Shown: piece after piece, positions 1-64,000 of the stretch
How the letters are laid out: each line of letters starts with the position of its first letter
Numbering within the stretch: position 1 is the first letter of the stretch
Source of the DNA: Platerodrilus igneus
Lineage: Eukaryota > Arthropoda > Insecta > Coleoptera > Lycidae
DNA length: 64,000 bases
NCBI GenBank assembly: GCA_036346225.1
Contig: JARFIW010001082.1
Location: 3,286,001-3,350,000, forward strand
Direction of reading: 5' to 3'
Made by a program: the position numbers and the translations under genes
The notes under the pieces: generated by a model
What the model saw: the letters and a program-made list of their open reading frames with translations, nothing else
The model's database searches: none
What the model was told of the DNA's origin: nothing

Positions 1-264
1 CTGTCAATTAGAGATGTGTTGCGTGTATTTGGTGAGTGTTCCCGCGCTTACCCCATCCAACCCGATTCTATTTTTAGTTTTTTTTTTGCTGGAGGGCAAA
101 GGCGTTTTTTCTGGGTGTAGCCCACCTGTGCTGTATAGCAGTCACTGTAATTACGATGGTAGCTACGTTGTTAAGCTGACTTCTTCCTCCCATCAGTTGG
201 CAAGTTAAGTATCCTGACGCAGAGAGGTATGTGCCTTGTATTCTGTTATGCATGTCAAGGATTT
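1..264 (-). repeat. Copia LTR / 3' end fragment
   Basis: This stretch directly follows, in minus-strand sense, the end of a copia RNase H domain, so it should hold that element's 3' untranslated region and part of its LTR. It resembles 24610-24905: both share a GCGTGTAT...CGCTTACCC/CGTTTACCC...GATTCT...TTTTTAG series, then GGCAAGTTAAGTATCC or GTGCAAGTTAAATATCC, then a CTTTTGTGTATATCAAGG-like end. The two copies are clearly diverged. The LTR start is outside the window. Confidence 0.55.
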
Positions 265-765
265 TTATTTATCCACGGTGGATAGTGTAACACCAGTCCA
301 CCATACTTGTTGAACAGCTGGTTGCGCTGGTGCTTCTGGGTATAAATTTTTCGCAATTTGGATACAGCTTTGGTTATCTTCATGTATAGTTGTTATACCT
401 ATATCTATTCGTAGATCTTGCAAAATTTTTCTGATCCAAATAGCTTCGCATGCAGCTGCACAAACGACTATATATTCTAATTCAGCTGAGGACAATGTTC
501 CGGTTTGCTGTTTCTGCGAACTCCAACTGGCCGTAGACTAAACCTTAAACAAGTATCCAGTTGTGGATTTACTGTCGTTTTCCGTTCCCCAACTTGCATC
601 AGCAAAACCCTCCAATAATTCGTTGCTGCTGTTTCTTCTGTAAATCAATTTAACTTCTAATGTACCTTCAATGTACTTTAAATTGTTCCAGATTTCCAGA
701 GTTGGTTTGCTTTGGTGTCTACTTAAATAATTTACGGCAAAGTTTAGGTCTGATATTAATGTCAT
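265..765 (-). pseudogene. Copia retrotransposon RNase H domain (broken)
   Basis: Two open segments in the same sense (765-538 and 495-265) give the C-terminal RNase H of a Ty1/copia polyprotein. The first has the family's FADASWG stretch followed by STTGYLF; the second has SSAELEYI (family SxxEAEYxA) and EDNQSCI. In-frame stops near 540 and a shortened end after the EDNQS motif mark it as dead. RNase H degrades the RNA strand during reverse transcription. No copia RT or integrase is found upstream, so this is a 5'-truncated remnant lying 3' of the MYT1-family exons. Confidence 0.85.
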
Positions 766-1007
766 TTGGTGTATTACACAATACCTATTAATTCAAGTAT
801 ATGCTCATAAGCATGTTGTGATCAAAGTCTCACTATTAAATTTGTATGCCAATACCAAAATTGTCTATTTTCTATTATTTATTTATATGTGAAAAAAACT
901 TTTGTACAATTAGCTAGCTTTCTAGGTTCTGATTAAAATTTTTGTGCAAAGTAAAATATTCCAAAATGTTAAAAATAAATTTTAATATGTTGTTATAGAT
1001 AACTTAC

Positions 1008-1245
1008 CCATTATCTTTACTAGATCCTTTATCATGCTGAGCCATAGAGTGTTGAGGAGGAGGCATTGAATAGCAAGGACTTGGTGAATAACCTCCAGGA
1101 GGTGCAGGATATCCTGTTGTTGGCGGTCCAGGATATCCACCAGCGCACGAGTAACCTCCAGTAGAATAAGAATATGGATTGGATGGATAATCTGCAGGTA
1201 CGGGTGTCATACCATAACCAGGATGTGGGCTCACTGGTCCATAAC
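1008..1245 (-). CDS. MYT1/ST18-family gene, exon h (Pro/Gly/Tyr-rich)
   Basis: Internal coding exon of the minus-strand zinc-finger gene. The acceptor is TTAAAAG at 1252-1246 and the donor is GG|GTAAGT at 1008/1007. It accepts a 1-nt phase from the exon at 1299-1552 and leaves with 2 nt, so the reading frame continues beyond 1008. The peptide is low-complexity: repeated GGY, YPGPP, PAPPGGYSP and PPPQHSM, ending AQHDKGSSKDNG. This is a disordered transactivation-type tail, with no zinc finger here. Later exons are not visible; the copia remnant starts 240 bp further on. Confidence 0.85.
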
Positions 1246-1298
1246 CTTTTAAGAATTTTTATCATTAAAAAATAAATGTTTCAAATAAGGTAAAATAC

Positions 1299-1552
1299 CT
1301 GAAGGGTCTCTATAGGCATCCATGTAATGTGAACCTCCACTATCAGGAGTTGATTCTCTACTGTATCCAGATCCAGGTGCAAGAATTTGTCCAGCGAAGG
1401 TAGCAATTGGTCGAACTCCACTAAAATTAACGGGTTCGTTAGCGTTGGAAAAATCGACTGGTTCCGTTTGTTCGTCTCTAACTCTGATAAAACCCGGTGG
1501 TAGTGGTACTCCCTCAGCATGACCGTTTTGGTAATGTGGACTTGTGGCACTG
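1299..1552 (-). CDS. MYT1/ST18-family gene, exon g (EPVDFS repeat)
   Basis: Coding exon of 254 nt with acceptor ATTTACAG and donor TTCAG|GTATTT. It takes 2 nt from the exon at 16716-16861 and leaves 1 nt for 1245. The peptide begins SATSPHYQNGHAEG, then has the duplicated motif EPVDFSNANEPVNFSG and ends in a Ser/Gly/Tyr stretch. The motif pair looks like a short conserved linear interaction site; this is inference. The intron before this exon is about 15.2 kb and contains an antisense LTR retrotransposon. Confidence 0.87.
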
Positions 1553-3370
1553 CTGTAAATAATACAATGGCACCTTCAAGATAGTTGCTATCATTTCTGC
1601 CATCAAACTCAGGTACTCCTTTACAAACGTGCTTATTTAAATTTTTAAATGATATTGCAGTTTTGAAGAAAATAACGCTTCATGACTTTTAAGAAAAATA
1701 CCTTTAGGGAAGAAGAGTGTTCCAGGGATAAAAATTTTAAGCTTAGGATATTATTGTATGAAATAATTTATATACAGACTTTGAAAAGAAGTAGTAAACA
1801 TACTGTTTATTTGTAGCGGTTATTCATTAAGAGTTTCAACATGTAAGTATTTAAAGCAACATAGTAACTGTGAAAACTGCGGGAAAGATTTTCTGAATAG
1901 TTTAGTTCAATTTATTACAATTGTGCTAAAGGAAATGAGTTATGTAGATAAAACCTATATTAGTATAAAATTGAAATATAAACCTCCTAATCTGTGTAAT
2001 TCTATTTACTTATTGTTCTAATATTATTAGAATGTTGTAGGGTATACTTCACCTCCTTTCTATAATATCATTATTAGAAACTTTATTATAATTAATGTAG
2101 GACATATACGTCACTATAGTATAATTTGTATTTGTAGTGTAAAGGTATCAAATTTTGTAGTACCAGATTACTATTTACAGTAGATAGTCCGAATCTAGTA
2201 AGAAAGCTGCGTAAAAGTTGACTTAATTAACGTTCTGTCTAATTATAAATAATAAAATTTTTAAAAAAATTTTGTGCAATCGTAATTATAATTTTGGCAT
2301 AGCTACTAGGATTTTCAAAACAGAAATAGATCAGAGCATTAAAAAAATATCTTGAACTATGAATTGAAATTCGGGACTGCCTACAATCTAAGGAAAATTG
2401 GAAATCAATCTTTGGACGCACAAAATTGTGAGTACTGATTGTCCTTTCTCTTATTATATTATCTTATGCTAAAATATGAACTTTTATAATGTTTGAAAAT
2501 TGTAATTATTGAATTTCGTTCAATTTGATAGCTTTCTAAAATTGATAGTTAATGCAAACTGACATAGAAGACAACTGAATCTTTTAACAAAGTTAACAGC
2601 GATGTGTCCATAGTTCTACTTGATAAAGTTCAGCAACAATTTATTTATCTTTCAAAAGATAAAAATAAAAAAACGTCGTTTTTATGGAACGTTTAAACAT
2701 AATAAAAATGAGATTAAATCTAAAAATGAAGTCCAATTCTATAGATCAATTAAGTACAAAAATAAATAGAAGTAGTAACTGTTTTAATAACCATTACTTA
2801 TGAGGAACTAAGCAATTTGTATTGTTACAAAAAATGAAAAATATTGATGACGTACCATCGTACGTAAATCATGTTTGAATGATACAACAAATACATAATA
2901 AAAGTAATTCTAAACTGCATATTCAAAATAATAAAATTTAGAAACTTCAAAATTTCCAAACATCATAGTTTTGAGAGATCCAGATACAATAATCATATTG
3001 GATATAATTATCGTACACTTAATTTAAATGTAACTTCTTAATGTAATTCAATCTAGAAATATACAAAATGAGCCTAAATATCAAAAATTCCTAATTAATA
3101 ATTAGGTATTTGGAAAATCATGTTTTATCTCACAAATATTTTCATAAATCTACACATACATCTGAACCCATGTCTATTAGCTGTCAGCATACTTTTAAAA
3201 ACCTATTTTCAACATTATAAATACAATGCCTTTTAAAATTGAATCTAGTTCATCAATTTCTGGTACATTCTTTTAATAACGATTAAGAAATGAATTGAAA
3301 TTTTCTAATTTTTATATAAAATGCTTCCAAAATTATCAAACATAATAGTTTAATTCTCAAATTCTTCACC

Positions 3371-3372
<2 letters not shown>
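1553..3372. other. Intronic DNA, no feature recognised
   Basis: AT-rich sequence inside the large intron of the MYT1-family gene. No credible ORF, tandem repeat or element terminus was seen, apart from the (AC)n(AT)n microsatellite that begins at 3373. Confidence 0.6.
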
Positions 3373-3413
<41 letters not shown>

Positions 3414-3415
3414 CG

Positions 3416-3456
<41 letters not shown>
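3373..3456. repeat. Compound microsatellite (AC)n(AT)n
   Basis: An AC tract interrupted by two ACGC steps runs to about 3432 and changes into (AT)n up to 3456, directly against the TG start of the solo LTR at 3457. It is the left flank of the first TA-bounded repeat module. Confidence 0.95.
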
Positions 3457-4190
3457 TGCTATGATGAGAGGGTAGTTTAAGGGTAGATAACGTCATAGGG
3501 GTCGTAGGATAGATATAAATAATTTTAACTTTAAGAAAACCAAATAATTCCATCAATTATAGGAGTAAATCGACTATTTTACAAAAAGTTAATTGCAAGC
3601 ATACTGTATATAAAGTATATTTAATTTAATGCATAAGAAAGAAGCTCATTTTGCAATAATCAGTTACCATTTAGTTAAAATAGGAATATATACGTCTCAG
3701 AATACGCTTTAAGTTAAAGAATAGAACAAAGATAAGGTTTCAAATACATCAAGTTCCATCAAAATAAACATGTACTCAGTAAATATAAACAATCGGGAAT
3801 ACTAGCCATTAAATCACTTCATTAAAAATTTCAAACGCATGAATAAGTAAACGCATTCTAATACGTCATTATTAGAAAATAAAATACGTGACAAAATGCA
3901 TTTATTTCATCGGAATTTAACGTATTTTGTAACAAGCAATAAACACCAGACGGTTAATTATACGATAAGTCTTGGACTTTTAAACGACAAATATAAAATA
4001 CGTGACAGAATGAAAGCAATATTTGGAAATTCTAATAATATGCTGTGATATATTGAATGTCTACGTGCAAGATTGATGGTTGGGACAACAATTAAAACCA
4101 GGGAATTTGAGAATTACCAAGGTACTATAGATAGGCGGAAATTATCAGTAAATACGCGACGCGCACCAATTAAAACATTGATAGGAAGGG

Positions 4191-4235
4191 CTTATAAATA
4201 CAATGGAGAATGAATAAACGTTTAGTTCATCTCTA
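4191..4235 (+). promoter_or_regulatory. LTR core promoter (TATAAATA)
   Basis: GGGCTTATAAATAC at 4188-4201 is followed by an initiator-like GTTTAGTTC near 4219-4227. The mirror-image LTR has GGCCTATAAATACG and GAGTTAGTA at the matching place on the minus strand, which supports a conserved promoter. Confidence 0.5.
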
Positions 4236-5025
4236 ACAAGACACGAACCACGTCAATATAAAGTAGAAATTTACGTGACAGTATCAATTAGTGACAAGTT
4301 TATAATTTAGTATAAGTGAAAAATTGAAAATGCAAAATTTGTGCGACGAATAATAGCCGATCTACACATAGACGGCTCCAAACCGACATCTAAATCCAAA
4401 TCAATAACTAAATACATATCTAAATATATTTCTAAATTTACCTCTAAAAGGAAAATACAAAAATACGTCTGAAAATACGACTAAATAAACAAACGTAAGG
4501 ATACTCAAGATACTCAAACTTAATTCAGGAATTCGAGGGAGAACTACAGACAATCATTAATCCATAATTCTGGCCAATAAGCAAAACAAGTGTAGCAAGG
4601 GATGCTGACCACCGATACTCTGAGGCAATTCCAGTGAAAAGCAAAAAAACGCAGGTTAGAAATCTTAAATTTTTATTAACTAAAGACTGTTTCTATTTTA
4701 ATATTTTCGCTATATATCAAGTATCTGTAATGGTCGACAAAAAGGTGATTTAAAAATTTGAAAAACAAAGAAAGCATCTTAGAACGTTCGAAGGTACTTA
4801 AGAGTAATTAGAAAGATATTTTTGCTGGCTTTCAGGAAATTTAAATTTGGTGAATGTTAATATTTTTATTCAGGGGCTAATTATTTATTTGACATAAAAC
4901 TGTACATATTATCAATCATTATACTGCAATATTTGGGATTGCTTCATTTAAATTATTTTACACTCAGGTAATAGAAAGAAAGAGAGATTAAACAATCTGT
5001 ATTGTCGTGCAGTAAAGGATAGCAA

Positions 5026-5097
5026 TTTTAATGACACCCAACGTAAGGGCAATATCATATCAATTTTAATTGCGCACCAATCGTGGGGCTTGTAAGG
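5026..5097 (+). repeat. Two primer-binding-site-like units before an LTR end
   Basis: Two adjacent units read CAATTTTAATGACACCCAAC... and CAATTTTAATTGCGCACCAA, the second continuing TCGTGGGGCT. They resemble the tRNA-Lys type primer site of the intact element at 9337 (TGGCGCCCAACGGGGGCTC). They lie within the 3' end of the LTR rather than after it. Confidence 0.55.
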
Positions 5098-5109
5098 GGC
5101 ATTTCATAG

Positions 5110-5111
<2 letters not shown>

Positions 5112-5147
<36 letters not shown>
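5112..5147. repeat. (TA)n tract between LTR modules
   Basis: About 35 bp of AT dinucleotides, bordered on the left by the LTR end CATAGCA and on the right by ACAGGGTGTCCGGAAA, which looks like the terminus of a different small element filling 5147-5285. Confidence 0.9.
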
Positions 5148-5149
<2 letters not shown>

Positions 5150-5294
5150 GGTGTCCGGAAAATACGTGTACAACGTAAGAACAGAGATTCTTTGGCTCGA
5201 AATAGATCGATTTAGCCAACTCAAAAACGCGTCGATAGATTTTGACCATTTTTGGGGTCGTTATTACGTTCGTTATTAAAAGCAATATATATAT

Positions 5295-7101
5295 TGCTGT
5301 GTTAATGGTGCCCCTTGTTATTATATTAATATTTAGCCCCACGATTTGGGCGTACATAAAATGCTGTGTTATATTCCGCTCCTCGGCTTGGGCGTACATA
5401 AAATGCTGTGTTAATTGAGCCCCACGATTGGGTCGATCATAAAATGCTGTGATATACCCCTATATTAGGCCCCACAACTTGGTCGTGCATAAATGCTGTG
5501 ATACTTCACCAGCCCCTACGATGAGCGTCCTAAAATACTGTGTTATTTTCTTTATATTAATCAAGCACTTGTAAAAATGTTAATTTATAAATCTCTTTGC
5601 CTCAACTAGCTGATTCAATTAAATAAAGCAATTCTACAGTACACAGTATAATTATTAAATATTTACAACCTTTTTAAATATCTTCCCCTTTTTATATTAT
5701 TTACATCTGTCAGATTTTGAGAAAATGAAGCCTTCAAAACGAGCTTTTTATTGTATTGAGAGACGTTTTGAAACGTTTCAAGATGTCTATTGCCTTCAAT
5801 AAATTTATCAAAGAAACCCCGTTTTTGACGGCTCTTACATTTTTGAATTATTATTGAATTAAAACAGTTTACAAAAATAAATCATATCAAAATATCCAAC
5901 CTGGAGTGGTTCAGTAGCTTCTCTGCATCCCCAAGAGTTTTCGTGTCCAGTCTGAATGTTTTGAGTCGAATTTGAAAGTTGACATCCAACCAAAATACTA
6001 TCCAAACCGTTATTAATAAGTTTATTCCAATAAAAGGTTTTCCATCTCCGTAATTAATGAAACAGTAATAGAATATTTACCATGTGAGTGATTAATCTAA
6101 CAGGAAGTAATCTCCAGAGTCTTCCTGACTCGTATCCAAAACCGTATTCAAAATCATATCCAAAAGTCGTATCCAAGATCGTATCTAGACTTGTATCCAA
6201 GACTCGTACCCAAGATCGTACCCAAGAGCCCTGTTTTATTTATTTTTAGAAATTGTATAATTTCACTAAATCTGCTTTACTTACGTCTGTAGTAGAACGG
6301 ATCGCTTACACAATTTTTACACTCTTATAAAAATGATTATCACTTTACTTTTATTTAACTGTTTGCGTGAATAATTTAGCATTTTTAAGTATAGTGACTG
6401 CCCAGTTTCAAATGTATACTAACTCGTTGTTCAATTATTATCGTATTTATAGGCCTTGCCCCTTTGTTTGCGATTCGTTGATTCCACGTGTTGGGCGACA
6501 CCAATTGTCTTATCTCTTGTGTTATTTCGGACACTTTACCAATTGTGTAGTTTAATTACTTGGAAGAACGCTCAAGTTGTCACGTAATTCATTCACATAA
6601 CATCACATTTAATTCCGAAATCCCAGGAATTTTCGTTTATTAAATCACGTATTCTTGTTATTTGCTTTATTCTAATTTAAATAGAAATAAATTTGGTGTT
6701 AGTTTATTTCCTAGTTAAATTGGATTTTTGAACAAATGTACTACGTTTCTATCACGTACGCTTTTCAAATAATGCATAATTTAACCTGCGTAAATGATGA
6801 TATATTCAACGCATTTGTTGAATATTTATCTAGCAAATTCATATTGGTTTTCCGTTGATTTAATTTTTTACGCATTTCATTACATTTTTAAATCTTATAT
6901 TTGCTCGTAACTACTCTTGAATATGCGTTTAATCGCTTGTACTGTTATATACAGTGTGATCTCAACTAACAATATTTATAATGACCTATTTACTCTTCTA
7001 ATATCTGTAATTATGTGCTTTTGTTATTTGGGGTTTTCTTTTGTTTATTCTACGACCCCTATGACTTAACCTATCCCTAAATTAACCCTATAATTACAAC
7101 A
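5295..7101 (-). repeat. Solo LTR, family 1 copy B (inverted)
   Basis: An 1807 bp block between (TA)n tracts. In minus sense it starts TGTTGTAATTATAGGG, shares GTCATAGGGGTCGTAG with copy A, has the TATAAATA promoter at 6451-6444, and ends CACAGCA at 5295-5301. Its 3' end is a tandem array of five primer-site-like units (5302-5550). At 6125-6230 it has a degenerate ~13 bp tandem repeat of TCGTATCCAAGA type. It is non-coding. Confidence 0.62.
5302..5550 (-). repeat. Five-unit tandem array of LTR-end/primer-site units
   Basis: On the minus strand five units of about 42-65 bp each begin CACAGCATTTTATG (the first, outermost unit diverged to CACAGTATTTTAGG) and continue ACGCCCAA..CGTGGGGCT with a short AT spacer. 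CACAGCA is the 3' end of the intact LTR in this window, and ACGCCCAA..CGTGGGGCT matches a tRNA-Lys-type primer-binding site. The array therefore repeats an LTR-end plus primer-site unit. Spacing is irregular because the AT spacer varies. Confidence 0.75.
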
Positions 7102-7126
7102 ATATATATGTATATATTATACATAT

Positions 7127-7178
<52 letters not shown>
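7102..7178. repeat. (TA)n/(ATAC)n tract, insertion site of the LTR element
   Basis: A TA-rich microsatellite with ATAC variants abuts the 5' LTR at 7179. The same kind of sequence (ATATATATGTATATG) resumes after the 3' LTR at 14106. The flanking ATAT pair could be the 4-bp target duplication, but low complexity makes it uninformative. Confidence 0.9.
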
Positions 7179-7180
<2 letters not shown>

Positions 7181-9332
7181 CTCATATTTAGACCAGGGTA
7201 GAAAATTAAATAATCACATCAAATAATTTTAATCACCGAGTAGAAGCTTTGGGAAAAGGTACGCGTTATTAAAAAAAACCGTGAAGCATAAAAATTCATT
7301 CGTTTTATTAAAAATAAGAGATTTAAATTATTTATAAGACGCTTTATATAAAAGGAAGCAGTATTAGAAAACTTTACGTGTAATTTAATTATTCCTAGTA
7401 AAGAAACAAAGAGAAATTACGTGCAAAATTTATATTAATTAACCCTATTTTAAGTAACCGGTATTAAACAAAATGTACTGATAATAATTGAATATTTAAT
7501 TATGATTCACTAAAAATTAAAGGGTATTATTTTAATTGGAGTTAATTGAACCATTAGTAACATATAATATATATAAAAACTTGAAAAAACCGAATAAAAT
7601 GCAAATCGTAGAAGTGTTATTATGTTTGAACACCTGCGTATTTTTAGAAAGCTCATTCTGCGTAAATTTTGCAGATAACAAATGGTTTCAGAGAATGTTG
7701 GAGAAACCGTCGCTTATATTAACGGGAAGACTAGATACGGGGTTATTTAACCCAAATAACAGTCCATGTGGACTGAAATAATCGATAGTAAGGAATATCA
7801 ATTTGCACCAATAAGAACAGGGTAGATAGAGACAGATAATATGCGCAAGAACGAGACACATATAGTAAAAAGGCGTGAGTGGAGCAACGTTATGGGGTTG
7901 CGATTGGTTGAAAGTAAAAGGCAAAATTTGAGAGGTAAAAATAACATTTCTGTATAAAATTCAATTAGTTATTTCCAGACGTTGCGTGCCGTGTTGAAAT
8001 TTCTGAGATTTAACTGGGGCGAGTGCAAAATTCGTAACAATCGCATGCCGGGCTGCGGAATGGGAACATAGCAAGCGAAATTCTTTAGAATTGTCCGTTT
8101 TGGAGACTCGACCGACAGACAGGCTAACCTCTATATATACCCAGGTGAATATGAACAAGCTCTCTTAGATCTTCGACTTGATTCAACGCGTTAAACAGTG
8201 CTTTTTAGTTTTCCGGTTTTGATTAAATAATTTAAACAGTTGCTCGAATATTTTTGTGATAAAAAACAGTTTGTTCTTTACGTGCTACAATGAATGTACG
8301 TTAGTGCACTTAGAAAAGAAGATACAAGGTAATAAAGTTTAGTATCACTGTACCAATTGGTAAAATTTACAACGACAAATGAATACACAAAAGTAGGCAG
8401 TTTTGGCGTATATTGGTGAAAGTAGTATGAATTTCTTTGCTATTTTTCGGGGGTATTAATAATTAAATGGTGCATAAACGTGTCTGGATCCACAAAACAA
8501 GGTTCAGATATACACAGATGAGTTCCGGAAAAGCCCAGAAACAACTTTAAATAAATGGTGATGGAGAAAATTTTAAAAGCGTTGAGAATCAGAAGCCGTA
8601 AATATAACCCAGTTGGAATGGTGTAATTAACAAAGGGACGATGTACATTGAAGCTACGAGTGCAGTAACCTTCAGGTAAATTATACTATTTTGTTCGAAC
8701 TTTGATATTTTGGTGTGTGTTGAATAACTTTATAATTGATTTACTTAAAATGCATAGTAGTGAAATTGTACTAACAATAATATTTTAATTTTAAGGTGAA
8801 ATTTGCTTGTTTAAGTAGAAAGGGTATTTAGTATTGATGTTCTGGATTATGATGAAAATTTGGGTATGTCTTTGAGCTCAATTAGACGAACCTGGTTAAT
8901 TAACGTAAAGGGGTGGTAGATGCTCCCTTTGTACTCAGACTCCGGTCTGCATATATTGTTATAGTAATTAGTAGGCATCCTACAAGGACTTTAATTCTGG
9001 ATGCACATTAAAATGATAATAAATTTAATTTTGAAATTTTCTGATATTAAAATTTATGCTGAATTTTAATTTTGAAATTTTAATGTATTGTGAATATTGA
9101 TGTAAATAGAGTTGACGTTGATGTTTGTGGTAGGAAAGTGTTTGTGTTTTTTTATGAATGAGGATGAAAGTTATCTAGAGGAGCAGCCGAGGCGATTAAC
9201 AGAAGAAAGTCAATGGACCAACACAGTTAAGGTAATGAATAGCTTTTTGTAGGATTCACAGCATTCTTGACGCCCAATTCGTGAGGCTCGATTCGAAAAG
9301 CGGAGTACCCGGATTTTGTAGGTTTCACAGCA
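7179..9332 (+). repeat. 5' LTR, 2154 bp
   Basis: Begins TACTCATATTTAGACC and ends TTTCACAGCA. TATATATA near 8133 with CAAGCTC downstream is a plausible promoter and AATAAA at 8331 a plausible poly(A) signal. This would leave an unusually long (about 1 kb) U5. An 81-codon open frame at 7536-7781 is kept in both LTRs, but this follows from the LTRs being near-identical and is not evidence of selection. Near the end the LTR contains a second, degenerate LTR-end/primer-site unit (9250-9284). Confidence 0.93.
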
Positions 9333-9336
9333 TACA

Positions 9337-9356
9337 TGGCGCCCAACGGGGGCTCG
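9337..9356 (+). promoter_or_regulatory. Primer-binding site (tRNA-Lys-like)
   Basis: TGGCGCCCAACGGGGGCTC begins four bases after the LTR end CACAGCA. It matches the tRNA-Lys(1,2) type site used by several retroviruses and gypsy elements, with one base fewer in the G run. It would anneal the 3' end of the tRNA that primes minus-strand DNA synthesis. Confidence 0.7.
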
Positions 9357-9473
9357 AGTTCCAAATAAAATTTTTGTGATTTTATTCCAGGAAACTGGCG
9401 ATCTGAGAGAGAGAGTTTCTGTTTGTGTATAAATTTAAGAGTATTTTAGAGTGTGTGTCAGTGAGTAGAACGT

Positions 9474-10196
9474 ATGCAGAGAAAAGAGTGGTTAAGGAGT
9501 CAAGGAGTGGAAATTGGAAGTGACGATAGTGCATTGTGTGAGAAAAATTCGAAAATGGAAGAAGCTGCAGGCAGTAGAGATCAGTCGAGGACGGAATCAG
9601 GGGATCAAGGAAATGAGTTAATGATGAGAATGTTAGAGGAAATGCGATTAGCTAGGGAAGAATCCAATAGAAAATTAGAACAGCTAAGCGATGAATCTAA
9701 TAGAGCTAGAGAAGAATCGAATAGAGCGAGAGAGGAGTCCAACCAAAAATTAGAGCAAATAAGCGGGAAAATTGAACAAAATACTAAAGAATTTACAGAA
9801 TTTAAAGATAGTCTTACCGTGAAACTGGGGGAAGTTGAAAATAGGGTTGATAAAAATGAGCGTGATATTACAGGTCTTCGACAGGAAATGGGACATTTAA
9901 GGTCCGAAGTACGCATTTTTTGTGAAGAAGAGATTAATGTAAAAATGACTGAAGTAACGGACTCATGTAGGGATCAGTTAGGCAGGGTAGAACGCGAAGT
10001 TAGTAGTATTAAATACAACATGTCAAGTTTAACGGGGGATGGTCCCAGATTTTATACAGGTGGAGTATCATTGGACCAACACATGAAGTTTTATGGCGAT
10101 AACAGGGTAAATCCACAAATTTTTATTAATAGTGTACGAAATCTAGTGGGAAATTTATTTGACGAACAGACTAAACTGAATACGATAAAGGCATGA
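9474..10196 (+). CDS. Gag-like protein with coiled coil (C-terminally truncated)
   Basis: A 240-residue frame just downstream of the primer site. Residues ~45-170 are charged and helical with an AREESNRA/KLEQ repeat, a coiled coil typical of some gypsy-group Gag proteins. The start of a capsid-like part follows (PRFYTGG, MKFYGDNR, INSVRNLVG). It stops at NTIKA, far short of a full capsid, and no CCHC knuckle is found. The start codon at 9474 is the first ATG after the leader. Role: assembly of the particle in which reverse transcription occurs. The present copy should not make a full Gag. Confidence 0.75.
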   Translation: MQRKEWLRSQGVEIGSDDSALCEKNSKMEEAAGSRDQSRTESGDQGNELMMRMLEEMRLAREESNRKLEQLSDESNRAREESNRAREESNQKLEQISGKIEQNTKEFTEFKDSLTVKLGEVENRVDKNERDITGLRQEMGHLRSEVRIFCEEEINVKMTEVTDSCRDQLGRVEREVSSIKYNMSSLTGDGPRFYTGGVSLDQHMKFYGDNRVNPQIFINSVRNLVGNLFDEQTKLNTIKA

Positions 10197-10319
10197 GGGG
10201 GACAGCTAATACAGACACGGAACGAGTGGAAACGCCTAGGACATACGCTGAGGTGACGGCTAGACCAGGACCAAGTAGGGAAAACAGACCTGGACAGGAT
10301 TTTTAGAACGCGACAGACC

Positions 10320-10745
10320 ACTAGATTTCAGTGTAAATGTATATGAACATCCACGTGAATTTTTCAAAATTGAGGAGGAAGTAGAGCCAGAAACTGAGGA
10401 AAAATTATGTTTGCCAATTGTTAATATAGAAATTTTTGAGAATAATGTAGAAGTATTACTTGATACAGGGCAGAGGCGAGTTTAATATCGGAGGAATTCG
10501 TCAGCAAAATTAGGGATAAGGTTTGTGATAGAATTATGCCTATAAAGCGTAGCCATTTAGTAGCTCCAAATAAAAGAAGTTTGCTGTAGTAAATAGTGTT
10601 GTGGTGCTTAGGATAGATATAGGAGATTTAAGCTGTGAACAGGAGTTTGTAATTGTACCTGGACTGAAGTTTCAGAGCATTTTAGGTGTTGACTGTATGA
10701 TGAAGTTGGGGGTTTTGATAGATATGGAACGGAAGGTAATAAGGA
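10320..10745 (+). pseudogene. Retropepsin domain, frameshifted
   Basis: An open stretch from about 10320 has LPIVNIEIFE followed by EVLLDTG at about 10449-10470, the aspartic-protease active site. Directly afterwards an indel breaks the frame, and a downstream frame resumes at 10601 with the family's second element, ILGVDCMMKLGVLID. The same arrangement (LPI.....VDTG) occurs in the minus-strand remnant at 29.5 kb, so both belong to one gypsy clade. Confidence 0.8.
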
Positions 10746-11200
10746 TTAAGGATAGGGTAGTGCCATGGAAGGGCAGTTATGAAGTCACAGAGGATGACAC
10801 GGGGTTTAGTATTAATGTAGTAGAGGTAGAGGATGATGAAGGTAAACAGATCAACACAATAAGATGTCCAGAGGATAGGATAGTAGAGGTTCAAGCTTTA
10901 GTACAAAAACATGCAGAATTAGTGGGGGTAGAAGCAACAGCAGCATATCGGGAGCAGGTGAAGGCAGAATTAAATAAAGATGCACGAAAAATTAGTCAAG
11001 GGACCAAACCGCAATTCCATTGTCCTACATCCATGGACACATTTTTGACGAGGTTAAGTGGCAAGTTTGTTTTTAATAAAGTAGATTTAAGGAATTCATT
11101 CTGGCGGATTCCATTACATAAGAATTCTAGAAGGTACATAGGATTTTCCGTAGAGGGAAAAATCGATAATTCTAAGGTAGTATCGTTTGGTTTGTCGGCA
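10601..11200 (+). pseudogene. Pol fragment: protease end and start of reverse transcriptase
   Basis: The frame runs from the protease C-terminal part (ILGVDCMMKLG) through a linker to a reverse-transcriptase fingers segment, KFVFNKVDLRNSFWRIPL then RYIGFSVEGK. This matches gypsy RT motif 1-2 (the first catalytic Asp is in VDL). The template-grip and YxDD motifs are missing; after about 11200 the sequence becomes low-complexity and the frame, although open to 11416, no longer looks like RT. The copy cannot encode an active polymerase. Confidence 0.8.
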
Positions 11201-11880
11201 GAAAAGAAAATAAGAATAAATATGAAACAGACAAGTGTAGGGACTGAAGAGGAAGCAATAGTTAAAAGTCAGGATAATAGGGATGATAAGTTTATTGTAG
11301 GTGAGATAATAGGGATGATAAGTATAGATATCGAAGGGGGAGAAATAGGGATGAAGAGTATTAGGATGGTAAGAAGAAAGACGTGGAGGGTCAAGAAGAG
11401 AGTTAGATTTAAATAACTTGATGAACAAAGGATAGAGATAGGTGAATTTTAGTATAGATATAGAAAATAAAGCTAGGTATAGGATAAATATGGGAGATAA
11501 TTAGAAATAGGTTTAGGATGAGAATAAAGAGTAAATGTAGGAAGAAAAGAAGATAGGTTAAGTATAGATATTTCATATAAGATTAGTGGAGAGTTAGGAA
11601 TAGTGTAAGAGTAGGATAGATATATAGGATTAGGTAGGGAGAAGTAAAGTGTAGTGAAGATTAGTTTAAAAGTTAGGAATAGGATAAGTATATAGGATAT
11701 ATATATAGGATTAGATGGATAAGTAGGATGAAGTTAGGGATAATTTCAGTTTATAAAATTAGGTGAGAGTTAGGAATAGGATAGGGATATAGGATAGGTG
11801 TAAATATTTTTTTTTGATTGGATAAGGTAGGTAAGTTAGATAGATAAGGGTAGAGAGAGATAGGCATTTTTTTTTGTAAA
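11200..11880 (+). repeat. C-poor, purine-rich low-complexity tract
   Basis: Nearly 700 bp made largely of GGATAG, TAGGA and AGATA words. Over long stretches (for example 11430-11800) cytosine is almost absent on the plus strand. It replaces the missing RT-RNase H-integrase part of the element and leads into the polypurine tract at 11941-11950. Confidence 0.85.
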
Positions 11881-11940
11881 TTTTGTTTGCGGTTTAAATA
11901 TTTTATATTTGAATTCAAATAAGTATATTTGTATTCAAAT

Positions 11941-11950
11941 AGGGGGAAAA
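11941..11950 (+). promoter_or_regulatory. Polypurine tract
   Basis: AGGGGGAAAA lies immediately before the 3' LTR start TACTCATA. This is the standard position for the plus-strand primer of an LTR retrotransposon and confirms the element's orientation. Confidence 0.85.
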
Positions 11951-14105
11951 TACTCATATTTAGACCAGGGTAGAAAATTAAATAATCACATCAAATAATT
12001 TTAATCACCGAGTAGAAGCTTTGGGAAAAGGTACGCGTTATTAAAAAAAAACCGTGAAGCATAAAAATTCATTCGTTTTATTAAAAATAAGAGATTTAAA
12101 TTATTTATAAGACGCTTTATATAAAAGGAAGCAGTATTAGAAAACTTTACGTGTAATTTAATTATTCCTAGTAAAGAAACAAAGAGAAATTACGTGCAAA
12201 ATTTATATTAATTAACCCTATTTTAAGTAACCGGTATTAAACAAAATGTACTGATAATAATTGAATATTTAATTATGATTCACTAAAAATTAAAGGGTAT
12301 TATTTTAATTGGAGTTAATTGAACCATTAGTAACATATAATATCTATAAAAACTTGAAAAAACCCAATAAAATGCAAATCGTAGAAGTGTTATTATGTTT
12401 GAACACCTGCGTATTTTTAAAAAGCTCATTCTGCGTAAATTTTGCAGATAACAAATGGTTTCAGAGAATGTTGGAGAAACCGTCGCTTATATTAACGGGA
12501 AGACTAGATACGGGGTTATTTAACCCAAATAACAGTCCATGTGGACTGAAATAATCGATAGTAAGGAATATCAATTTGCATCAATAAGAACAGGGTAGAT
12601 AGAGACAGATAATATGCGCAAGAACGAGACACATATAGTAAAAAGGCGTGAGTGGAGCAACGTCATGGGGTTGCGATTGGTTGAAAGTAAAAGGCAAAAT
12701 TTGAGAGGTAAAAATAACATTTCTGTATAAAATTCAATTAGTTATTTCCAGACGTTGCGTGCCGTGTTGAAATTTCTGAGATTTAACTGGGGCGAGTGCA
12801 AAATTCGTAAAAATCGCATGCCGGGCTGCGGAATGGGAACATAGCAGGCGAAATTCTTTAGAATTGTCCGTTTTGGAGACTCGACCGACAGACAGGCTAA
12901 CCTCTATATATACCCAGGTGAATATGAACAAGCTCTCTTAGATCTTCGACTTGATTCAACGCGTTAAACAGTGCTTTTTAGTTTTCCGGTTTTGATTAAA
13001 TAATTTAAACAGTTGCTCGAATATTTTTGTGATAAAAAACAGTTTGTTCTTTACGTGCTACAATGAATGTACGTTAGTGCACTTAGAAAAGAAGATACAA
13101 GGTAATAAAGTTTAGTATCACTGTACCAATTGGTAAAATTTACAACGACAAATGAATACACAAAAGTAGGCAGTTTTGGCGTATATTGGTGAAAGTAGTA
13201 TGAATTTCTTTGCTATTTTTCGGGGGTATTAATAATTAAATGGTGCATAAACGTGTCTGGATCTACAAAACAAGGTTCAGATATACACAGATGAGTTCCG
13301 GAAAAGCCCAGAAACAACTTTAAATAAATGGTGATGGAGCAAATTTTAAAAGCGTTGAGAATCAGAAGCCATAAATATAACCCAGTTGGAATGGTGTAAT
13401 TAACAAAGGGACGATGTACATTGAAGCTACGAGTGCAGTAACCTTCAGGTAAATTATACTATTTTGTTCGAACTTTGATATTTTGGTGTGTGTTGAATAA
13501 CTTTATAATTGATTTACTTAAAATGCATAGTAGTGAAATTGTACTAACAATAATATTTTAATTTTAAGGTGAAATTTGCTTGTTTAAGTAGAAAGGGTAT
13601 TTAGTATTGATGTTCTGGATTATGATGAAAATTTGGGTATGTCTTTGAGCTCAATTAGACGAACCTGGTTAATTAACGTAAAGGGGTGGTAGATGCTCCC
13701 TTTGTACTCAGACTCCGGTCTGCATATATTGTTATAGTAATTAGTAGGCATCCTACAAGGACTTTAATTCTGGATGCACATTAAAATGATAATAAATTTA
13801 ATTTTGAAATTTTCTGATATTAAAATTTATGCTGAATTTTAATTTTGAAATTTTAATGTATTGTGAATATTGATGTAAATAGAGTTGACGTTGATGTTTG
13901 TGGTAGGAAAGTGTTTGTATTTTTTTATGAATGAGGATGAAAGTTATCTAGAGGAGCAGCCGAGGCGATTAGCAGAAGAAAGTCAATGGACCAACACAGT
14001 TAAGGTAATGAATAGCTTTTTGTAGGATTCACAGCATTCTTGACGCCCAATTCGTGAGGCTCGATTCGAAAAGCGGAGTACCCGGATTTTGTAGGTTTCA
14101 CAGCA
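11951..14105 (+). repeat. 3' LTR, 2155 bp
   Basis: Near-identical to 7179-9332, with about a dozen single-base differences and one extra A in the A-run near 12045. It ends CACAGCA and is followed by ATATATATGTATATG. It carries the same internal LTR-end/primer-site copy (about 14025-14062). Confidence 0.93.
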
Positions 14106-14137
14106 ATATATATGTATATGTATATGTATATGTATGA

Positions 14138-16715
14138 TTTAAATTTACTTACATTGACTTGACCGAAAACTAATTAACAAATCTTATGTGCATGATGTGC
14201 ATTCATCCTGATGTAGTACAACTTGAATAAACACATTTAAGAATTAAACAATTTTCAAACGCTTACTATAAATAAAAACATTGACAATGTGGAAACAGCA
14301 ATCGTTAAAACTAATTTTTGTACACAGTACATATGGATTACCTTCGACTTATGTGTTGTTATCTGACCTAAATGTTAATAGTGAAAATCTGTGTAGTTGA
14401 ATATGTAGAGAGGCTCGCTTTATAAAGCCATTGAATGTCGAATATAGGGACAGTCTTGAATCAAACGTTACCATGCAGTCGGTCTAATCAGATAAAATAA
14501 AAATGTAAACGACGTAAATAGCCGCGAGCGATAATAAGACCGTAGAGAATCAATGAATTTAATTCGCGATAGTGATAAGATGAGATAACACAAAGGTAAC
14601 CGTTCATTGAATTATATGTCCGAAGGCTCGTAAAAGCAATAAATTCTCGAAAGTTGATAGAGACTTGCATGCCACACATACTTCTAAAATCAATCCAAAC
14701 ATGGAAACAACAAGCAGATTGACCGAGAACGATCTAGATGCCAACATCATAAGAGAGGCTCGCTTTTTAAGACCAATACATGTCGAATAGAGGGACAGTC
14801 TTAAATCAAACGTCACATGCAGTCGGCCTAATCAGATAATACGTTGCGTAGTAAAAGTTCTACCTAACATGAATTGTATTTAATATTGAAAGTGGTAGAC
14901 GATTTTGAAAACAGTTTAAAGAGAAGTATTACTTGACAACCCACGGTAAAGTACTGATTGATACACAAACGTGAGTAGATTATTCGACGTCCTTACAAAG
15001 GCTTTAAAAAATGTAACAAAGCATAAGTGATTAGAATGGTTGGTTATATGGTACGTGGAGCAATTTGCATGAAAGTTATACTTTGTAAAACGATTTAAAC
15101 GATTTTGGAGCATGGATTGATAATTACTGGAAAAAGCCAACAATGGGCAGAGCCGTAGCGGAAAAATAAAAATACATTGTTTAAATTTTGTAAAAGGACT
15201 TATCTACCGATTAAATAAGTTGTATCCAAATTTCAATAAAATACTTAATTTAGTTGAGGAAAAATTTTATTTATTTAAAAAATAATCTTCAACAGTCTGT
15301 ATATCTGAAACGGTTGAGTTTTCGATGTAAGTTCATTAAGAAAACTCATTATTTTCACGTTTTATATTGATTTTGAAATTATCAAAGGTACAATTCGGAC
15401 CATTCAGTATTAAGAAATATTTCAAATAAAAGTGGTAGGATGCGCACCATTGCATGCCATAAGATATCTGCCGCTGTAAATTTCATAATTTCGGTAATGT
15501 ATCCAAAATTGGTGGTAAGCATTTTCAACAGCTCCTAAAAAATTGAATTTTTTGTTCGGTTTTTAGTGATGTTTTGTTTTTAATTGTTTGAAATTATGCA
15601 TTGTTTTGTTCCGATAGTGCAATAAATTTTGATTCTGTAAAATAATTAATTTAAAAAAATCTACAATACGACCTAAAAATTGAATGTAGATTTTAATAAC
15701 CTCAAAAAAATTCATTAGGACATTGGTGTACTTTTTTTATCTTAAAAAATGTATAATCACACACCCGCAAGCTGCGCTATTGCTTGAAGAAAAAAGCAAA
15801 AATGATGTTTAAATAAGTAATTAATAAGAAACACCTACTTTTCAAATTTCAATAGAATATATCATTTAGTCAAGGAGAAATCTTATTTATTTAAAAAAAA
15901 GCTGCAACTTCAACACCCTGTATATCTAAAACGGTTGTGTTTTTTTATATAAGTTTATAAGAAAACAAATATAATCTTCACGTTTTCTATTGACTCTGAA
16001 ATTATGGAAGGTACAATTTGAACCACCCTGTATATATGTTATTAGACCTCCTCGCACTAATAGGCTACCCTGTATATTTGTTAGCATACCGAAAACTAGA
16101 ATTATTCTTTAAAGATCATCTATACTGAATGAAACATAATTTTAAAAAACGCAGATTCAGTTACAAAATACACGTATTTACTATTGAATTGTTTTTTTCT
16201 TACCGTACACACCATAAAGACGTGAGTATAAACAAGTATTCCATCAAATTATACGCCCAACTTGCTAAAATGTATATTTTCTTAAATTTATAAGCGTACT
16301 TTTTACGACTGTTTTGAAAACTAGGCACCTGCAAGAATTTCCTACAGTTAAAAAATTTCCTTCTTAAAAGTGTTCTAAAAGTTAGTATTTCAATAGGGTA
16401 GAAAAATGCGACAAATAACCGAAGTTTTTGAAAGCTTATTTTGGCTATGAAGGATAAAAGCAATAATCCTCTTGGAAGTAGGTAAACGCATCCCTTTGGT
16501 TTTCAATACTTCTAGAGCTTTGAGATATAGAAAAAAATTATTGTTTGCGTGATAGGTATCTAATTAGATATGTAAAATACTAAGGAACTGCTTATTATAA
16601 TAAATAGAATCTATCATACAATTAAATTTATAACTAAGCATGCACATGAAATATAGTATTTTCGCGTATTAAGTAAACTTGAACATGTATGAATAATATA
16701 TGAATACAAACCGAC
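14138..16715. other. Intronic DNA with two pairs of short direct repeats
   Basis: No coding sequence recognised. About 90 bp recur at 14407-14495 and 14752-14842 (GAGAGGCTCGCTTT...GGGACAGTCTT...CAGTCGG). A longer unit of about 200 bp recurs, diverged, at 15210-15420 and 15830-16035, each including a TGTATATCT.AAACGGTTG stretch. Both look like remnants of small elements. Confidence 0.6.
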
Positions 16716-16861
16716 CTGTGGGATAACCGACTGACGCTGAGGTCCAGGGTTTGACCTTGCGGGCTTGGGACTTGGGGACTGGCCGAGAGATGTGGACTAG
16801 CAGCGGCTTGTGGACTAGCGCCCACTCGTTGACCACCATAATGAGGGGAGCCGTATGCCAT
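16716..16861 (-). CDS. MYT1/ST18-family gene, exon f (Ser/Pro/Ala)
   Basis: A 146-nt exon with acceptor TATATTTTAG and donor CCCACAG|GTCGGT. It enters in phase 0 and leaves with 2 nt, matching its neighbours. The peptide starts MAYGSPHYGGQRVGASPQ and continues SPHLSASPQVPSPQ, ending QTLDLSVSRLSH. LDLSVS resembles the IDLSTS of the previous exon, so the tail carries a repeated DLS motif. Confidence 0.87.
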
Positions 16862-17051
16862 CTAAAATATAATAAGCATATTCAGTTCGTTACAAATAGC
16901 ATTAATTATTAAGGATAAGCGGGAAACACAACATGGTTGTAATTAACGCGGTGCTAAGCAAGTTGCTAATCTAGTTACCTTAAAATTGTGGTTCAAATCC
17001 CCTTATAAATGTTTTTGTGAGAAATTATACGTTTCATATATAGCTACTAAC

Positions 17052-17232
17052 CTGAGGACTAGTTGTCGTGACGCTTGATGTAGAAAGGTCGATAACTGTA
17101 CCCCCAGGAGACGTGTGAGGGCCAGCTCCCTTGATTTGTGCTTGTGCAGTAGTCACGCATTTTACTGATAAGTTGATTGCTGAAAACCCCATAGGCAAAG
17201 AGCCCGCTGAAGCGTCGTATTGATACATTGGT
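17052..17232 (-). CDS. MYT1/ST18-family gene, exon e
   Basis: A 181-nt exon with acceptor TTCATACAG and donor CCTCAG|GTTAGT. It completes an Arg codon with the previous exon and ends in phase 0. The peptide is PMYQYDASAGSLPMGFSAIN followed by a Ser/Thr-rich part with GGTVIDLSTSSV. No domain is recognised; it is part of the disordered tail. Confidence 0.88.
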
Positions 17233-17284
17233 CTGTATGAAATTAATCAAGATAACACATTTTATGCATAAGCAAACTACATAC

Positions 17285-18212
17285 CGTGGATATAGTGGTC
17301 CAGTTGGTTGTTGATCGTTTTCAGTTTTTATCATTCCAGCAGCTGCTGCACTCGCCATTGCCATTTGATGTTGTGCTGCTGCCGCCGCCGCCGCCGCTTC
17401 TTGTTGATACCTATGCTCTTGTTGTTCGTCGATTGACGCGTACCCATACATTCCTTGATGAGGCCGTTGTGGCATTACCGATTGTGAAAGTGGTCCACAC
17501 TGATTAGACGAATCATATCTTTCAAATGCTGTCGGAACTCCTGGATCGTACGGCCTTGTTAATGACGTATCATAAGGTCTTGGACCCATTTCAGTAGGAT
17601 AAGTTACAGTCGGTCTAGCTATTGTTCCGCTTATAGATTCATTAATATCTCCATACGGTCGCATAGGGTGATCTGTTCTATACATTTCATCAGGTTGATG
17701 ATACGGTGATCGTTGTGGGATATGATGTTGCCGAGTATCCTCTAAACTATACCCAATATGATGCTGATTTTGATGAGGTAAATTAGTATGTTGGGGTAGT
17801 GCTTGAAGTTGCGAATGAATTCGGGAACTCATAGTTTCCATACTGGACATTGACGAAGAGTTTGAGTCTTGACTAGTATAGGGATCATAAGCAGGTCTCA
17901 AAGATGACGGTGGAGATCGACAAGAATTTACAGAAGATTCAGTTTTTGGCACTAATAAATCATTTCGTCCGGTAACACTACAACAACTCGAACTATTCAC
18001 TTCAGTTTTTGGAATTTTTAGAGAATTATCCGATTTCATTTCTTGAAATTTAGAATAATAAGAACTAAAATGTGATTTATTTTCACTTTGTTCCGATGTA
18101 TTACAGGAAGCTGAACCATATGTGACTAAATAACTAGGCTTAATATCAACTGATGCAGTCGGAGCTTGTTTATTGTCAAAGCTCGAAGAGAATTCTCCTT
18201 GGCAAGAGTTAA
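17285..18212 (-). CDS. MYT1/ST18-family gene, exon d (large Ser/Pro/His/Ala exon)
   Basis: A 928-nt exon with acceptor ATGTTTTAG and donor CCACG|GTATGT. It continues the frame of the zinc-finger exon (1 nt carried in, 2 nt out). The peptide is disordered: a Ser-rich first half, PHQNQHHIGY, RSPYHQPDEMYR, and an alanine run EAAAAAAAAQHQ encoded by a GCC/GCG-rich stretch at about 17380-17397. Near the end is IKTEN, a YKxE-type sumoylation-like site. This exon probably holds activation/repression regions. Its GC-richness stands out from the AT-rich introns. Confidence 0.9.
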
Positions 18213-18357
18213 CTAAAACATTAATAATTACAAGGTAAAGCACACTTTAGCGTATCAAAAATCTACAAATGAGATGGTTCGACATCACAATATTAGTGTT
18301 TGTATTAAAATTAAGGAAGGAATATCAGGGAAAGCGTACATGCTAAAACTAACTTAC

Positions 18358-18552
18358 CGAACGTGCTGTGCGGTGATTTAATACGATGCTGCAGGCTGGA
18401 TTGATACTTTTGTTCTCGTGCGGCTTGTTTATTAGCGGCAGCAATGGGGCAACCGGAAAGGCTTCGGTGCGTGTTCCGGTTGGAGCTAACGTGTCCTCGC
18501 CCGTTACACCCCGGAGTTGGGCATTTCAAGATTGTCTCATGCATCGCCAGGA
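18358..18552 (-). CDS. MYT1/ST18-family gene, exon c: second C2HC zinc finger
   Basis: A 195-nt exon with acceptor TGATATAG and donor TTCG|GTAAGT. It encodes [20 protein letters not shown] then [20 protein letters not shown]. The Cys-x5-Cys, two His and final Cys of the MYT1-type CCHHC finger are all present. These fingers bind AAGTT-like DNA sites in known family members. The exon ends KSPHSTF, followed by the disordered tail. The [14 protein letters not shown] context is the most conserved part of the family and fixes the assignment. Confidence 0.96.
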
Positions 18553-18983
18553 CTATATCACGTCAACAGAATCCAGTCATTATCATTGAGTATAATAATT
18601 GTATTGTGTTGTGTGTGTAAAATGTCACTAAAATAAAAGGAACGAGCGGGTAGAGAGAAAATAAAATCGAATTAAAACAGTGTATTTTGTACAAATAATC
18701 ACACACAATGCATGTATCTTTATGTTATTATACTCAATATGCGACCCGATTCTGATGCATGAATAAGGGCCAGGACAGGAAAGATGATAATGATAAAGCT
18801 ATGAAATATTCTAGGCAAAAATAAAATAAAAGATATAAATAATGATGCTCTCTACCCCGCAAAATAAGCAACAATAACGAAAAATTCCTAAATAATAAAA
18901 CACAATGCAAAGCTGTTTAGTTGTCTACTGAAACTTAAACTATGGTTTCAGTAGACCTACATATCTACATATGTCAAACTTAC

Positions 18984-19024
18984 TTTCAGGAGTTAGTTTG
19001 TCTTTACGAGGACATCCTGATAGA
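18984..19024 (-). CDS. MYT1/ST18-family gene, exon b (41-nt mini-exon)
   Basis: A 41-nt exon with acceptor CTCTAG and donor CTGAAA|GTAAGT. It supplies the end of finger 1: a Ser completed across the junction, then LSGCPRKDKLTPE. Without it, finger 1 lacks its last zinc-binding Cys and the next exon is out of frame; with it, all phases match. It would be missed by ORF-length filters. Confidence 0.9.
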
Positions 19025-19080
19025 CTAGAGAAGTAAATGTCAAACATTTCAGGAAAAATTATTAACCACAAAAATATTAC

Positions 19081-19153
19081 CTTCTATGGTGGGAATATAA
19101 TCCCGTAACGTGTCCTTGCCCAGCACATCCAGGAGTTGGACATTTACTGCCTT
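19081..19153 (-). CDS. MYT1/ST18-family gene, exon a: first C2HC zinc finger
   Basis: A 73-nt exon with acceptor TGCTTTCAG and donor AGAAG|GTAATA. It encodes [20 protein letters not shown] then HHR, the main part of a MYT1-type finger; the final Cys is in the next mini-exon. One nucleotide is carried in from an upstream exon that was not found between here and 64000. The N-terminal exons are therefore either beyond the window or too diverged to see. Confidence 0.93.
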
Positions 19154-19410
19154 CTGAAAGCAAACAAAAGTTACATTTAATTCATAAATCGATTTAAAAT
19201 TACGTAATTAAGAACAATCATAAAATTCAACTTCTAATAACAGCTTTTAGTATAATTAAACTATAAACTAGAACTAGAATAAATTATAAAGAGAATATGT
19301 TTTACCCAGTTGTCAGTCAGCTACATATTACATTTTTGGCTCACCAGACAACATTTAGAAAATATAGTAAAGTTCTTCTACGATAAAGTCAAAACACTAA
19401 ATTTTATTCT
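19154..19410. other. Intronic or upstream DNA, nothing recognised
   Basis: AT-rich sequence upstream of the first zinc-finger exon. No splice-bounded coding exon was identified. Confidence 0.5.
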
Positions 19411-19693
19411 GCAATGCTCCACCCGAAGGTACTACATTGGTCAGGAAGCGAGTTTTTTTATCTGGAAAATTTTGAACTATGTCGAACCCTTGCTGTTCCA
19501 AGCAAGGTAGGGATCTTTCATGTGCGTGACAACACTCACACACGGGACCTCCATTTTACCTCTCATTCGAACAAGGGCGTATTTTTGTGAAAAATGCTCG
19601 CCTAACATTGTTCAAGCGGATCGTGTCGGGATTCGAACCCGCGACTTTGGGCATAGTAGTCACAAGCCTACCAACTACGTCACAGAGCCGCAT
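19411..19693 (-). mobile_element. tRNA-derived SINE, copy 1
   Basis: A minus-strand copy of the element described at 45593-45892. At its 5' end (high coordinate) is a tRNA-like head with a B box equivalent to GGTTCGAATCCC and a degraded A box; at its 3' end is AATGTAGTACCTTCGGGTGG. Both the body and tail match the second copy closely. Target-site repeats were not evident here. Confidence 0.8.
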
Positions 19694-20094
19694 GTAAAAG
19701 TCAACAGCACTAACTGCCATTCATCTAAATAACTTACGAAAAAATAACATAAAACAGATTTTTCTTACCAGAAGTAAAATTAGTCATTAGCGAGTAACAT
19801 CTAGACTACTTACGTTACATACCGTACAATACTGAACAATTTCTGTTTTTTCTCATAGTTGGTAATATGATTATGGTTTTAGAGTTATACAGATTAAATC
19901 AGATAGGCAAAAAGCAACTTGGTTTCGGCAAAAATTTGTTATAAAACTAACATTGTAAAACTTTTTATGGAATCCTGATTATATACGATGCATATACCGA
20001 TATGACAAACTGTCAATTAGAGTATCAAACAGAAACAAGAAATACGGTGTATTTTCATAATATGCTTTTGACTATTTCATTATTTTTCCCGAAT

Positions 20095-20181
20095 TTATAT
20101 ATATATATATATATACAGTCGGCACGGAGGTGATCCAGTTTAACTGCCTTTTTCCATAGCCAATGATTATAATTATAAAGA

Positions 20182-20223
<42 letters not shown>

Positions 20224-20231
20224 ATATACAA
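20095..20231. repeat. Two (TA)n tracts around a 65-bp spacer
   Basis: (TA)n at 20095-20117 and 20186-20231 enclose a short spacer containing GTCGGCACGGAGGTGATCC. Right of it begins the truncated minus-strand LTR (20232-20958). Confidence 0.85.
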
Positions 20232-20958
20232 TGACAAGCTTTTTGGTCTGCTGGTTAATTAAGTGTACTCTTTATTATAATTCTAAGCTTTCGGTTTATT
20301 TTTAAACCATTATCAAAGATACTAAAAATTCAGAAAAGCTAATATGGGCGTAAAATAGTTAAATTTTATAACTGCAAGGTCGTTATACCACTGCAAGGTC
20401 GTTATAACAAAGCCTCGTTTCGATGCGCCGCTAAAACAGTGCTGTGATTCATAGATACAGATACAGCAAATTGTAAAATTTGAAGTTGTTGACTTACCTT
20501 CCTTTCTAACTTTATTTGGCTAGCTCAATAGAATTGAGGGAGTTTACAAAATGAAATCAAACACGGCACTATAAAAAATATCTATACAGTCTAAAATATT
20601 TTCTTTCCTACAAAAGCAAATAGAACACAAGTACTTATTTACTACAAAGTATTTCTCACCTTATGTTGCTTACAATTTATAGAACTAAAATCTCTTCTCG
20701 TGGATAGTTTACCTGGCTTAGATTACCACGCTTGTATGGTTTGTTTTGGTCAAAAAAATTCTTGACAGGTAATCTATAAAAAAAAAAGTCAGAGGGTTTC
20801 AAACTCTGATCACAAACTTTCCCGGTAAATATATCCTTACAAAAAAATTATTATATAATTAAAACCTATTCTATTTTTTTCGGATTCTTTTATATCTTGG
20901 TGGAATTTATTTGTAGAATTTGGGTTTCAATGAGCGCTTGTAACCCCTTATCACGTCA
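20232..20958 (-). repeat. Truncated solo LTR, family 2 (inverted relative to 23083-26048)
   Basis: In minus sense it starts TGACGTGATAAGGGG at 20958. Its first ~80 bp (GGTGGAATTTATTTGTAG, then TTTGGGTTTCAAT in reverse sense) match 23083-23165 inverted. Its remaining part (20400-20830) matches 25590-26045 inverted, for example TAAGCTAGCTAGGCAAC versus its reverse. The ~2.4 kb that separate these parts in the longer copy are missing, so this is an internally deleted copy. Confidence 0.72.
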
Positions 20959-20968
20959 ATATATATGT

Positions 20969-22739
20969 TGCTCTGATAAGGGGTTTATTTAGGGGTATAC
21001 TGAGTCGTGGTGGTTGCGCAATACAAGAAAATAGTACTAGGAATTAGAAAACTGCATTTAATTAGCATGAAAAACACGTAGTTCACATATTATGCGAAGA
21101 ACAAACATTCAACACCCTGTATAAAGACCGCAATTAATTTTAAATCAAGAAGCGTTCATAAATAGATACGCATGGAATACTTTAATCAATGCTAGTAAGC
21201 ACGTCCTTCAATAATATAAACATATTTAGCAGAAAAATAATTATACACGCAATTAAAATAGTTCTAAATCAAGAAGCGTTTATAAATAGATACGCATGGA
21301 ATAAGGTAAAAGCTAGTAAATCATCACGCAATATCTATTAAAATTAAGCATGCGATAATGAAAGAAGATAGTAAAGCGCTCTGATAAAGAAACGCATATT
21401 TCAAAAGAAATGAGTTTTAAACACAAGATATAAACGAAAGTATGTTGATGTACGTCATTTATGCTACGTGATTTTATTCATGAAATTCGTTCGATTCCCA
21501 AAAAGCTTAATCTAGACAAACAAGAGCCATAAGCTAAATTAAAGGCCAAGGTAAATTAAAATTTCCAGTAATAATACCAAAACAAGCGGTCAAAGATCGA
21601 CAAATAATAGAAATATTAGTAGAATACGTGATCACTGAATCGTTCCATCAGAAATAAACTTGTAAAATCCATAAAAATACCCAAAACAACTTGTGGTTGG
21701 CTGCAATCTTTGAACGACAGTTCAGATAAACCAATGAATTTTAGATAGGGATAAACTATATAACGCCTACAGTTTGACAAGAGTCAGTCTCAATTAGAAC
21801 CACGTAAAAGCTGCGTCACTGTTACTCAAAAATTTACGCATCGAATTAATATTTAAATTGAATAATTAAAATTTGTGAAAAGTGGTGTTATACAATATTT
21901 TAAAATAAATATAGCGAAAATGGATAAAAAAGGTGTCACCGTTTGCTGGAAAATGGCTCTAAGTTACCTCTAAGTCAATACAAAGAAAACTTTAAGTTAC
22001 CTCTAAGTCAAGACAAGGAAAATTCTAAGTTACGTCTAAGTTACTACAACTCTAAGTTACGACAAACAAATCTAAATAAAGTACGCAGTAAATTTTGGAA
22101 ACAAATTAATGAAAATTATTGGTTCAAATTCACGGAAGGAAGCACAAGGCATAGCATTGTTCTAAAAGAAGCTACTTGATTGAAAGTAATCAAGTGGTGT
22201 TGATCCACAACACGCAGCAGCAGATCAAAGGGGAAAACAAAAAAGGACACACCGGGAAAAGTACAGGTCAGGGCTACCTAAAATAGGGCATTATTTCATT
22301 TTTTATTTTCTAAAATATTTCATACGTAAAAATTTACGTAAAAAGGGGAAAGGTCTTGAACGTTCTAGATTTTCCAGTAATAGTATAATTTTTGGTGGCT
22401 TTAAATTAAAGAAAGGGAGATATAATTTTGGGGATAAATAATCTAAATATTATAAATTGATACAATGGTTTATTTTTCATATAGTAAAACTGTGAAGTGT
22501 AAATATTATTTTCTTCTCATTATACAAATATTGATCAACTTCGTTTTGTCATTCTAAACAGGAAAAGTTTTAGGAAAAGGGGTTGATTTATTTGATTATC
22601 GTAACGTTGTCCGCTCTGTGTGAGTTAAACTGAGCTAGCCGTGGCATAATTAAAATTAGAATATTAGAGAAGGACACAGAGCGGTGGCGGAGAGGAGGAA
22701 ACTGGACGTTTATTACATCGGCGGGCAGCGTTATCATAT

Positions 22740-22741
<2 letters not shown>
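20969..22741 (+). repeat. Solo LTR, family 1/3, plus strand
   Basis: A 1773 bp block between TA tracts, starting TGCTCTGATAAGGGG and ending GTTATCATATCA. It contains a ~40 bp unit (AAATCAAGAAGCGTT then ATAGATACGCATGG) twice, at 21138-21180 and 21265-21302, upstream of an ACTATATAACG promoter box at about 21755. A short frame at 21919-22179 contains repeated CTAAGTTACCTCTAAGT words and is probably not a gene. The layout of repeats, TATA and leader is that of an LTR. Confidence 0.55.
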
Positions 22742-22782
<41 letters not shown>

Positions 22783-22788
22783 ATATAG
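22742..22788. repeat. (TA)n tract
   Basis: About 46 bp of TA dinucleotides directly after the LTR end CATATCA. Confidence 0.93.
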
Positions 22789-22867
22789 TGAATAAGATGA
22801 AATAATAACTTAGACTTTTATGCAAAGCCCAAATGATCATTTCAAATCGAGCTAGTAATTGAAAGAT

Positions 22868-22955
22868 GGAAAATATAGGGTTTTGGACAGGACTTGAACC
22901 TGTATCCTGGTTTTGCCGGAACCATGCGTTTACCAATTACGCCACCGAGACCGAT
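22868..22955 (-). repeat. tRNA-like sequence (SINE head or tRNA pseudogene)
   Basis: On the minus strand GTGGCGTAATTGGTAAACGC resembles a pol III A box and GGTTCAAGTCC a B box. A T-arm (ACAGG/CCTGT) and an anticodon-like arm (TGGTT/AACCA) can be folded. The acceptor stem does not pair and position 33 is not T. A functional tRNA is therefore unlikely; a tRNA-derived SINE fragment fits better. Confidence 0.55.
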
Positions 22956-23017
22956 GACACAATTGAGAAATTTACAAATTTAAATCGTGTAATTACCTTG
23001 TGTAATTAACTATCTAA

Positions 23018-23044
23018 AAAATATATATGTATATATATATATAA

Positions 23045-23082
<38 letters not shown>
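23018..23082. repeat. (TA)n tract
   Basis: TA-rich run split by TTTAAT, ending at the TG start of the LTR at 23083. Confidence 0.9.
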
Positions 23083-23084
<2 letters not shown>

Positions 23085-26048
23085 ACGTCATAAGGAGGTC
23101 ACGAGAGGTTATTGAAACCCAAATACTACAAATAAATTCCACCAAGATATAAAAGAATCCGGAAAAATTAGACATTTCCTAATATTCATTATTACACCCT
23201 GTATAATACAAGCGTACCTTTTTAGCCATTTAAGTGCCAAGCGCAAATGCAATTCTGTGCATGTAAATAATCACCCAGTATAACAAAGGCGTATTTTAAA
23301 GACATAACCATTATGAGGAAAGAAAACCCCACTTTTTGTGTATTTAAAAGCCCCAAATTTTAAATGAATAATCACGCCGTGTATACAAATTTATGCCGTG
23401 CTTGTAAATAATCTGTCTAAAATAAATATAAAGCCATTCGTATGTGCATAAAAATTAATAAATGTGTATTAAACACGTTTTAGTTTATCGCGAAAACAGA
23501 TATTTTCTTTTACAAACCTTAAGAATGCAAATCGTTTGCAAATTAATTACCCAATTTGACTTTTGTATAATATAAATTCAATTTTAAATAGAACATATTC
23601 TCAAATTTTCGAAAGGAATGGATAAAAGATGTGTAATCAGTACTTAGAAATACGTAAATTTAATTAATAAATAAACATTTATTCTAAGAAGCCGCGGGAA
23701 CATTAAAAAAACTAATAAAATCGATAACAATTATTTATTATCTTTTGCATTACTACAGTATAGATGCGATGCGACCAATGACCTTAGGTGTTAAACAAGG
23801 ACGGCCAGCGCACGTCAATAAGAAATAAATCACGCTAATGAGGTAATAAAACGAGGCATTCCCAGAAAAGTGTATCAGATAGGTGTAAAGTCTTTGAAAT
23901 GGAATTTCATAAAAACCCAAAAGCTATAGAATAGATATAACAAATAGATATAATCAGAAGCAATTGATATTAGATTCATATAAATTCCCGTCAACCAAGC
24001 AATATGTAAAGAGACTCATTCGGTAATTCGATTTCATTCAGTAAATCGATTCAGGTCGATTTACGCCATCAAAAATGTAATAATTTATTCATAATTTGGC
24101 GTCAACTAAGTAGACGTAATGTTGATTATAAAGCCAAAATAACATGAGTTTACATATGAATATGGAAGTTGTTAAATGTAATTACTGTAATATACAACGA
24201 AGATGGAAAATTCTTAGATACAACGTGTTACGTTTATTTTTCAACATAAATTAAATACCCTTTTTTCCCTGGTTAAGTCATTATCCGCTCGAATAAATTC
24301 CATTTTTATTCTTAAATTCTCCAATAATACCCTTGCTTTAGGTATCTGTTAATTTGTTAAACATTCCGATAACGTATAATTGCTTTCTCTTGTGTTTCCC
24401 ATTTAAAGACTTGCGTAATAATGGATCCTACTATTATTTGATAGCGTGTTTTCCAGTTTGCTAATCGTGCTTTGATAACGCGAGGATTGCAATTCGAACT
24501 CGTGTTATTTGAACCAATTTTTAATTTGATTCTGTAGTTTGTCATTGAAATTTTCTACACTACTCCTCCCAGTACTTCAAGAGTGATGCACGCTTTGTTC
24601 GACAAGTAGGAGGTATCTTGCGTGTATCAGTAAGTTTTTCCGCGTTTACCCATCCTAATCAGATTCTCTTTTTAGCTCCTAGCTGAAGGCCAAATTTGTT
24701 CTTATGTTATGTACGCCCAACTGTTCTTTGCCACAGATCAACCGCCGTTGCCTGTAGATCACTAGTGCCGTTATGGTAACAGGGTAAATAGATCCCGACG
24801 ACCGTGGCGATGCGGTGCTGATTCACTCCCGATGGCGTGCAAGTTAAATATCCCGACACATACAGGTATACAACCTGTTTTCTTTTGTGTATATCAAGGG
24901 CATATTCCTTATCAGCGTTTGGTGTAGTTACGTGATAAGAAACAAAAGGTATTATGTACAAGTTAAAAGAATGTTTGACAAAAGCTTTCACATGTTAATT
25001 CTTATCTACTGATTAGCTTATTTTACAAAAGGTACTATGTGCAATTTTAAAACGCTTGACAAAAGCTCTCACATGTTTATTTTCTACTGATTAGTTTTAT
25101 TTTGTGTAAAATACGAGATGCGCACTTTGTATCTCAAGTACTAAATTGTTCGTATCACATAATTGTTTGCTTTGAAATAGTAACGCTTAATTTATTTCTT
25201 TTACTTGTTTGTACAGAATCCTTTATTATTATTATTGTTAATAGATAATAGTGGGCGACGTGCTTTTTTTGTATTTAGGTGGAACCCCCCCACTCTCTGC
25301 GTTTGGGTGTTAGCCTGGTATTTACGTTTCTTCCGGCTACGTCTAGGTAGGTAGCAAACGCTACTTTAAATTAATTAATTGGAAGGAAGATTTAAACGAA
25401 TATACATGATTTTGTAAAGTGGGATTTGAAAGTCAATTTAAGAATAGAAGCAGAAGATATTAAATACTGTTAATTACGAATTGGATAGGCGCTTTTTGGA
25501 CTTTTGCAAGTATTGCTTTTAGATTATTTTGTTAGTAACTGATATTTGAGTATTTATCATTTAATTTAAGTCTTAATCATATAATATTTTTTTTGTACGG
25601 TATTTACCAGGAAAGTTTATGAACATAGTTCAACACACTTTGACTTTTTAAATAGACTATCTGTCAAGGATTTTTTGACCAAAAGAAACCTTACAAGCGT
25701 GGGAATCAAAGCCAGATAAACTATCTACAAGAAAAGAAATTTGAGTTTTGTAAATTGTAAGCAACATTAGGTGAGGAACATTTTGATAATTAAGTGAATA
25801 GGTACTTGTTAAGAATAAGTTTATGTTTGAAAAAAACTTTGCTGTAAATGTTCTATATACTTTTGTGTGAGAAAAAATATTTTTGACTGTATAAATGCTT
25901 TATGATATTGCCGTGTTTGATTTCATTTTGTAAACTCCATTATTTCCGTTAAGCTAGCTAGGCAACAGAAATTTCAAATTTTACAATTTGCTGTACTTGT
26001 ATCAAAGCACACTTTTAGCGGCGCTCCAACACGACATTTATCACATCA
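23083..26048 (+). repeat. Solo LTR, family 2, with nested copia LTR piece
   Basis: A 2966 bp block starting TGACGTCATAAGGAGG and ending CATTTATCACATCA, with (TA)n on both sides. Its ends match the truncated inverted copy at 20232-20958. A fragment similar to the copia LTR at 1-264 lies at about 24605-24905, which partly explains its length. CATATAAATTCCC near 23975 is a candidate TATA region. Confidence 0.6.
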
Positions 26049-26057
26049 GTATATATC

Positions 26058-26115
<58 letters not shown>
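26049..26115. repeat. (TA)n tract
   Basis: About 65 bp of TA dinucleotides between two LTR blocks (26048 end and 26116 start). Confidence 0.95.
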
Positions 26116-26118
<3 letters not shown>

Positions 26119-27808
26119 TTATGCTGCACCCCGCTCTTTTTCGCGCCTTATTTTTATTAATTTAATGATTTATATATTATGTGCAAATATTTATTTTACG
26201 ATACGTACTTTAGCAACGTTTGGTTGGTTAATAAATCAAGATGTTTTAAATATGCCTCGACTATATGAACTCTTTTTTCCCAGGGTATCCACCTACTTAC
26301 CGTGGGTTCAGTGGTAAGTAGATGTGCAATGCCCAACCAAACTGCACTATCTTTTGTTTTAGTACCTTTTTATAATTTACTTTTGTATATGCCAAATTTT
26401 ATATGATCCACGTAGCCTTGTGCCAAATTAATTACTACCACAAAATTTCTAACTTTGACGTTATATCACACAGTACTCACCTGTTCTATACGTCGTTAAC
26501 GGCCTCTCTGAATGCTGGCTCAAAATCCTTCTCGCCGTATGCGCCTTCACAAGGTTTCACTATCACTTTGAAAACTGCCGTCTAGCCTCCAGGTATCTTT
26601 TCCTTAATTTTGCTGCGCCCAAATCTAAAATAAATATGACCCGAATTTAGAATTTAGAATCCCCCTTTTTATTTACTTCCCCTGCACTAATTCTTCCGGT
26701 GTTTTTTTCTTCTTTGTCTCGTACGATTCCACTTGTTACTCTTACGCTGTCTTCTAATTTTGCTTCTCTCGTTCTAATTCAATACTTCCGCCTTTAACCC
26801 GCTCGTTCCAAATCAATCCTTGTTCCTATTTAAAACCACTCGTTCCAAATCTATCCTCGTTCCTATTTTCCACTCAATGCCCCGCTACACATAAAACCAT
26901 ATCCAATTCAATCCTAATATTCTTCACTCTTATAATTCCTATTCGATGCCTTCTGCCTATATAAATCTCGTTCCAATTCAATCTTATTTTCCGCCGGTTC
27001 GCTGTCGCACTAATTCCAATCTTAACTTTTACTCGTTGCCGCTATTAATTATTTATTCACTGTTACTTGTCTTTACTCTTCCTTTATAAATTAAACTCGT
27101 ACAATTCAAACTCATTTATTTAATCTTCAAAAAAAATATTTAAACAATTTAGCGCAGTTTTATAAACACGTCTTAATACAAAAATATTTAGAAATCGACT
27201 CCCTTGTTTACTTATCCTAGGTGATAATTACAATATTAATCTGCCTACTCTTTATTACATAGTATATAAAAAACCATCCAATAACGTCGTATCACCAAGT
27301 TCGTGTCACTAATACCTAAAACTTTGTCTTTTGCACTTTCCTATTTTTATACATAATGTTCAATCATTGGTCCTAAATATCGCACAACCCTTCAATCATA
27401 TTTGACACTGCTATTACTTGTAATTTTGATGTTACATGTTTGTCCAAAGGTTGATTCTAGTGAAAATAAATGCCGAAATGATACACATATGAACCTGGAT
27501 CTGCGTGGTTAATAGTGGACATCCATAGACGCATCCGGTTTTCGGTTGGCAAATGTACGTTCAATGGCCTATTAAACTACAACTTAGTATAAAACCTTGA
27601 ATACTGTGTGTTTTATCACGTCATCAAGTCATTATAATTTACGTCTTGGCACTTACATTTCAACTAACATTTCAAATACTTTAACTTTTGTAAAGTACGG
27701 CAAACATAAATTTCTCAGTTACGGGATCTGATATTTGGTTTACTTTATTTGGCATACACTACCTTCAACAAAACAACCCTTAGAACCCTTTTAACCCCTA
27801 CTAACATT

Positions 27809-27811
<3 letters not shown>
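26116..27811 (+). repeat. Solo LTR, family 4, plus strand
   Basis: A 1696 bp block starting TTCTTATGCTGCACC and ending CCCCTACTAACATTACA, flanked by (TA)n. From CTTTAGCAACGTTTGGTTGG onward it matches the minus strand of 34858-37813 over most of its length, including ATGCCTCGACTATATGAA and CCAACCAAACTGCAC. The shared ends (TTTGGCATACAC, then CCCTTAGAA) show that both boundaries are conserved. It contains a degenerate C-rich tandem region around 26770-26960 (CTCGTTCCAAAT words). Confidence 0.72.

Positions 27812-27845
<34 letters not shown>
27812..27845. repeat. (TA)n tract
   Basis: About 34 bp of TA dinucleotides separating oppositely oriented LTR ends (ACATTACA and TGCTATGA). Confidence 0.95.
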
Positions 27846-27847
<2 letters not shown>

Positions 27848-30790
27848 CTATGATAGGCCCGACGTTGGGCGCAAAATTTTATCACTGTGATACTGATGAT
27901 AATCGAATCGAGTTACAGGTTAGGTGTGGAATTCTATTGCTGTTAAAGGACAAATTACTCGCACTGCCCGCTAGCACTCTTAATTAACTATTGTAATGAT
28001 ACATAAGATTTACAATAAGACAAAATAATCCTCTTACAAACAATCTTTCAAATACAAAAGAATACATCCATAACAATGCTCTCTTAGAAACAATATTTAA
28101 CTACAAAGTTGAAGAAAAACTTCTTCGCAACACATGTCTTATGTACTGAATATAAAGTCCAAATATCTCTTTCACTCTTAAACACATGATTATCATTCAA
28201 TAACAACTCCATAGTTAAATTTTCCTTAATATGCTTTTTGTAATGAACTAGAAAATTACATGACTTCCAACACTAATGCAGTGTTGAGTTTAATTTAGTA
28301 AAAACAAACAAGTCATTCTTATTAATAATTTTCCTTGATATACATGAAAGATATATGAAGTATGCTCATATATCGAGCGTTTTTTATAAAAGTTTACTCT
28401 TTTATAATCTATTTCGGCAAATTTGGATTGTGCTTTTATTGACCATAGTGGCTTCTTTTTCTTGGCATCCCTCTACACTTATTTTAAAATATGAAATTTT
28501 GAAAATAAAAAAAATGTATCATTTTAAGTTTCACCCTCTTCATCCCGTACTTCCTGCTTATAAGGATAAATAACTTTAATGTGGGACTTCCCTTGTATAC
28601 TTTCTGTTACCTTGATTTGATCACGTATGATGTATCTCCGAAAATTTTGTCAATTGCATAAAGACCAACATAGGGTAGATGTAATTTGGCACAAGTGTGC
28701 AATCTCCGATCTTCCACTCTTACGGTCTTAATTATCATCTTATTTCAAACTTGAAATACAGTTCTTGTTTTGACTTTTTCATTGATCGTCTCCACATATT
28801 TCTGGGACCTTACAGCTAACTTACGTTTAACTCCCTTTAATAATTTTTGAGATTCTTCCTGTTTTGGCACAACCTGTCAGGTTCTGTTGGAGTAAGTTAA
28901 TAAAATAATTGAAGCGATTTTATTCACGGTGTGAGGAGTGTGATTAATTTAACTCTTCACCTTGACTAAGTTATCCTTGCAGGTTCTATGATCCCTACTC
29001 TATCATATCTTCTATTTCAAGATTAACCTGCTTTCTATACACCGCTGGTATCGGTTACATTTTCAACCGAAAAAGTTCCTGATAAGGTTCAGGATACTTT
29101 TGTAGAATTGTGACAACTTGCTCATTATCCTTGCTAAGACAGTTAATGGAATCAACTTTATTTAAATCCATTCATTTTCAATATAATTAACATAAACACA
29201 ATCAATGTCTTCATTGGTGCTTAAATCATCATCCTGCGCCATACAATTATCCTAAATTATAATACTTTTGCTCCTGGCATTAAACTTTATTTTTAATTTA
29301 TTTATTAGATTCGTCCCCATTATACATTCTAACTTGAACCCCGGTACTATCAAAATTCATGTTACTTTACAACACTCCCTATTTTCAAGTTTAATATTAT
29401 CATACTGTTAATTGTTGCAAAGCTTTTATTGTTCGACGCGATTAAACTGTTTCTCTTCAAAAGTATAATACTCTCCATTAATAAATTTTTATGTTGCATC
29501 ATAAAATTCTCAGAAATCAAATTGGCTTCTGTCCCAGTGTCAACTTACATTTTAACCATCTTATTTTCAATAACTATGCGTATAATCGGCAATACATTTT
29601 CGTGGCTAGTTTCTTTTTCATCTTCTATATCAAAAATAAAGAGTTCTTGCTGATGTCCATACTTATTTATGTTGAAGATGTTGCATGGTTCGTCTCTTAC
29701 TGAAAATCCGATCTCGTCAAAGGTCCTGGCCGGTTAGCTATGTCCGCGTAAATAGGCTGGTTCGTACCCCTTCTTATGTCTTTCGTTGTGCGTTAGTCTA
29801 GTGTTATCCATTGTACATTCCTGTCTCAAGCGTTGCCCTTGTGTCGTATTCCTGTCATGATCATGGTTATTCTTTTACCTATCTCTCAGTGTACGACTTC
29901 TAGAGTTAGTCCATTTGTTGCAGCGTTCTGTGTGCATATTTAGTCAAACATTATTTATGTGGTTGCCTCTGTTCTTATTCTCTATTCGTCGTACTTGTCC
30001 CAAATTGTTGTTTCCTGAGGTATTCCATAAAATTTTCTCAAACTGTAATGATTTGCTAAGTATCTTACTATGTGTTTGTCATCGATCGCGGGATCTAATT
30101 GTCTTGCTATACTAAATTGTTTTGTGGTATACTGTTTCCTCATGTAATCATAGTCACTATTAAATCTTCCTTTTAATAAGTTATCCCTGACCTTGTAATG
30201 TTATCGTTCCCCCAGTAATAATTCCAAAATTACCGCTAAAATTTTTCTATCGCCTCTATCTTCGTGCGTACTGAACTAAACCAAATTTCCACGTTGTCTT
30301 TTAGCATTGATCGTACGACATTTAATTTCTGTTGCATATCCCTAATAGTTGTTAGTAAAACCTTTAAGTTTTTTAACAATGTTTTGTGATATATTTTCCT
30401 ATAAAATTAAAAAAATTCCATAGAAATGACTTTATTACTATTCTTAGCATTGTTCCTGTAAATTTGTGCAGCCCCTTTTCTCAAATTGTCTACTTCTATC
30501 TTCAGTTTATTAAGATTTTTACTAACTTCACTAAATATCACTCTCGTATTCTGTCCATTTCCCTCTACTGTTTCTTGTTGATTACCCATGGTACGACTAA
30601 TATTATCCAACCTAGATTTATTTCTGTTCTTGTCTTTGACATAACACGAGTTGGCCACTTCTTAAATACTCCTTGTATGTTTGTTGTGGTTTGTTCTGTA
30701 TTTTTCTTAATCTTCTTGGGGAATTAAACCACTCATAGTTGTTAAAATCGTCTTTATTTACGTTTCGATCCATGATCTAGGATCGTTGTC
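27846..30790 (-). mobile_element. Degenerate gypsy-type element lacking RT
   Basis: Minus-strand remnant. From high to low coordinate: a possible Gag start near 30773 and a coiled-coil-like frame at 30658-30407; a retropepsin region at about 29610-29460 (LPIIRIVIENK, then VDTGTEANLISENF); an integrase C-terminal piece at about 28690-28610 (PYVGLYAIDKIFGD then SYVIKSR, the GPY/F-type module); and an LTR end at 27846 (TTTTGCGCCCAACGTCGGGC then TATCATAGCA). RT, RNase H and the integrase core are absent. Stops and frameshifts are frequent. Confidence 0.7.
29460..29610 (-). pseudogene. Retropepsin fragment of the gypsy remnant
   Basis: In minus sense, PIIRIVIENKMVKM, a stop, then VDTGTEANLISENF. 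VDTG is the aspartic-protease catalytic triplet. The layout is the same as at 10.4 kb (LPIVNIEIF...LLDTG), indicating related elements. Confidence 0.78.
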
Positions 30791-31499
30791 AAAATAATAA
30801 AAATTTCAAATTTGACATTTATGACATAAATTGAAACTGACATTGATTTATTAATGTTTGATATATTTGGTTTGAATACATTAGGTGAACATTTTAAAGT
30901 TTAGAAGAATAAGTGCCTTCAATTTGTGTTGCGCCCTGGAAGCGACTTTGAGGTAGCCAATACGCTTAACTTGAACCTTTTGTCTCATGACAAATGTTAA
31001 GTCATCGGATCTATCATTTATAGAATTTTTATTGATTTTTTTCTAATTTCTGATTCAATTTTTGACCTGACCCTTCCGGATCCCGACTGGATTTTTGACT
31101 TAACGCTTCCAAATTCCGAAAACATTTTTTCCTGATTTTGTTAAAATTTCTGATAAGATTCTTTTAGGAAGTTCATCATGTCTATCATTCTGAGTTCTGT
31201 TTTGCTTGGGTTTCACTTTTTGTTTGACTATTTAGATCTGCACTCATTTTCCTTTAGCATCATCGATCAGAAGACTATCATCCGATCATTAGCACCCCTT
31301 CTGACCTAAGCAATTCCTTTGTACTACATCTAGCGTACAACCGACTTCGAATGAAAGAGCAACCCTATTTACTTAAAAAATGTATTCGTGTCTCTCTTTT
31401 ATATTCCAATCTGTTTTCAAGAAAAAACCGTTTGATTCAAATTATGCTTTAATCCTTATTAGTGGGAGGTCACGCCGAAAATAATATTTCAGTAGGTTT

Positions 31500-32950
31500 A
31501 TTTTACTATTTGACAGTCGTCATTATGATCTGCCATAGTTTTTATTCAATGAGTCAATAAAGGTCTTTACAGTATCAACTCAGCAGGTGCTTCTTTTAAC
31601 CATCTGCTCGAACTTTCTACCACTAAAATATTTAAAAAATGCTGCTTCATAGTGACTTTACCAATAGTGAGATGAGAGATATAACGTGTGTTATTGCGCA
31701 AACAAATTGCAATGGCCGCGTTGCCACCCGAAAGTATAGCCTGTTATATCCCTAATGAAGGCAACCGAATCAAAAACTGAAAGTATTTTAAAATAAATTT
31801 TCGAAATGTGTACCATTTACTTGGATACATTTTGTAATACGTTTTCTAAGAGACTGACTAGTTCTAAACAATGCTGCTCGATTGCGTATTCTCGCCTACA
31901 ACTCTCGGGAGAATCAACAATTTCTTTCTACACCATGTCTTTTATTCGAAACCAAATCGAAAAGTCAAGAGGGTTAAGTCGGGGCTACTAGATGACCAAG
32001 AAAATTCTATGCCATGACCAATACACGATGTGCGTACCAGCCGAGAGAAATGTACAGGGGCTCTGTCTCGCTTAAACCACATATGTGACCTCAAATTAAA
32101 CGGTACTTCTTCAAGCAAATCGTTTAAATTTTCTCGAAGAGTGCCATTTAGAGAGGGCGGGAGTTGAAAAGGCTCAATAAAAATTTTTAAATAATACCAC
32201 AGCAAACACTGATCTTAAATTCGTGTTGAAAATGTCTTTCTTGTATGGCAGAGGGTTTTCTAAATCCCACAAATGATTGTTTCGCCAGTTGAAAATTCCA
32301 CGGCGAGTAAACGTTGCCTCATCAGTAAAGAGAATCTTATTTAAAAATATTAAGATTCACGTTTTGCTACTGTAAAAACTGAGTATGACGGAGGCGAGAT
32401 AAAGGATCCTGCAGTAACAAATTCTGACCTGAAGTAAAATGATATGGAAGAAGCTTCTCTTTGTTTAAAATTCTTCAAATCAATGAGTAACTTATGTCCA
32501 TTGCTGCACTTAGAGGAAGGGTGCTTATATGTGTATTTTCGTACACTCGAACCAAAACCTTCTTTTCTTGCTTAACCGAGATAGTTTTTGTAACGTTATT
32601 TTCACTTTTGATACGAAATGTATCATTCTCACCTAAACGATTGTATAGGTTCGAAACAGTTTATGAATCGGTTGTCTTCCTTGGGGGGTATAACTGGGTA
32701 TACCTCCGGGTTGCAGTGCGGACATTGACATTTGTTTGCGCAAAAGCACACATCATACCTTTCGTCTTACTTTTGGTAAAGTCACCATGACGCGGTATTT
32801 TTAAAATATTTTAGTGAAAGAAATTTCAAGCAGAAGGTTAAAGGAAACACTGAGTCATAAAAGATCATTGAGCATCATATTGTGTGAGAAAAAACCGACT
32901 CAAAGCTGAGAAAAGTAAAATTTTATAATATTTAATTTTTACCCTGTATA
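31500..32950 (-). mobile_element. DDE transposon remnant with ~200 bp inverted repeats
   Basis: The ends 31570-31770 and 32680-32885 are inverted copies: both contain GTGACTTTACCAA, TTGCGCAAACAAAT and AACCCGGAGG/CACCCGAAAG in mirrored order. Between them the minus strand has a broken transposase: LFTDEATFTRRGIFN with NHLWDLENP, then SLNGTLRENLNDLLEEVP with MWFKRDRAPVHFS, then SSPDL. These match the DDE transposase family common in insects with the MWFxHDGAPxHF core. The right end abuts an ACCCTGTATA motif. Stops and frameshifts make it inactive. Confidence 0.8.
31942..32205 (-). pseudogene. DDE transposase C-terminal fragment
   Basis: An 87-residue open segment with LPPSLNGTLRENLNDLLEEV, MWFKRDRAPVHFSRLVR and SWSSSSPDLT. 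Family members read MWFQHDGAPPHF and SPDLTPLDF; here the D..AP..H core is altered to RDRAPVHF. Confidence 0.82.
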
Positions 32951-33049
32951 AATGCTCGCAAGATTCCTTTAGCACATATGTGAAATCCCATGGAAAATAA
33001 CGCGCTCTTAGTGTTGTGACATACCATTTACAAACGAAGCTCAACCTTA

Positions 33050-34844
33050 AAACAAGTCTAATTTGTGAAAATATAAAACATTTATTGATTTAAAAATCCG
33101 TGTGTAAATGTTAATTCTCTTAAAAAATATCTAAAAAACAAGCTTTATTGCATTTATGCAGACTGAAAAGACCATAAAATGAGTCTAAGGTGTAAAGATT
33201 TATCCACTTTAAGAATGCTAAATAATTTCAATGTCAAGTTATATCCTTTAAAATATATCATATGAAACAAGTTTTAGCCGGCGAAAATATAAAAATTCGC
33301 ACTTTTCTAAAAATGTAAATTCAGTAATGCAGTCATCCTCTTTAGAAATATTAGTCAATAAACGTTATTTAATTCAAAACGTTATAACACAATTGGGAGC
33401 TTTTAATGCGAAGTAGTGTACTTTCAAAGAAACCATTTTCGAAATGCTTGTAGAATCCACCATATTTACGTTAATAAGCAATGCGAATGGATATACGTCA
33501 ATTCGAGAAACGCGATAACACCGGGAAAGTCTATAAAACCAGATAAAATAACAAGTCATAATGGCTACACAGAAGTTCGTAAAATTACAATAGGAGAGAG
33601 ATAATCAACCATTAGTTTCGTTCAATAATAAAAGGTAATAAGCTTATTATCTTGCTTCAATGAATACCCGTTAATTCGTGGAACGCGATAACCCCGCAAA
33701 GGAATATAAACTAGATAAAATAACAAGTTTTATTGGCTATAAATTATTATAAAAGCTCATTAAATAGAGCAATAATCAACTATTAGTTCCAGGCATTAGA
33801 AAGAGATAGTGAAATCTTTATGATCGCAATAAATTTTAAACTGGCGGATCATTAAAGATAAGAACATGTAAAATTGCGGTTAATTGTTACATCATGAGGA
33901 TGATCCACCTTTAGAATGTGATCGTAATTTGAGAAAAGATGAAGACGCATTAAGATTGTATTATATAAAAGCCGGAATTTAAATGAGTGGGCATTCAACA
34001 TTCAAAGTTTGAACATAAGTACTTCAACATTCGGTCATTGATAGATACTGAAAACCTTTTTTGGAGTGCAACGACGATTAATTTATTGATCTAATATACA
34101 TAATAAGTTATCTTGGTGCAAGGTTACCGGCTACTATAATCTATTAAAAATAAAAGTACTTTCGTAAACTGATATACTTCCACGTATGAAGATTGATTAA
34201 AATTTGGAACCAGGAATTTTTCGATGCATTTAATTCCAATGGAAAATATCTTTTAAATAACAATTATAAGCACAGACAGATGGTCATAGAGACATGAATA
34301 CCAGCAGGAATTTGACGATCCAAAGCGCAAGTATAACTTTGTTTCAAATCCAGAAGAACCATTTGTGTATTATCATGTAGATTAAGCTAGTATAAGTTTT
34401 TATTTTGTGTATAGAAAATTATTTGTAAATCGATAGGTTTTTAATAATTTGAGTCCAGATCTCGAGGTGATTTGACCGCCACAAAAATTTCTGCTCAAGG
34501 TACATAGATATGAAATATTTTGAGGTTTTCTAATTTTCAACAAGGGTGGTGAAGTTTGTATTAATATGTAAGTAATGATAAAAATTGTTTATGCTGTAAA
34601 TTGCTTAAGCTTTCTTATATCTGTGTGTGAGTGTGTAAGTAGATTTCTTAGATAATATGCGTAGAAGAAAGATGTTTTTGAATGTATCGGGAATTGTTTT
34701 TAACATTATACTTGTATTGCTGAAATTTTTTTGTTTAATTTCATTTTCGTAAAGTCCACAGCATATTTATCGCTGAGCTGGCAAGAGAAAACGGGCATAT
34801 TAAGGTAAGAATTCACGTTATCTTTTAAGCTAGCATCTATAGCA
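33050..34844 (+). repeat. Probable LTR block, plus strand
   Basis: It ends AGCATCTATAGCA|ATATAT, like other LTR ends here. A ~70 bp unit (AATTCG.G.AACGCGATAAC, then GATAAAATAACAAGT) occurs twice, at about 33497-33570 and 33669-33740, upstream of a TATATAAAAGCC box at 33962. The left boundary is not clear. No coding sequence was seen. Confidence 0.45.
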
Positions 34845-34857
34845 ATATATATTATTA

Positions 34858-37810
34858 TGTAAGGGGGGGGGTACAAGGCTTCTAAGGGTAGATTTGTGTT
34901 AAAAGGGGTGTATGCCAAACAATAGGATTAATATATCAGATATAATAATTAAAAAAACTATATTTTGCTGTACTTTACATATGCTAAAGTATGTACCATT
35001 TTAGTTTGAAACATATGTGCCAAAAGGTAGACAACATGACTTTATGACGTTGATACAATGCACGGTACTTAAGGTTTTATACTGAGTTGATATTTTATGA
35101 GCCAGTGCAAGTACATTTGCCGTCGGAAAGCCGAACGCATTTATGGATATCTGCAACCAACAAAGCGTCCAGGTCGTGTGTAAATTATTTGGCTTTTCTT
35201 TTAATAGAATCAACTTTTGGACGAATTGTAAAATCAAAATTAAAAGTGAATAGAAATGTAAAGGTTATTGGAGATTTGTGAAGTGTTTTGGACCAATAGT
35301 AGAAATTAAGAATATTATAAAGACTGTAGTGAAGGTATTTTGGACACGAAAGGAAAGACGAATTGTTATTGGATATTGTATGTTTTAGAATTGTAATTCA
35401 AGTAAGCTAAGGTTGTTGATCTTATCGCTAAGCAAAATAAATATAAAAGATTCTAATTTCGATTATGTTCAGATCAGGGCAGGCGCACTCCTGGCATTTG
35501 ACAGTTCCGTGTTTTAATAGGTACTCGCAACACCGAAGCGTTGTCGTCGCTAATTATAATAAAGAGGTTAAGGAAAAATACTACTTTACCGGCAAATCTG
35601 TCATATGTCTTACAAACTTCATTTCCATTTGAATATTTATTTAGTCAAATATTTAGAATTTGTGTTCATCTGTGGTATTTATTTATTTGTGATTTGAGTT
35701 TAAGATTCAATTTTAAATAATGGGGTTTAAGTGTTCCATTGCTGGTTGTAAACTATTGTTATTGTAAAAACTTATTGTTTACCAAAGGATCCTGAGGTAA
35801 GTTCTTCAAACATTTTTAAATGCTTATTAATTTTAACTAAATGCTAAACTATTTCAGTATTTTCAAATTATCATATTAATTTATGGTATTTTGATACAGG
35901 ATACTTTTTATTTATAATATTTTTGTGTTTATAGATTCGTCGTTTATGGTGCGCAGCAGTTGGTCGTAAAGATTTAATGAATTTTGATGATAGGCATAGC
36001 AGGCAGGCATTTAGAGTATGCGATATCCATTTTGCAGACGATGCTAAATTTGTGGCTAATAGAAATCTCACTAATTTAAAATACAATGCTGTTCCTAGGT
36101 TACACCTTCAAGGTACCTAAAGTGATCATTGCTTTTACTTTTGTGTTAGTATTGTTGATTAGAATGCTTTTTGAATTATCCATTGTACTGTATGACCTAT
36201 CAGATATGTTAACATGTAACATGCATTTTAAATTTCTTTTGTAAAAAATTGGGGTTGCTCATTCATTCTTAAATAAATAAATAAATAAAAAATGTTTAGT
36301 GTTGTCAATATTAAACTTATGAAAGGCACTTATAGGGATTTCAAGGACATATTGTAAATTATCAATTCCTGCCTCATTTTATAATACTGTAGCTACAATT
36401 TTTGAAATGTTGACAAATGATTTCACTTAACAATAAATTTTGTTTTATTTAGAAGAGTTTGTTTTCTGTACGATTAACGTAATTACATAAGAAAACGTCC
36501 TTGAAATCTTTATAGTGCATTTCACAAACCTGTATTCTTAAAATGCCAGAAAAATTTAAATTTGGCGCCAATGAAGATAGTTCATACTCGCATCGCGAGT
36601 GGCGCTCATTATGGTTTTGCAATAATATAGGGAGTTGCCTATCTATATCTACTTACTAATCTATGGTTCAGATAAAGACGTGTTTTACAAAACCTGCGTT
36701 AAAAGTTGTACAAATATTTATTGAAATAAAAGTTTATGTGTATTAAAGAGCATAATTTAGTCAAAGTGAAAGTAATAAGAAGCATCGAGAGTATAAAGGC
36801 AACGAGTATTAAAGAAAATTTAAAGTGGTTAATAGTGCGAACGGGAAAGCGACGATTATTTAGGTTTGAGCAAGATTGGTGTGGGATTTGGAAAGATTTG
36901 GTTTAACGGCAGTAGGAGATTTGAGTGGATATAGAAGGCAACGACGATATTGATAATTTTTGGAGTGATTTGAGCAGATTAACGGCAGTAAGGACATCGT
37001 GTGGATATTAAAGGAATAGCAGGACAAGGATTGATTTAAAATAGGACGGCTGGATTGATTTGGATTGAGCAAGGAGAGGATTGATTGGAGTACGAAGCAG
37101 AGAAACAGGAGAGCAGTATATTACGAGGAAGAATTAACGCAGGGAAGTAGATACAACGGTTTTTAAATTCTAAATTGGGGTAAAATTATTTCAGATTTGG
37201 GGTCAACGAAATTGGTTAAGAACACCTGGAGGCAATACGCAAGTGGACTACGATTGAGAGTCCTTGTGAAGGTGCGTACGGTGTATACGATCTTGAGCCA
37301 GCAGTTAAAAGAAGGCCTTCAGCGCGGTATAATTCTGGTAAGTACCGTGAATATCTTAAAACGTCAAAATTAAAGTCATAAATAGTTACATAAATTAATT
37401 TGGCACCAAGCAACTTTGATCTGTTAAAATTTGGCATATATAGTAAATCAGTGCATTAAAAAAAGTGGTAAAACAAACGCGTGTGCAGTTTGGTTGGGTA
37501 GTGCACATCTACTCACGATTGAACTCACGGTGAGTAGGTGAACGCCCTGAGATTAAAGTTTCATATAGTCGAGGCATAATAAATAGTAAATAGTAAATAG
37601 ATAACCAACCAAACGTTGCTAAAGCACCTCAAATAGGAGTCATTTATCGAATACTAAAATAGGGACGACGACAAAAGTCGTGTAGCAAATTTTGTTTAAT
37701 TAAATAAAGTAGTAAAGTTTATAATCACACACTGTTTATAAAATAAAAATAAAAGGGTGGAGTAAACAAGCAAAAGTAAATAAGTTTAGTTAAGTTTAGG
37801 GTAGGTGGAA

Positions 37811-37813
<3 letters not shown>
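34858..37813 (-). repeat. Solo LTR, family 4, minus strand, with THAP insertion
   Basis: Inverted counterpart of 26116-27811. In minus sense it starts TTCTTCCACCTACCC at 37813 and ends CCCCCTTACA at 34858. It is about 1.26 kb longer than its partner; a THAP-containing segment at roughly 35.47-36.62 kb accounts for that difference. Purine-rich tandem words (GGATTGATTTGG) around 36880-37090 mirror the pyrimidine-rich region of the partner. Confidence 0.7.
35720..36112 (+). pseudogene. THAP zinc-finger gene fragment (two exons)
   Basis: Exon 1 (35720-35796) starts MGFKCSIAGCK and, after a frame break, ends CLPKDPE at the donor GAG|GTAAG. Exon 2 (35935-36112, acceptor TTTATAG) gives IRRLWCAAVGRKD, then FRVCDIHFADD, and ends NAVPRLHLQ at CAAG|GTACC. 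The THAP signature C-x4-C ... W ... C-x2-H-F ... AVP is complete. THAP domains bind DNA and occur in host factors and P-element/THAP9 transposases. The retained intron argues against a processed copy. The frame break in exon 1 suggests it is dead. No transposase body was recognised. Confidence 0.8.

Positions 37814-37872
<59 letters not shown>
37814..37872. repeat. (TA)n tract
   Basis: About 58 bp of TA dinucleotides bordering the inverted solo LTR. Confidence 0.95.
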
Positions 37873-37874
<2 letters not shown>

Positions 37875-40804
37875 TTGGTATTTCTGTTAGTATTCTGGTC
37901 ATAGAGTTGATATTAGTATAGGCAAATAAAACTCATTGCAGTAAAAGAGAAATAAATTAATCCTTCGCAGATCTTGAAGAAGCCGACGGGAAAGGTCTTG
38001 ATCATTTAAAATGTATTGGTTGTTACTCGATGGTACTATATGCACGTAAGTTTCTGTCTAGAAAAAATTCTTGATCAATCGAGAGAATATATTCGGTTTT
38101 AGAAAAGCAGATAGGGTATATATTAATTATTATTTTCACGGTAAAATGCACAGTTTATTGACCTTACAAGAAACATTTCCTTAGGATAATACACCTCGTA
38201 AAGCTTTCGATTTTATAATTAAAGTTTTCCGTCAGAGTGACCCAGTGTGAGCGACCGAGTTTTCTGTGAAAGTTCGCACAACATACAACTTTACCAAAAA
38301 CTTTAAAATTTATGAGACTTCTTATTACCTATTTTATATCTACAGAGGATTTGCTGAAATTTAAGAAAAGGGTCTTGTATTGTATGTGTAAGAAGAGCTT
38401 TTTCATTCAGCTTTCTATAAAGTAAGAGGGGATTTATTGAATTGCACTTTAGTTAATATTTATTATTCGTACTTGAAAATTTTAATAGTGTGGTAAGAAT
38501 TTGGTTTTATTTTAGTTTCACCAGTATTTCAAATACGACGCGGCTTACTTATGACTGTGGGAGATAAGGGTGGTAATTAGCATCTTTAGCTTTCCCTTTA
38601 ATGACGTTTACGAGAATGACGGTATCAAGAGACGTCACAAGCGATGCGACTTGACGCCGGACAAGTCTTCTCTTCTCGTCTTCGTTGCATATTCAATAAG
38701 TAATTTCTATTCAAATGGTGTAGGAGAATTACGCGAACGGTTTGTATTTATAAAGCTGCTGCAAAATGAAAGCTTTTTGTTCTAATTAATTTATATATCA
38801 TGTACCAACATATAGCGCTTAGTGAACATGAAGGATGCACATCCTCGAAGCGTAGTAATATATTTTTATGAAAAAAAACTAAAGTTGAAAACTCCGCCTA
38901 GTGGGTCGATTAGCCTATCCAGAAGTCCGGGTGGAGACTCGTGAGAAAAATCTTTTTTTTGAAAAAAGAAACCGCAGCTGTGAATGGAGAACGATGCGGG
39001 TGCGCGGCATCGGTCACGGCACCTGCGGACTAGCGTCGTTTTGCAAACACATTCCACCCACCCGTTGTTTGGCATTTTTCAGTTCCCAATTACGTTCAGA
39101 ATGCTTAGATAGAATTTCAAGAATATCATTTATTTGTATTCTACCATTACGGTTTCCATTCGTGATATTTAAATGTATACACACGACGTTAGAGCAAAGC
39201 TTCTTGAAAGGGTTGCATCTACGTTGAAAAGACGTTGCTTTCAGTGAGAGGGTGAGGTAAGAAGACTGTTCCAAAGCGAGTCACGTCGTTGTCACTGACA
39301 TCCCGGCTTATAACTAGTATCAAGTAAACCCATAAGACTCCTAGTGTCGCTGGATGGCACCGAAGAGGCAGGTGACAGCTACGTGCTAAGACATTTCTGT
39401 CCCCAATTAGAAGTTTTCAGCAACTTGAAATGTTACATTAAATATAAAACTCTATTTCAGAAACCACGTCAAAAATTGGAATTGACGGAATAAAACAATC
39501 CCTAATTTTTATAAAGAATTTCTGAAAATGAGTTTCGGGAAAAATTTGAGAACAACTATTCCAAAGAATATACGTATTATAATATTATATGCAGTGATAA
39601 AATTCTAAACTTCCAAAATTTTATATAACGATAATGGTAGAACGACGATTTAATATAGTTTCCCTGACACAAGTTGTCTTATCAACTGAATAGCATTATT
39701 TGCGTAAAAAGAATCTAAAATTCATTACTTCTCTATTTATAACCACAACTAGGTTATGGTTTTGAATGAAAACTAGTTTCGATCCCTTTAAGCTAACTTA
39801 CTGCTAATTTTTCTGAACAAACTGTGATGCTATACTTTATATAATATTTCCATATTATGTAACGCTTATTACATTAAAATATTTTAATAAAGAATAGTAC
39901 CTATTGATCGCTTAGGTTGATTAATCCACAGTTGTAGATGACAAATCCTTCAGCACAATATGAAATACTCGCACCAAACGAATGCAATTTTAACCGGGAA
40001 TATTTAACGCACCCCCCCCCCCCCCCACAGGCATTCTTATATTTTTCAAACTTTCTTACAAAACCTTACCATAATTCAAAGCAATAATTGCTTAATAACT
40101 TATTGCTGAAATTCAATTAAATCATTTCCTATTTATTGCATATGCAATTCTTTGCAAACTTATTAACTAGCAACATGGACAGCAGTTAGCGTGATAAATA
40201 ATAGTTCAACTTCCAGAAAAGTCAGTTTTCCAACTTACCAAAGTTTTGTAGACCAATTAAATTACTATGTCACTTTGGCTAAATTTTTTCAATATTGCTA
40301 CACGATAATTAGCTTTTCATAAAGTTTGTTTTTCATGAAATTATTGGCCAAAAATCGAACCTTTCTTGAGAAAGCTTTATATGTTCCAGACAAGAAAAAC
40401 TTCTTCTGAAGCGTATGTCGATAAAATGGTTATAATTACATAAGAATTTATAAACTGCTCAAAAATGTCCTACTTTTCGTGTAATTTTTTAACGAGTACG
40501 GCAGCAATGTATTTCTTTGTCTTTCATCAGAGTGTGTAACACTTCAACGTTATCACACCACTGTACGTACTTAAATTTACACTTTTATTCTGTCCAATAT
40601 AAGTCTAATTATTTACAAATATTAAAAAAAAATTCTTAATATACCGAAATGTCGCTACAGAGATCATTGATCACGATTACAACAGCATTTACTATTAAAT
40701 TCTTCATTAAACCGAAGAATACACAATATTTTTCACTATTCTAACCTGAAATCACCTGGTAATTTTAAATAAAATATCAAAGATATGTGGTGAGATATAA
40801 ATAC
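37873..40804. other. Unassigned region with a GC-richer patch at 38.5-39.4 kb
   Basis: No protein domain was recognised. Around 38560-38700 and 38890-39420 base composition is clearly richer in GC than the surroundings, and no repeat matching the rest of the window was seen. It could be a regulatory region or a 5' exon of the minus-strand MYT1-family gene, but no splice-compatible coding exon could be demonstrated. A (C)16-like run is at 40011-40027. Confidence 0.4.
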
Positions 40805-41330
40805 TGTTACGAACCACTATTAGGCAACCCGTCAAACACACAAGCTACATAACCTAAGTTCATTCTCCAGGAATCGAGAATGTTCGAGCACATACCAGAG
40901 TAAGAATCATTTATTTAATTCAGGGTATAAATAAGACCGCTGATGAAGTACAGGGTTAGTCTATATCTAAATGTCGAATATAAATCATATCGTGCAAAGT
41001 TAGTTAGTTACACTTTTGAAAGTCCTATAGTAAATATAAATTTGTGTTATGTGAACGTGTATATTCTACCGACATAAATAAACAAAAGTGTAATAAATAA
41101 ATTATAGTAGTGTTTAGTGTTGTTGAAAAGACTTATGGTTAAGGAATTAGTTTAAGAAGATATTAGTGCTTGTAAATAGCATTAGTGTGATAGTGCTTCA
41201 TTGTTAATTGGATTGAAAACACCTATAAATAAGGCATATACTGTTAATTAGACTTGTGAATAGTGAGTAATAAAGACTTTTGTTACTATTTGTTTTAAAT
41301 TAGTGAAACGCGTTATAGTAGCCGGCTACA
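40805..41330 (+). repeat. 5' LTR (526 bp) of the macrodomain element
   Basis: Starts TGTTACGAACCACTATTAGG and ends GCCGGCTACA. It contains GGTATAAATAAGACC at 40923-40937 with GGTTAGTC downstream, as a promoter and start region. Comparison with the 3' copy shows scattered differences, so the element is older than the one at 7.2 kb. Confidence 0.88.
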
Positions 41331-41331
41331 C

Positions 41332-41349
41332 TGGTGTCAGGCTGTGTTG
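41332..41349 (+). promoter_or_regulatory. Primer-binding site
   Basis: TGGTGTCAGGCTGTGTTGG begins one base after the LTR end. TGGTGTCAG is a common start of the primer site in animal gypsy elements. The tRNA was not identified. Confidence 0.6.
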
Positions 41350-41401
41350 GGTGTAAAGTTTTAATTAAAAAAAAAACGCAAGACATTTGACTAGTTTGTA
41401 T

Positions 41402-42609
41402 ATGCCTGTTAGAAGAAGCCAAAGCAAAATGGACGCAGAAACTTTAATGAATTTCCTTAAGGCCTTTAAATCCGCTATGGAAGATAGGTCGGCTAAACTA
41501 GAAGTGACCCTTAGTGAAAACTTAGTGAGGTCAGTTGAACTAGACCCTTAAAGAGTTTAAATACAATATGAAAGTGACACTTAGTAAAAATGCTGACAAA
41601 ATGGAAGAAAAGTTAAGTGAAAATGCTGCAAAAATGGAAGAATAGTTTAGTGAAAATGCTGAGAAAATGGAAAGGTTAAGTGAAAAATGCTGCGAAAATG
41701 GAAGAAAAGTTGAATAAAAGTACAACCACGTTAAAACAAAAAATATTCGAAAGCTCCATTGCATTGAAAGAAGATTTCACTGAACAGGTAAAAACAGTAG
41801 AGCAAAAGTTGGACAGTAAATTGGGTAAAAATGGAAGAAGATGTGATGAAGCTGCAAGAACAGTGATTTCACTAACAACGCGGCCACTTGAATTAGCAAA
41901 CCAAGTTGTAAATCAGAACATACCAGAAATAAGAAGCATGGAAGAAAGCGAGTCAATACCGTCAAAATTTAGAGTGAAACCACTCACATTCGATAGTAAA
42001 ACACCTTGGCCCACATATTTGAAACAATTTGAAGTCGCTGCAATAGCCAAAGAGTTGGTGTAACAAAGAGAAGGCTATCTCCTTAATAGTGGCCTTACGG
42101 GGGGTAAGCTCTTAACATCTTGCAAACAATTCCCGATCACCAGCAGAATGATTACGACCTCTTAACATCGAAGCTTGAGATGAGATATGGAGACGCTCAC
42201 CTTCAACAGGTTTAATGTACAAGTAAAGAACCGCTCGCAAAAGAAAAATGAAAGCCTGCAAGAATCCGAAGCTGACATTTCCAGAATAGTTAGATTGACA
42301 TACCCAACGGCACCAGATAGGTTCATCGAACAACTGGCTATTCAAACATTTGTGGATGGCGTTAAAGTTGGCGAAATACAGCAAGCGCTAAGATTAGCAC
42401 GGCCAAAAATGTTAGATGACGCACTGGCTCATGCGCTTGAATTTGAAGCAGCTAAGCAGACATCACACAGGATGAGTCACAAAGTTCGGTCTGCCTATGA
42501 AGAACCTGGTCAATCGCAGAACAGCATAGAAGAAATAATCAACCGTGTGTTTGAAAAGCAAAAGGCGGAAAGGCTTGAAAGACAACGACCGCGGAGATGG
42601 GTTCTGTGA
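41402..42609 (+). pseudogene. Gag region, broken
   Basis: It starts MPVRRSQSKMDAETLMNFLK and is interrupted by a stop near 41548. A four-fold repeat encodes coiled-coil (41582-41715). Open frames continue with PLTFDSKTPWPTYLKQFE at 41985-42035 and then with LTYPTAPDRFIEQLAIQTF and DALAHALEFEAAKQ in the 42187-42609 frame, typical of the capsid of gypsy-type Gag in arthropods. Several frameshifts are present. Confidence 0.78.
41582..41715 (+). repeat. 33-bp tandem repeat encoding a coiled coil
   Basis: About four units of AGTGAAAATGCTGCAAAAAT GGAAGAAAAGTTA type, each encoding an 11-residue SENAAKMEEKL-like segment. Unit three has a TAG and unit four an extra A, so the array no longer reads through. 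Confidence 0.85.
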
Positions 42610-42800
42610 TGCGGGAGCTGCGATGAAGTTGGTCATATACAGAGACGCTATACTCAATCAAAAAAACAAACGGTAGCGCAGCAGGAATATGATTTTGACA
42701 CAAAACATCGTGTAGGAAATCCATCGGAATGCAGACGCTCTGTCAAAGAGACCTTGTCCGGTAGCAATCATTGCTGCAAGATGGAAGAAAAAATAAGTGT
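42607..42800 (+). pseudogene. CCHC knuckle joined to RNase H end (deletion junction)
   Basis: CGSCDEVGHIQRRY at 42610-42651 is a CCHC zinc knuckle whose last Cys has become Tyr. Some 40 bp later YDFDTKHRVGN followed by a degenerate ADALSKRPCP-like stretch is the end of gypsy RNase H. The protease, RT and most of RNase H that should lie between are gone. The breakpoint is at about 42655-42690. Confidence 0.72.
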
Positions 42801-42983
42801 CATTCATTGAATGACGGTGACTGATGATACTTGGCAACCCGAAAGTATACGAGAAGACCAGGAGAATGACGCCGAATTGGGACGTATTATTGAGTGGAAG
42901 AGTAGAGGACAACGACAAGTTTGGAAAGAAATTAGTATTTCAAGTAGGAGCCTGAAGACATACTGGGCACAGTGGGTCTCCTT

Positions 42984-43490
42984 CATCATCATTTTGTTAT
43001 CGACCTTACTTAAGGTCGGTTTGACGCAGCTCTAACTTCTTTTCTATTCTGTGCTAATCTAAAAAGCTCTACATACCCTTCACAACCTCAATTTCTAATA
43101 ATTTGACTAATATAGTTTGGTCTAGGTCTTCCTATATCCTTCTATCTTTTTCCTATCCAGCTGGCTCTACATAGATATTAGCAACCTGATGGTTGTTAAA
43201 GAACTCTAACATGTTTACATGATTACCATTTATAAGGAAATGAAATATAACCTGGTTATCCGCTTCAAAAAGGAAAAGTGTTAAATTATATGTTATGGTA
43301 AGGCTTAAGCAACGAATCGCTGCCAACATGCCAGACCGCTACCTAATTGTGAGTTATGCCATGGTGACGTTTATTAAATTATGTTATGGTAAGGCTTCAG
43401 CAACGAAACGCTACCAACATGCCAGACCGCTAACCAATTGTGAGTCATGTCCTGGTGACATTTAGTTAACTGATTTTATTTTTCTTTTTC
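42984..43490. mobile_element. Small insertion with 11-bp target duplication and 93-bp tandem
   Basis: TGGGTCTCCTT at 42973-42983 is repeated at 43491-43501. The insert interrupts the segment linking RNase H to integrase, and coding resumes in order on the other side. It contains two ~93 bp copies (43281-43373, 43374-43466) sharing GTTATGGTAAGGCTT and CATGCCAGACCGCTA. It begins CATCATCATT and has a GACCTTACTTAAGGTC hairpin near it. Likely a SINE or truncated LINE 3' end. Confidence 0.7.
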
Positions 43491-43499
43491 TGGGTCTCC

Positions 43500-44600
43500 T
43501 TGGTGATTAAAAATAAAATCTTGAAACGACGCCTTAAATGTGAAGATCGCACTGAGAGACGACTTCAAGTGATAGTGCCAAGAACGAGAGTGCCAGAAGT
43601 GTTGCAGCATTTGCACGATGGTATTTCCGAAGGGCACTTTGGAGTGAAAAGAACTCTCGAAAGAGTGAGACAAAGATTCTATTGGGTGAACTGCAAAGAA
43701 GATGTGAAGGAGTGGTGCCGGAAATGTGAGTTGTGTGCCTCTGGAAATGGCCCGGTTACAAAACGGAAAGTCCCAATAAGACAGTATAACGTGGGGAATC
43801 CTTTTGAGAGGGTGGCCATTGATATAGCTGGTCCGTTTCCTGAATCAGAGAAAGGAAATAAATACATCTTGGTTGCAATGGATTATTTTACCAAATGGCT
43901 AGAGGCGTATGCTATACCTAAGCAAGAAGCCGACACGGTTGCAGATGTACTAGTGAGGGAGTTGTATTGTCGCTTTGGAGTTCCATTGGAATTACACTCC
44001 GATAAAGGTGGAAACTTCGAATCAGCGTTGTTTCAAAACGTCTGCAAGCATCTTGGAATCAGGAAGACTAGAACCACGCCACTTCATCCTGAATCAAATA
44101 GAATAGTTGAAAGAATGAACAGAACGTTAGGAAAGTACCTAGCCAAAGTTGTTTTTGAACATCAACAAGACTGGGACAAAATATTTACAATTGTTCCTAC
44201 TGGCGTACCGATCTTCGGTACATGACAGCACAGGATACTCTCCCACTTGCGTGATGTTAGGACGTGAATTGCGGCTACCATGTGATCTTCAGTTTGGATT
44301 TAAACCTGGTGAAGAGATCGCACGTGAAGATTACGTTAGTAAGCTACGTGAAAGATCGAATAGCATTCACGAAACCGTCCGAAAGAATATCCAGGCAGCA
44401 AGCGATCGAATGAAATCAGAATATGACACGAGAGCATAAGAAGGTGGCTACCAACCTGGAGATTTAGTGCGGTTGTATAATCCACAAAGAAAACGTGGGT
44501 TGTCGCCAAAATTACAAAGACAATGGGAAGGCCCGTACGAAGTGATGAAAAGGATTAATGATGTAGTGTACCGAATCAGAAGATCTCCCGTGGTAAACCG
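43500..44600 (+). pseudogene. Integrase of the macrodomain element
   Basis: Zinc-binding part: HLHDGISEGHFGVKRTLERV with CRKCELCASGNGP (HHCC). Catalytic core: VAIDIAGPFPESEKGNKYIL (first Asp), LHSDKGGNFES (second Asp) and HPESNRIVERMNRTL (Glu), so the DDE triad is present. It continues LLAYRSSVHDSTGYSP, GRELRLPCDLQFG and, at about 44450-44600, GDLVRLYNPQRKRG with WEGPYEVMKRINDVVYRIRR, the GPY/F module. Frameshifts near 44180 and 44595 and a stop near 44440 (the codon after DTRA) break it. Function: insertion of the cDNA into host DNA. Confidence 0.92.
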
Positions 44601-44603
44601 AAA

Positions 44604-44844
44604 GTGGTACGCTTTGACCGTTTAACATCTTATGCTGGCAACAACCAGGAAGACTCGAGTAATGAGAATGATGTTCAAAGAGTTATTAATCGTGAGCCAA
44701 ACGTAGATTTTGAGAGTTTCATGGCGGCGTATGATGGTTCCGCTAAGGCGAGATTTTGCATTGTTGTTGAAAAACAGCAAGATCTGTTGAGAGCACCAGA
44801 AGCGTATTGCCTTGCACATTGCGTAGCTCAAAATCTGCAAATGT
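44604..44844 (+). pseudogene. Post-integrase linker and N-terminal part of a macrodomain
   Basis: The frame starts in the end of the integrase module (VVRFDRLTSY), passes a ~40-residue acidic linker and enters DLLRAPEAYCLAHCVAQNLQ. This is the opening strand-loop of a macrodomain (family SLAHCVS.D..MGKGIA), which contacts ADP-ribose. At 44841-44844 (ATGT) the frame is cut by insertion A; the following SRGIAIVF resumes at 51352. Macrodomains bind ADP-ribose or remove it from proteins or tRNA-like substrates. Here it would form the C-terminal part of the Pol polyprotein, an unusual place. The substrate is unknown. Confidence 0.85.
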
Positions 44845-45592
44845 TGTAACGTGTCATTTATGCCTCGTTACAATTTGCTTTCAGAAACGCAATTCGTTCA
44901 TGTTGCGTAAGGTTAAATGTTATAATTTGGCGACGGGTTGCAAGACACTACCATGTCGTTATTTAGTTTAGTTGTTTTGTCGAATGTCAAATCGTTCTTA
45001 ACAAGCTTGGTTTCAATTAATTATTGCTTTTTTATATTCAAGTGGACTGTGTCAATGTTATTAAATAACAATGATTCAGACAACGATAATCAAATACACC
45101 TTGACTGTATTGATTGTCTGAATATTGAACTTTGTTAGTGCCGACCTTCAACTGGGAATTTATTAGTTAGGTTCAACCATATATTGCTATTGTGATACCG
45201 GTTGTTCTTATCAACAAGATATAAAATGTATTATACACATTACATGGATCTTGTTGGGTGCAGCATACTTTGTGCAAGTCTCAGAAGAGGCACGCCCTAT
45301 TGTAATTTTCATGGAGTGGTCCTGAAAATAAAGTTAATTATACAAATTAGTTTGGGGCACCCTTTTCTCATCGAGGAGAATTTTATAAAGAGTATTAAAG
45401 GAATTTCCTGGCTTAAGATATTTATTTTGTGGAGGACATTTAGCACTTGGTGAGTACTTCCAGCAAGAATTGAAATCTCAAATAAAAAACTTTTTAGCAT
45501 TATTGATTATTGGTCGTGTGACTTATTGTGGTTACCAACAATTGCGTTGATTATTATAAAGTGGAACCACTTAGAAAAGTGTAAGTAATTGC

Positions 45593-45892
45593 GTTACATG
45601 TGATTTTCCAATGCTCCACCCGAAGGTACTACACTGGCCAGGAAGCGAGTTTTTGTTACCTGGAAAAATTTTGAATTTTTGCCGAATCCTTGCTGTTCCA
45701 AGCAAGGTAGGGATCTTTAACGTGCGTGACAACACTCACACACGGGACCTCCATTTTACCTCTCATCCGAACGAGGGTGTATTTTTGCGAAAAATGCTCG
45801 CCTAACATTTTTCAAGCGGACCGTGTCGGGATTCGAACCCGGGACCTTGGGCGTAGTAGTCACACACATACCACTACGCCACGGAGCCGCCT
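45593..45892 (-). mobile_element. tRNA-derived SINE, copy 2, with 13-bp TSD
   Basis: TGTAAGTAATTGC at 45580-45592 is repeated at 45893-45905. On the minus strand the element starts GGCGGCTCCGTGGCGTAGTGG (A-box region; the first 20 bases are the tRNA-like head) and has GGTTCGAATCCC (B box) about 40 bp on. A ~180 bp body follows, ending CCAGTGTAGTACCTTCGGGT then GGAGCATTGG. The same 3' motif occurs in the LINE at 51476-55942. Pol III transcription from the internal boxes is expected. Confidence 0.88.
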
Positions 45893-46389
45893 TGTAAGTA
45901 ATTGCAGCAATAACCTTCAAATTTTAATTTGTGTGTACAGGGTTCTTTGGTACGGAGTATTCTTTCGGTACGGAATATTCTTTATCCGTGGGAGATTCTT
46001 TATTTCTGTTGGGAATCATATGGAGCTTCCTGTCCAACGTTGTATCGAGTGATACAAGATCAGACTCGTCTTGCAGCAAACTGGTTTGGTCGTTGAAGAC
46101 GAAATCCAGCAGGCTTGGACATCTGGCACTTTTATCACAGGTTTTTTATTGATTAAAACTCATATGGTTGTTTGTCTATTTAATGTTTTTTTTTGTGCAT
46201 ATTGTGCATGTTTAATTAATTTGTTTTTGTGGGAATATACTATAGTACCAAATTATATATATATATATATTTTAATTGAGTAAAACAGGGTTTAGGGAAT
46301 TTATATCTGGTATGATAGTCACTTACAATATTAAATTACATATCTACTTGTATGCAGTAAGGTCTAGCTTTCAGCAGATGCCTGAACCA

Positions 46390-47445
46390 CTCGTTTTTTT
46401 TGTCATCATCATTGGGGCTTCAGTCCTGAAACTGGTTAGACGCGTACCATCATTGTTTCCTATTCTGAACTAACCTACAGATTTCCCCGAAATTTGCACA
46501 GTCTGCATCTATCACTATCTGATCTAGGTCTACATCCACCTCTTTTTTCCTATCTCTGCTTGTCATATATCCCATACTATTCCCCAAAAATGCCGTAGAA
46601 CGTATTCTGCCCTTCTATTTCTCATATTTTTTTCCCAAGTATATCCTTGTTCCCTTACTGTTTCTATAACCTATTTGTTATTACCTTTGTCTGTCCATCC
46701 TCAACATCTGAAGCACTGCATTTCAAAGGCCGCTACTGTTCTTCTGTCTGCTTTTCAGACTGCTCGTATTTCGTAGGCATATTGTCTGTGCTGTGCTCCA
46801 CACATACGCTTTCAACAACTTTTTGTTCTATGTTTGTTGTCATTCATCATAGGCGCCGTTCTTTCTTGTTAGATGCAGATCGGTCACCTTCTATTGTTTT
46901 ACAATTATATACCCTATTTCTCCGACATTCAGTGGTTGCGAAGGGGGGTAAGCAGCCGGTGGCTGCCAAGTTCCCCCAGCACTTGAACATTTTCTGATTT
47001 AATATTTTTTCCAATATGTCTTTTCGCACAGTCAACATTAGTCGCAGATATTTCACAACAAACAACTATTGTTTATAATAATCATCAGATTTGTCTGTGC
47101 TTATTTTTTCGTCATTGGGTTTCCCGTCTCAAAACTGGTTAGACATGTACCTGCACTTATTTCTTTTTTATACTAACCTGCATGGTTCCCTAAAATTCTC
47201 ACACAGCAATACAGCTCGGTTCCCCTTATATTGTTTTCAAATATTATGCCCTATTTCACAGAGATTTATTGAAGGGGGTTAAGCAACCTGTGGCTGCCAA
47301 GATCCCCCAACACTTAGACATTTGCCGAAATAATAGTTTTCCAGTAAATGCTTTCACGCAATTACCATTATTCGAGAATATTGCCCCTCCAATGCTTGTA
47401 GTTGCTTATAATAAATATCATGTTTAAGTGCAGCTACTTTCTTCG
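46390..47445 (-). repeat. Degenerate, stacked RTE-type LINE 3' fragments
   Basis: Two 5'-truncated 3' ends in the same orientation precede the longer copy at 47448. Each starts (plus sense) with TCGTCATTGGG or TCATCATTGGGG followed by CTGAAACTGGTTAGAC. The first, 46393-46850, corresponds to the RT C-terminal region in degenerate form. A separate ~100 bp block (GGGGGTTAAGCAACCTGTGG type) occurs at 46905-47000 and 47240-47335 between the copies. Confidence 0.65.
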
Positions 47446-47453
47446 TCATTAAT

Positions 47454-48713
47454 TTATCCATCTTGGGACTGGTTGGATGCGTACCTCCATTGATTTCTCT
47501 TCTGAGCTAGCCTACACATTTCCCTGAAACTCCTACAGCCTACATCTTTCACTATCTGTGTGCAGTAGTCTAACCTAGGTCTACCTCTTCTTCTCTTTTT
47601 TCCTATCTCTGCTTCTAGTATATTCCGCACTATTCTTTCATGCCGTAGTATGTGGCCTATCATCCTATCTCTCCTATTTTTTACCGTTTTCCACATATTG
47701 CTTTCTTCCCCTACCATTTTTAGTACCTCTTTGTTCTTAACTTTGTCTGTCCATGATATCTTCATCATACGTCTGTAGCACCACATTTCAAAGGCTTCTT
47801 CTACCTTTTTCTTGTCCGCTTCTCCCACTGTCCAGGCTTCACAGCCATACAGTGCTGTGCTCCACACATATGTTTTGAGCAATCTTTTCCTTGTTTCTAT
47901 GTTTGTGGTCTTTGAGCACAGTAGTTGCTTTTTCTTGTTAAATGTAACACGACCTTGTGCTAATCTTTGTTTTATATCTTTTGTGCTTTTCCCATCTTGC
48001 GTTATTTGGCTTCCTAGGTAGCAGAAATCCTTAACCTCTTGTAAGTTCGTGTTACATATTTGTATTCTTGTTTTTGATTTATATTTCCCTCCTTTGCATA
48101 CTAGTACTTTAGTTTTACTTTTGTTAATTTTCATACCGTATCTCTCTGTTAGAACCGTTTCCAATTCATTGAGAGCAGCTTCTAAGTCTTCCTTGCTAGA
48201 TGTTAATACCGCTATATCATCTGCAAATCTAAGCATATCAATTTTTTGTCCTTGCATAGTAATTCCAAATGTCTTCTTGCATTTGACAGTATTCATTGCC
48301 TCCTCAATGTGCAAGTTAAAAATTAGTGGGGATAGGGAACATCCCTGCCTTACCCCTTTCCTGATGTTTACTTCTCTACGTTCCTGCTCTAATTCTATTA
48401 CTCCTGTTTGCTCTTTGTATAAGCTATGTACTATCCGTCTATCCCTATAACTCATTCCAATCTTTTTGAGTATTTCAAACGTTTTTTTCCATTTTACATT
48501 GTCAAATGCTTTTTCCAGATCTACAAACCCTATATACACGCTTTCCCCTTTTTCTATTGTTTTCTCCATTATCACCCTCAAAGCTAAGATAGCCTCCCGT
48601 GTTCCCCTGTTTCGCCTAAACCCAAATTGGTCTTCTCCTAGTATTTCTTCAGCCCGTTTTTCCATTCGTCTTTGTACAATTCTAGTTAGTATTTTTGACA
48701 CGTGTGCTGTCAA
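47454..48713 (-). CDS. RTE ORF part 2: reverse transcriptase
   Basis: A 419-residue frame continuing the RT one base out of register. It has QFGFRRNRGTREAILALR, VYIGFVDLEKAFDNV (first catalytic Asp), KGVRQGCSLSPLIFNL, MLRFADDIAVL (FADD box) and the C-terminal GRPRLDYCTQI region. All key RT residues are intact, so the break is recent or may be a sequence error. RT copies the element's RNA at the nicked target. Confidence 0.94.
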   Translation of the reverse strand: MTAHVSKILTRIVQRRMEKRAEEILGEDQFGFRRNRGTREAILALRVIMEKTIEKGESVYIGFVDLEKAFDNVKWKKTFEILKKIGMSYRDRRIVHSLYKEQTGVIELEQERREVNIRKGVRQGCSLSPLIFNLHIEEAMNTVKCKKTFGITMQGQKIDMLRFADDIAVLTSSKEDLEAALNELETVLTERYGMKINKSKTKVLVCKGGKYKSKTRIQICNTNLQEVKDFCYLGSQITQDGKSTKDIKQRLAQGRVTFNKKKQLLCSKTTNIETRKRLLKTYVWSTALYGCEAWTVGEADKKKVEEAFEMWCYRRMMKISWTDKVKNKEVLKMVGEESNMWKTVKNRRDRMIGHILRHERIVRNILEAEIGKKRRRGRPRLDYCTQIVKDVGCRSFREMCRLAQKRNQWRYASNQSQDG

Positions 48714-48715
48714 GC

Positions 48716-50302
48716 TTATTGTTCGAAAATTTCTGCGCCTTTCTTTTTTGGTATAGTTACTATGATGTTATGTTTAAAATCTTTGTGTATCTCGCCTGTC
48801 TCATACATATAGCTTACAAGTTGGAAGAGACATTCTGTTACTGCTTGATCAGCGGCTTTTAGAGTCTCCGCTTGCACCTTATCTGTACCCGGCGCCTTAC
48901 CATTTTTCAGACCCTTTAATGCTATTTCAAATTCATCTCTAAGTATAGGATATCCCAAGTCATCATTTTCAATGTCTGATTCCTTTTCTAATGCAGTTAG
49001 TTCTTCTCCTACATATAAATTCCCTATATATTCTTGCCATCTACCCACTTTCTCTACATTTTCTATAATGACATTTCCTCCCGCGTCCCTTATATTTTTG
49101 CTATACGGTTCTATATCCCTAAAATTCATTCTAATTAATTGGTATGCTTCGTCTGTCTTTCCTACTTCCATCTTATTTTGTACCTCTTTGCACTTTTCAT
49201 CAATCCATTGTTCTTTAGCTTTCCTGTATTTTCGAATAATTTCCCATTTTATGGCTTTGTATCTCTGTTTTCCTGTTTCATCTGATTTATTTTTGTATTT
49301 TCGTTTTTCTTCTATTAAATTCAGGATATCCTTTGTTATCCATGGTTTCTTATTTACTTTTTGTGTATACCCCAGAATATCTCTGGCCGCCATGTTGAGG
49401 CTGGATTTAATGTTATTCCATTCTGTTTCTACTTCCTTAGTATCAGATATTTTCCCGATATCTTTGAGCAATTCATTTGACCTTTTTTCGAATCTTTCTT
49501 GAATATCTTTCTCTTTTAGTTTCTGTAGGTCTAAGTGCCTTTTTCCGTTCCTTTTTTTCAAATTTTTAAATTTAAGTGCGGCCTTCATAATTACGATGTT
49601 GTGGTCAGTGTCTATATCTGCTTCTGGGTAGCTTCTACAGTCTTTTACTTGATTCCTAAACCGTTGTCTAACAAGAATGTAATCTATTTGATATCTTCCT
49701 ATATCTCCTGGCATCCTCCACATATATCGTCTTCTAGCATGATGTGGAAATAACGTGTTTGTAATGATTAAATTGTTCTTGTCGCAAAATTCTACCAGCC
49801 TATTTCCTCTGTCGTTTCTAGTGCCTAAACCAAATAAACCTACTATCGCTCCTTCCCTACCCTCACCTACCACTGCATTAAAATCCCCCGTAATTATTAA
49901 ATTTTCCTGTCCTTTTACGTGTCTTAATATGTCTTCGATATCTTTGTAGATTGCTTCTACCTCTTCGTCACTGTAGCTAGAGGTGGGCATGTATACTTGT
50001 ATTATTACTGTGTTTACCGGTTTAGATTCTAATCTAACCATGAGTACTCTTTCATTCTTTTGTAAGTAATTTTCTACACAGTATCCTATCTTTTTCCGCA
50101 TAACTATACCCACACCCAAATTTCCTTCCTCGGCTCCTGTATGAATTACCCTGAAGTCTCCACTCCAAAAATCCCCCGCCTCTGGCCACCGAACTTCGCT
50201 GATCCCTACTATGTCTAATGATAACCTATTCATTTCGATTTTTAGGTTCTCTAGCTTACCCACTTGCTTCATAGTTCTAACATTCCACGCTCCGACTCGC
50301 AA
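48716..50302 (-). CDS. RTE ORF part 1: AP endonuclease and start of RT
   Basis: A 528-residue open frame. Residues 1-230 form the endonuclease: WNVRTMKQVGKLENLK, then ISEVRWPEAGDFWSGD (catalytic Glu), then ITGDFNAVVG, and YQIDYILVRQR with DTDHNIVI (final Asp/His). A basic linker follows. The RT starts with EIALKGLKNGKAPGTDKVQA and TIPKKKG. The start codon MRVGAWNVRTM is the conserved beginning of this endonuclease. The frame ends a few codons after PKKK because of a 1-nt shift. The endonuclease nicks the target DNA to prime reverse transcription. Confidence 0.93.
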   Translation of the reverse strand: MRVGAWNVRTMKQVGKLENLKIEMNRLSLDIVGISEVRWPEAGDFWSGDFRVIHTGAEEGNLGVGIVMRKKIGYCVENYLQKNERVLMVRLESKPVNTVIIQVYMPTSSYSDEEVEAIYKDIEDILRHVKGQENLIITGDFNAVVGEGREGAIVGLFGLGTRNDRGNRLVEFCDKNNLIITNTLFPHHARRRYMWRMPGDIGRYQIDYILVRQRFRNQVKDCRSYPEADIDTDHNIVIMKAALKFKNLKKRNGKRHLDLQKLKEKDIQERFEKRSNELLKDIGKISDTKEVETEWNNIKSSLNMAARDILGYTQKVNKKPWITKDILNLIEEKRKYKNKSDETGKQRYKAIKWEIIRKYRKAKEQWIDEKCKEVQNKMEVGKTDEAYQLIRMNFRDIEPYSKNIRDAGGNVIIENVEKVGRWQEYIGNLYVGEELTALEKESDIENDDLGYPILRDEFEIALKGLKNGKAPGTDKVQAETLKAADQAVTECLFQLVSYMYETGEIHKDFKHNIIVTIPKKKGAEIFEQ

Positions 50303-50735
50303 AATGTTCCCGACTCTTATTCTTAACTTTCCGATCGCATCCTCCGAAGTAGTCCCCTCCCGGAGATCCGAATGGGGGACTTTTAACTCCGGAATCTTTT
50401 ACCCCAGAGAATGCCATCTTTTTTATTATTATTTAGGTACGCTGTGTACTTGGGAGGTAATGTGGTGGTTTCCCGTTGCCTTCCACATCGCGGTAGTGTG
50501 TCTTAGACTGCCATACCGACCCCTATGGTCTCTGCCAATCTAAGTACAGAAAGAGCCGCTGCCCTCTTTCGGGGACCTGTCTTTGTCTGGTTCCTCACTA
50601 ACGACCCTACTACTTTGGTTGGACCTGTAGTTTGGCTCTTTAGCTCATTAGAACACGCAAACCATTTCACCTGTTCTAGTAATCTAGAACTTCGGCAAGG
50701 TGCAGGTCCATTCGAAATTGTATAACAATATTATA

Positions 50736-51347
50736 ACCTGATATCGGGGTCGCAAACCGGATTGACATATTGCCTAACATACAAGGGAAAGTGCACTACC
50801 CCTGAATAATAATAGCTACATTAATCTTGATTAATACATTCATAGTGCACTCCTTGTGTACTCCTTGAATAATTTCTCTGCTCTCAGTAAATATATTTTT
50901 AGTGTTAATTAAATGTGATTTTGGGCTCAAGCCAAGTTGATTGGGAGTGTAAATATTTTTTTTTGTCAGCATATATATATATTGATTCATGAATATAGGT
51001 ATAATAATTGGATATATAATTGTGTTTTGATTGAGTCGGATCTACTTGAACATTTATAGTATCAGGGACAATTAAGTTTGATTGCAGGGACTAAGTTGTT
51101 TTCTCTTAAGGTATGGTGTTTAGTGGCCTATTATTGCAATTGTCGCCCCTCGTATTTTCAGCACTAACCATCAACTACCCACGGCCCACTACTGTTGCTA
51201 GTTCGGAAATTGCACCATATTCTACGCTAACCGTTCAGGGATGATTTCCTTTGGGATTCCTAAATTGATCGGAGCCAACTAACGAATATACCAAACTTTA
51301 TTTTTATTTCGTATACTTATTAGCGAGTGCCTGAAGTATACGTTACA
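50736..51347. other. Right part of insertion A, non-coding
   Basis: AT-rich sequence with a short TATATATATAT run at 50981-50990, continuing to the LTR-like end CGTTACA. No gene was recognised. Confidence 0.5.
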
Positions 51348-51351
51348 ATGT

Positions 51352-51475
51352 CAAGAGGGATAGCTATTGTGTTTTAGAAAAAGTTTGGATGTGTGGATGA
51401 ATTAGTATAACAGCCGCCAACTGTAGGAAAAGCTTTGGTTCTTCAGGATAGAAATCGTTGTTTACTATCTGGTCA
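51352..51475 (+). pseudogene. Middle part of the macrodomain
   Basis: Reading continues from the target duplication with SRGIAIVF, a TAG stop, KKFGCVDELV, another stop, then TVGKALVLQDRNRC. The first piece is the glycine-rich loop of the macrodomain (family GKGIAV.FK..FG), where ADP-ribose phosphate binds. The second piece aligns with the following conserved strand. Two stop codons show decay. The piece ends at the 14-bp target duplication TTACTATCTGGTCA of insertion B. Confidence 0.8.
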
Positions 51476-52788
51476 TTATAATTTGAATTAGGGCCGCTAT
51501 ACTTGCGGCCACGTCCCCAATGCTCCACCCGGAGGTACTACATTGGGTTTAAACGCGAAAAATAGTCGTGCTCCTAATTTATTCTTACTTCATAGTTGAT
51601 TCACCCTAAATAAAAACTAAATAAAAATCTAACAAACCTAAAAATCTAACAAACCTAACAAACTCTAACAATCTAACAAACCTAAAAATCTGACAAAAAC
51701 TGGAACAAAAACAAAACAAAAACTAAAAACAGGGTTGTAAATAATGGTATCCCTAGCGCTGACTTTCGAGTGCACCCGATCAACAAGCAAAAATGAGAGG
51801 GGGAGGGATTCGTAATACCGGATAGCAGACGCCGGTTCTGCTTACCAGTGCGACTTGAAGGGTCGTCTTAAAACTATCCAAATCTAGCTAACTAATTTAA
51901 ATCCATCCCTAGCTTTCCCTATCGTTCCCTAACTGATTTACATTATGATTACAATCTTCGCAATTCTGCTCGTCCTTCCCAAATATATACTGCAACCAAA
52001 ATGGCGACAGAACGTCAAACAAAAGAAATAAGCCACATAATACATGCTATATATAAATAAATATAAAGTGTAAATATAAAATATAAATAAATATAATTAT
52101 GTAAATATATAAATAAATGTTTAATAAGCGTTAAGCGTTAAGCATATAGCAGTGCACAAAATAGCAAAAGCATCACCCTATTTATCAGGTGCACTCGCAC
52201 AAGCATTATGTCGGCTAGCGCCTTTACACACCAAACGTGCTTCTTAAATTATTTCAAAACTACTAATTAATGTAAATCAATGCTTGTGCGAGTACAGCCG
52301 CCACAATTTAAGTCTTACCTCGATAATAAAATTCTCCAGCATCCGAAGATCTGGTCGTCTGTAACTTACTTCTAAAGGTGGGACGGGTGCACTGCTAAAG
52401 TCCTGGTGGGTATGCACTAAATGTTCTTGGGGATCACAATCACTATCACTATCACTTCACTTTCAAGTCCGGGGGGATGCGCGGTTGCGCTCTGTTTTAT
52501 TATCCTTGTTTACTTTATTGATTTAATTTAATGAGGGTTTATGATTTATTTGTTATTGTTTATTTGGTATTATTTATTCCCGATTTTCCGCACATAATTA
52601 TGAAGATAGGCAGTGATTGTATTAATGGAGTGGGGTTTCTCGTGCATATTGGACATTTTGGTATAATTATCTTTTTTTTTTTTTTTTAAATATCAGGTTT
52701 TGGTTATGCTCGTATCCTTACTCACGCCAAGTCAATATAAAATTTTTCAATCCTCCCACCAACCCCACCGAATTTTTACACGCGGTCG
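51476..52788 (-). other. 3' UTR of the R1-like LINE
   Basis: About 1.3 kb without coding sequence, with a T-run at 52673-52688. The 3' terminal ~75 bp include the SINE-shared motif at 51518-51548 and a short hairpin GGCCGC..GCGGCC (51494-51514). Confidence 0.75.
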
Positions 52789-55409
52789 TCATTGATTGTC
52801 TAATCTCGCGACCCTTCCCGCGAATTCTTTTAAGGCTGTCCAGAACGCCTTCTGGTTAACCACTTCCCCGACTTCCTCTAGGCTGTTTGGCCATGCCAGA
52901 CCTAGGATAGCTAGTTTGCTATCAGCCAACCCTCGATTTCCCGCCTCAAGCGGGCAGTCGAAGAGCACGTGCTCTGCGCTTTCCGCGCCCTCACCGCATT
53001 CGCAGCGGTCGCTGTTGGTTAGACCGAACCTTTGTAAATACGCCTTCAGGGCGCCGTGCCCTGTTATCAACTGCACCATTTTGTGATCGAGCTTAACCTC
53101 AATCTTACCTCTGGCTTCTATGCTCGGTATGAATTTGTGGGTCAACCTGCCCGTGGCAGCGTTGTTCCACCTCTCTTCCCATTGTCGAATTGATTTTTCG
53201 CGCAGCTTTCTTTTGATTAAAGACAGAAGCTGCATACAGTATTGCCGGCTCAATTGCTCCGGCATAAACCGTCCTCAGCGATTCGCCCCTGAAACCCCAC
53301 TTTATTTTAGCCGCCGCCATCATTTTATTTGATATTTCGCCGCCCTTACTTTTTACGTATTGTACGTGCGCTTTCCAATTTAATTTATTGTCGATCTTGA
53401 CGCCGAGGTAGGTAATACAATCTTTAAACGGATTTTCTCCCTCCTAGCTCTAACCTAGGAGGTCTCTGTCCTGGTTTCGTGCCGAAATAAAGCGCCTCTG
53501 ACTTCGCCGTGTTAAATTTTAATTTTACCGCCTGCGACCATTCGTGCAATTTATTAAGCGCCTCGTTCGGTTTTGTGCGCATATCCATTAACAATCTCGA
53601 TCTTACAATTAAAAGTGTGTCATCTGCAAACCCAACGATTGAGCATCCTGCGGGCAACTTGACCCTAAAGATGCTCTCATACAACAACTTCAAAATGTGG
53701 GACCAGAACATGACCCTTGCGGGCATCCCTTTCCACCTCACGCGACAGAACTTCACCCGGAATTTCAACCTGTGCTAATCGCCCGAGAAATAGCTCTTGA
53801 CCAAAGACATCAAGTTTCGCGGACAACCCCTACGATCTAACTCGCAAACGATTAATGGCCACCAGGCAGCATCAAATGCTCCTGAAATGTCCAAAGCAAC
53901 AACGACACAGTACTCTTTGGCATCTCTTGCCTGCTTGATTTCCCCGACAACGAACTCTAACGCGTCGATAGTCGACTTGCCCTCCACGAAACCAAACTGT
54001 CGGTTATTAAAACCGCCGCTGTCTCGCACTAGGTGTTCAACACGCGTAGTCATAACGCGATCTAAAACTTTCCCCAGCACCGGTAGCAAGCTAATTGGAC
54101 GATAGCTGCCCGGATCTGACGCATCCGCCTTTTTAGGTTTGGGTATAATTTTCACATTCTGGATTTTCCAGCAACGCGGAAAAACGCCCCTTTCTAAACA
54201 AAGATTAAACAACCCAACAAAGACACACGGGGCTAACAGGCACGCCTGCAGAGCTGCGTCTGAAGTGATTCCATCATGCCCCGGTGCCTTCTTAGGGTTC
54301 ATCCTCCTAAGAGCCCTGACGACCTCGTGAACTAGGATCGCCTTATTGGCACCTGTTCCTTGCGCCTTTGCAGCTTCCCGACGTATTAAATCGTGCGACC
54401 CTTCATCCCCCTCGGGATTATCCGATTACCCGCTTGGTTGTTAGTTCCCGGGTCCACCAGGGTACGCTGTCTTTAAATGTTTTCTTTTGCGACATGGAAT
54501 ACGACGACGCGTTTACCACCGCGTCGTTCAATTTTTTCGCGAGTGTTTCTACTTCGTCTGCCTCTCGGCAGTTAAATAGCTCATTTTCGAGCGCAGGGAT
54601 ACTTTCGCCAAATTTTTCTTTAAACCGCTCCCAATTTGCTTTTTTATTACAGAACCGCGGAAATATAGTTAGCTGCTCGTTTGCGCTTGTTTTGGTTTCA
54701 ACGTCCCATGTTATTAATTTATGGTCAGAGAGCGTTTCCTCGTCCGACCTTAGTTTCCAATTACAAATCGTTTCTAACATTTCGTGCGAGACTGCAGTAA
54801 TATCTATAAAACTGCTGCCTCTATGCGTCTCAAACGTAGGTGAATCATTAGTGTTTATCACACTAAGGTCCCATCCCGTAAAAAGATCAGCAACCTGCGA
54901 GCCTCTATCGTCTTCGATAGGGCTGCCCCATAATGGCGACTTAGCATTAAAGTCTCCCGCGATAATTAAATTTCTATTTCTACCGATTTTACGAAGGATT
55001 CCTTCAATTTGATTTATTAAGTCCTCTGTTTGAGGATTCTCTCGCCGGAATCGATCGGCGGAAGGTAAGTGCTTATCACGTAAAACGTATGCAATCCCGT
55101 TTTTATTTCTGCGGTGGTTATGAACTCATTCGACAGATTGTTTAGGATTATTCCGGCGCACGTCCCGTTATTTATTATTATCCCGCTACGCGGTCGTTCG
55201 CTGTTTGCGTTTAAAACGGTAACCCCCTTCCCAAAACCTGTTATTTTGTGGCTATACAGGTGCGGTTCCTGTATAAGCCCGATGTCGATATTATTTTCGC
55301 TGAATATCTTTACGAAGTTATTTGTAGCCCCTTTTCCTTTCCCGAGATTTAGTTGCGCGAATTTAATCTTCTTGCTTCTTTTAAATCTATCTTTTTCTTC
55401 ACGGTCCAT
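52789..55409 (-). pseudogene. ORF2 of the R1-like LINE (endonuclease-RT), frameshifted
   Basis: Starts MDREEKDRFKRSKKIKFAQL at 55409. The endonuclease is at 55409-54860 (LNLGKGKGATN, LIQEPHLYS, STYLPPIDS). RT is in pieces at 54302-53775 (NPKKAPGHDGI, YRPISLLPVLGKVLDRV, QFGFVEGKSTIDALE, VVALDISGAFDAAWW) and 53768-53424 (GFADDTLL box). The C-terminal part at 53265-52789 has CECGEGAESAEHVLFDCP, a CCHC-type motif. At least four frame breaks are present. Confidence 0.88.
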
Positions 55410-55942
55410 AATCGATGTTGCGTGTGATTGCGTTCTTCAATCTCAGCATCGTGGGGCATCTACTCGACTTGGCGTCGTGGCGCGTATCGACCTTCGCGCC
55501 ACCGCCAGTTCTGTCGTTTGCCCTAGCGCAAACCACACAGCAGGGGTCTGCCCTCCGGCAATTCTTGAACTCGTGACCGACTTCGGCACAGTTACCGCAC
55601 CACTGTACCTTCTCCCTGCACTCCATCGATCTATGGCCGTACTCGTAGCACCTGTAGCACTGGGTCATCGAGAAGTGGTCCCGGGCCCAGACTCTTCGCC
55701 ACCTGAGGTTTATAGCGTCAGCTAATATACGTCTCCGAAGTGTGGGGGTCACTTCGAAGATTACGTTGACGAAGGGATCCCTAGGGCCCTTTCCTCCAAA
55801 CCTAAATTTCTCCCTCAGGTGGTCTTCAATCTTCAAATCGCCGAAGCGGGGATTCTGGCACGCGATCAACCGCACCAGCTCTTCCGCCTTCATCCCCGCT
55901 TCGACCCCCGGAAGAACGACCCGTGGGCGCTTCTTCTCGATG
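55399..55942 (-). pseudogene. ORF1 (Gag-like) of the R1-like LINE, 5' truncated
   Basis: It reads from the truncation point through GMKAEELVRLIACQNP to the zinc knuckles CYRCYEYGHRSMEC, CGNCAEVGHEFKNC and CCVVCARAN. The last ORF1 codons overlap the ORF2 start: ATGGACCGTGA holds both the ORF2 ATG and the ORF1 TGA. Such overlaps suggest coupled translation of ORF2; that is inference. ORF1 would bind the element's RNA. Confidence 0.85.
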
Positions 55943-56204
55943 TTACTATCTGGTCACCAAAAATTCTTCATGGCAGAGACCTAGTTACGGACATCTGTGG
56001 AAGGCTTTGCTGAATCTTAAAGCTCAGATGATGGAAAATGGAGTAACGAGAGTAGCGGTGCCCAAGCTAAGCTGTGGACTGGATCGCTTAGATTGGAGAA
56101 TAGTCCGAAATATGCTAGAAGTAATTTTCCAGGGAACCAACGTCCAGATCCTTGTTTGTTGCTATCAACCGGTTGCCTATCAAGACCAAAAAAAAGAGTA
56201 TTGA
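55943..56204 (+). pseudogene. C-terminal part of the macrodomain
   Basis: CYYLVTKNSSWQRPSYGH, then LWKALLNLK and VPKLSCGLDRLDWRIVRNML, then NVQILVCCYQ. These match the second half of macrodomains of the ADP-ribose glycohydrolase (TARG1/Poa1-like) type: YLVTK, P.Y..LW..L, P.L.CGLD.L.W..V and the closing strand I.V. The catalytic Lys/Asp pattern (VTK, CGLD) looks kept. A run of eight A at 56189-56196 shifts the frame just after. Confidence 0.9.
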
Positions 56205-56330
56205 CTGTTATTTCCAACGACGTAGTGGATGCACCAGAGGAGATAGCTGCCGATACGGTCATCAGTCATCGAATTGGCGTCAAAATGTTTTTACAGTTAC
56301 GGGACGTAACGGTTTTAAAGAAGGGGCAGT
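56205..56330 (+). pseudogene. CCCH zinc finger after the macrodomain
   Basis: One frame away from the macrodomain, after the A run, the sequence reads CYFQRRSGCTRGDSCRYGH: Cys-x7-Cys-x5-Cys-x3-His, a full CCCH finger of the RNA-binding type. The frame continues open to the 3' LTR. The polypurine tract AAAGAAGGGGCAG at 56317-56329 follows immediately. Confidence 0.8.
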
Positions 56331-56494
56331 GTTACGAACTACTATTAGGCAACCCGTCAAACACACAAGCTACATAACCCAAGTGCAATCTCCAGGAATC
56401 GAGAGTGTTCGGGCACATACCAGAGTATGAATCATCTATATAATTCAGGGTATAAATAAGACCGCTGATGAAGTATAGAGTTAGTCTATACACT
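56330..56494 (+). repeat. 3' LTR of the macrodomain element, truncated
   Basis: It matches the first ~165 bp of the 5' LTR, including GTATAAATAAGACCGCTGAT, then departs from it after TTAGTCTATA. The remaining ~360 bp are not found. The break coincides with the start of the next repeat block. Confidence 0.88.
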
Positions 56495-56499
56495 AATTA

Positions 56500-58262
56500 C
56501 AAATTCAAAATGTGATATGTTTTAAAATTCTTGATTTTACTTATTTGCAAACAAATTTAATGAGATATGAGTAGAAGGGCCCCACATATTACCCTACATT
56601 GACTGAACACTGGAGTATGGTGAGCTCATGATAACTCAGTTTATTATGTATATGCCTTTTACCTTGCATAAATTAATACAAAAGTTATAGACCCGTTTAC
56701 CCTTTACAATCTAATTTATATTCAGAATAAAATTTAGTAAGTTTTAAATACACCCTTTTTCAATATTTAAATAACCCCAATAAATTGTCCAGTACATGTA
56801 CCTTTTCCAATAAGTTTATATAACCATAAATAAACCTCAAAATTCACCCACACAGCACCAACATTTTACAAAAGTTTATCAGATAACAGAAATTTGAAAT
56901 AAATTACCTGAAGAATGCTTCAGGCTTCCATTCCTTCGACGACTATCACCAGAATCCCTTGTGACCATGCGCTGTGATACACAACTATTCACAGACAATA
57001 ATCCCAATTGCGAGCGAAGCGCCTCGTTTCAAAGTACCATTCCAAAACAGCATACAATTCTGATTGTTTGTGAAGCTAACCCCACGTATATTATACTTCC
57101 ATTTATTGATTTTGTAGCTTAGTATAGTAGTAGCCAGACCTCTATTAATTTAATATACACTACTCGTATTTTGCGTTAATAAATAGAAAGCCACTACTAA
57201 TAATTTAAACGTGCTAGCTATATATTGACTGTTTTATGAACATATCTAATACTCACATAACAAAAACTCTACTATAATGTTGGTCTACTGTAGTAAAATA
57301 GTATAAAAGCGACGAGAAGACAAAGAAACCCTGAATAATTTCCGTTCAGTATTTATATTAGTTCAAAATGCTACCCCCGGACACACTTCACGTGAAAAGC
57401 TTATTTTCAAATTTAGATCGTACAAATTTTGATACAACCGTGTTGAAAATTCCTGAAATTTACTCCGTCCACGTTCCGCACGTATGCGAAATCGCTCCCA
57501 CCTGTCGCGTTTGTCTACATTTGAGAAACTGTCGGTTCTTGGCCAATGATAATATACCTGTCGTCATAAAACTCCGCCTGTACTATCTTTGTCTCTGTCT
57601 GATGGATGTCTGCTGTCGCGTTTAAAACCCCACTTGAGTTATAGAAAATCGATATTGTTGACAGCTCAACTCCACTCCACGTGTATTAGTACGTGCGTTT
57701 TCAATATCAATGCTATTATAACTGTCTCTATCTGTAGTATATATCCGATCGCGCATTTCCCATGCTCTTTAAGAACTTTGTTAGCTTGTTATTCAAACCA
57801 AACTTACGGTTGAAAATATTTTCTATGAAATCTTGTCTTAATATGCTTATAATCTCGACGAATGTAACCTTTTTTAAAGACGCAGGTGTTTGTTAAATAT
57901 CGACCGTTTACCACAACAATTCTTAAATTTTATATTTCGTCGTATCCGATACAACTGACGTTTGCTTGTTACTAAGAAAACTTTTGCCTTGGAATTATTG
58001 ATTTTCTTACCCTAGTGGGTTTTCTTATGCCTTTACGTGTTGGAACAATAAATTATAGTTAATTATGCGTATTCTATTTGTTTTAAAACTGTTTTTCTTT
58101 ATGTACTTTTAACCTTTCAATCATTAATTATAAAAATACGTCAATACTTGTCCGTTCTCCCTAAATGAATCAAATAAATTTTGCGCGTAAATAATTTGTT
58201 CTTTTCTCTATACAGGGTGGTTGAAATGTTATTGTTTACCCCAAGTTTAATCCTTTGAATCC

Positions 58263-58268
<6 letters not shown>
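56500..58268 (+). repeat. Direct repeat D1 (LTR-like)
   Basis: A ~1.75 kb non-coding block ending CCACAACA before (TA)n. It shares with D2 a series of segments in the same order: TATGGTGAGCTCAT, ACCTGTCGCGT, AAAACTCCGCCTGT, AGAAAATCGATAT, and TCTATACAGGGT near the end. GTATAAAAGCGACG at 57302 with TTCAGTATTTAT downstream is a possible promoter. Diverged; probably LTRs or solo LTRs of an old family. Confidence 0.55.

Positions 58269-58306
<38 letters not shown>
58269..58306. repeat. (TA)n tract
   Basis: Left border of the palindromic block. Confidence 0.95.
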
Positions 58307-58312
<6 letters not shown>

Positions 58313-58337
58313 AATTAACGACCTCTGGTTTAATACT

Positions 58338-58829
58338 ATTCAGTTTTTCTTCTATGGGTTATAGGTCCTGTTTAAAAAAATAATAAAAGGCGTACTCTTT
58401 TTATTCCATCTGAATTTTCGAGTATATTTGTACTCTTGGTCACAGATTAAATAGTTGAGATTGTGTAATTACTGGCATGTGTAACAGGAAACATTTTTAA
58501 AAAACTATTTAGAACAATTACAAAATTGACAGTTTCTGACAAATGACATATAAATTAAAACATTTGTATATAAACATGCAAACTAAACTAGAGTCTCTAG
58601 AGTCTCTAGTTTAGTTTGCATGTTTATATACAAATGTTTTAATTTATATGTCATTTGTCAGAAACTGTCAATTTTGTAATTGTTCTAAATAGTTTTTAAA
58701 ATGTTTCCTGTTACACATGCCAGTAATTACACAATCTCAACTATTTAATCTGTGACCAAGAGTACAAATATACTGAAAATTCAGATGGAATAAAAGAGTA
58801 CGCCTTTATAAACAGCCTATAAATGAAAC

Positions 58830-58834
<5 letters not shown>
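58338..58834. repeat. Near-perfect palindrome, ~500 bp
   Basis: Arms 58338-58598 and 58599-58834 are inverted copies with few differences; the inner ~210 bp of each arm are almost identical, for example CTGGCATGTGTAACAGGAAA and its reverse. There is virtually no loop: the centre is ACTAGAGTCTCTAGAGTCTC. TA tracts flank it on both sides. A transcript would fold into a long double-stranded hairpin. Confidence 0.95.

Positions 58835-58871
<37 letters not shown>
58833..58871. repeat. (TA)n tract
   Basis: Right border of the palindromic block. Confidence 0.95.
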
Positions 58872-58872
<1 letters not shown>

Positions 58873-59349
58873 TGCCGTGTTAGCCTATAAAGACCTCGCC
58901 AAAGTAAAAACATTCGAGCCCAATGTTAGGCCGTCATAAATTGCCGTGGAACCTTCTGGTCAGCTTCTGGAACTTCTTAAAAATCGTTCGAGCTCATGCT
59001 CTAGTACCTCGCCAGTTTACAAAAAAATTTTAATTTTCAAAAATATAAAACTTTCACAAAATTTTCCTTACCCGCTTTCTGCTCTATCAAATTAATTTCT
59101 TCCGCCGCTTCCCTGGCTAGCTCAGCTGGGCTTCTTCTCGTATAAATAAATTTACTCTCATTTTATTTACCGTTCACACACCATTCAAATAAAATCACAA
59201 AATAATACAACAATCATACAATATTTATTAACCACTATTTACAAATAATAATATTCATAGTTATTTACAGTTCGGTGCTCAAGTTACACCTCAATAAATG
59301 CTACCTTTGTCAAGTCGTTGTTTTTAAAATTGAAATTTCTAACACATTT

Positions 59350-60905
59350 AAAGCAACAGGAGTAAATGGGCCCTAAATAATACCTTCTCTTTGTATTACT
59401 ACACTGGAATATGGTGAGCTCATAATAACCCAGTTTATAAATGTATGCTTTCCACTTTGCATACTATTACTACAAACTTAAAAAAAAACCATGTACTCTT
59501 AACAATTAAATTTAAATTCATCAAGCAATTCAATAAGCTTTACGTACACCTTTTGTTTTATATTCAAAACACCATATTAATAGTCAGCTATATGTATCCT
59601 TTTCAATACGTAAAATACCACAAAATACCCATTAAAGTTCACTCTCACACATCACAATTTTAACAGTTAATAACAAAAAAAACAGCAAATTCAAATGCGT
59701 TACCTAGAAAAACTTGAAGATTTCATCTCCATTGACGATGTATTATGTTCCTGAACCCCTCGGCCAATTGGTTTTCCGTGCGGCCCCACAAGATGTTTTA
59801 AAGATGACCACAATCTAAGTTGCGCTTCCTGCTACCCATCGAATATCAATTTTAATATCCAAATCCATGTATATTACACTTGTTTATTATCGCATTTTTA
59901 ATTTACGAGCTTGTATTCGTTAAACCTCAATTAAATTTAAATAAACTCGACACTAACCGCGTCTCAAAGTATAAGGTCACAACCAATTTAATACTGATGT
60001 TTAATAATTTTAATACTTACAAGCTTCGTCAGTCGCTTTTTGTATGTCGTTATGCGATGCAAGATTAAAAAATAAAAAGACCCTTATTAATTTAGTTCCC
60101 GCATTTATATCATCCAGTTAGGCCCCTTTGGCCACACTTTGCCCGAAATACCTAATTGTAAAATTATATTTCTCCAAATTTTGTCTAACCGTTTTAAGCT
60201 TCTAGAAATATCCTCGCGTCACACGCTATTTCAACAAAACTATCACAACCACCTGTCGCGTGCTTGTGTATTCTCAAACTAACTATTTCGACCAATCATA
60301 CATTTCAGTGACGTCTTAAAACCCCGCCTGTGATATCTCTATTCCCGTCTTATGCATATTTGATGTCGCATTCTAACCTTGCTTGTGTGGTAGAAAATCG
60401 ATATAGCTGCCCGCGTCCACGTGGATGAGTACGTGCTTTGCGACTGTCGGTTGAACAATATTCTTTGAAACTTGTCTTGTTATGCTCCAAAATACATAGA
60501 AGTCGACTTTTCAAAACATGCAGGTGTACAATTAACGAACGTTTAAAATAACAATTCTCGGGTTTACGTTTCATGGTATTCAACCCAACCGATATATTTG
60601 TTTGTTACAACGAAAGCTATTCGCCTTGGATTTATTGATTTTACATGCTCTGCTGCATTTTCTGACGTTATAACCCCTTAAATTAAACTACATTAAATTA
60701 ATAATTAATTTCCAGTGGCTTATAAAGTTAATTTTCTTTATGAACCTATTAACTTTTAATCCGTAATTATACAATTATGTCAATACTCATTTATTTAAAT
60801 TAAATAAATAAAATTAATTTTGCCCGTAAATATTATGTTCCTTCCTCTATACAGGGTATTTGAAATTGCATCGTTGACCACCAAATTTATTCCTTTAAAA
60901 CCACT

Positions 60906-60908
<3 letters not shown>
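59350..60908 (+). repeat. Direct repeat D2 (LTR-like)
   Basis: A diverged copy of D1 in the same orientation, ending CCACTACA before (TA)n. Shared segments include ATATGGTGAGCTCATAAT, CACCTGTCGCGT, AAAACCCCGCCTGT, AGAAAATCGATATAG and CTATACAGGGTATTTGAAAT. No coding sequence. Confidence 0.55.

Positions 60909-60940
<32 letters not shown>
60909..60940. repeat. (TA)n tract
   Basis: About 31 bp of TA dinucleotides after D2. Confidence 0.95.
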
Positions 60941-60944
<4 letters not shown>

Positions 60945-61331
60945 CATATTATAATTTAAAACCCCTGACAACAACGATCTTTCACTCTATTTTAAAAACA
61001 AAATATTTATTCGTGAACAACATACCACAAATACAAATTGAAAACGACAAACTTATATAAAAAATATTCAAAAACAATCCAGAGTAAGGAAAAACTTCCC
61101 ATGGCCGAGATTGCATTTCCTCTTTGAACAGTTATACCAATCCGTTGGTTAAGTATGAACGAGATCTCGAATCACCAGCATGTACAGCCAACAATCCTCA
61201 GAGTTTGTTTATGAAATTCACGGCATCATCGCACCAGGGCCCCAGTGTTTCAACAGCGAATGGAAAAATTAAATGGTGATCTCGCACTGAGATATAACTG
61301 CTGACTTTCGCAGAAGCAACGTTCTTTGCTA

Positions 61332-61889
61332 CTACACCGGCTTCCCTTGAAGAAATGTCAATGTATAACGGGGCAAGCGAATCAGACACAGTAGCATCCT
61401 ATAAAACGCATTGTCTATTTGTCTAGGAATTAATGTTATTCCATCAGCCCGTTTCTCGTCTTCTCTAAAAATTTCAGGTGGCTCCAATCGGTTCGGGATT
61501 TTGACAGAACTCAGACTGTGCATTATGATATTATTGATTTCTTGATGTCTGTAGTGTCGTCCAGCACTCTTCGTACATTTTAGGCCATGGTGTCCATAAT
61601 TATCAACTTTTTCACCACATACACATGTGTGTTGTGTACATAACTTACAGCCTAACCAAAGTTCAATTGAAATTCGTAATGAATTATTATCTAAAAGCGT
61701 CCGCGAAGGTAGTGCCACCAACATGGTTGGATTCCGATTTTTTAAGGCAAGACTAATTGCTTTCTGACCTTTAGATTGTTGTTGTATATCTTTCATTAGA
61801 CGCGACAAGTTAATGTTATCCCACAAACGTTGGACTGAAGGAATTGGCGAGGGAACTGAATTCGGATTTAGTATTGTCCAATTTTCCAT
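61332..61889 (-). pseudogene. C-terminal endonuclease-like domain of the RT element
   Basis: An open stretch of 185 residues: CVCGEKVDNYGHHGLKC (CCHC), GRHYRHQEINNIIM, LEPPEIFREDEKRADGITLI. It ends early, where related proteins continue through a conserved W-D-T motif; a frame break near 61400 explains this. Confidence 0.68.
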
Positions 61890-62363
61890 TGCTTCCTTAA
61901 TATATGTCTGTACTAGGTAAGTTTAACACCGAATTGACGAGATTCCAGACACCATAAACTGAAGATATGAAGGTGGGTAAAATTAGATCATGTATTCGTC
62001 TGACACCGGTTCCTCTAAAACATATAGGAAGAAAAGCAAGCGGATATTGGTCAGATGACAAAGAGCAGTTGATTAGAGTTTCCAAAGTTAACTTACACTT
62101 CATATCCATTTCTCTAACAAAGGAATTGGAAAGCCAACAAAGCAATGTCCTCCTCAAATAAGTTAGACACAGCAAAACAATGACGTCGAAAGTAATAAGC
62201 GATATGAAGATTCTTGAGCTCCTTTCATCGGCCAAAAACGAGACCCAATCTCAATGAGCTTATTATCATACACAGCTGCGCATGATCTCTGTGTAATGGG
62301 AGCTCCAAGGAGAGTCACATCGGTTAAACATTTAATTCGCAGTGACAAATTATCGAAGCATTG

Positions 62364-62627
62364 TTAAATAGATTGGTCAATTTCTCCAGGAAAGTATAAT
62401 TCGCATTTAGCAAGATTAACGGCTAAACCAAACTTTTCACAATCAGCAATGATCGTTGAAATATCATGGAGCACATCTTTTGGATCACCTCCTAATGTGC
62501 CATTGTCTAAATAGAACATGACAAAATCGGAAATCATATTCTCAATAACTGACTGAATTGACATGCAAAAAAGTAAAGGACCTCCCAGGTCTCCTTGTTG
62601 GCAATCAGTCTCCAACGGAATTGTCAA
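62364..62627 (-). pseudogene. Reverse transcriptase palm fragment
   Basis: QQGDLGGPLLFCMSIQSVIE and VMFYLDNGTLGGDPKDVL correspond to the RT motif with QGDPLGPLLF and the catalytic YLDDGTLGG. The second catalytic Asp of LDD is Asn, so polymerase activity is lost. Downstream residues CELYFPG also match the family. Confidence 0.82.
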
Positions 62628-63342
62628 GCAACCAAAAGTAAGAAGAGAGGGTTGTGCGTAAGCTTACCAGATGAACGGAAAAAGCTCTGGTGTCATAATC
62701 TTTACACTGTGGAGAGGTTTATCCCGGTGAACCGAGTTAAACGCATTTTTTAAAATCTATTTTCAGTAACATTTTGTTGGTATCATTGTGAAGTTCTAGG
62801 AAAGTCCGAGTTGAATGAAATTTTGCTTCGCAGTCACTCCTGGTGCCAAAACCTAGTCGACGTAGTCTTAATTTTGTGGTTGTCTCCACAAACAGCTAAA
62901 AACCCTTCTTTTGCTGCGTAATGTCATTCCTACTGCAATGGAGCAAATTCCTCCATCTTTTTTGTTGAGGAAGCAGAGACTAGCACCATATAATATTGGG
63001 GTAATTGTTTCATTTACCTTTCCAGCAAGAAGGAGATTACAAAAATTGGTAAGTGAAGTGAGTAAGCGAGATCCAACATCACCGTTACCAGTCCCTAATA
63101 GGTCCTTTAAATGTTACGACCAAATACCGTCAATTCCTGATCCAGATCCGTTGCAGGAAACGAGGATGGCTTCTATGACCTCTGTTTTGGTTACCCCAAA
63201 GATTTCGATACAATCTGAAATTGTTGGACTTGGATAATTCAAGGCAGAAGAGGCAGAGGGGTGTTTATCCAAAAGCTTCTCTTAAGTATCCTGATTGACT
63301 GGCGACAACGCTTCGGACAACGCGACAATCTAACTTTTGAAA

Positions 63343-63822
63343 CTACTGTTTGACAAGTCCGTAAATGTTTTTAATTTTCAGCGTGATATAGCTGTTTTCG
63401 GTACCGTTAATATTCTCCTTCACTGGTCTTGCCAAAGATTTCTTCTTGGAGAATTGGGGCACACACAGACATGTGAAAACAAAATTGAAGAGAGAGCTCC
63501 AAGATTGTAGATTGTTCTCCTTGGTACAATTGTCTAAGACGGTACCAAGTTTTAAAGCAGCAGAGAATCTTGCTCCTTTTGGGATTCGTTTAAGTACTTT
63601 GATGGAGATCTTCTTCTCTACAATTTGTTTTATTACTGACTCAAATGTCGGTGCAGCGACTTTAATTTCCCTCAAATCACGGCGAGCCTTGCCTATGTGA
63701 ATTTTTAAAAAACTTTGACCATTATATTGTTTTTGATAAAAGGAGTCTGGACAGTGGGGACAAGAAAGCTTTTCAGAGAATGACGCTGATATTGCTGTTG
63801 CGAGTTGGATATTGATTCGCAA
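63343..63822 (-). pseudogene. N-terminal finger and conserved block of the RT element
   Basis: Contains CPHCPDSFYQKQ...LKIHIGKAR, a C2H2-like finger with the last His lost, then VLKRIPKGARFSAALKLG and SWSSLFNFVFTCLCVPQ, a region conserved before the RT in this element type. It is in the same frame as the PHD-like finger just upstream. Confidence 0.7.
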
Positions 63823-63985
63823 TTAGGGCAGAGCCAGGGTTTCCCAGATAAGCCTAGCGTAATGACCTCATGATCCTAAAATCCCGCACAGAGGGAGTGG
63901 TACCAACACGAGCAAGAATCGTATTGGATCCACTGTTCCGAAATATTTCCTTTTTTACATGGGCACAAAATGTCATCAATTTTAC
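63815..63985 (-). pseudogene. PHD-type finger (degenerate)
   Basis: In minus sense: DDILCPCKKGNISEQWIQYD, then SCSCWYHSLCAGF, a stop, and WLCPNC. This is the C4HC3 order of a PHD finger (C.C...W..CD.C..WYH..C.G......W.C..C), with one Cys replaced by Tyr and a TAG inside. PHD fingers read histone tails, and some LINEs carry them near the N-terminus. Confidence 0.72.
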
Positions 63986-64000
63986 AAATCGAGAGTGAGA

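What the first reader, a model, noticed from the sequence alone, without database searches (positions are those of the whole stretch)
43500..56330. Gypsy-type Pol polyprotein ending in a macrodomain and a CCCH zinc finger
After the integrase GPY/F module the same frame runs into a macrodomain, found in three pieces (44604-44844, 51352-51475, 55943-56204) once two insertions with exact target duplications are discounted. A CCCH finger follows and then the polypurine tract and 3' LTR, so the fusion lies inside the element. Macrodomains bind or remove ADP-ribose and are used by some viruses against host ADP-ribosylation; a retrotransposon carrying one could counter host defence. I know of no described insect element with this order, but could not check.
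Basis: partly seen in the sequence, partly recalled or inferred. Interest (0 to 1): 0.9.

Follow-up and report, generated by a model that had tools for sequence, protein, structure and literature searches.

The report
Beetle retrotransposon carrying an ADP-ribose enzyme
A family of jumping genes found in beetles carries, fused behind its integrase, a relative of an animal enzyme that removes ADP-ribose marks from proteins and nucleic acids, which suggests that the elements use it to cope with a host response.

Summary
The window copy is an old, broken Ty3/Gypsy element: integrase, then a macrodomain cut in three by two later insertions with exact target duplications, a CCCH finger, a polypurine tract and the 3' LTR. 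Of 40 other copies fetched from the same genome (20 picked for long frames), 38 have the integrase, 40 the macrodomain core and 40 the finger; in 9 the frame is open from integrase through finger. Of the 120 listed database relatives, 42 carry the macrodomain at the same place; the 34 with species names are all beetles. Those complete enough for a tree fall, with two domain-less rows, in one integrase clade, so one capture is the simplest history. The domain is of the TARG1 (OARD1) type: sequence E about 1e-37, model 1.1 A from TARG1, catalytic Lys and Asp kept in nearly all, pN/pS about 0.25. No listed relative bears the Pfam macro label. Best mechanism, inferred: an ADP-ribosyl hydrolase delivered with integrase that strips host ADP-ribose from the element's proteins, nucleic acids or integration site. 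A targeting role without catalysis is the main rival. No biochemistry exists.

The parts
40805..41330 (+). 5' LTR (TG...CA); its end is inferred from CA and a PBS-like stretch that follows
   Evidence: 161-nt match to the 3' LTR
41332..41351 (+). primer-binding-site-like stretch TGGTGTCAGG...; which tRNA is not tested
   Evidence: position right after the LTR
41402..42609 (+). gag remnant, several broken frames (extent by eye)
   Evidence: ORFs 41680-42063 and 42184-42609; weak Ty3_capsid match E 0.058, below its cut-off
43470..44225 (+). integrase zinc-binding H2C2 and rve core
   Evidence: PF17921 E 1.9e-20, PF00665 E 2e-16
44440..44616 (+). integrase C-terminal SH3 / GPY-F module, in another frame
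   Evidence: PF22938 E 2.2e-7, PF24626 E 1.4e-6, the latter just under its cut-off
44604..44844 (+). linker and N-terminal piece of the macrodomain (p1)
   Evidence: tblastn to viral TARG1-like loci E 2.8e-4; found in 39 of 40 other copies
44841..44844 (.). target duplication ATGT, left copy (right copy 51348-51351)
44845..51347 (.). later insertion, ends TGTAACG...CGTTACA, itself holding a non-LTR element on the - strand (47454-50398)
51348..51475 (+). middle piece of the macrodomain (p2), two stops and a frame change
   Evidence: found in 40 of 40 other copies, in L027 only in part
51462..51475 (.). target duplication TTACTATCTGGTCA, left copy (right copy 55943-55956)
51476..55942 (-). non-LTR retrotransposon inserted into the macrodomain (endonuclease, RT)
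   Evidence: PF14529 E 6e-23, PF00078 E 1.4e-17
55943..56201 (+). C-terminal piece of the macrodomain (p3) with the equivalents of TARG1 Lys84 (VTK) and Asp125 (CGLD)
   Evidence: PDB 4j5r E 8.8e-14; 150 scored places in the same genome at 89-100% identity, the window's own included
56188..56265 (+). CCCH zinc finger (C-x7-C-x5-C-x3-H), in another frame than p3 in this copy
   Evidence: zf-CCCH_3 E 4.8e-5, below its cut-off; found in 40 of 40 other copies
56317..56329 (+). polypurine tract AAAGAAGGGGCAG
   Evidence: like tract at the same place in 35 of 40 other copies
56330..56490 (+). 3' LTR, truncated; the frame that holds the finger runs about 100 nt into it before its stop
   Evidence: 150 of 161 identical to the 5' LTR

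Best explanation
SHOWN: a lineage of Ty3/Gypsy LTR retrotransposons, known by name only from beetles, has a Pol polyprotein that ends integrase - TARG1-type macrodomain - CCCH finger. The cassette is inside the LTRs, is inherited by the elements and shows purifying selection; a single capture is the simplest history and an animal-type TARG1 the likelier source. INFERRED: the macrodomain is an active mono-ADP-ribosyl hydrolase that stays with integrase, or is cut off it by the element's protease, and enters the nucleus with the cDNA. There it removes ADP-ribose that host PARPs put on the element's proteins, on cDNA ends or on the nicked target site, so that integration is not blocked or silenced. 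The CCCH finger would hold it on the element's RNA or cDNA. Identity of the cassette: about 0.97. This mechanism: about 0.5.
Against: No activity, expression or protein data exist. The TARG1 loop GAGIA is changed in all 40 proteins that cover it, mostly to MS[RK]GIA, so substrate or activity may have changed. Three of the 42 proteins have lost one or both catalytic residues (P0005, P0009, P0049), and 27 of the 42 are Aromia copies, most of them near-identical, so the counts are not independent. The PARP-1 effect may be indirect, as its authors say, and for ten of the elements it missed their threshold. p3 was the search query, so the low pN in that half (0.11) is partly selection by the search; the other half gives 0.39 (0.22-0.69). 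Among the closest pairs (pS under 0.03) pN/pS is 0.91 for the macrodomain and 0.45 for integrase, as expected of decay after insertion but also the weakest part of the case.
Confidence: 0.5

Rival explanations
1. The macrodomain is a reader, not an eraser: fused behind the GPY/F module, where chromoviruses carry a chromodomain (recalled), it binds ADP-ribose at damaged or PARylated chromatin and steers integrase to such sites. Hydrolysis is secondary or absent.
For: Same place behind GPY/F in Pol. A changed GAG loop in all 40 proteins that cover it and a lost dyad residue in three fit binding without strict need for catalysis. TARG1 fold kept.
Against: The Lys/Asp pair, which mere binding should not need (inference), is kept in most proteins and in 55/55 and 54/55 loci of this genome.
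Confidence: 0.28
2. The domain protects the element's RNA or cDNA ends from ADP-ribosylation in the cytoplasm, with the CCCH finger as RNA anchor; integration is not its place of action.
For: CCCH finger next to the domain in 40 of 40 copies. TARG1 removes phosphate-linked ADP-ribose from RNA and DNA ends (PMC9411070 passages). Insect RNA viruses are among the closest viral structures.
Against: Position fused to integrase. No evidence at hand that beetles ADP-ribosylate RNA; not tested here.
Confidence: 0.17
3. A passenger: a host TARG1 gene or fragment that was picked up, or lies by chance next to LTRs, and has no role.
For: The window copy is broken and cut in three; pN/pS near 1 among the closest macrodomain pairs.
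Against: One integrase clade spread over three beetle families, pN/pS under 1 overall, conserved catalytic residues, constant spacing to finger and PPT.
Confidence: 0.03

Closest known systems
TARG1 / OARD1 (C6orf130), ALC1-like class macrodomain
   Different: TARG1 is a small free-standing host protein; here the domain is part of a retrotransposon Pol, and the GAG loop mostly reads S-R/K-G
Ty3/Gypsy (Metaviridae) LTR retrotransposons with GPY/F integrase
   Same: LTRs, CCHC gag, protease, RT, RNase H, H2C2-rve-GPY/F integrase, PPT
   Different: 66 of the 78 listed relatives without the macrodomain end 5-34 residues after GPY/F, 12 have longer tails of another kind; this lineage adds macrodomain and CCCH finger
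Fish Epsilon-like endogenous retroviruses with macro-domain ORFs (Basta et al. 2009, as cited in PMC4977317)
   Same: A reverse-transcribing element that encodes a macro domain
   Different: There an additional open reading frame in a vertebrate retrovirus, according to the one sentence seen; here an in-frame fusion to integrase in an insect Ty3/Gypsy lineage. Their sequences were not compared
Chromoviruses (chromodomain behind integrase; recalled)
   Same: A captured host domain at the C-terminus of a Ty3/Gypsy integrase
   Different: Chromodomain reads histone methylation; this is an ADP-ribose domain with an enzyme's catalytic pair
Viral macrodomains of alphaviruses, coronaviruses, insect flavi-, negev- and virga-like viruses and Kadipiro virus VP8
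   Same: Macrodomain in a viral genome; alphavirus and coronavirus ones are hydrolases; insect viruses are among the nearest viral structures
Insect R1/TRAS LINEs with a viral helicase domain (PMC4686597, PMC5563155; start of abstracts in a listing only)
   Same: Precedent for an insect retrotransposon that fused an extra enzyme domain to its polyprotein
   Different: Non-LTR element, helicase of viral origin

Membership tests
TARG1-type (ALC1-like class) macrodomain | Whole-domain sequence homology to TARG1 | tested here: met
   Another copy's domain against PDB 2eee/4j5r E 9e-38 to 2e-37; window piece p3 E 8.8e-14
TARG1-type (ALC1-like class) macrodomain | Macrodomain fold, nearest to TARG1 | tested here: met
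TARG1-type (ALC1-like class) macrodomain | Catalytic Lys84 and Asp125 | tested here: met
   Both in window p3; K 55/55, D 54/55 in loci of this genome; K 39/41, D 38/40 in database proteins, gaps left out; three proteins have lost one or both
TARG1-type (ALC1-like class) macrodomain | GAGIA loop as in TARG1 | tested here: not met
   S 35 of 40 and R 33 or K 5 of 40 in place of GA. The sources seen do not make it a defining feature; given because it is a consistent difference
TARG1-type (ALC1-like class) macrodomain | ADP-ribosyl hydrolase activity | not testable with these tools
   needs protein
Ty3/Gypsy LTR retrotransposon | LTRs, PBS, PPT | tested here: met
   LTR pair 150/161 identical over what is left, PPT; PBS-like stretch seen, tRNA not tested
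Ty3/Gypsy LTR retrotransposon | PR-RT-RH-IN order with GPY/F integrase | tested here: met
   In the family: PR, RT, RH in L101 and IN to finger in L023, L024, L028. In the window copy only IN was found
Ty3/Gypsy LTR retrotransposon | Placement of the RT in a named Ty3/Gypsy clade | not tested
   no RT tree made
Fish Epsilon-like ERV with macro-domain ORF | Macro domain in an additional ORF | tested here: not met
   Here the domain is in the Pol frame behind a GPY/F integrase; fish sequences not compared

The most novel reading that the evidence does not exclude
A lineage of beetle retrotransposons encodes its own eraser of ADP-ribosylation as part of the integrase polyprotein. This would mean that insects use ADP-ribosylation as a defence against retrotransposons and that the elements have evolved a direct counter to it, or that strand transfer in these elements needs de-ADP-ribosylation at the target.
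Probability: 0.4. Interest if true: 0.9.

Novelty: new variant of a known kind. Interest (0 to 1): 0.75.

Why it matters
Macrodomains are known as parts of RNA viruses that matter for replication, and one review sentence reports them as extra ORFs of fish retroviruses. An in-frame fusion to a Ty3/Gypsy integrase, found across beetle families, links ADP-ribosylation to retrotransposition in insects and makes a testable claim about an insect defence. It also shows a blind spot: none of the 120 listed relatives bears the Pfam macro label, although 42 hold the domain by an HMM built from element and phage domains. The four element sequences scanned by me score 20.4-23.3 bits against a cut-off of 22, one of them above it; 17 places that passed E 0.001 in the genome search score 30-32.

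Tried and rejected
Chance match: rejected, since the pieces lie in order and other copies hold the unbroken domain. Separate host gene beside LTRs: rejected. Domain from phage or gut bacteria: 14 viral and 28 bacterial loci found, but in a quick tree of 54 rows the 15 element domains form one clade (98) next to animal OARD1 (92, midpoint root) and apart from both. OARD1 is the only animal row, so the donor stays open.

Protein database searches with p3 alone gave nothing, with only 8 and 3 candidates (514-1634 aa, 149-472 aa); the wider query worked. Integrase piece in viral contigs: none. Whole-genome searches for the host TARG1 gene and for integrase or GPY/F copies of this genome did not complete, so the share of copies without the domain in this genome is unknown.

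Rows dropped: in the integrase tree 25 of 120 proteins with under 60% of the stretch; all 25 bear the macrodomain, 22 of them Aromia gene models. In pN/pS, 30 of 55 loci for the macrodomain and 35 of 55 for integrase, for gaps, stops or short hits. In the domain tree 28 of 42 macro proteins and 4 of 14 viral loci. P0014 and P0017 lie in or beside the macro clade without the domain: P0014's end reads out of register with its kin, which looks like a shifted frame; P0017 is a 361-aa fragment from a 1,236-base contig.

Full report
Observation. In the window an LTR starts at 40805 and again at 56330; the 161 nt left of the second are 150/161 identical to the first. Between them lie broken gag frames, no protease or RT frame in the ORF list (not searched further), an integrase with H2C2 and rve domains at 43470-44222 and its SH3/GPY-F end at 44440-44616. 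Then come three pieces of a macrodomain and a CCCH finger, with the purine tract AAAGAAGGGGCAG directly before the LTR. The two gaps in the macrodomain are insertions with exact target duplications, ATGT and TTACTATCTGGTCA. Piece 3 matches TARG1 in the PDB at E 8.8e-14; against the fetched viral loci piece 1 matches at 2.8e-4 and piece 2 only at 0.11.

The family in the same genome. With piece 3 as query, 8,846 first-look candidates were found, of which the best 150 were scored; all 150 matched at 89-100% identity, the window's own included, and 146 have no stop in the match. I fetched 40 other places of these 150: 20 chosen for long open frames and 20 others from the plus-strand rows. Integrase was found in 38 of 40, GPY/F in 38, piece 1 in 39, piece 2 in 40 (one in part), piece 3 in 40 and the finger in 40; L027 and L045 lack integrase in the stretch. 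The frame is open from before the integrase match through the finger in 9 of 40. The purine tract and LTR start were found by motif in 35 of 40, always 135-137 nt past the end of piece 3 (L045 measured from its own piece 3); in 32 of the 35 the stop of the piece-3 frame lies inside the 3' LTR. Protease, RT and RNase H, and a CCHC knuckle, were seen in upstream stretches of two copies. A Pfam macro search found 20 places. Three of them (L063-L065, two on one contig about 15 kb apart) show none of the element's domains by tblastn and look like host exons. Of the 17 others 7 were fetched: all 7 have macrodomain and finger, 6 have integrase and GPY/F.

Relatives elsewhere. A search with integrase to finger of one copy gave 1,639 proteins at E<=1e-10, of which 120 were listed; the other 1,519 were not seen. 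By an HMM built from the element domain and viral domains, 42 of 120 hold the macrodomain, about 30-43 residues after GPY/F. Of the other 78, 66 end 5-34 residues after GPY/F and 12 have longer tails without a macro match. Of the 42, 34 have species names: Aromia moschata 27, Callosobruchus maculatus 3, Diabrotica virgifera 2, Harmonia axyridis 1, Molorchus minor 1; 8 have none. Lineages were looked up for three of the five: Cerambycidae, Coccinellidae and Chrysomelidae, in two superfamilies of Cucujiformia. In a tree of 96 integrase stretches from which the macrodomain was left out, 18 macro rows plus P0014 and P0017 form one clade (SH-aLRT 99), with 2 label changes against about 17 in shuffles. 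All 25 rows left out for short integrase bear the macrodomain, so the tree speaks for 17 of the 42 plus this genome's copy. The simplest reading is one gain. Macro-less relatives occur in beetles too (P0024 Henosepilachna, P0092 and P0101 Aromia).

Selection. Among loci of this genome with gapless, stop-free domains, pooled pN/pS is 0.251 for the macrodomain (25 of 55 loci) and 0.213 for integrase (20 of 55). By divergence the macrodomain goes from 0.91 in the closest pairs (28) to 0.17 in the most distant (23), integrase from 0.45 (4) to 0.25 (21), which fits decay after insertion on top of older constraint. Variants seen once are N:S 41:36 and 48:43; variants shared by three or more copies 5:10 and 6:20. 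Because piece 3 was the search query, its half is biased low (0.11). The half that was not searched with gives 0.39 (codon bootstrap 0.22-0.69), and two integrase halves give 0.22 and 0.21. Decayed copies were left out, which lowers the ratio for both domains. So the macrodomain is held by selection about as the integrase is, with wide limits.

Origin. In a quick tree of 54 domains the 15 element rows are one clade (98) that lies next to the single animal row (92) and apart from bacteria and viral contigs. The root is at the midpoint and only one animal row was at hand, so capture from an animal TARG1 gene is favoured, not shown. Among viral structures the best-ranked are Kadipiro virus VP8 and thrips flavi- and negev-like viruses.

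Mechanism. TARG1 removes ADP-ribose from Glu/Asp and from phosphate ends of DNA and RNA. In Drosophila without PARP-1 most misregulated mobile elements go up, many of the gypsy superfamily, though perhaps indirectly and often short of significance. Some RNA-virus macrodomains undo host ADP-ribosylation. From these I infer that the element carries an eraser with its integrase. A reader or targeting function is the main rival; both fit the place of the domain, and the conserved Lys/Asp pair tips the balance to an enzyme. Nothing here shows activity.

What is known. Ten paper searches were made; bear on this point. None listed a paper on a macrodomain in a Ty3/Gypsy or insect element, judged from titles and starts of abstracts, and not every hit was listed (20 of 18,491, 30 of 31, 10 of 31, 22 of 23). 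One review has a sentence on macro-domain ORFs in fish Epsilon-like endogenous retroviruses (passage). The library lacks most subscription journals, and repeat libraries were not searched. I therefore call it a new variant of a known kind.

Noticed in passing
44845-51347: 6.5-kb insertion with ends TGTAACG...CGTTACA and a 4-base target duplication but no LTR pair in the repeat list; such ends and duplication also fit Ginger-type DNA transposons (recalled). No transposase was looked for.
   Followed up: partly
47454-50398 (-): Non-LTR element with endonuclease and RT in two long frames, nested in the first insertion; diverged repeats of parts of it at 46403-47203.
   Followed up: partly
51476-55942 (-): Non-LTR element (endonuclease, RT; a CCHC-like ORF by eye, no Pfam match) with 14-base target duplication, inserted in the macrodomain.
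   Followed up: partly
42610-43470: Stretch without a recognised retroelement frame where protease and RT would be expected, with a tandem pair of 90-bp repeats at 43289-43469.
   Followed up: no
45595-45890 and 19398-19691: Two copies of a repeat of about 295 bp, 89% identical.
   Followed up: no
58416-58779: Near-perfect palindrome: arms of 103 nt (98%, no spacer) and 87 nt (97%).
   Followed up: no
9465-11416: Another gypsy-like remnant: a coil-like ORF and a weak RT match (E 0.0071).
   Followed up: no
22878-22951 (-): tRNA-Ala (GGC).
   Followed up: no
17059-18246 (-): 395-codon frame rich in Gln, Ala and Ser, looks like a host regulatory protein; no Pfam match at E 0.1.
   Followed up: no
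L063-L065: Host-like macro-domain exons elsewhere in the genome (Pfam Macro 51-68 bits), without the element's domains.
   Followed up: partly
model of P0045, BFVD matches: Kadipiro virus VP8 and thrips flavi- and negev-like viruses give the best-ranked viral structure matches; insect viruses seem to hold TARG1-like macrodomains too.
   Followed up: no
L001-L014, L073-L100: TARG1-like single-domain proteins in viral contigs and in bacteria, mostly Bacillota; a viral contig (L010) and a bacterium (L088) differ by nothing in the tree.
   Followed up: partly
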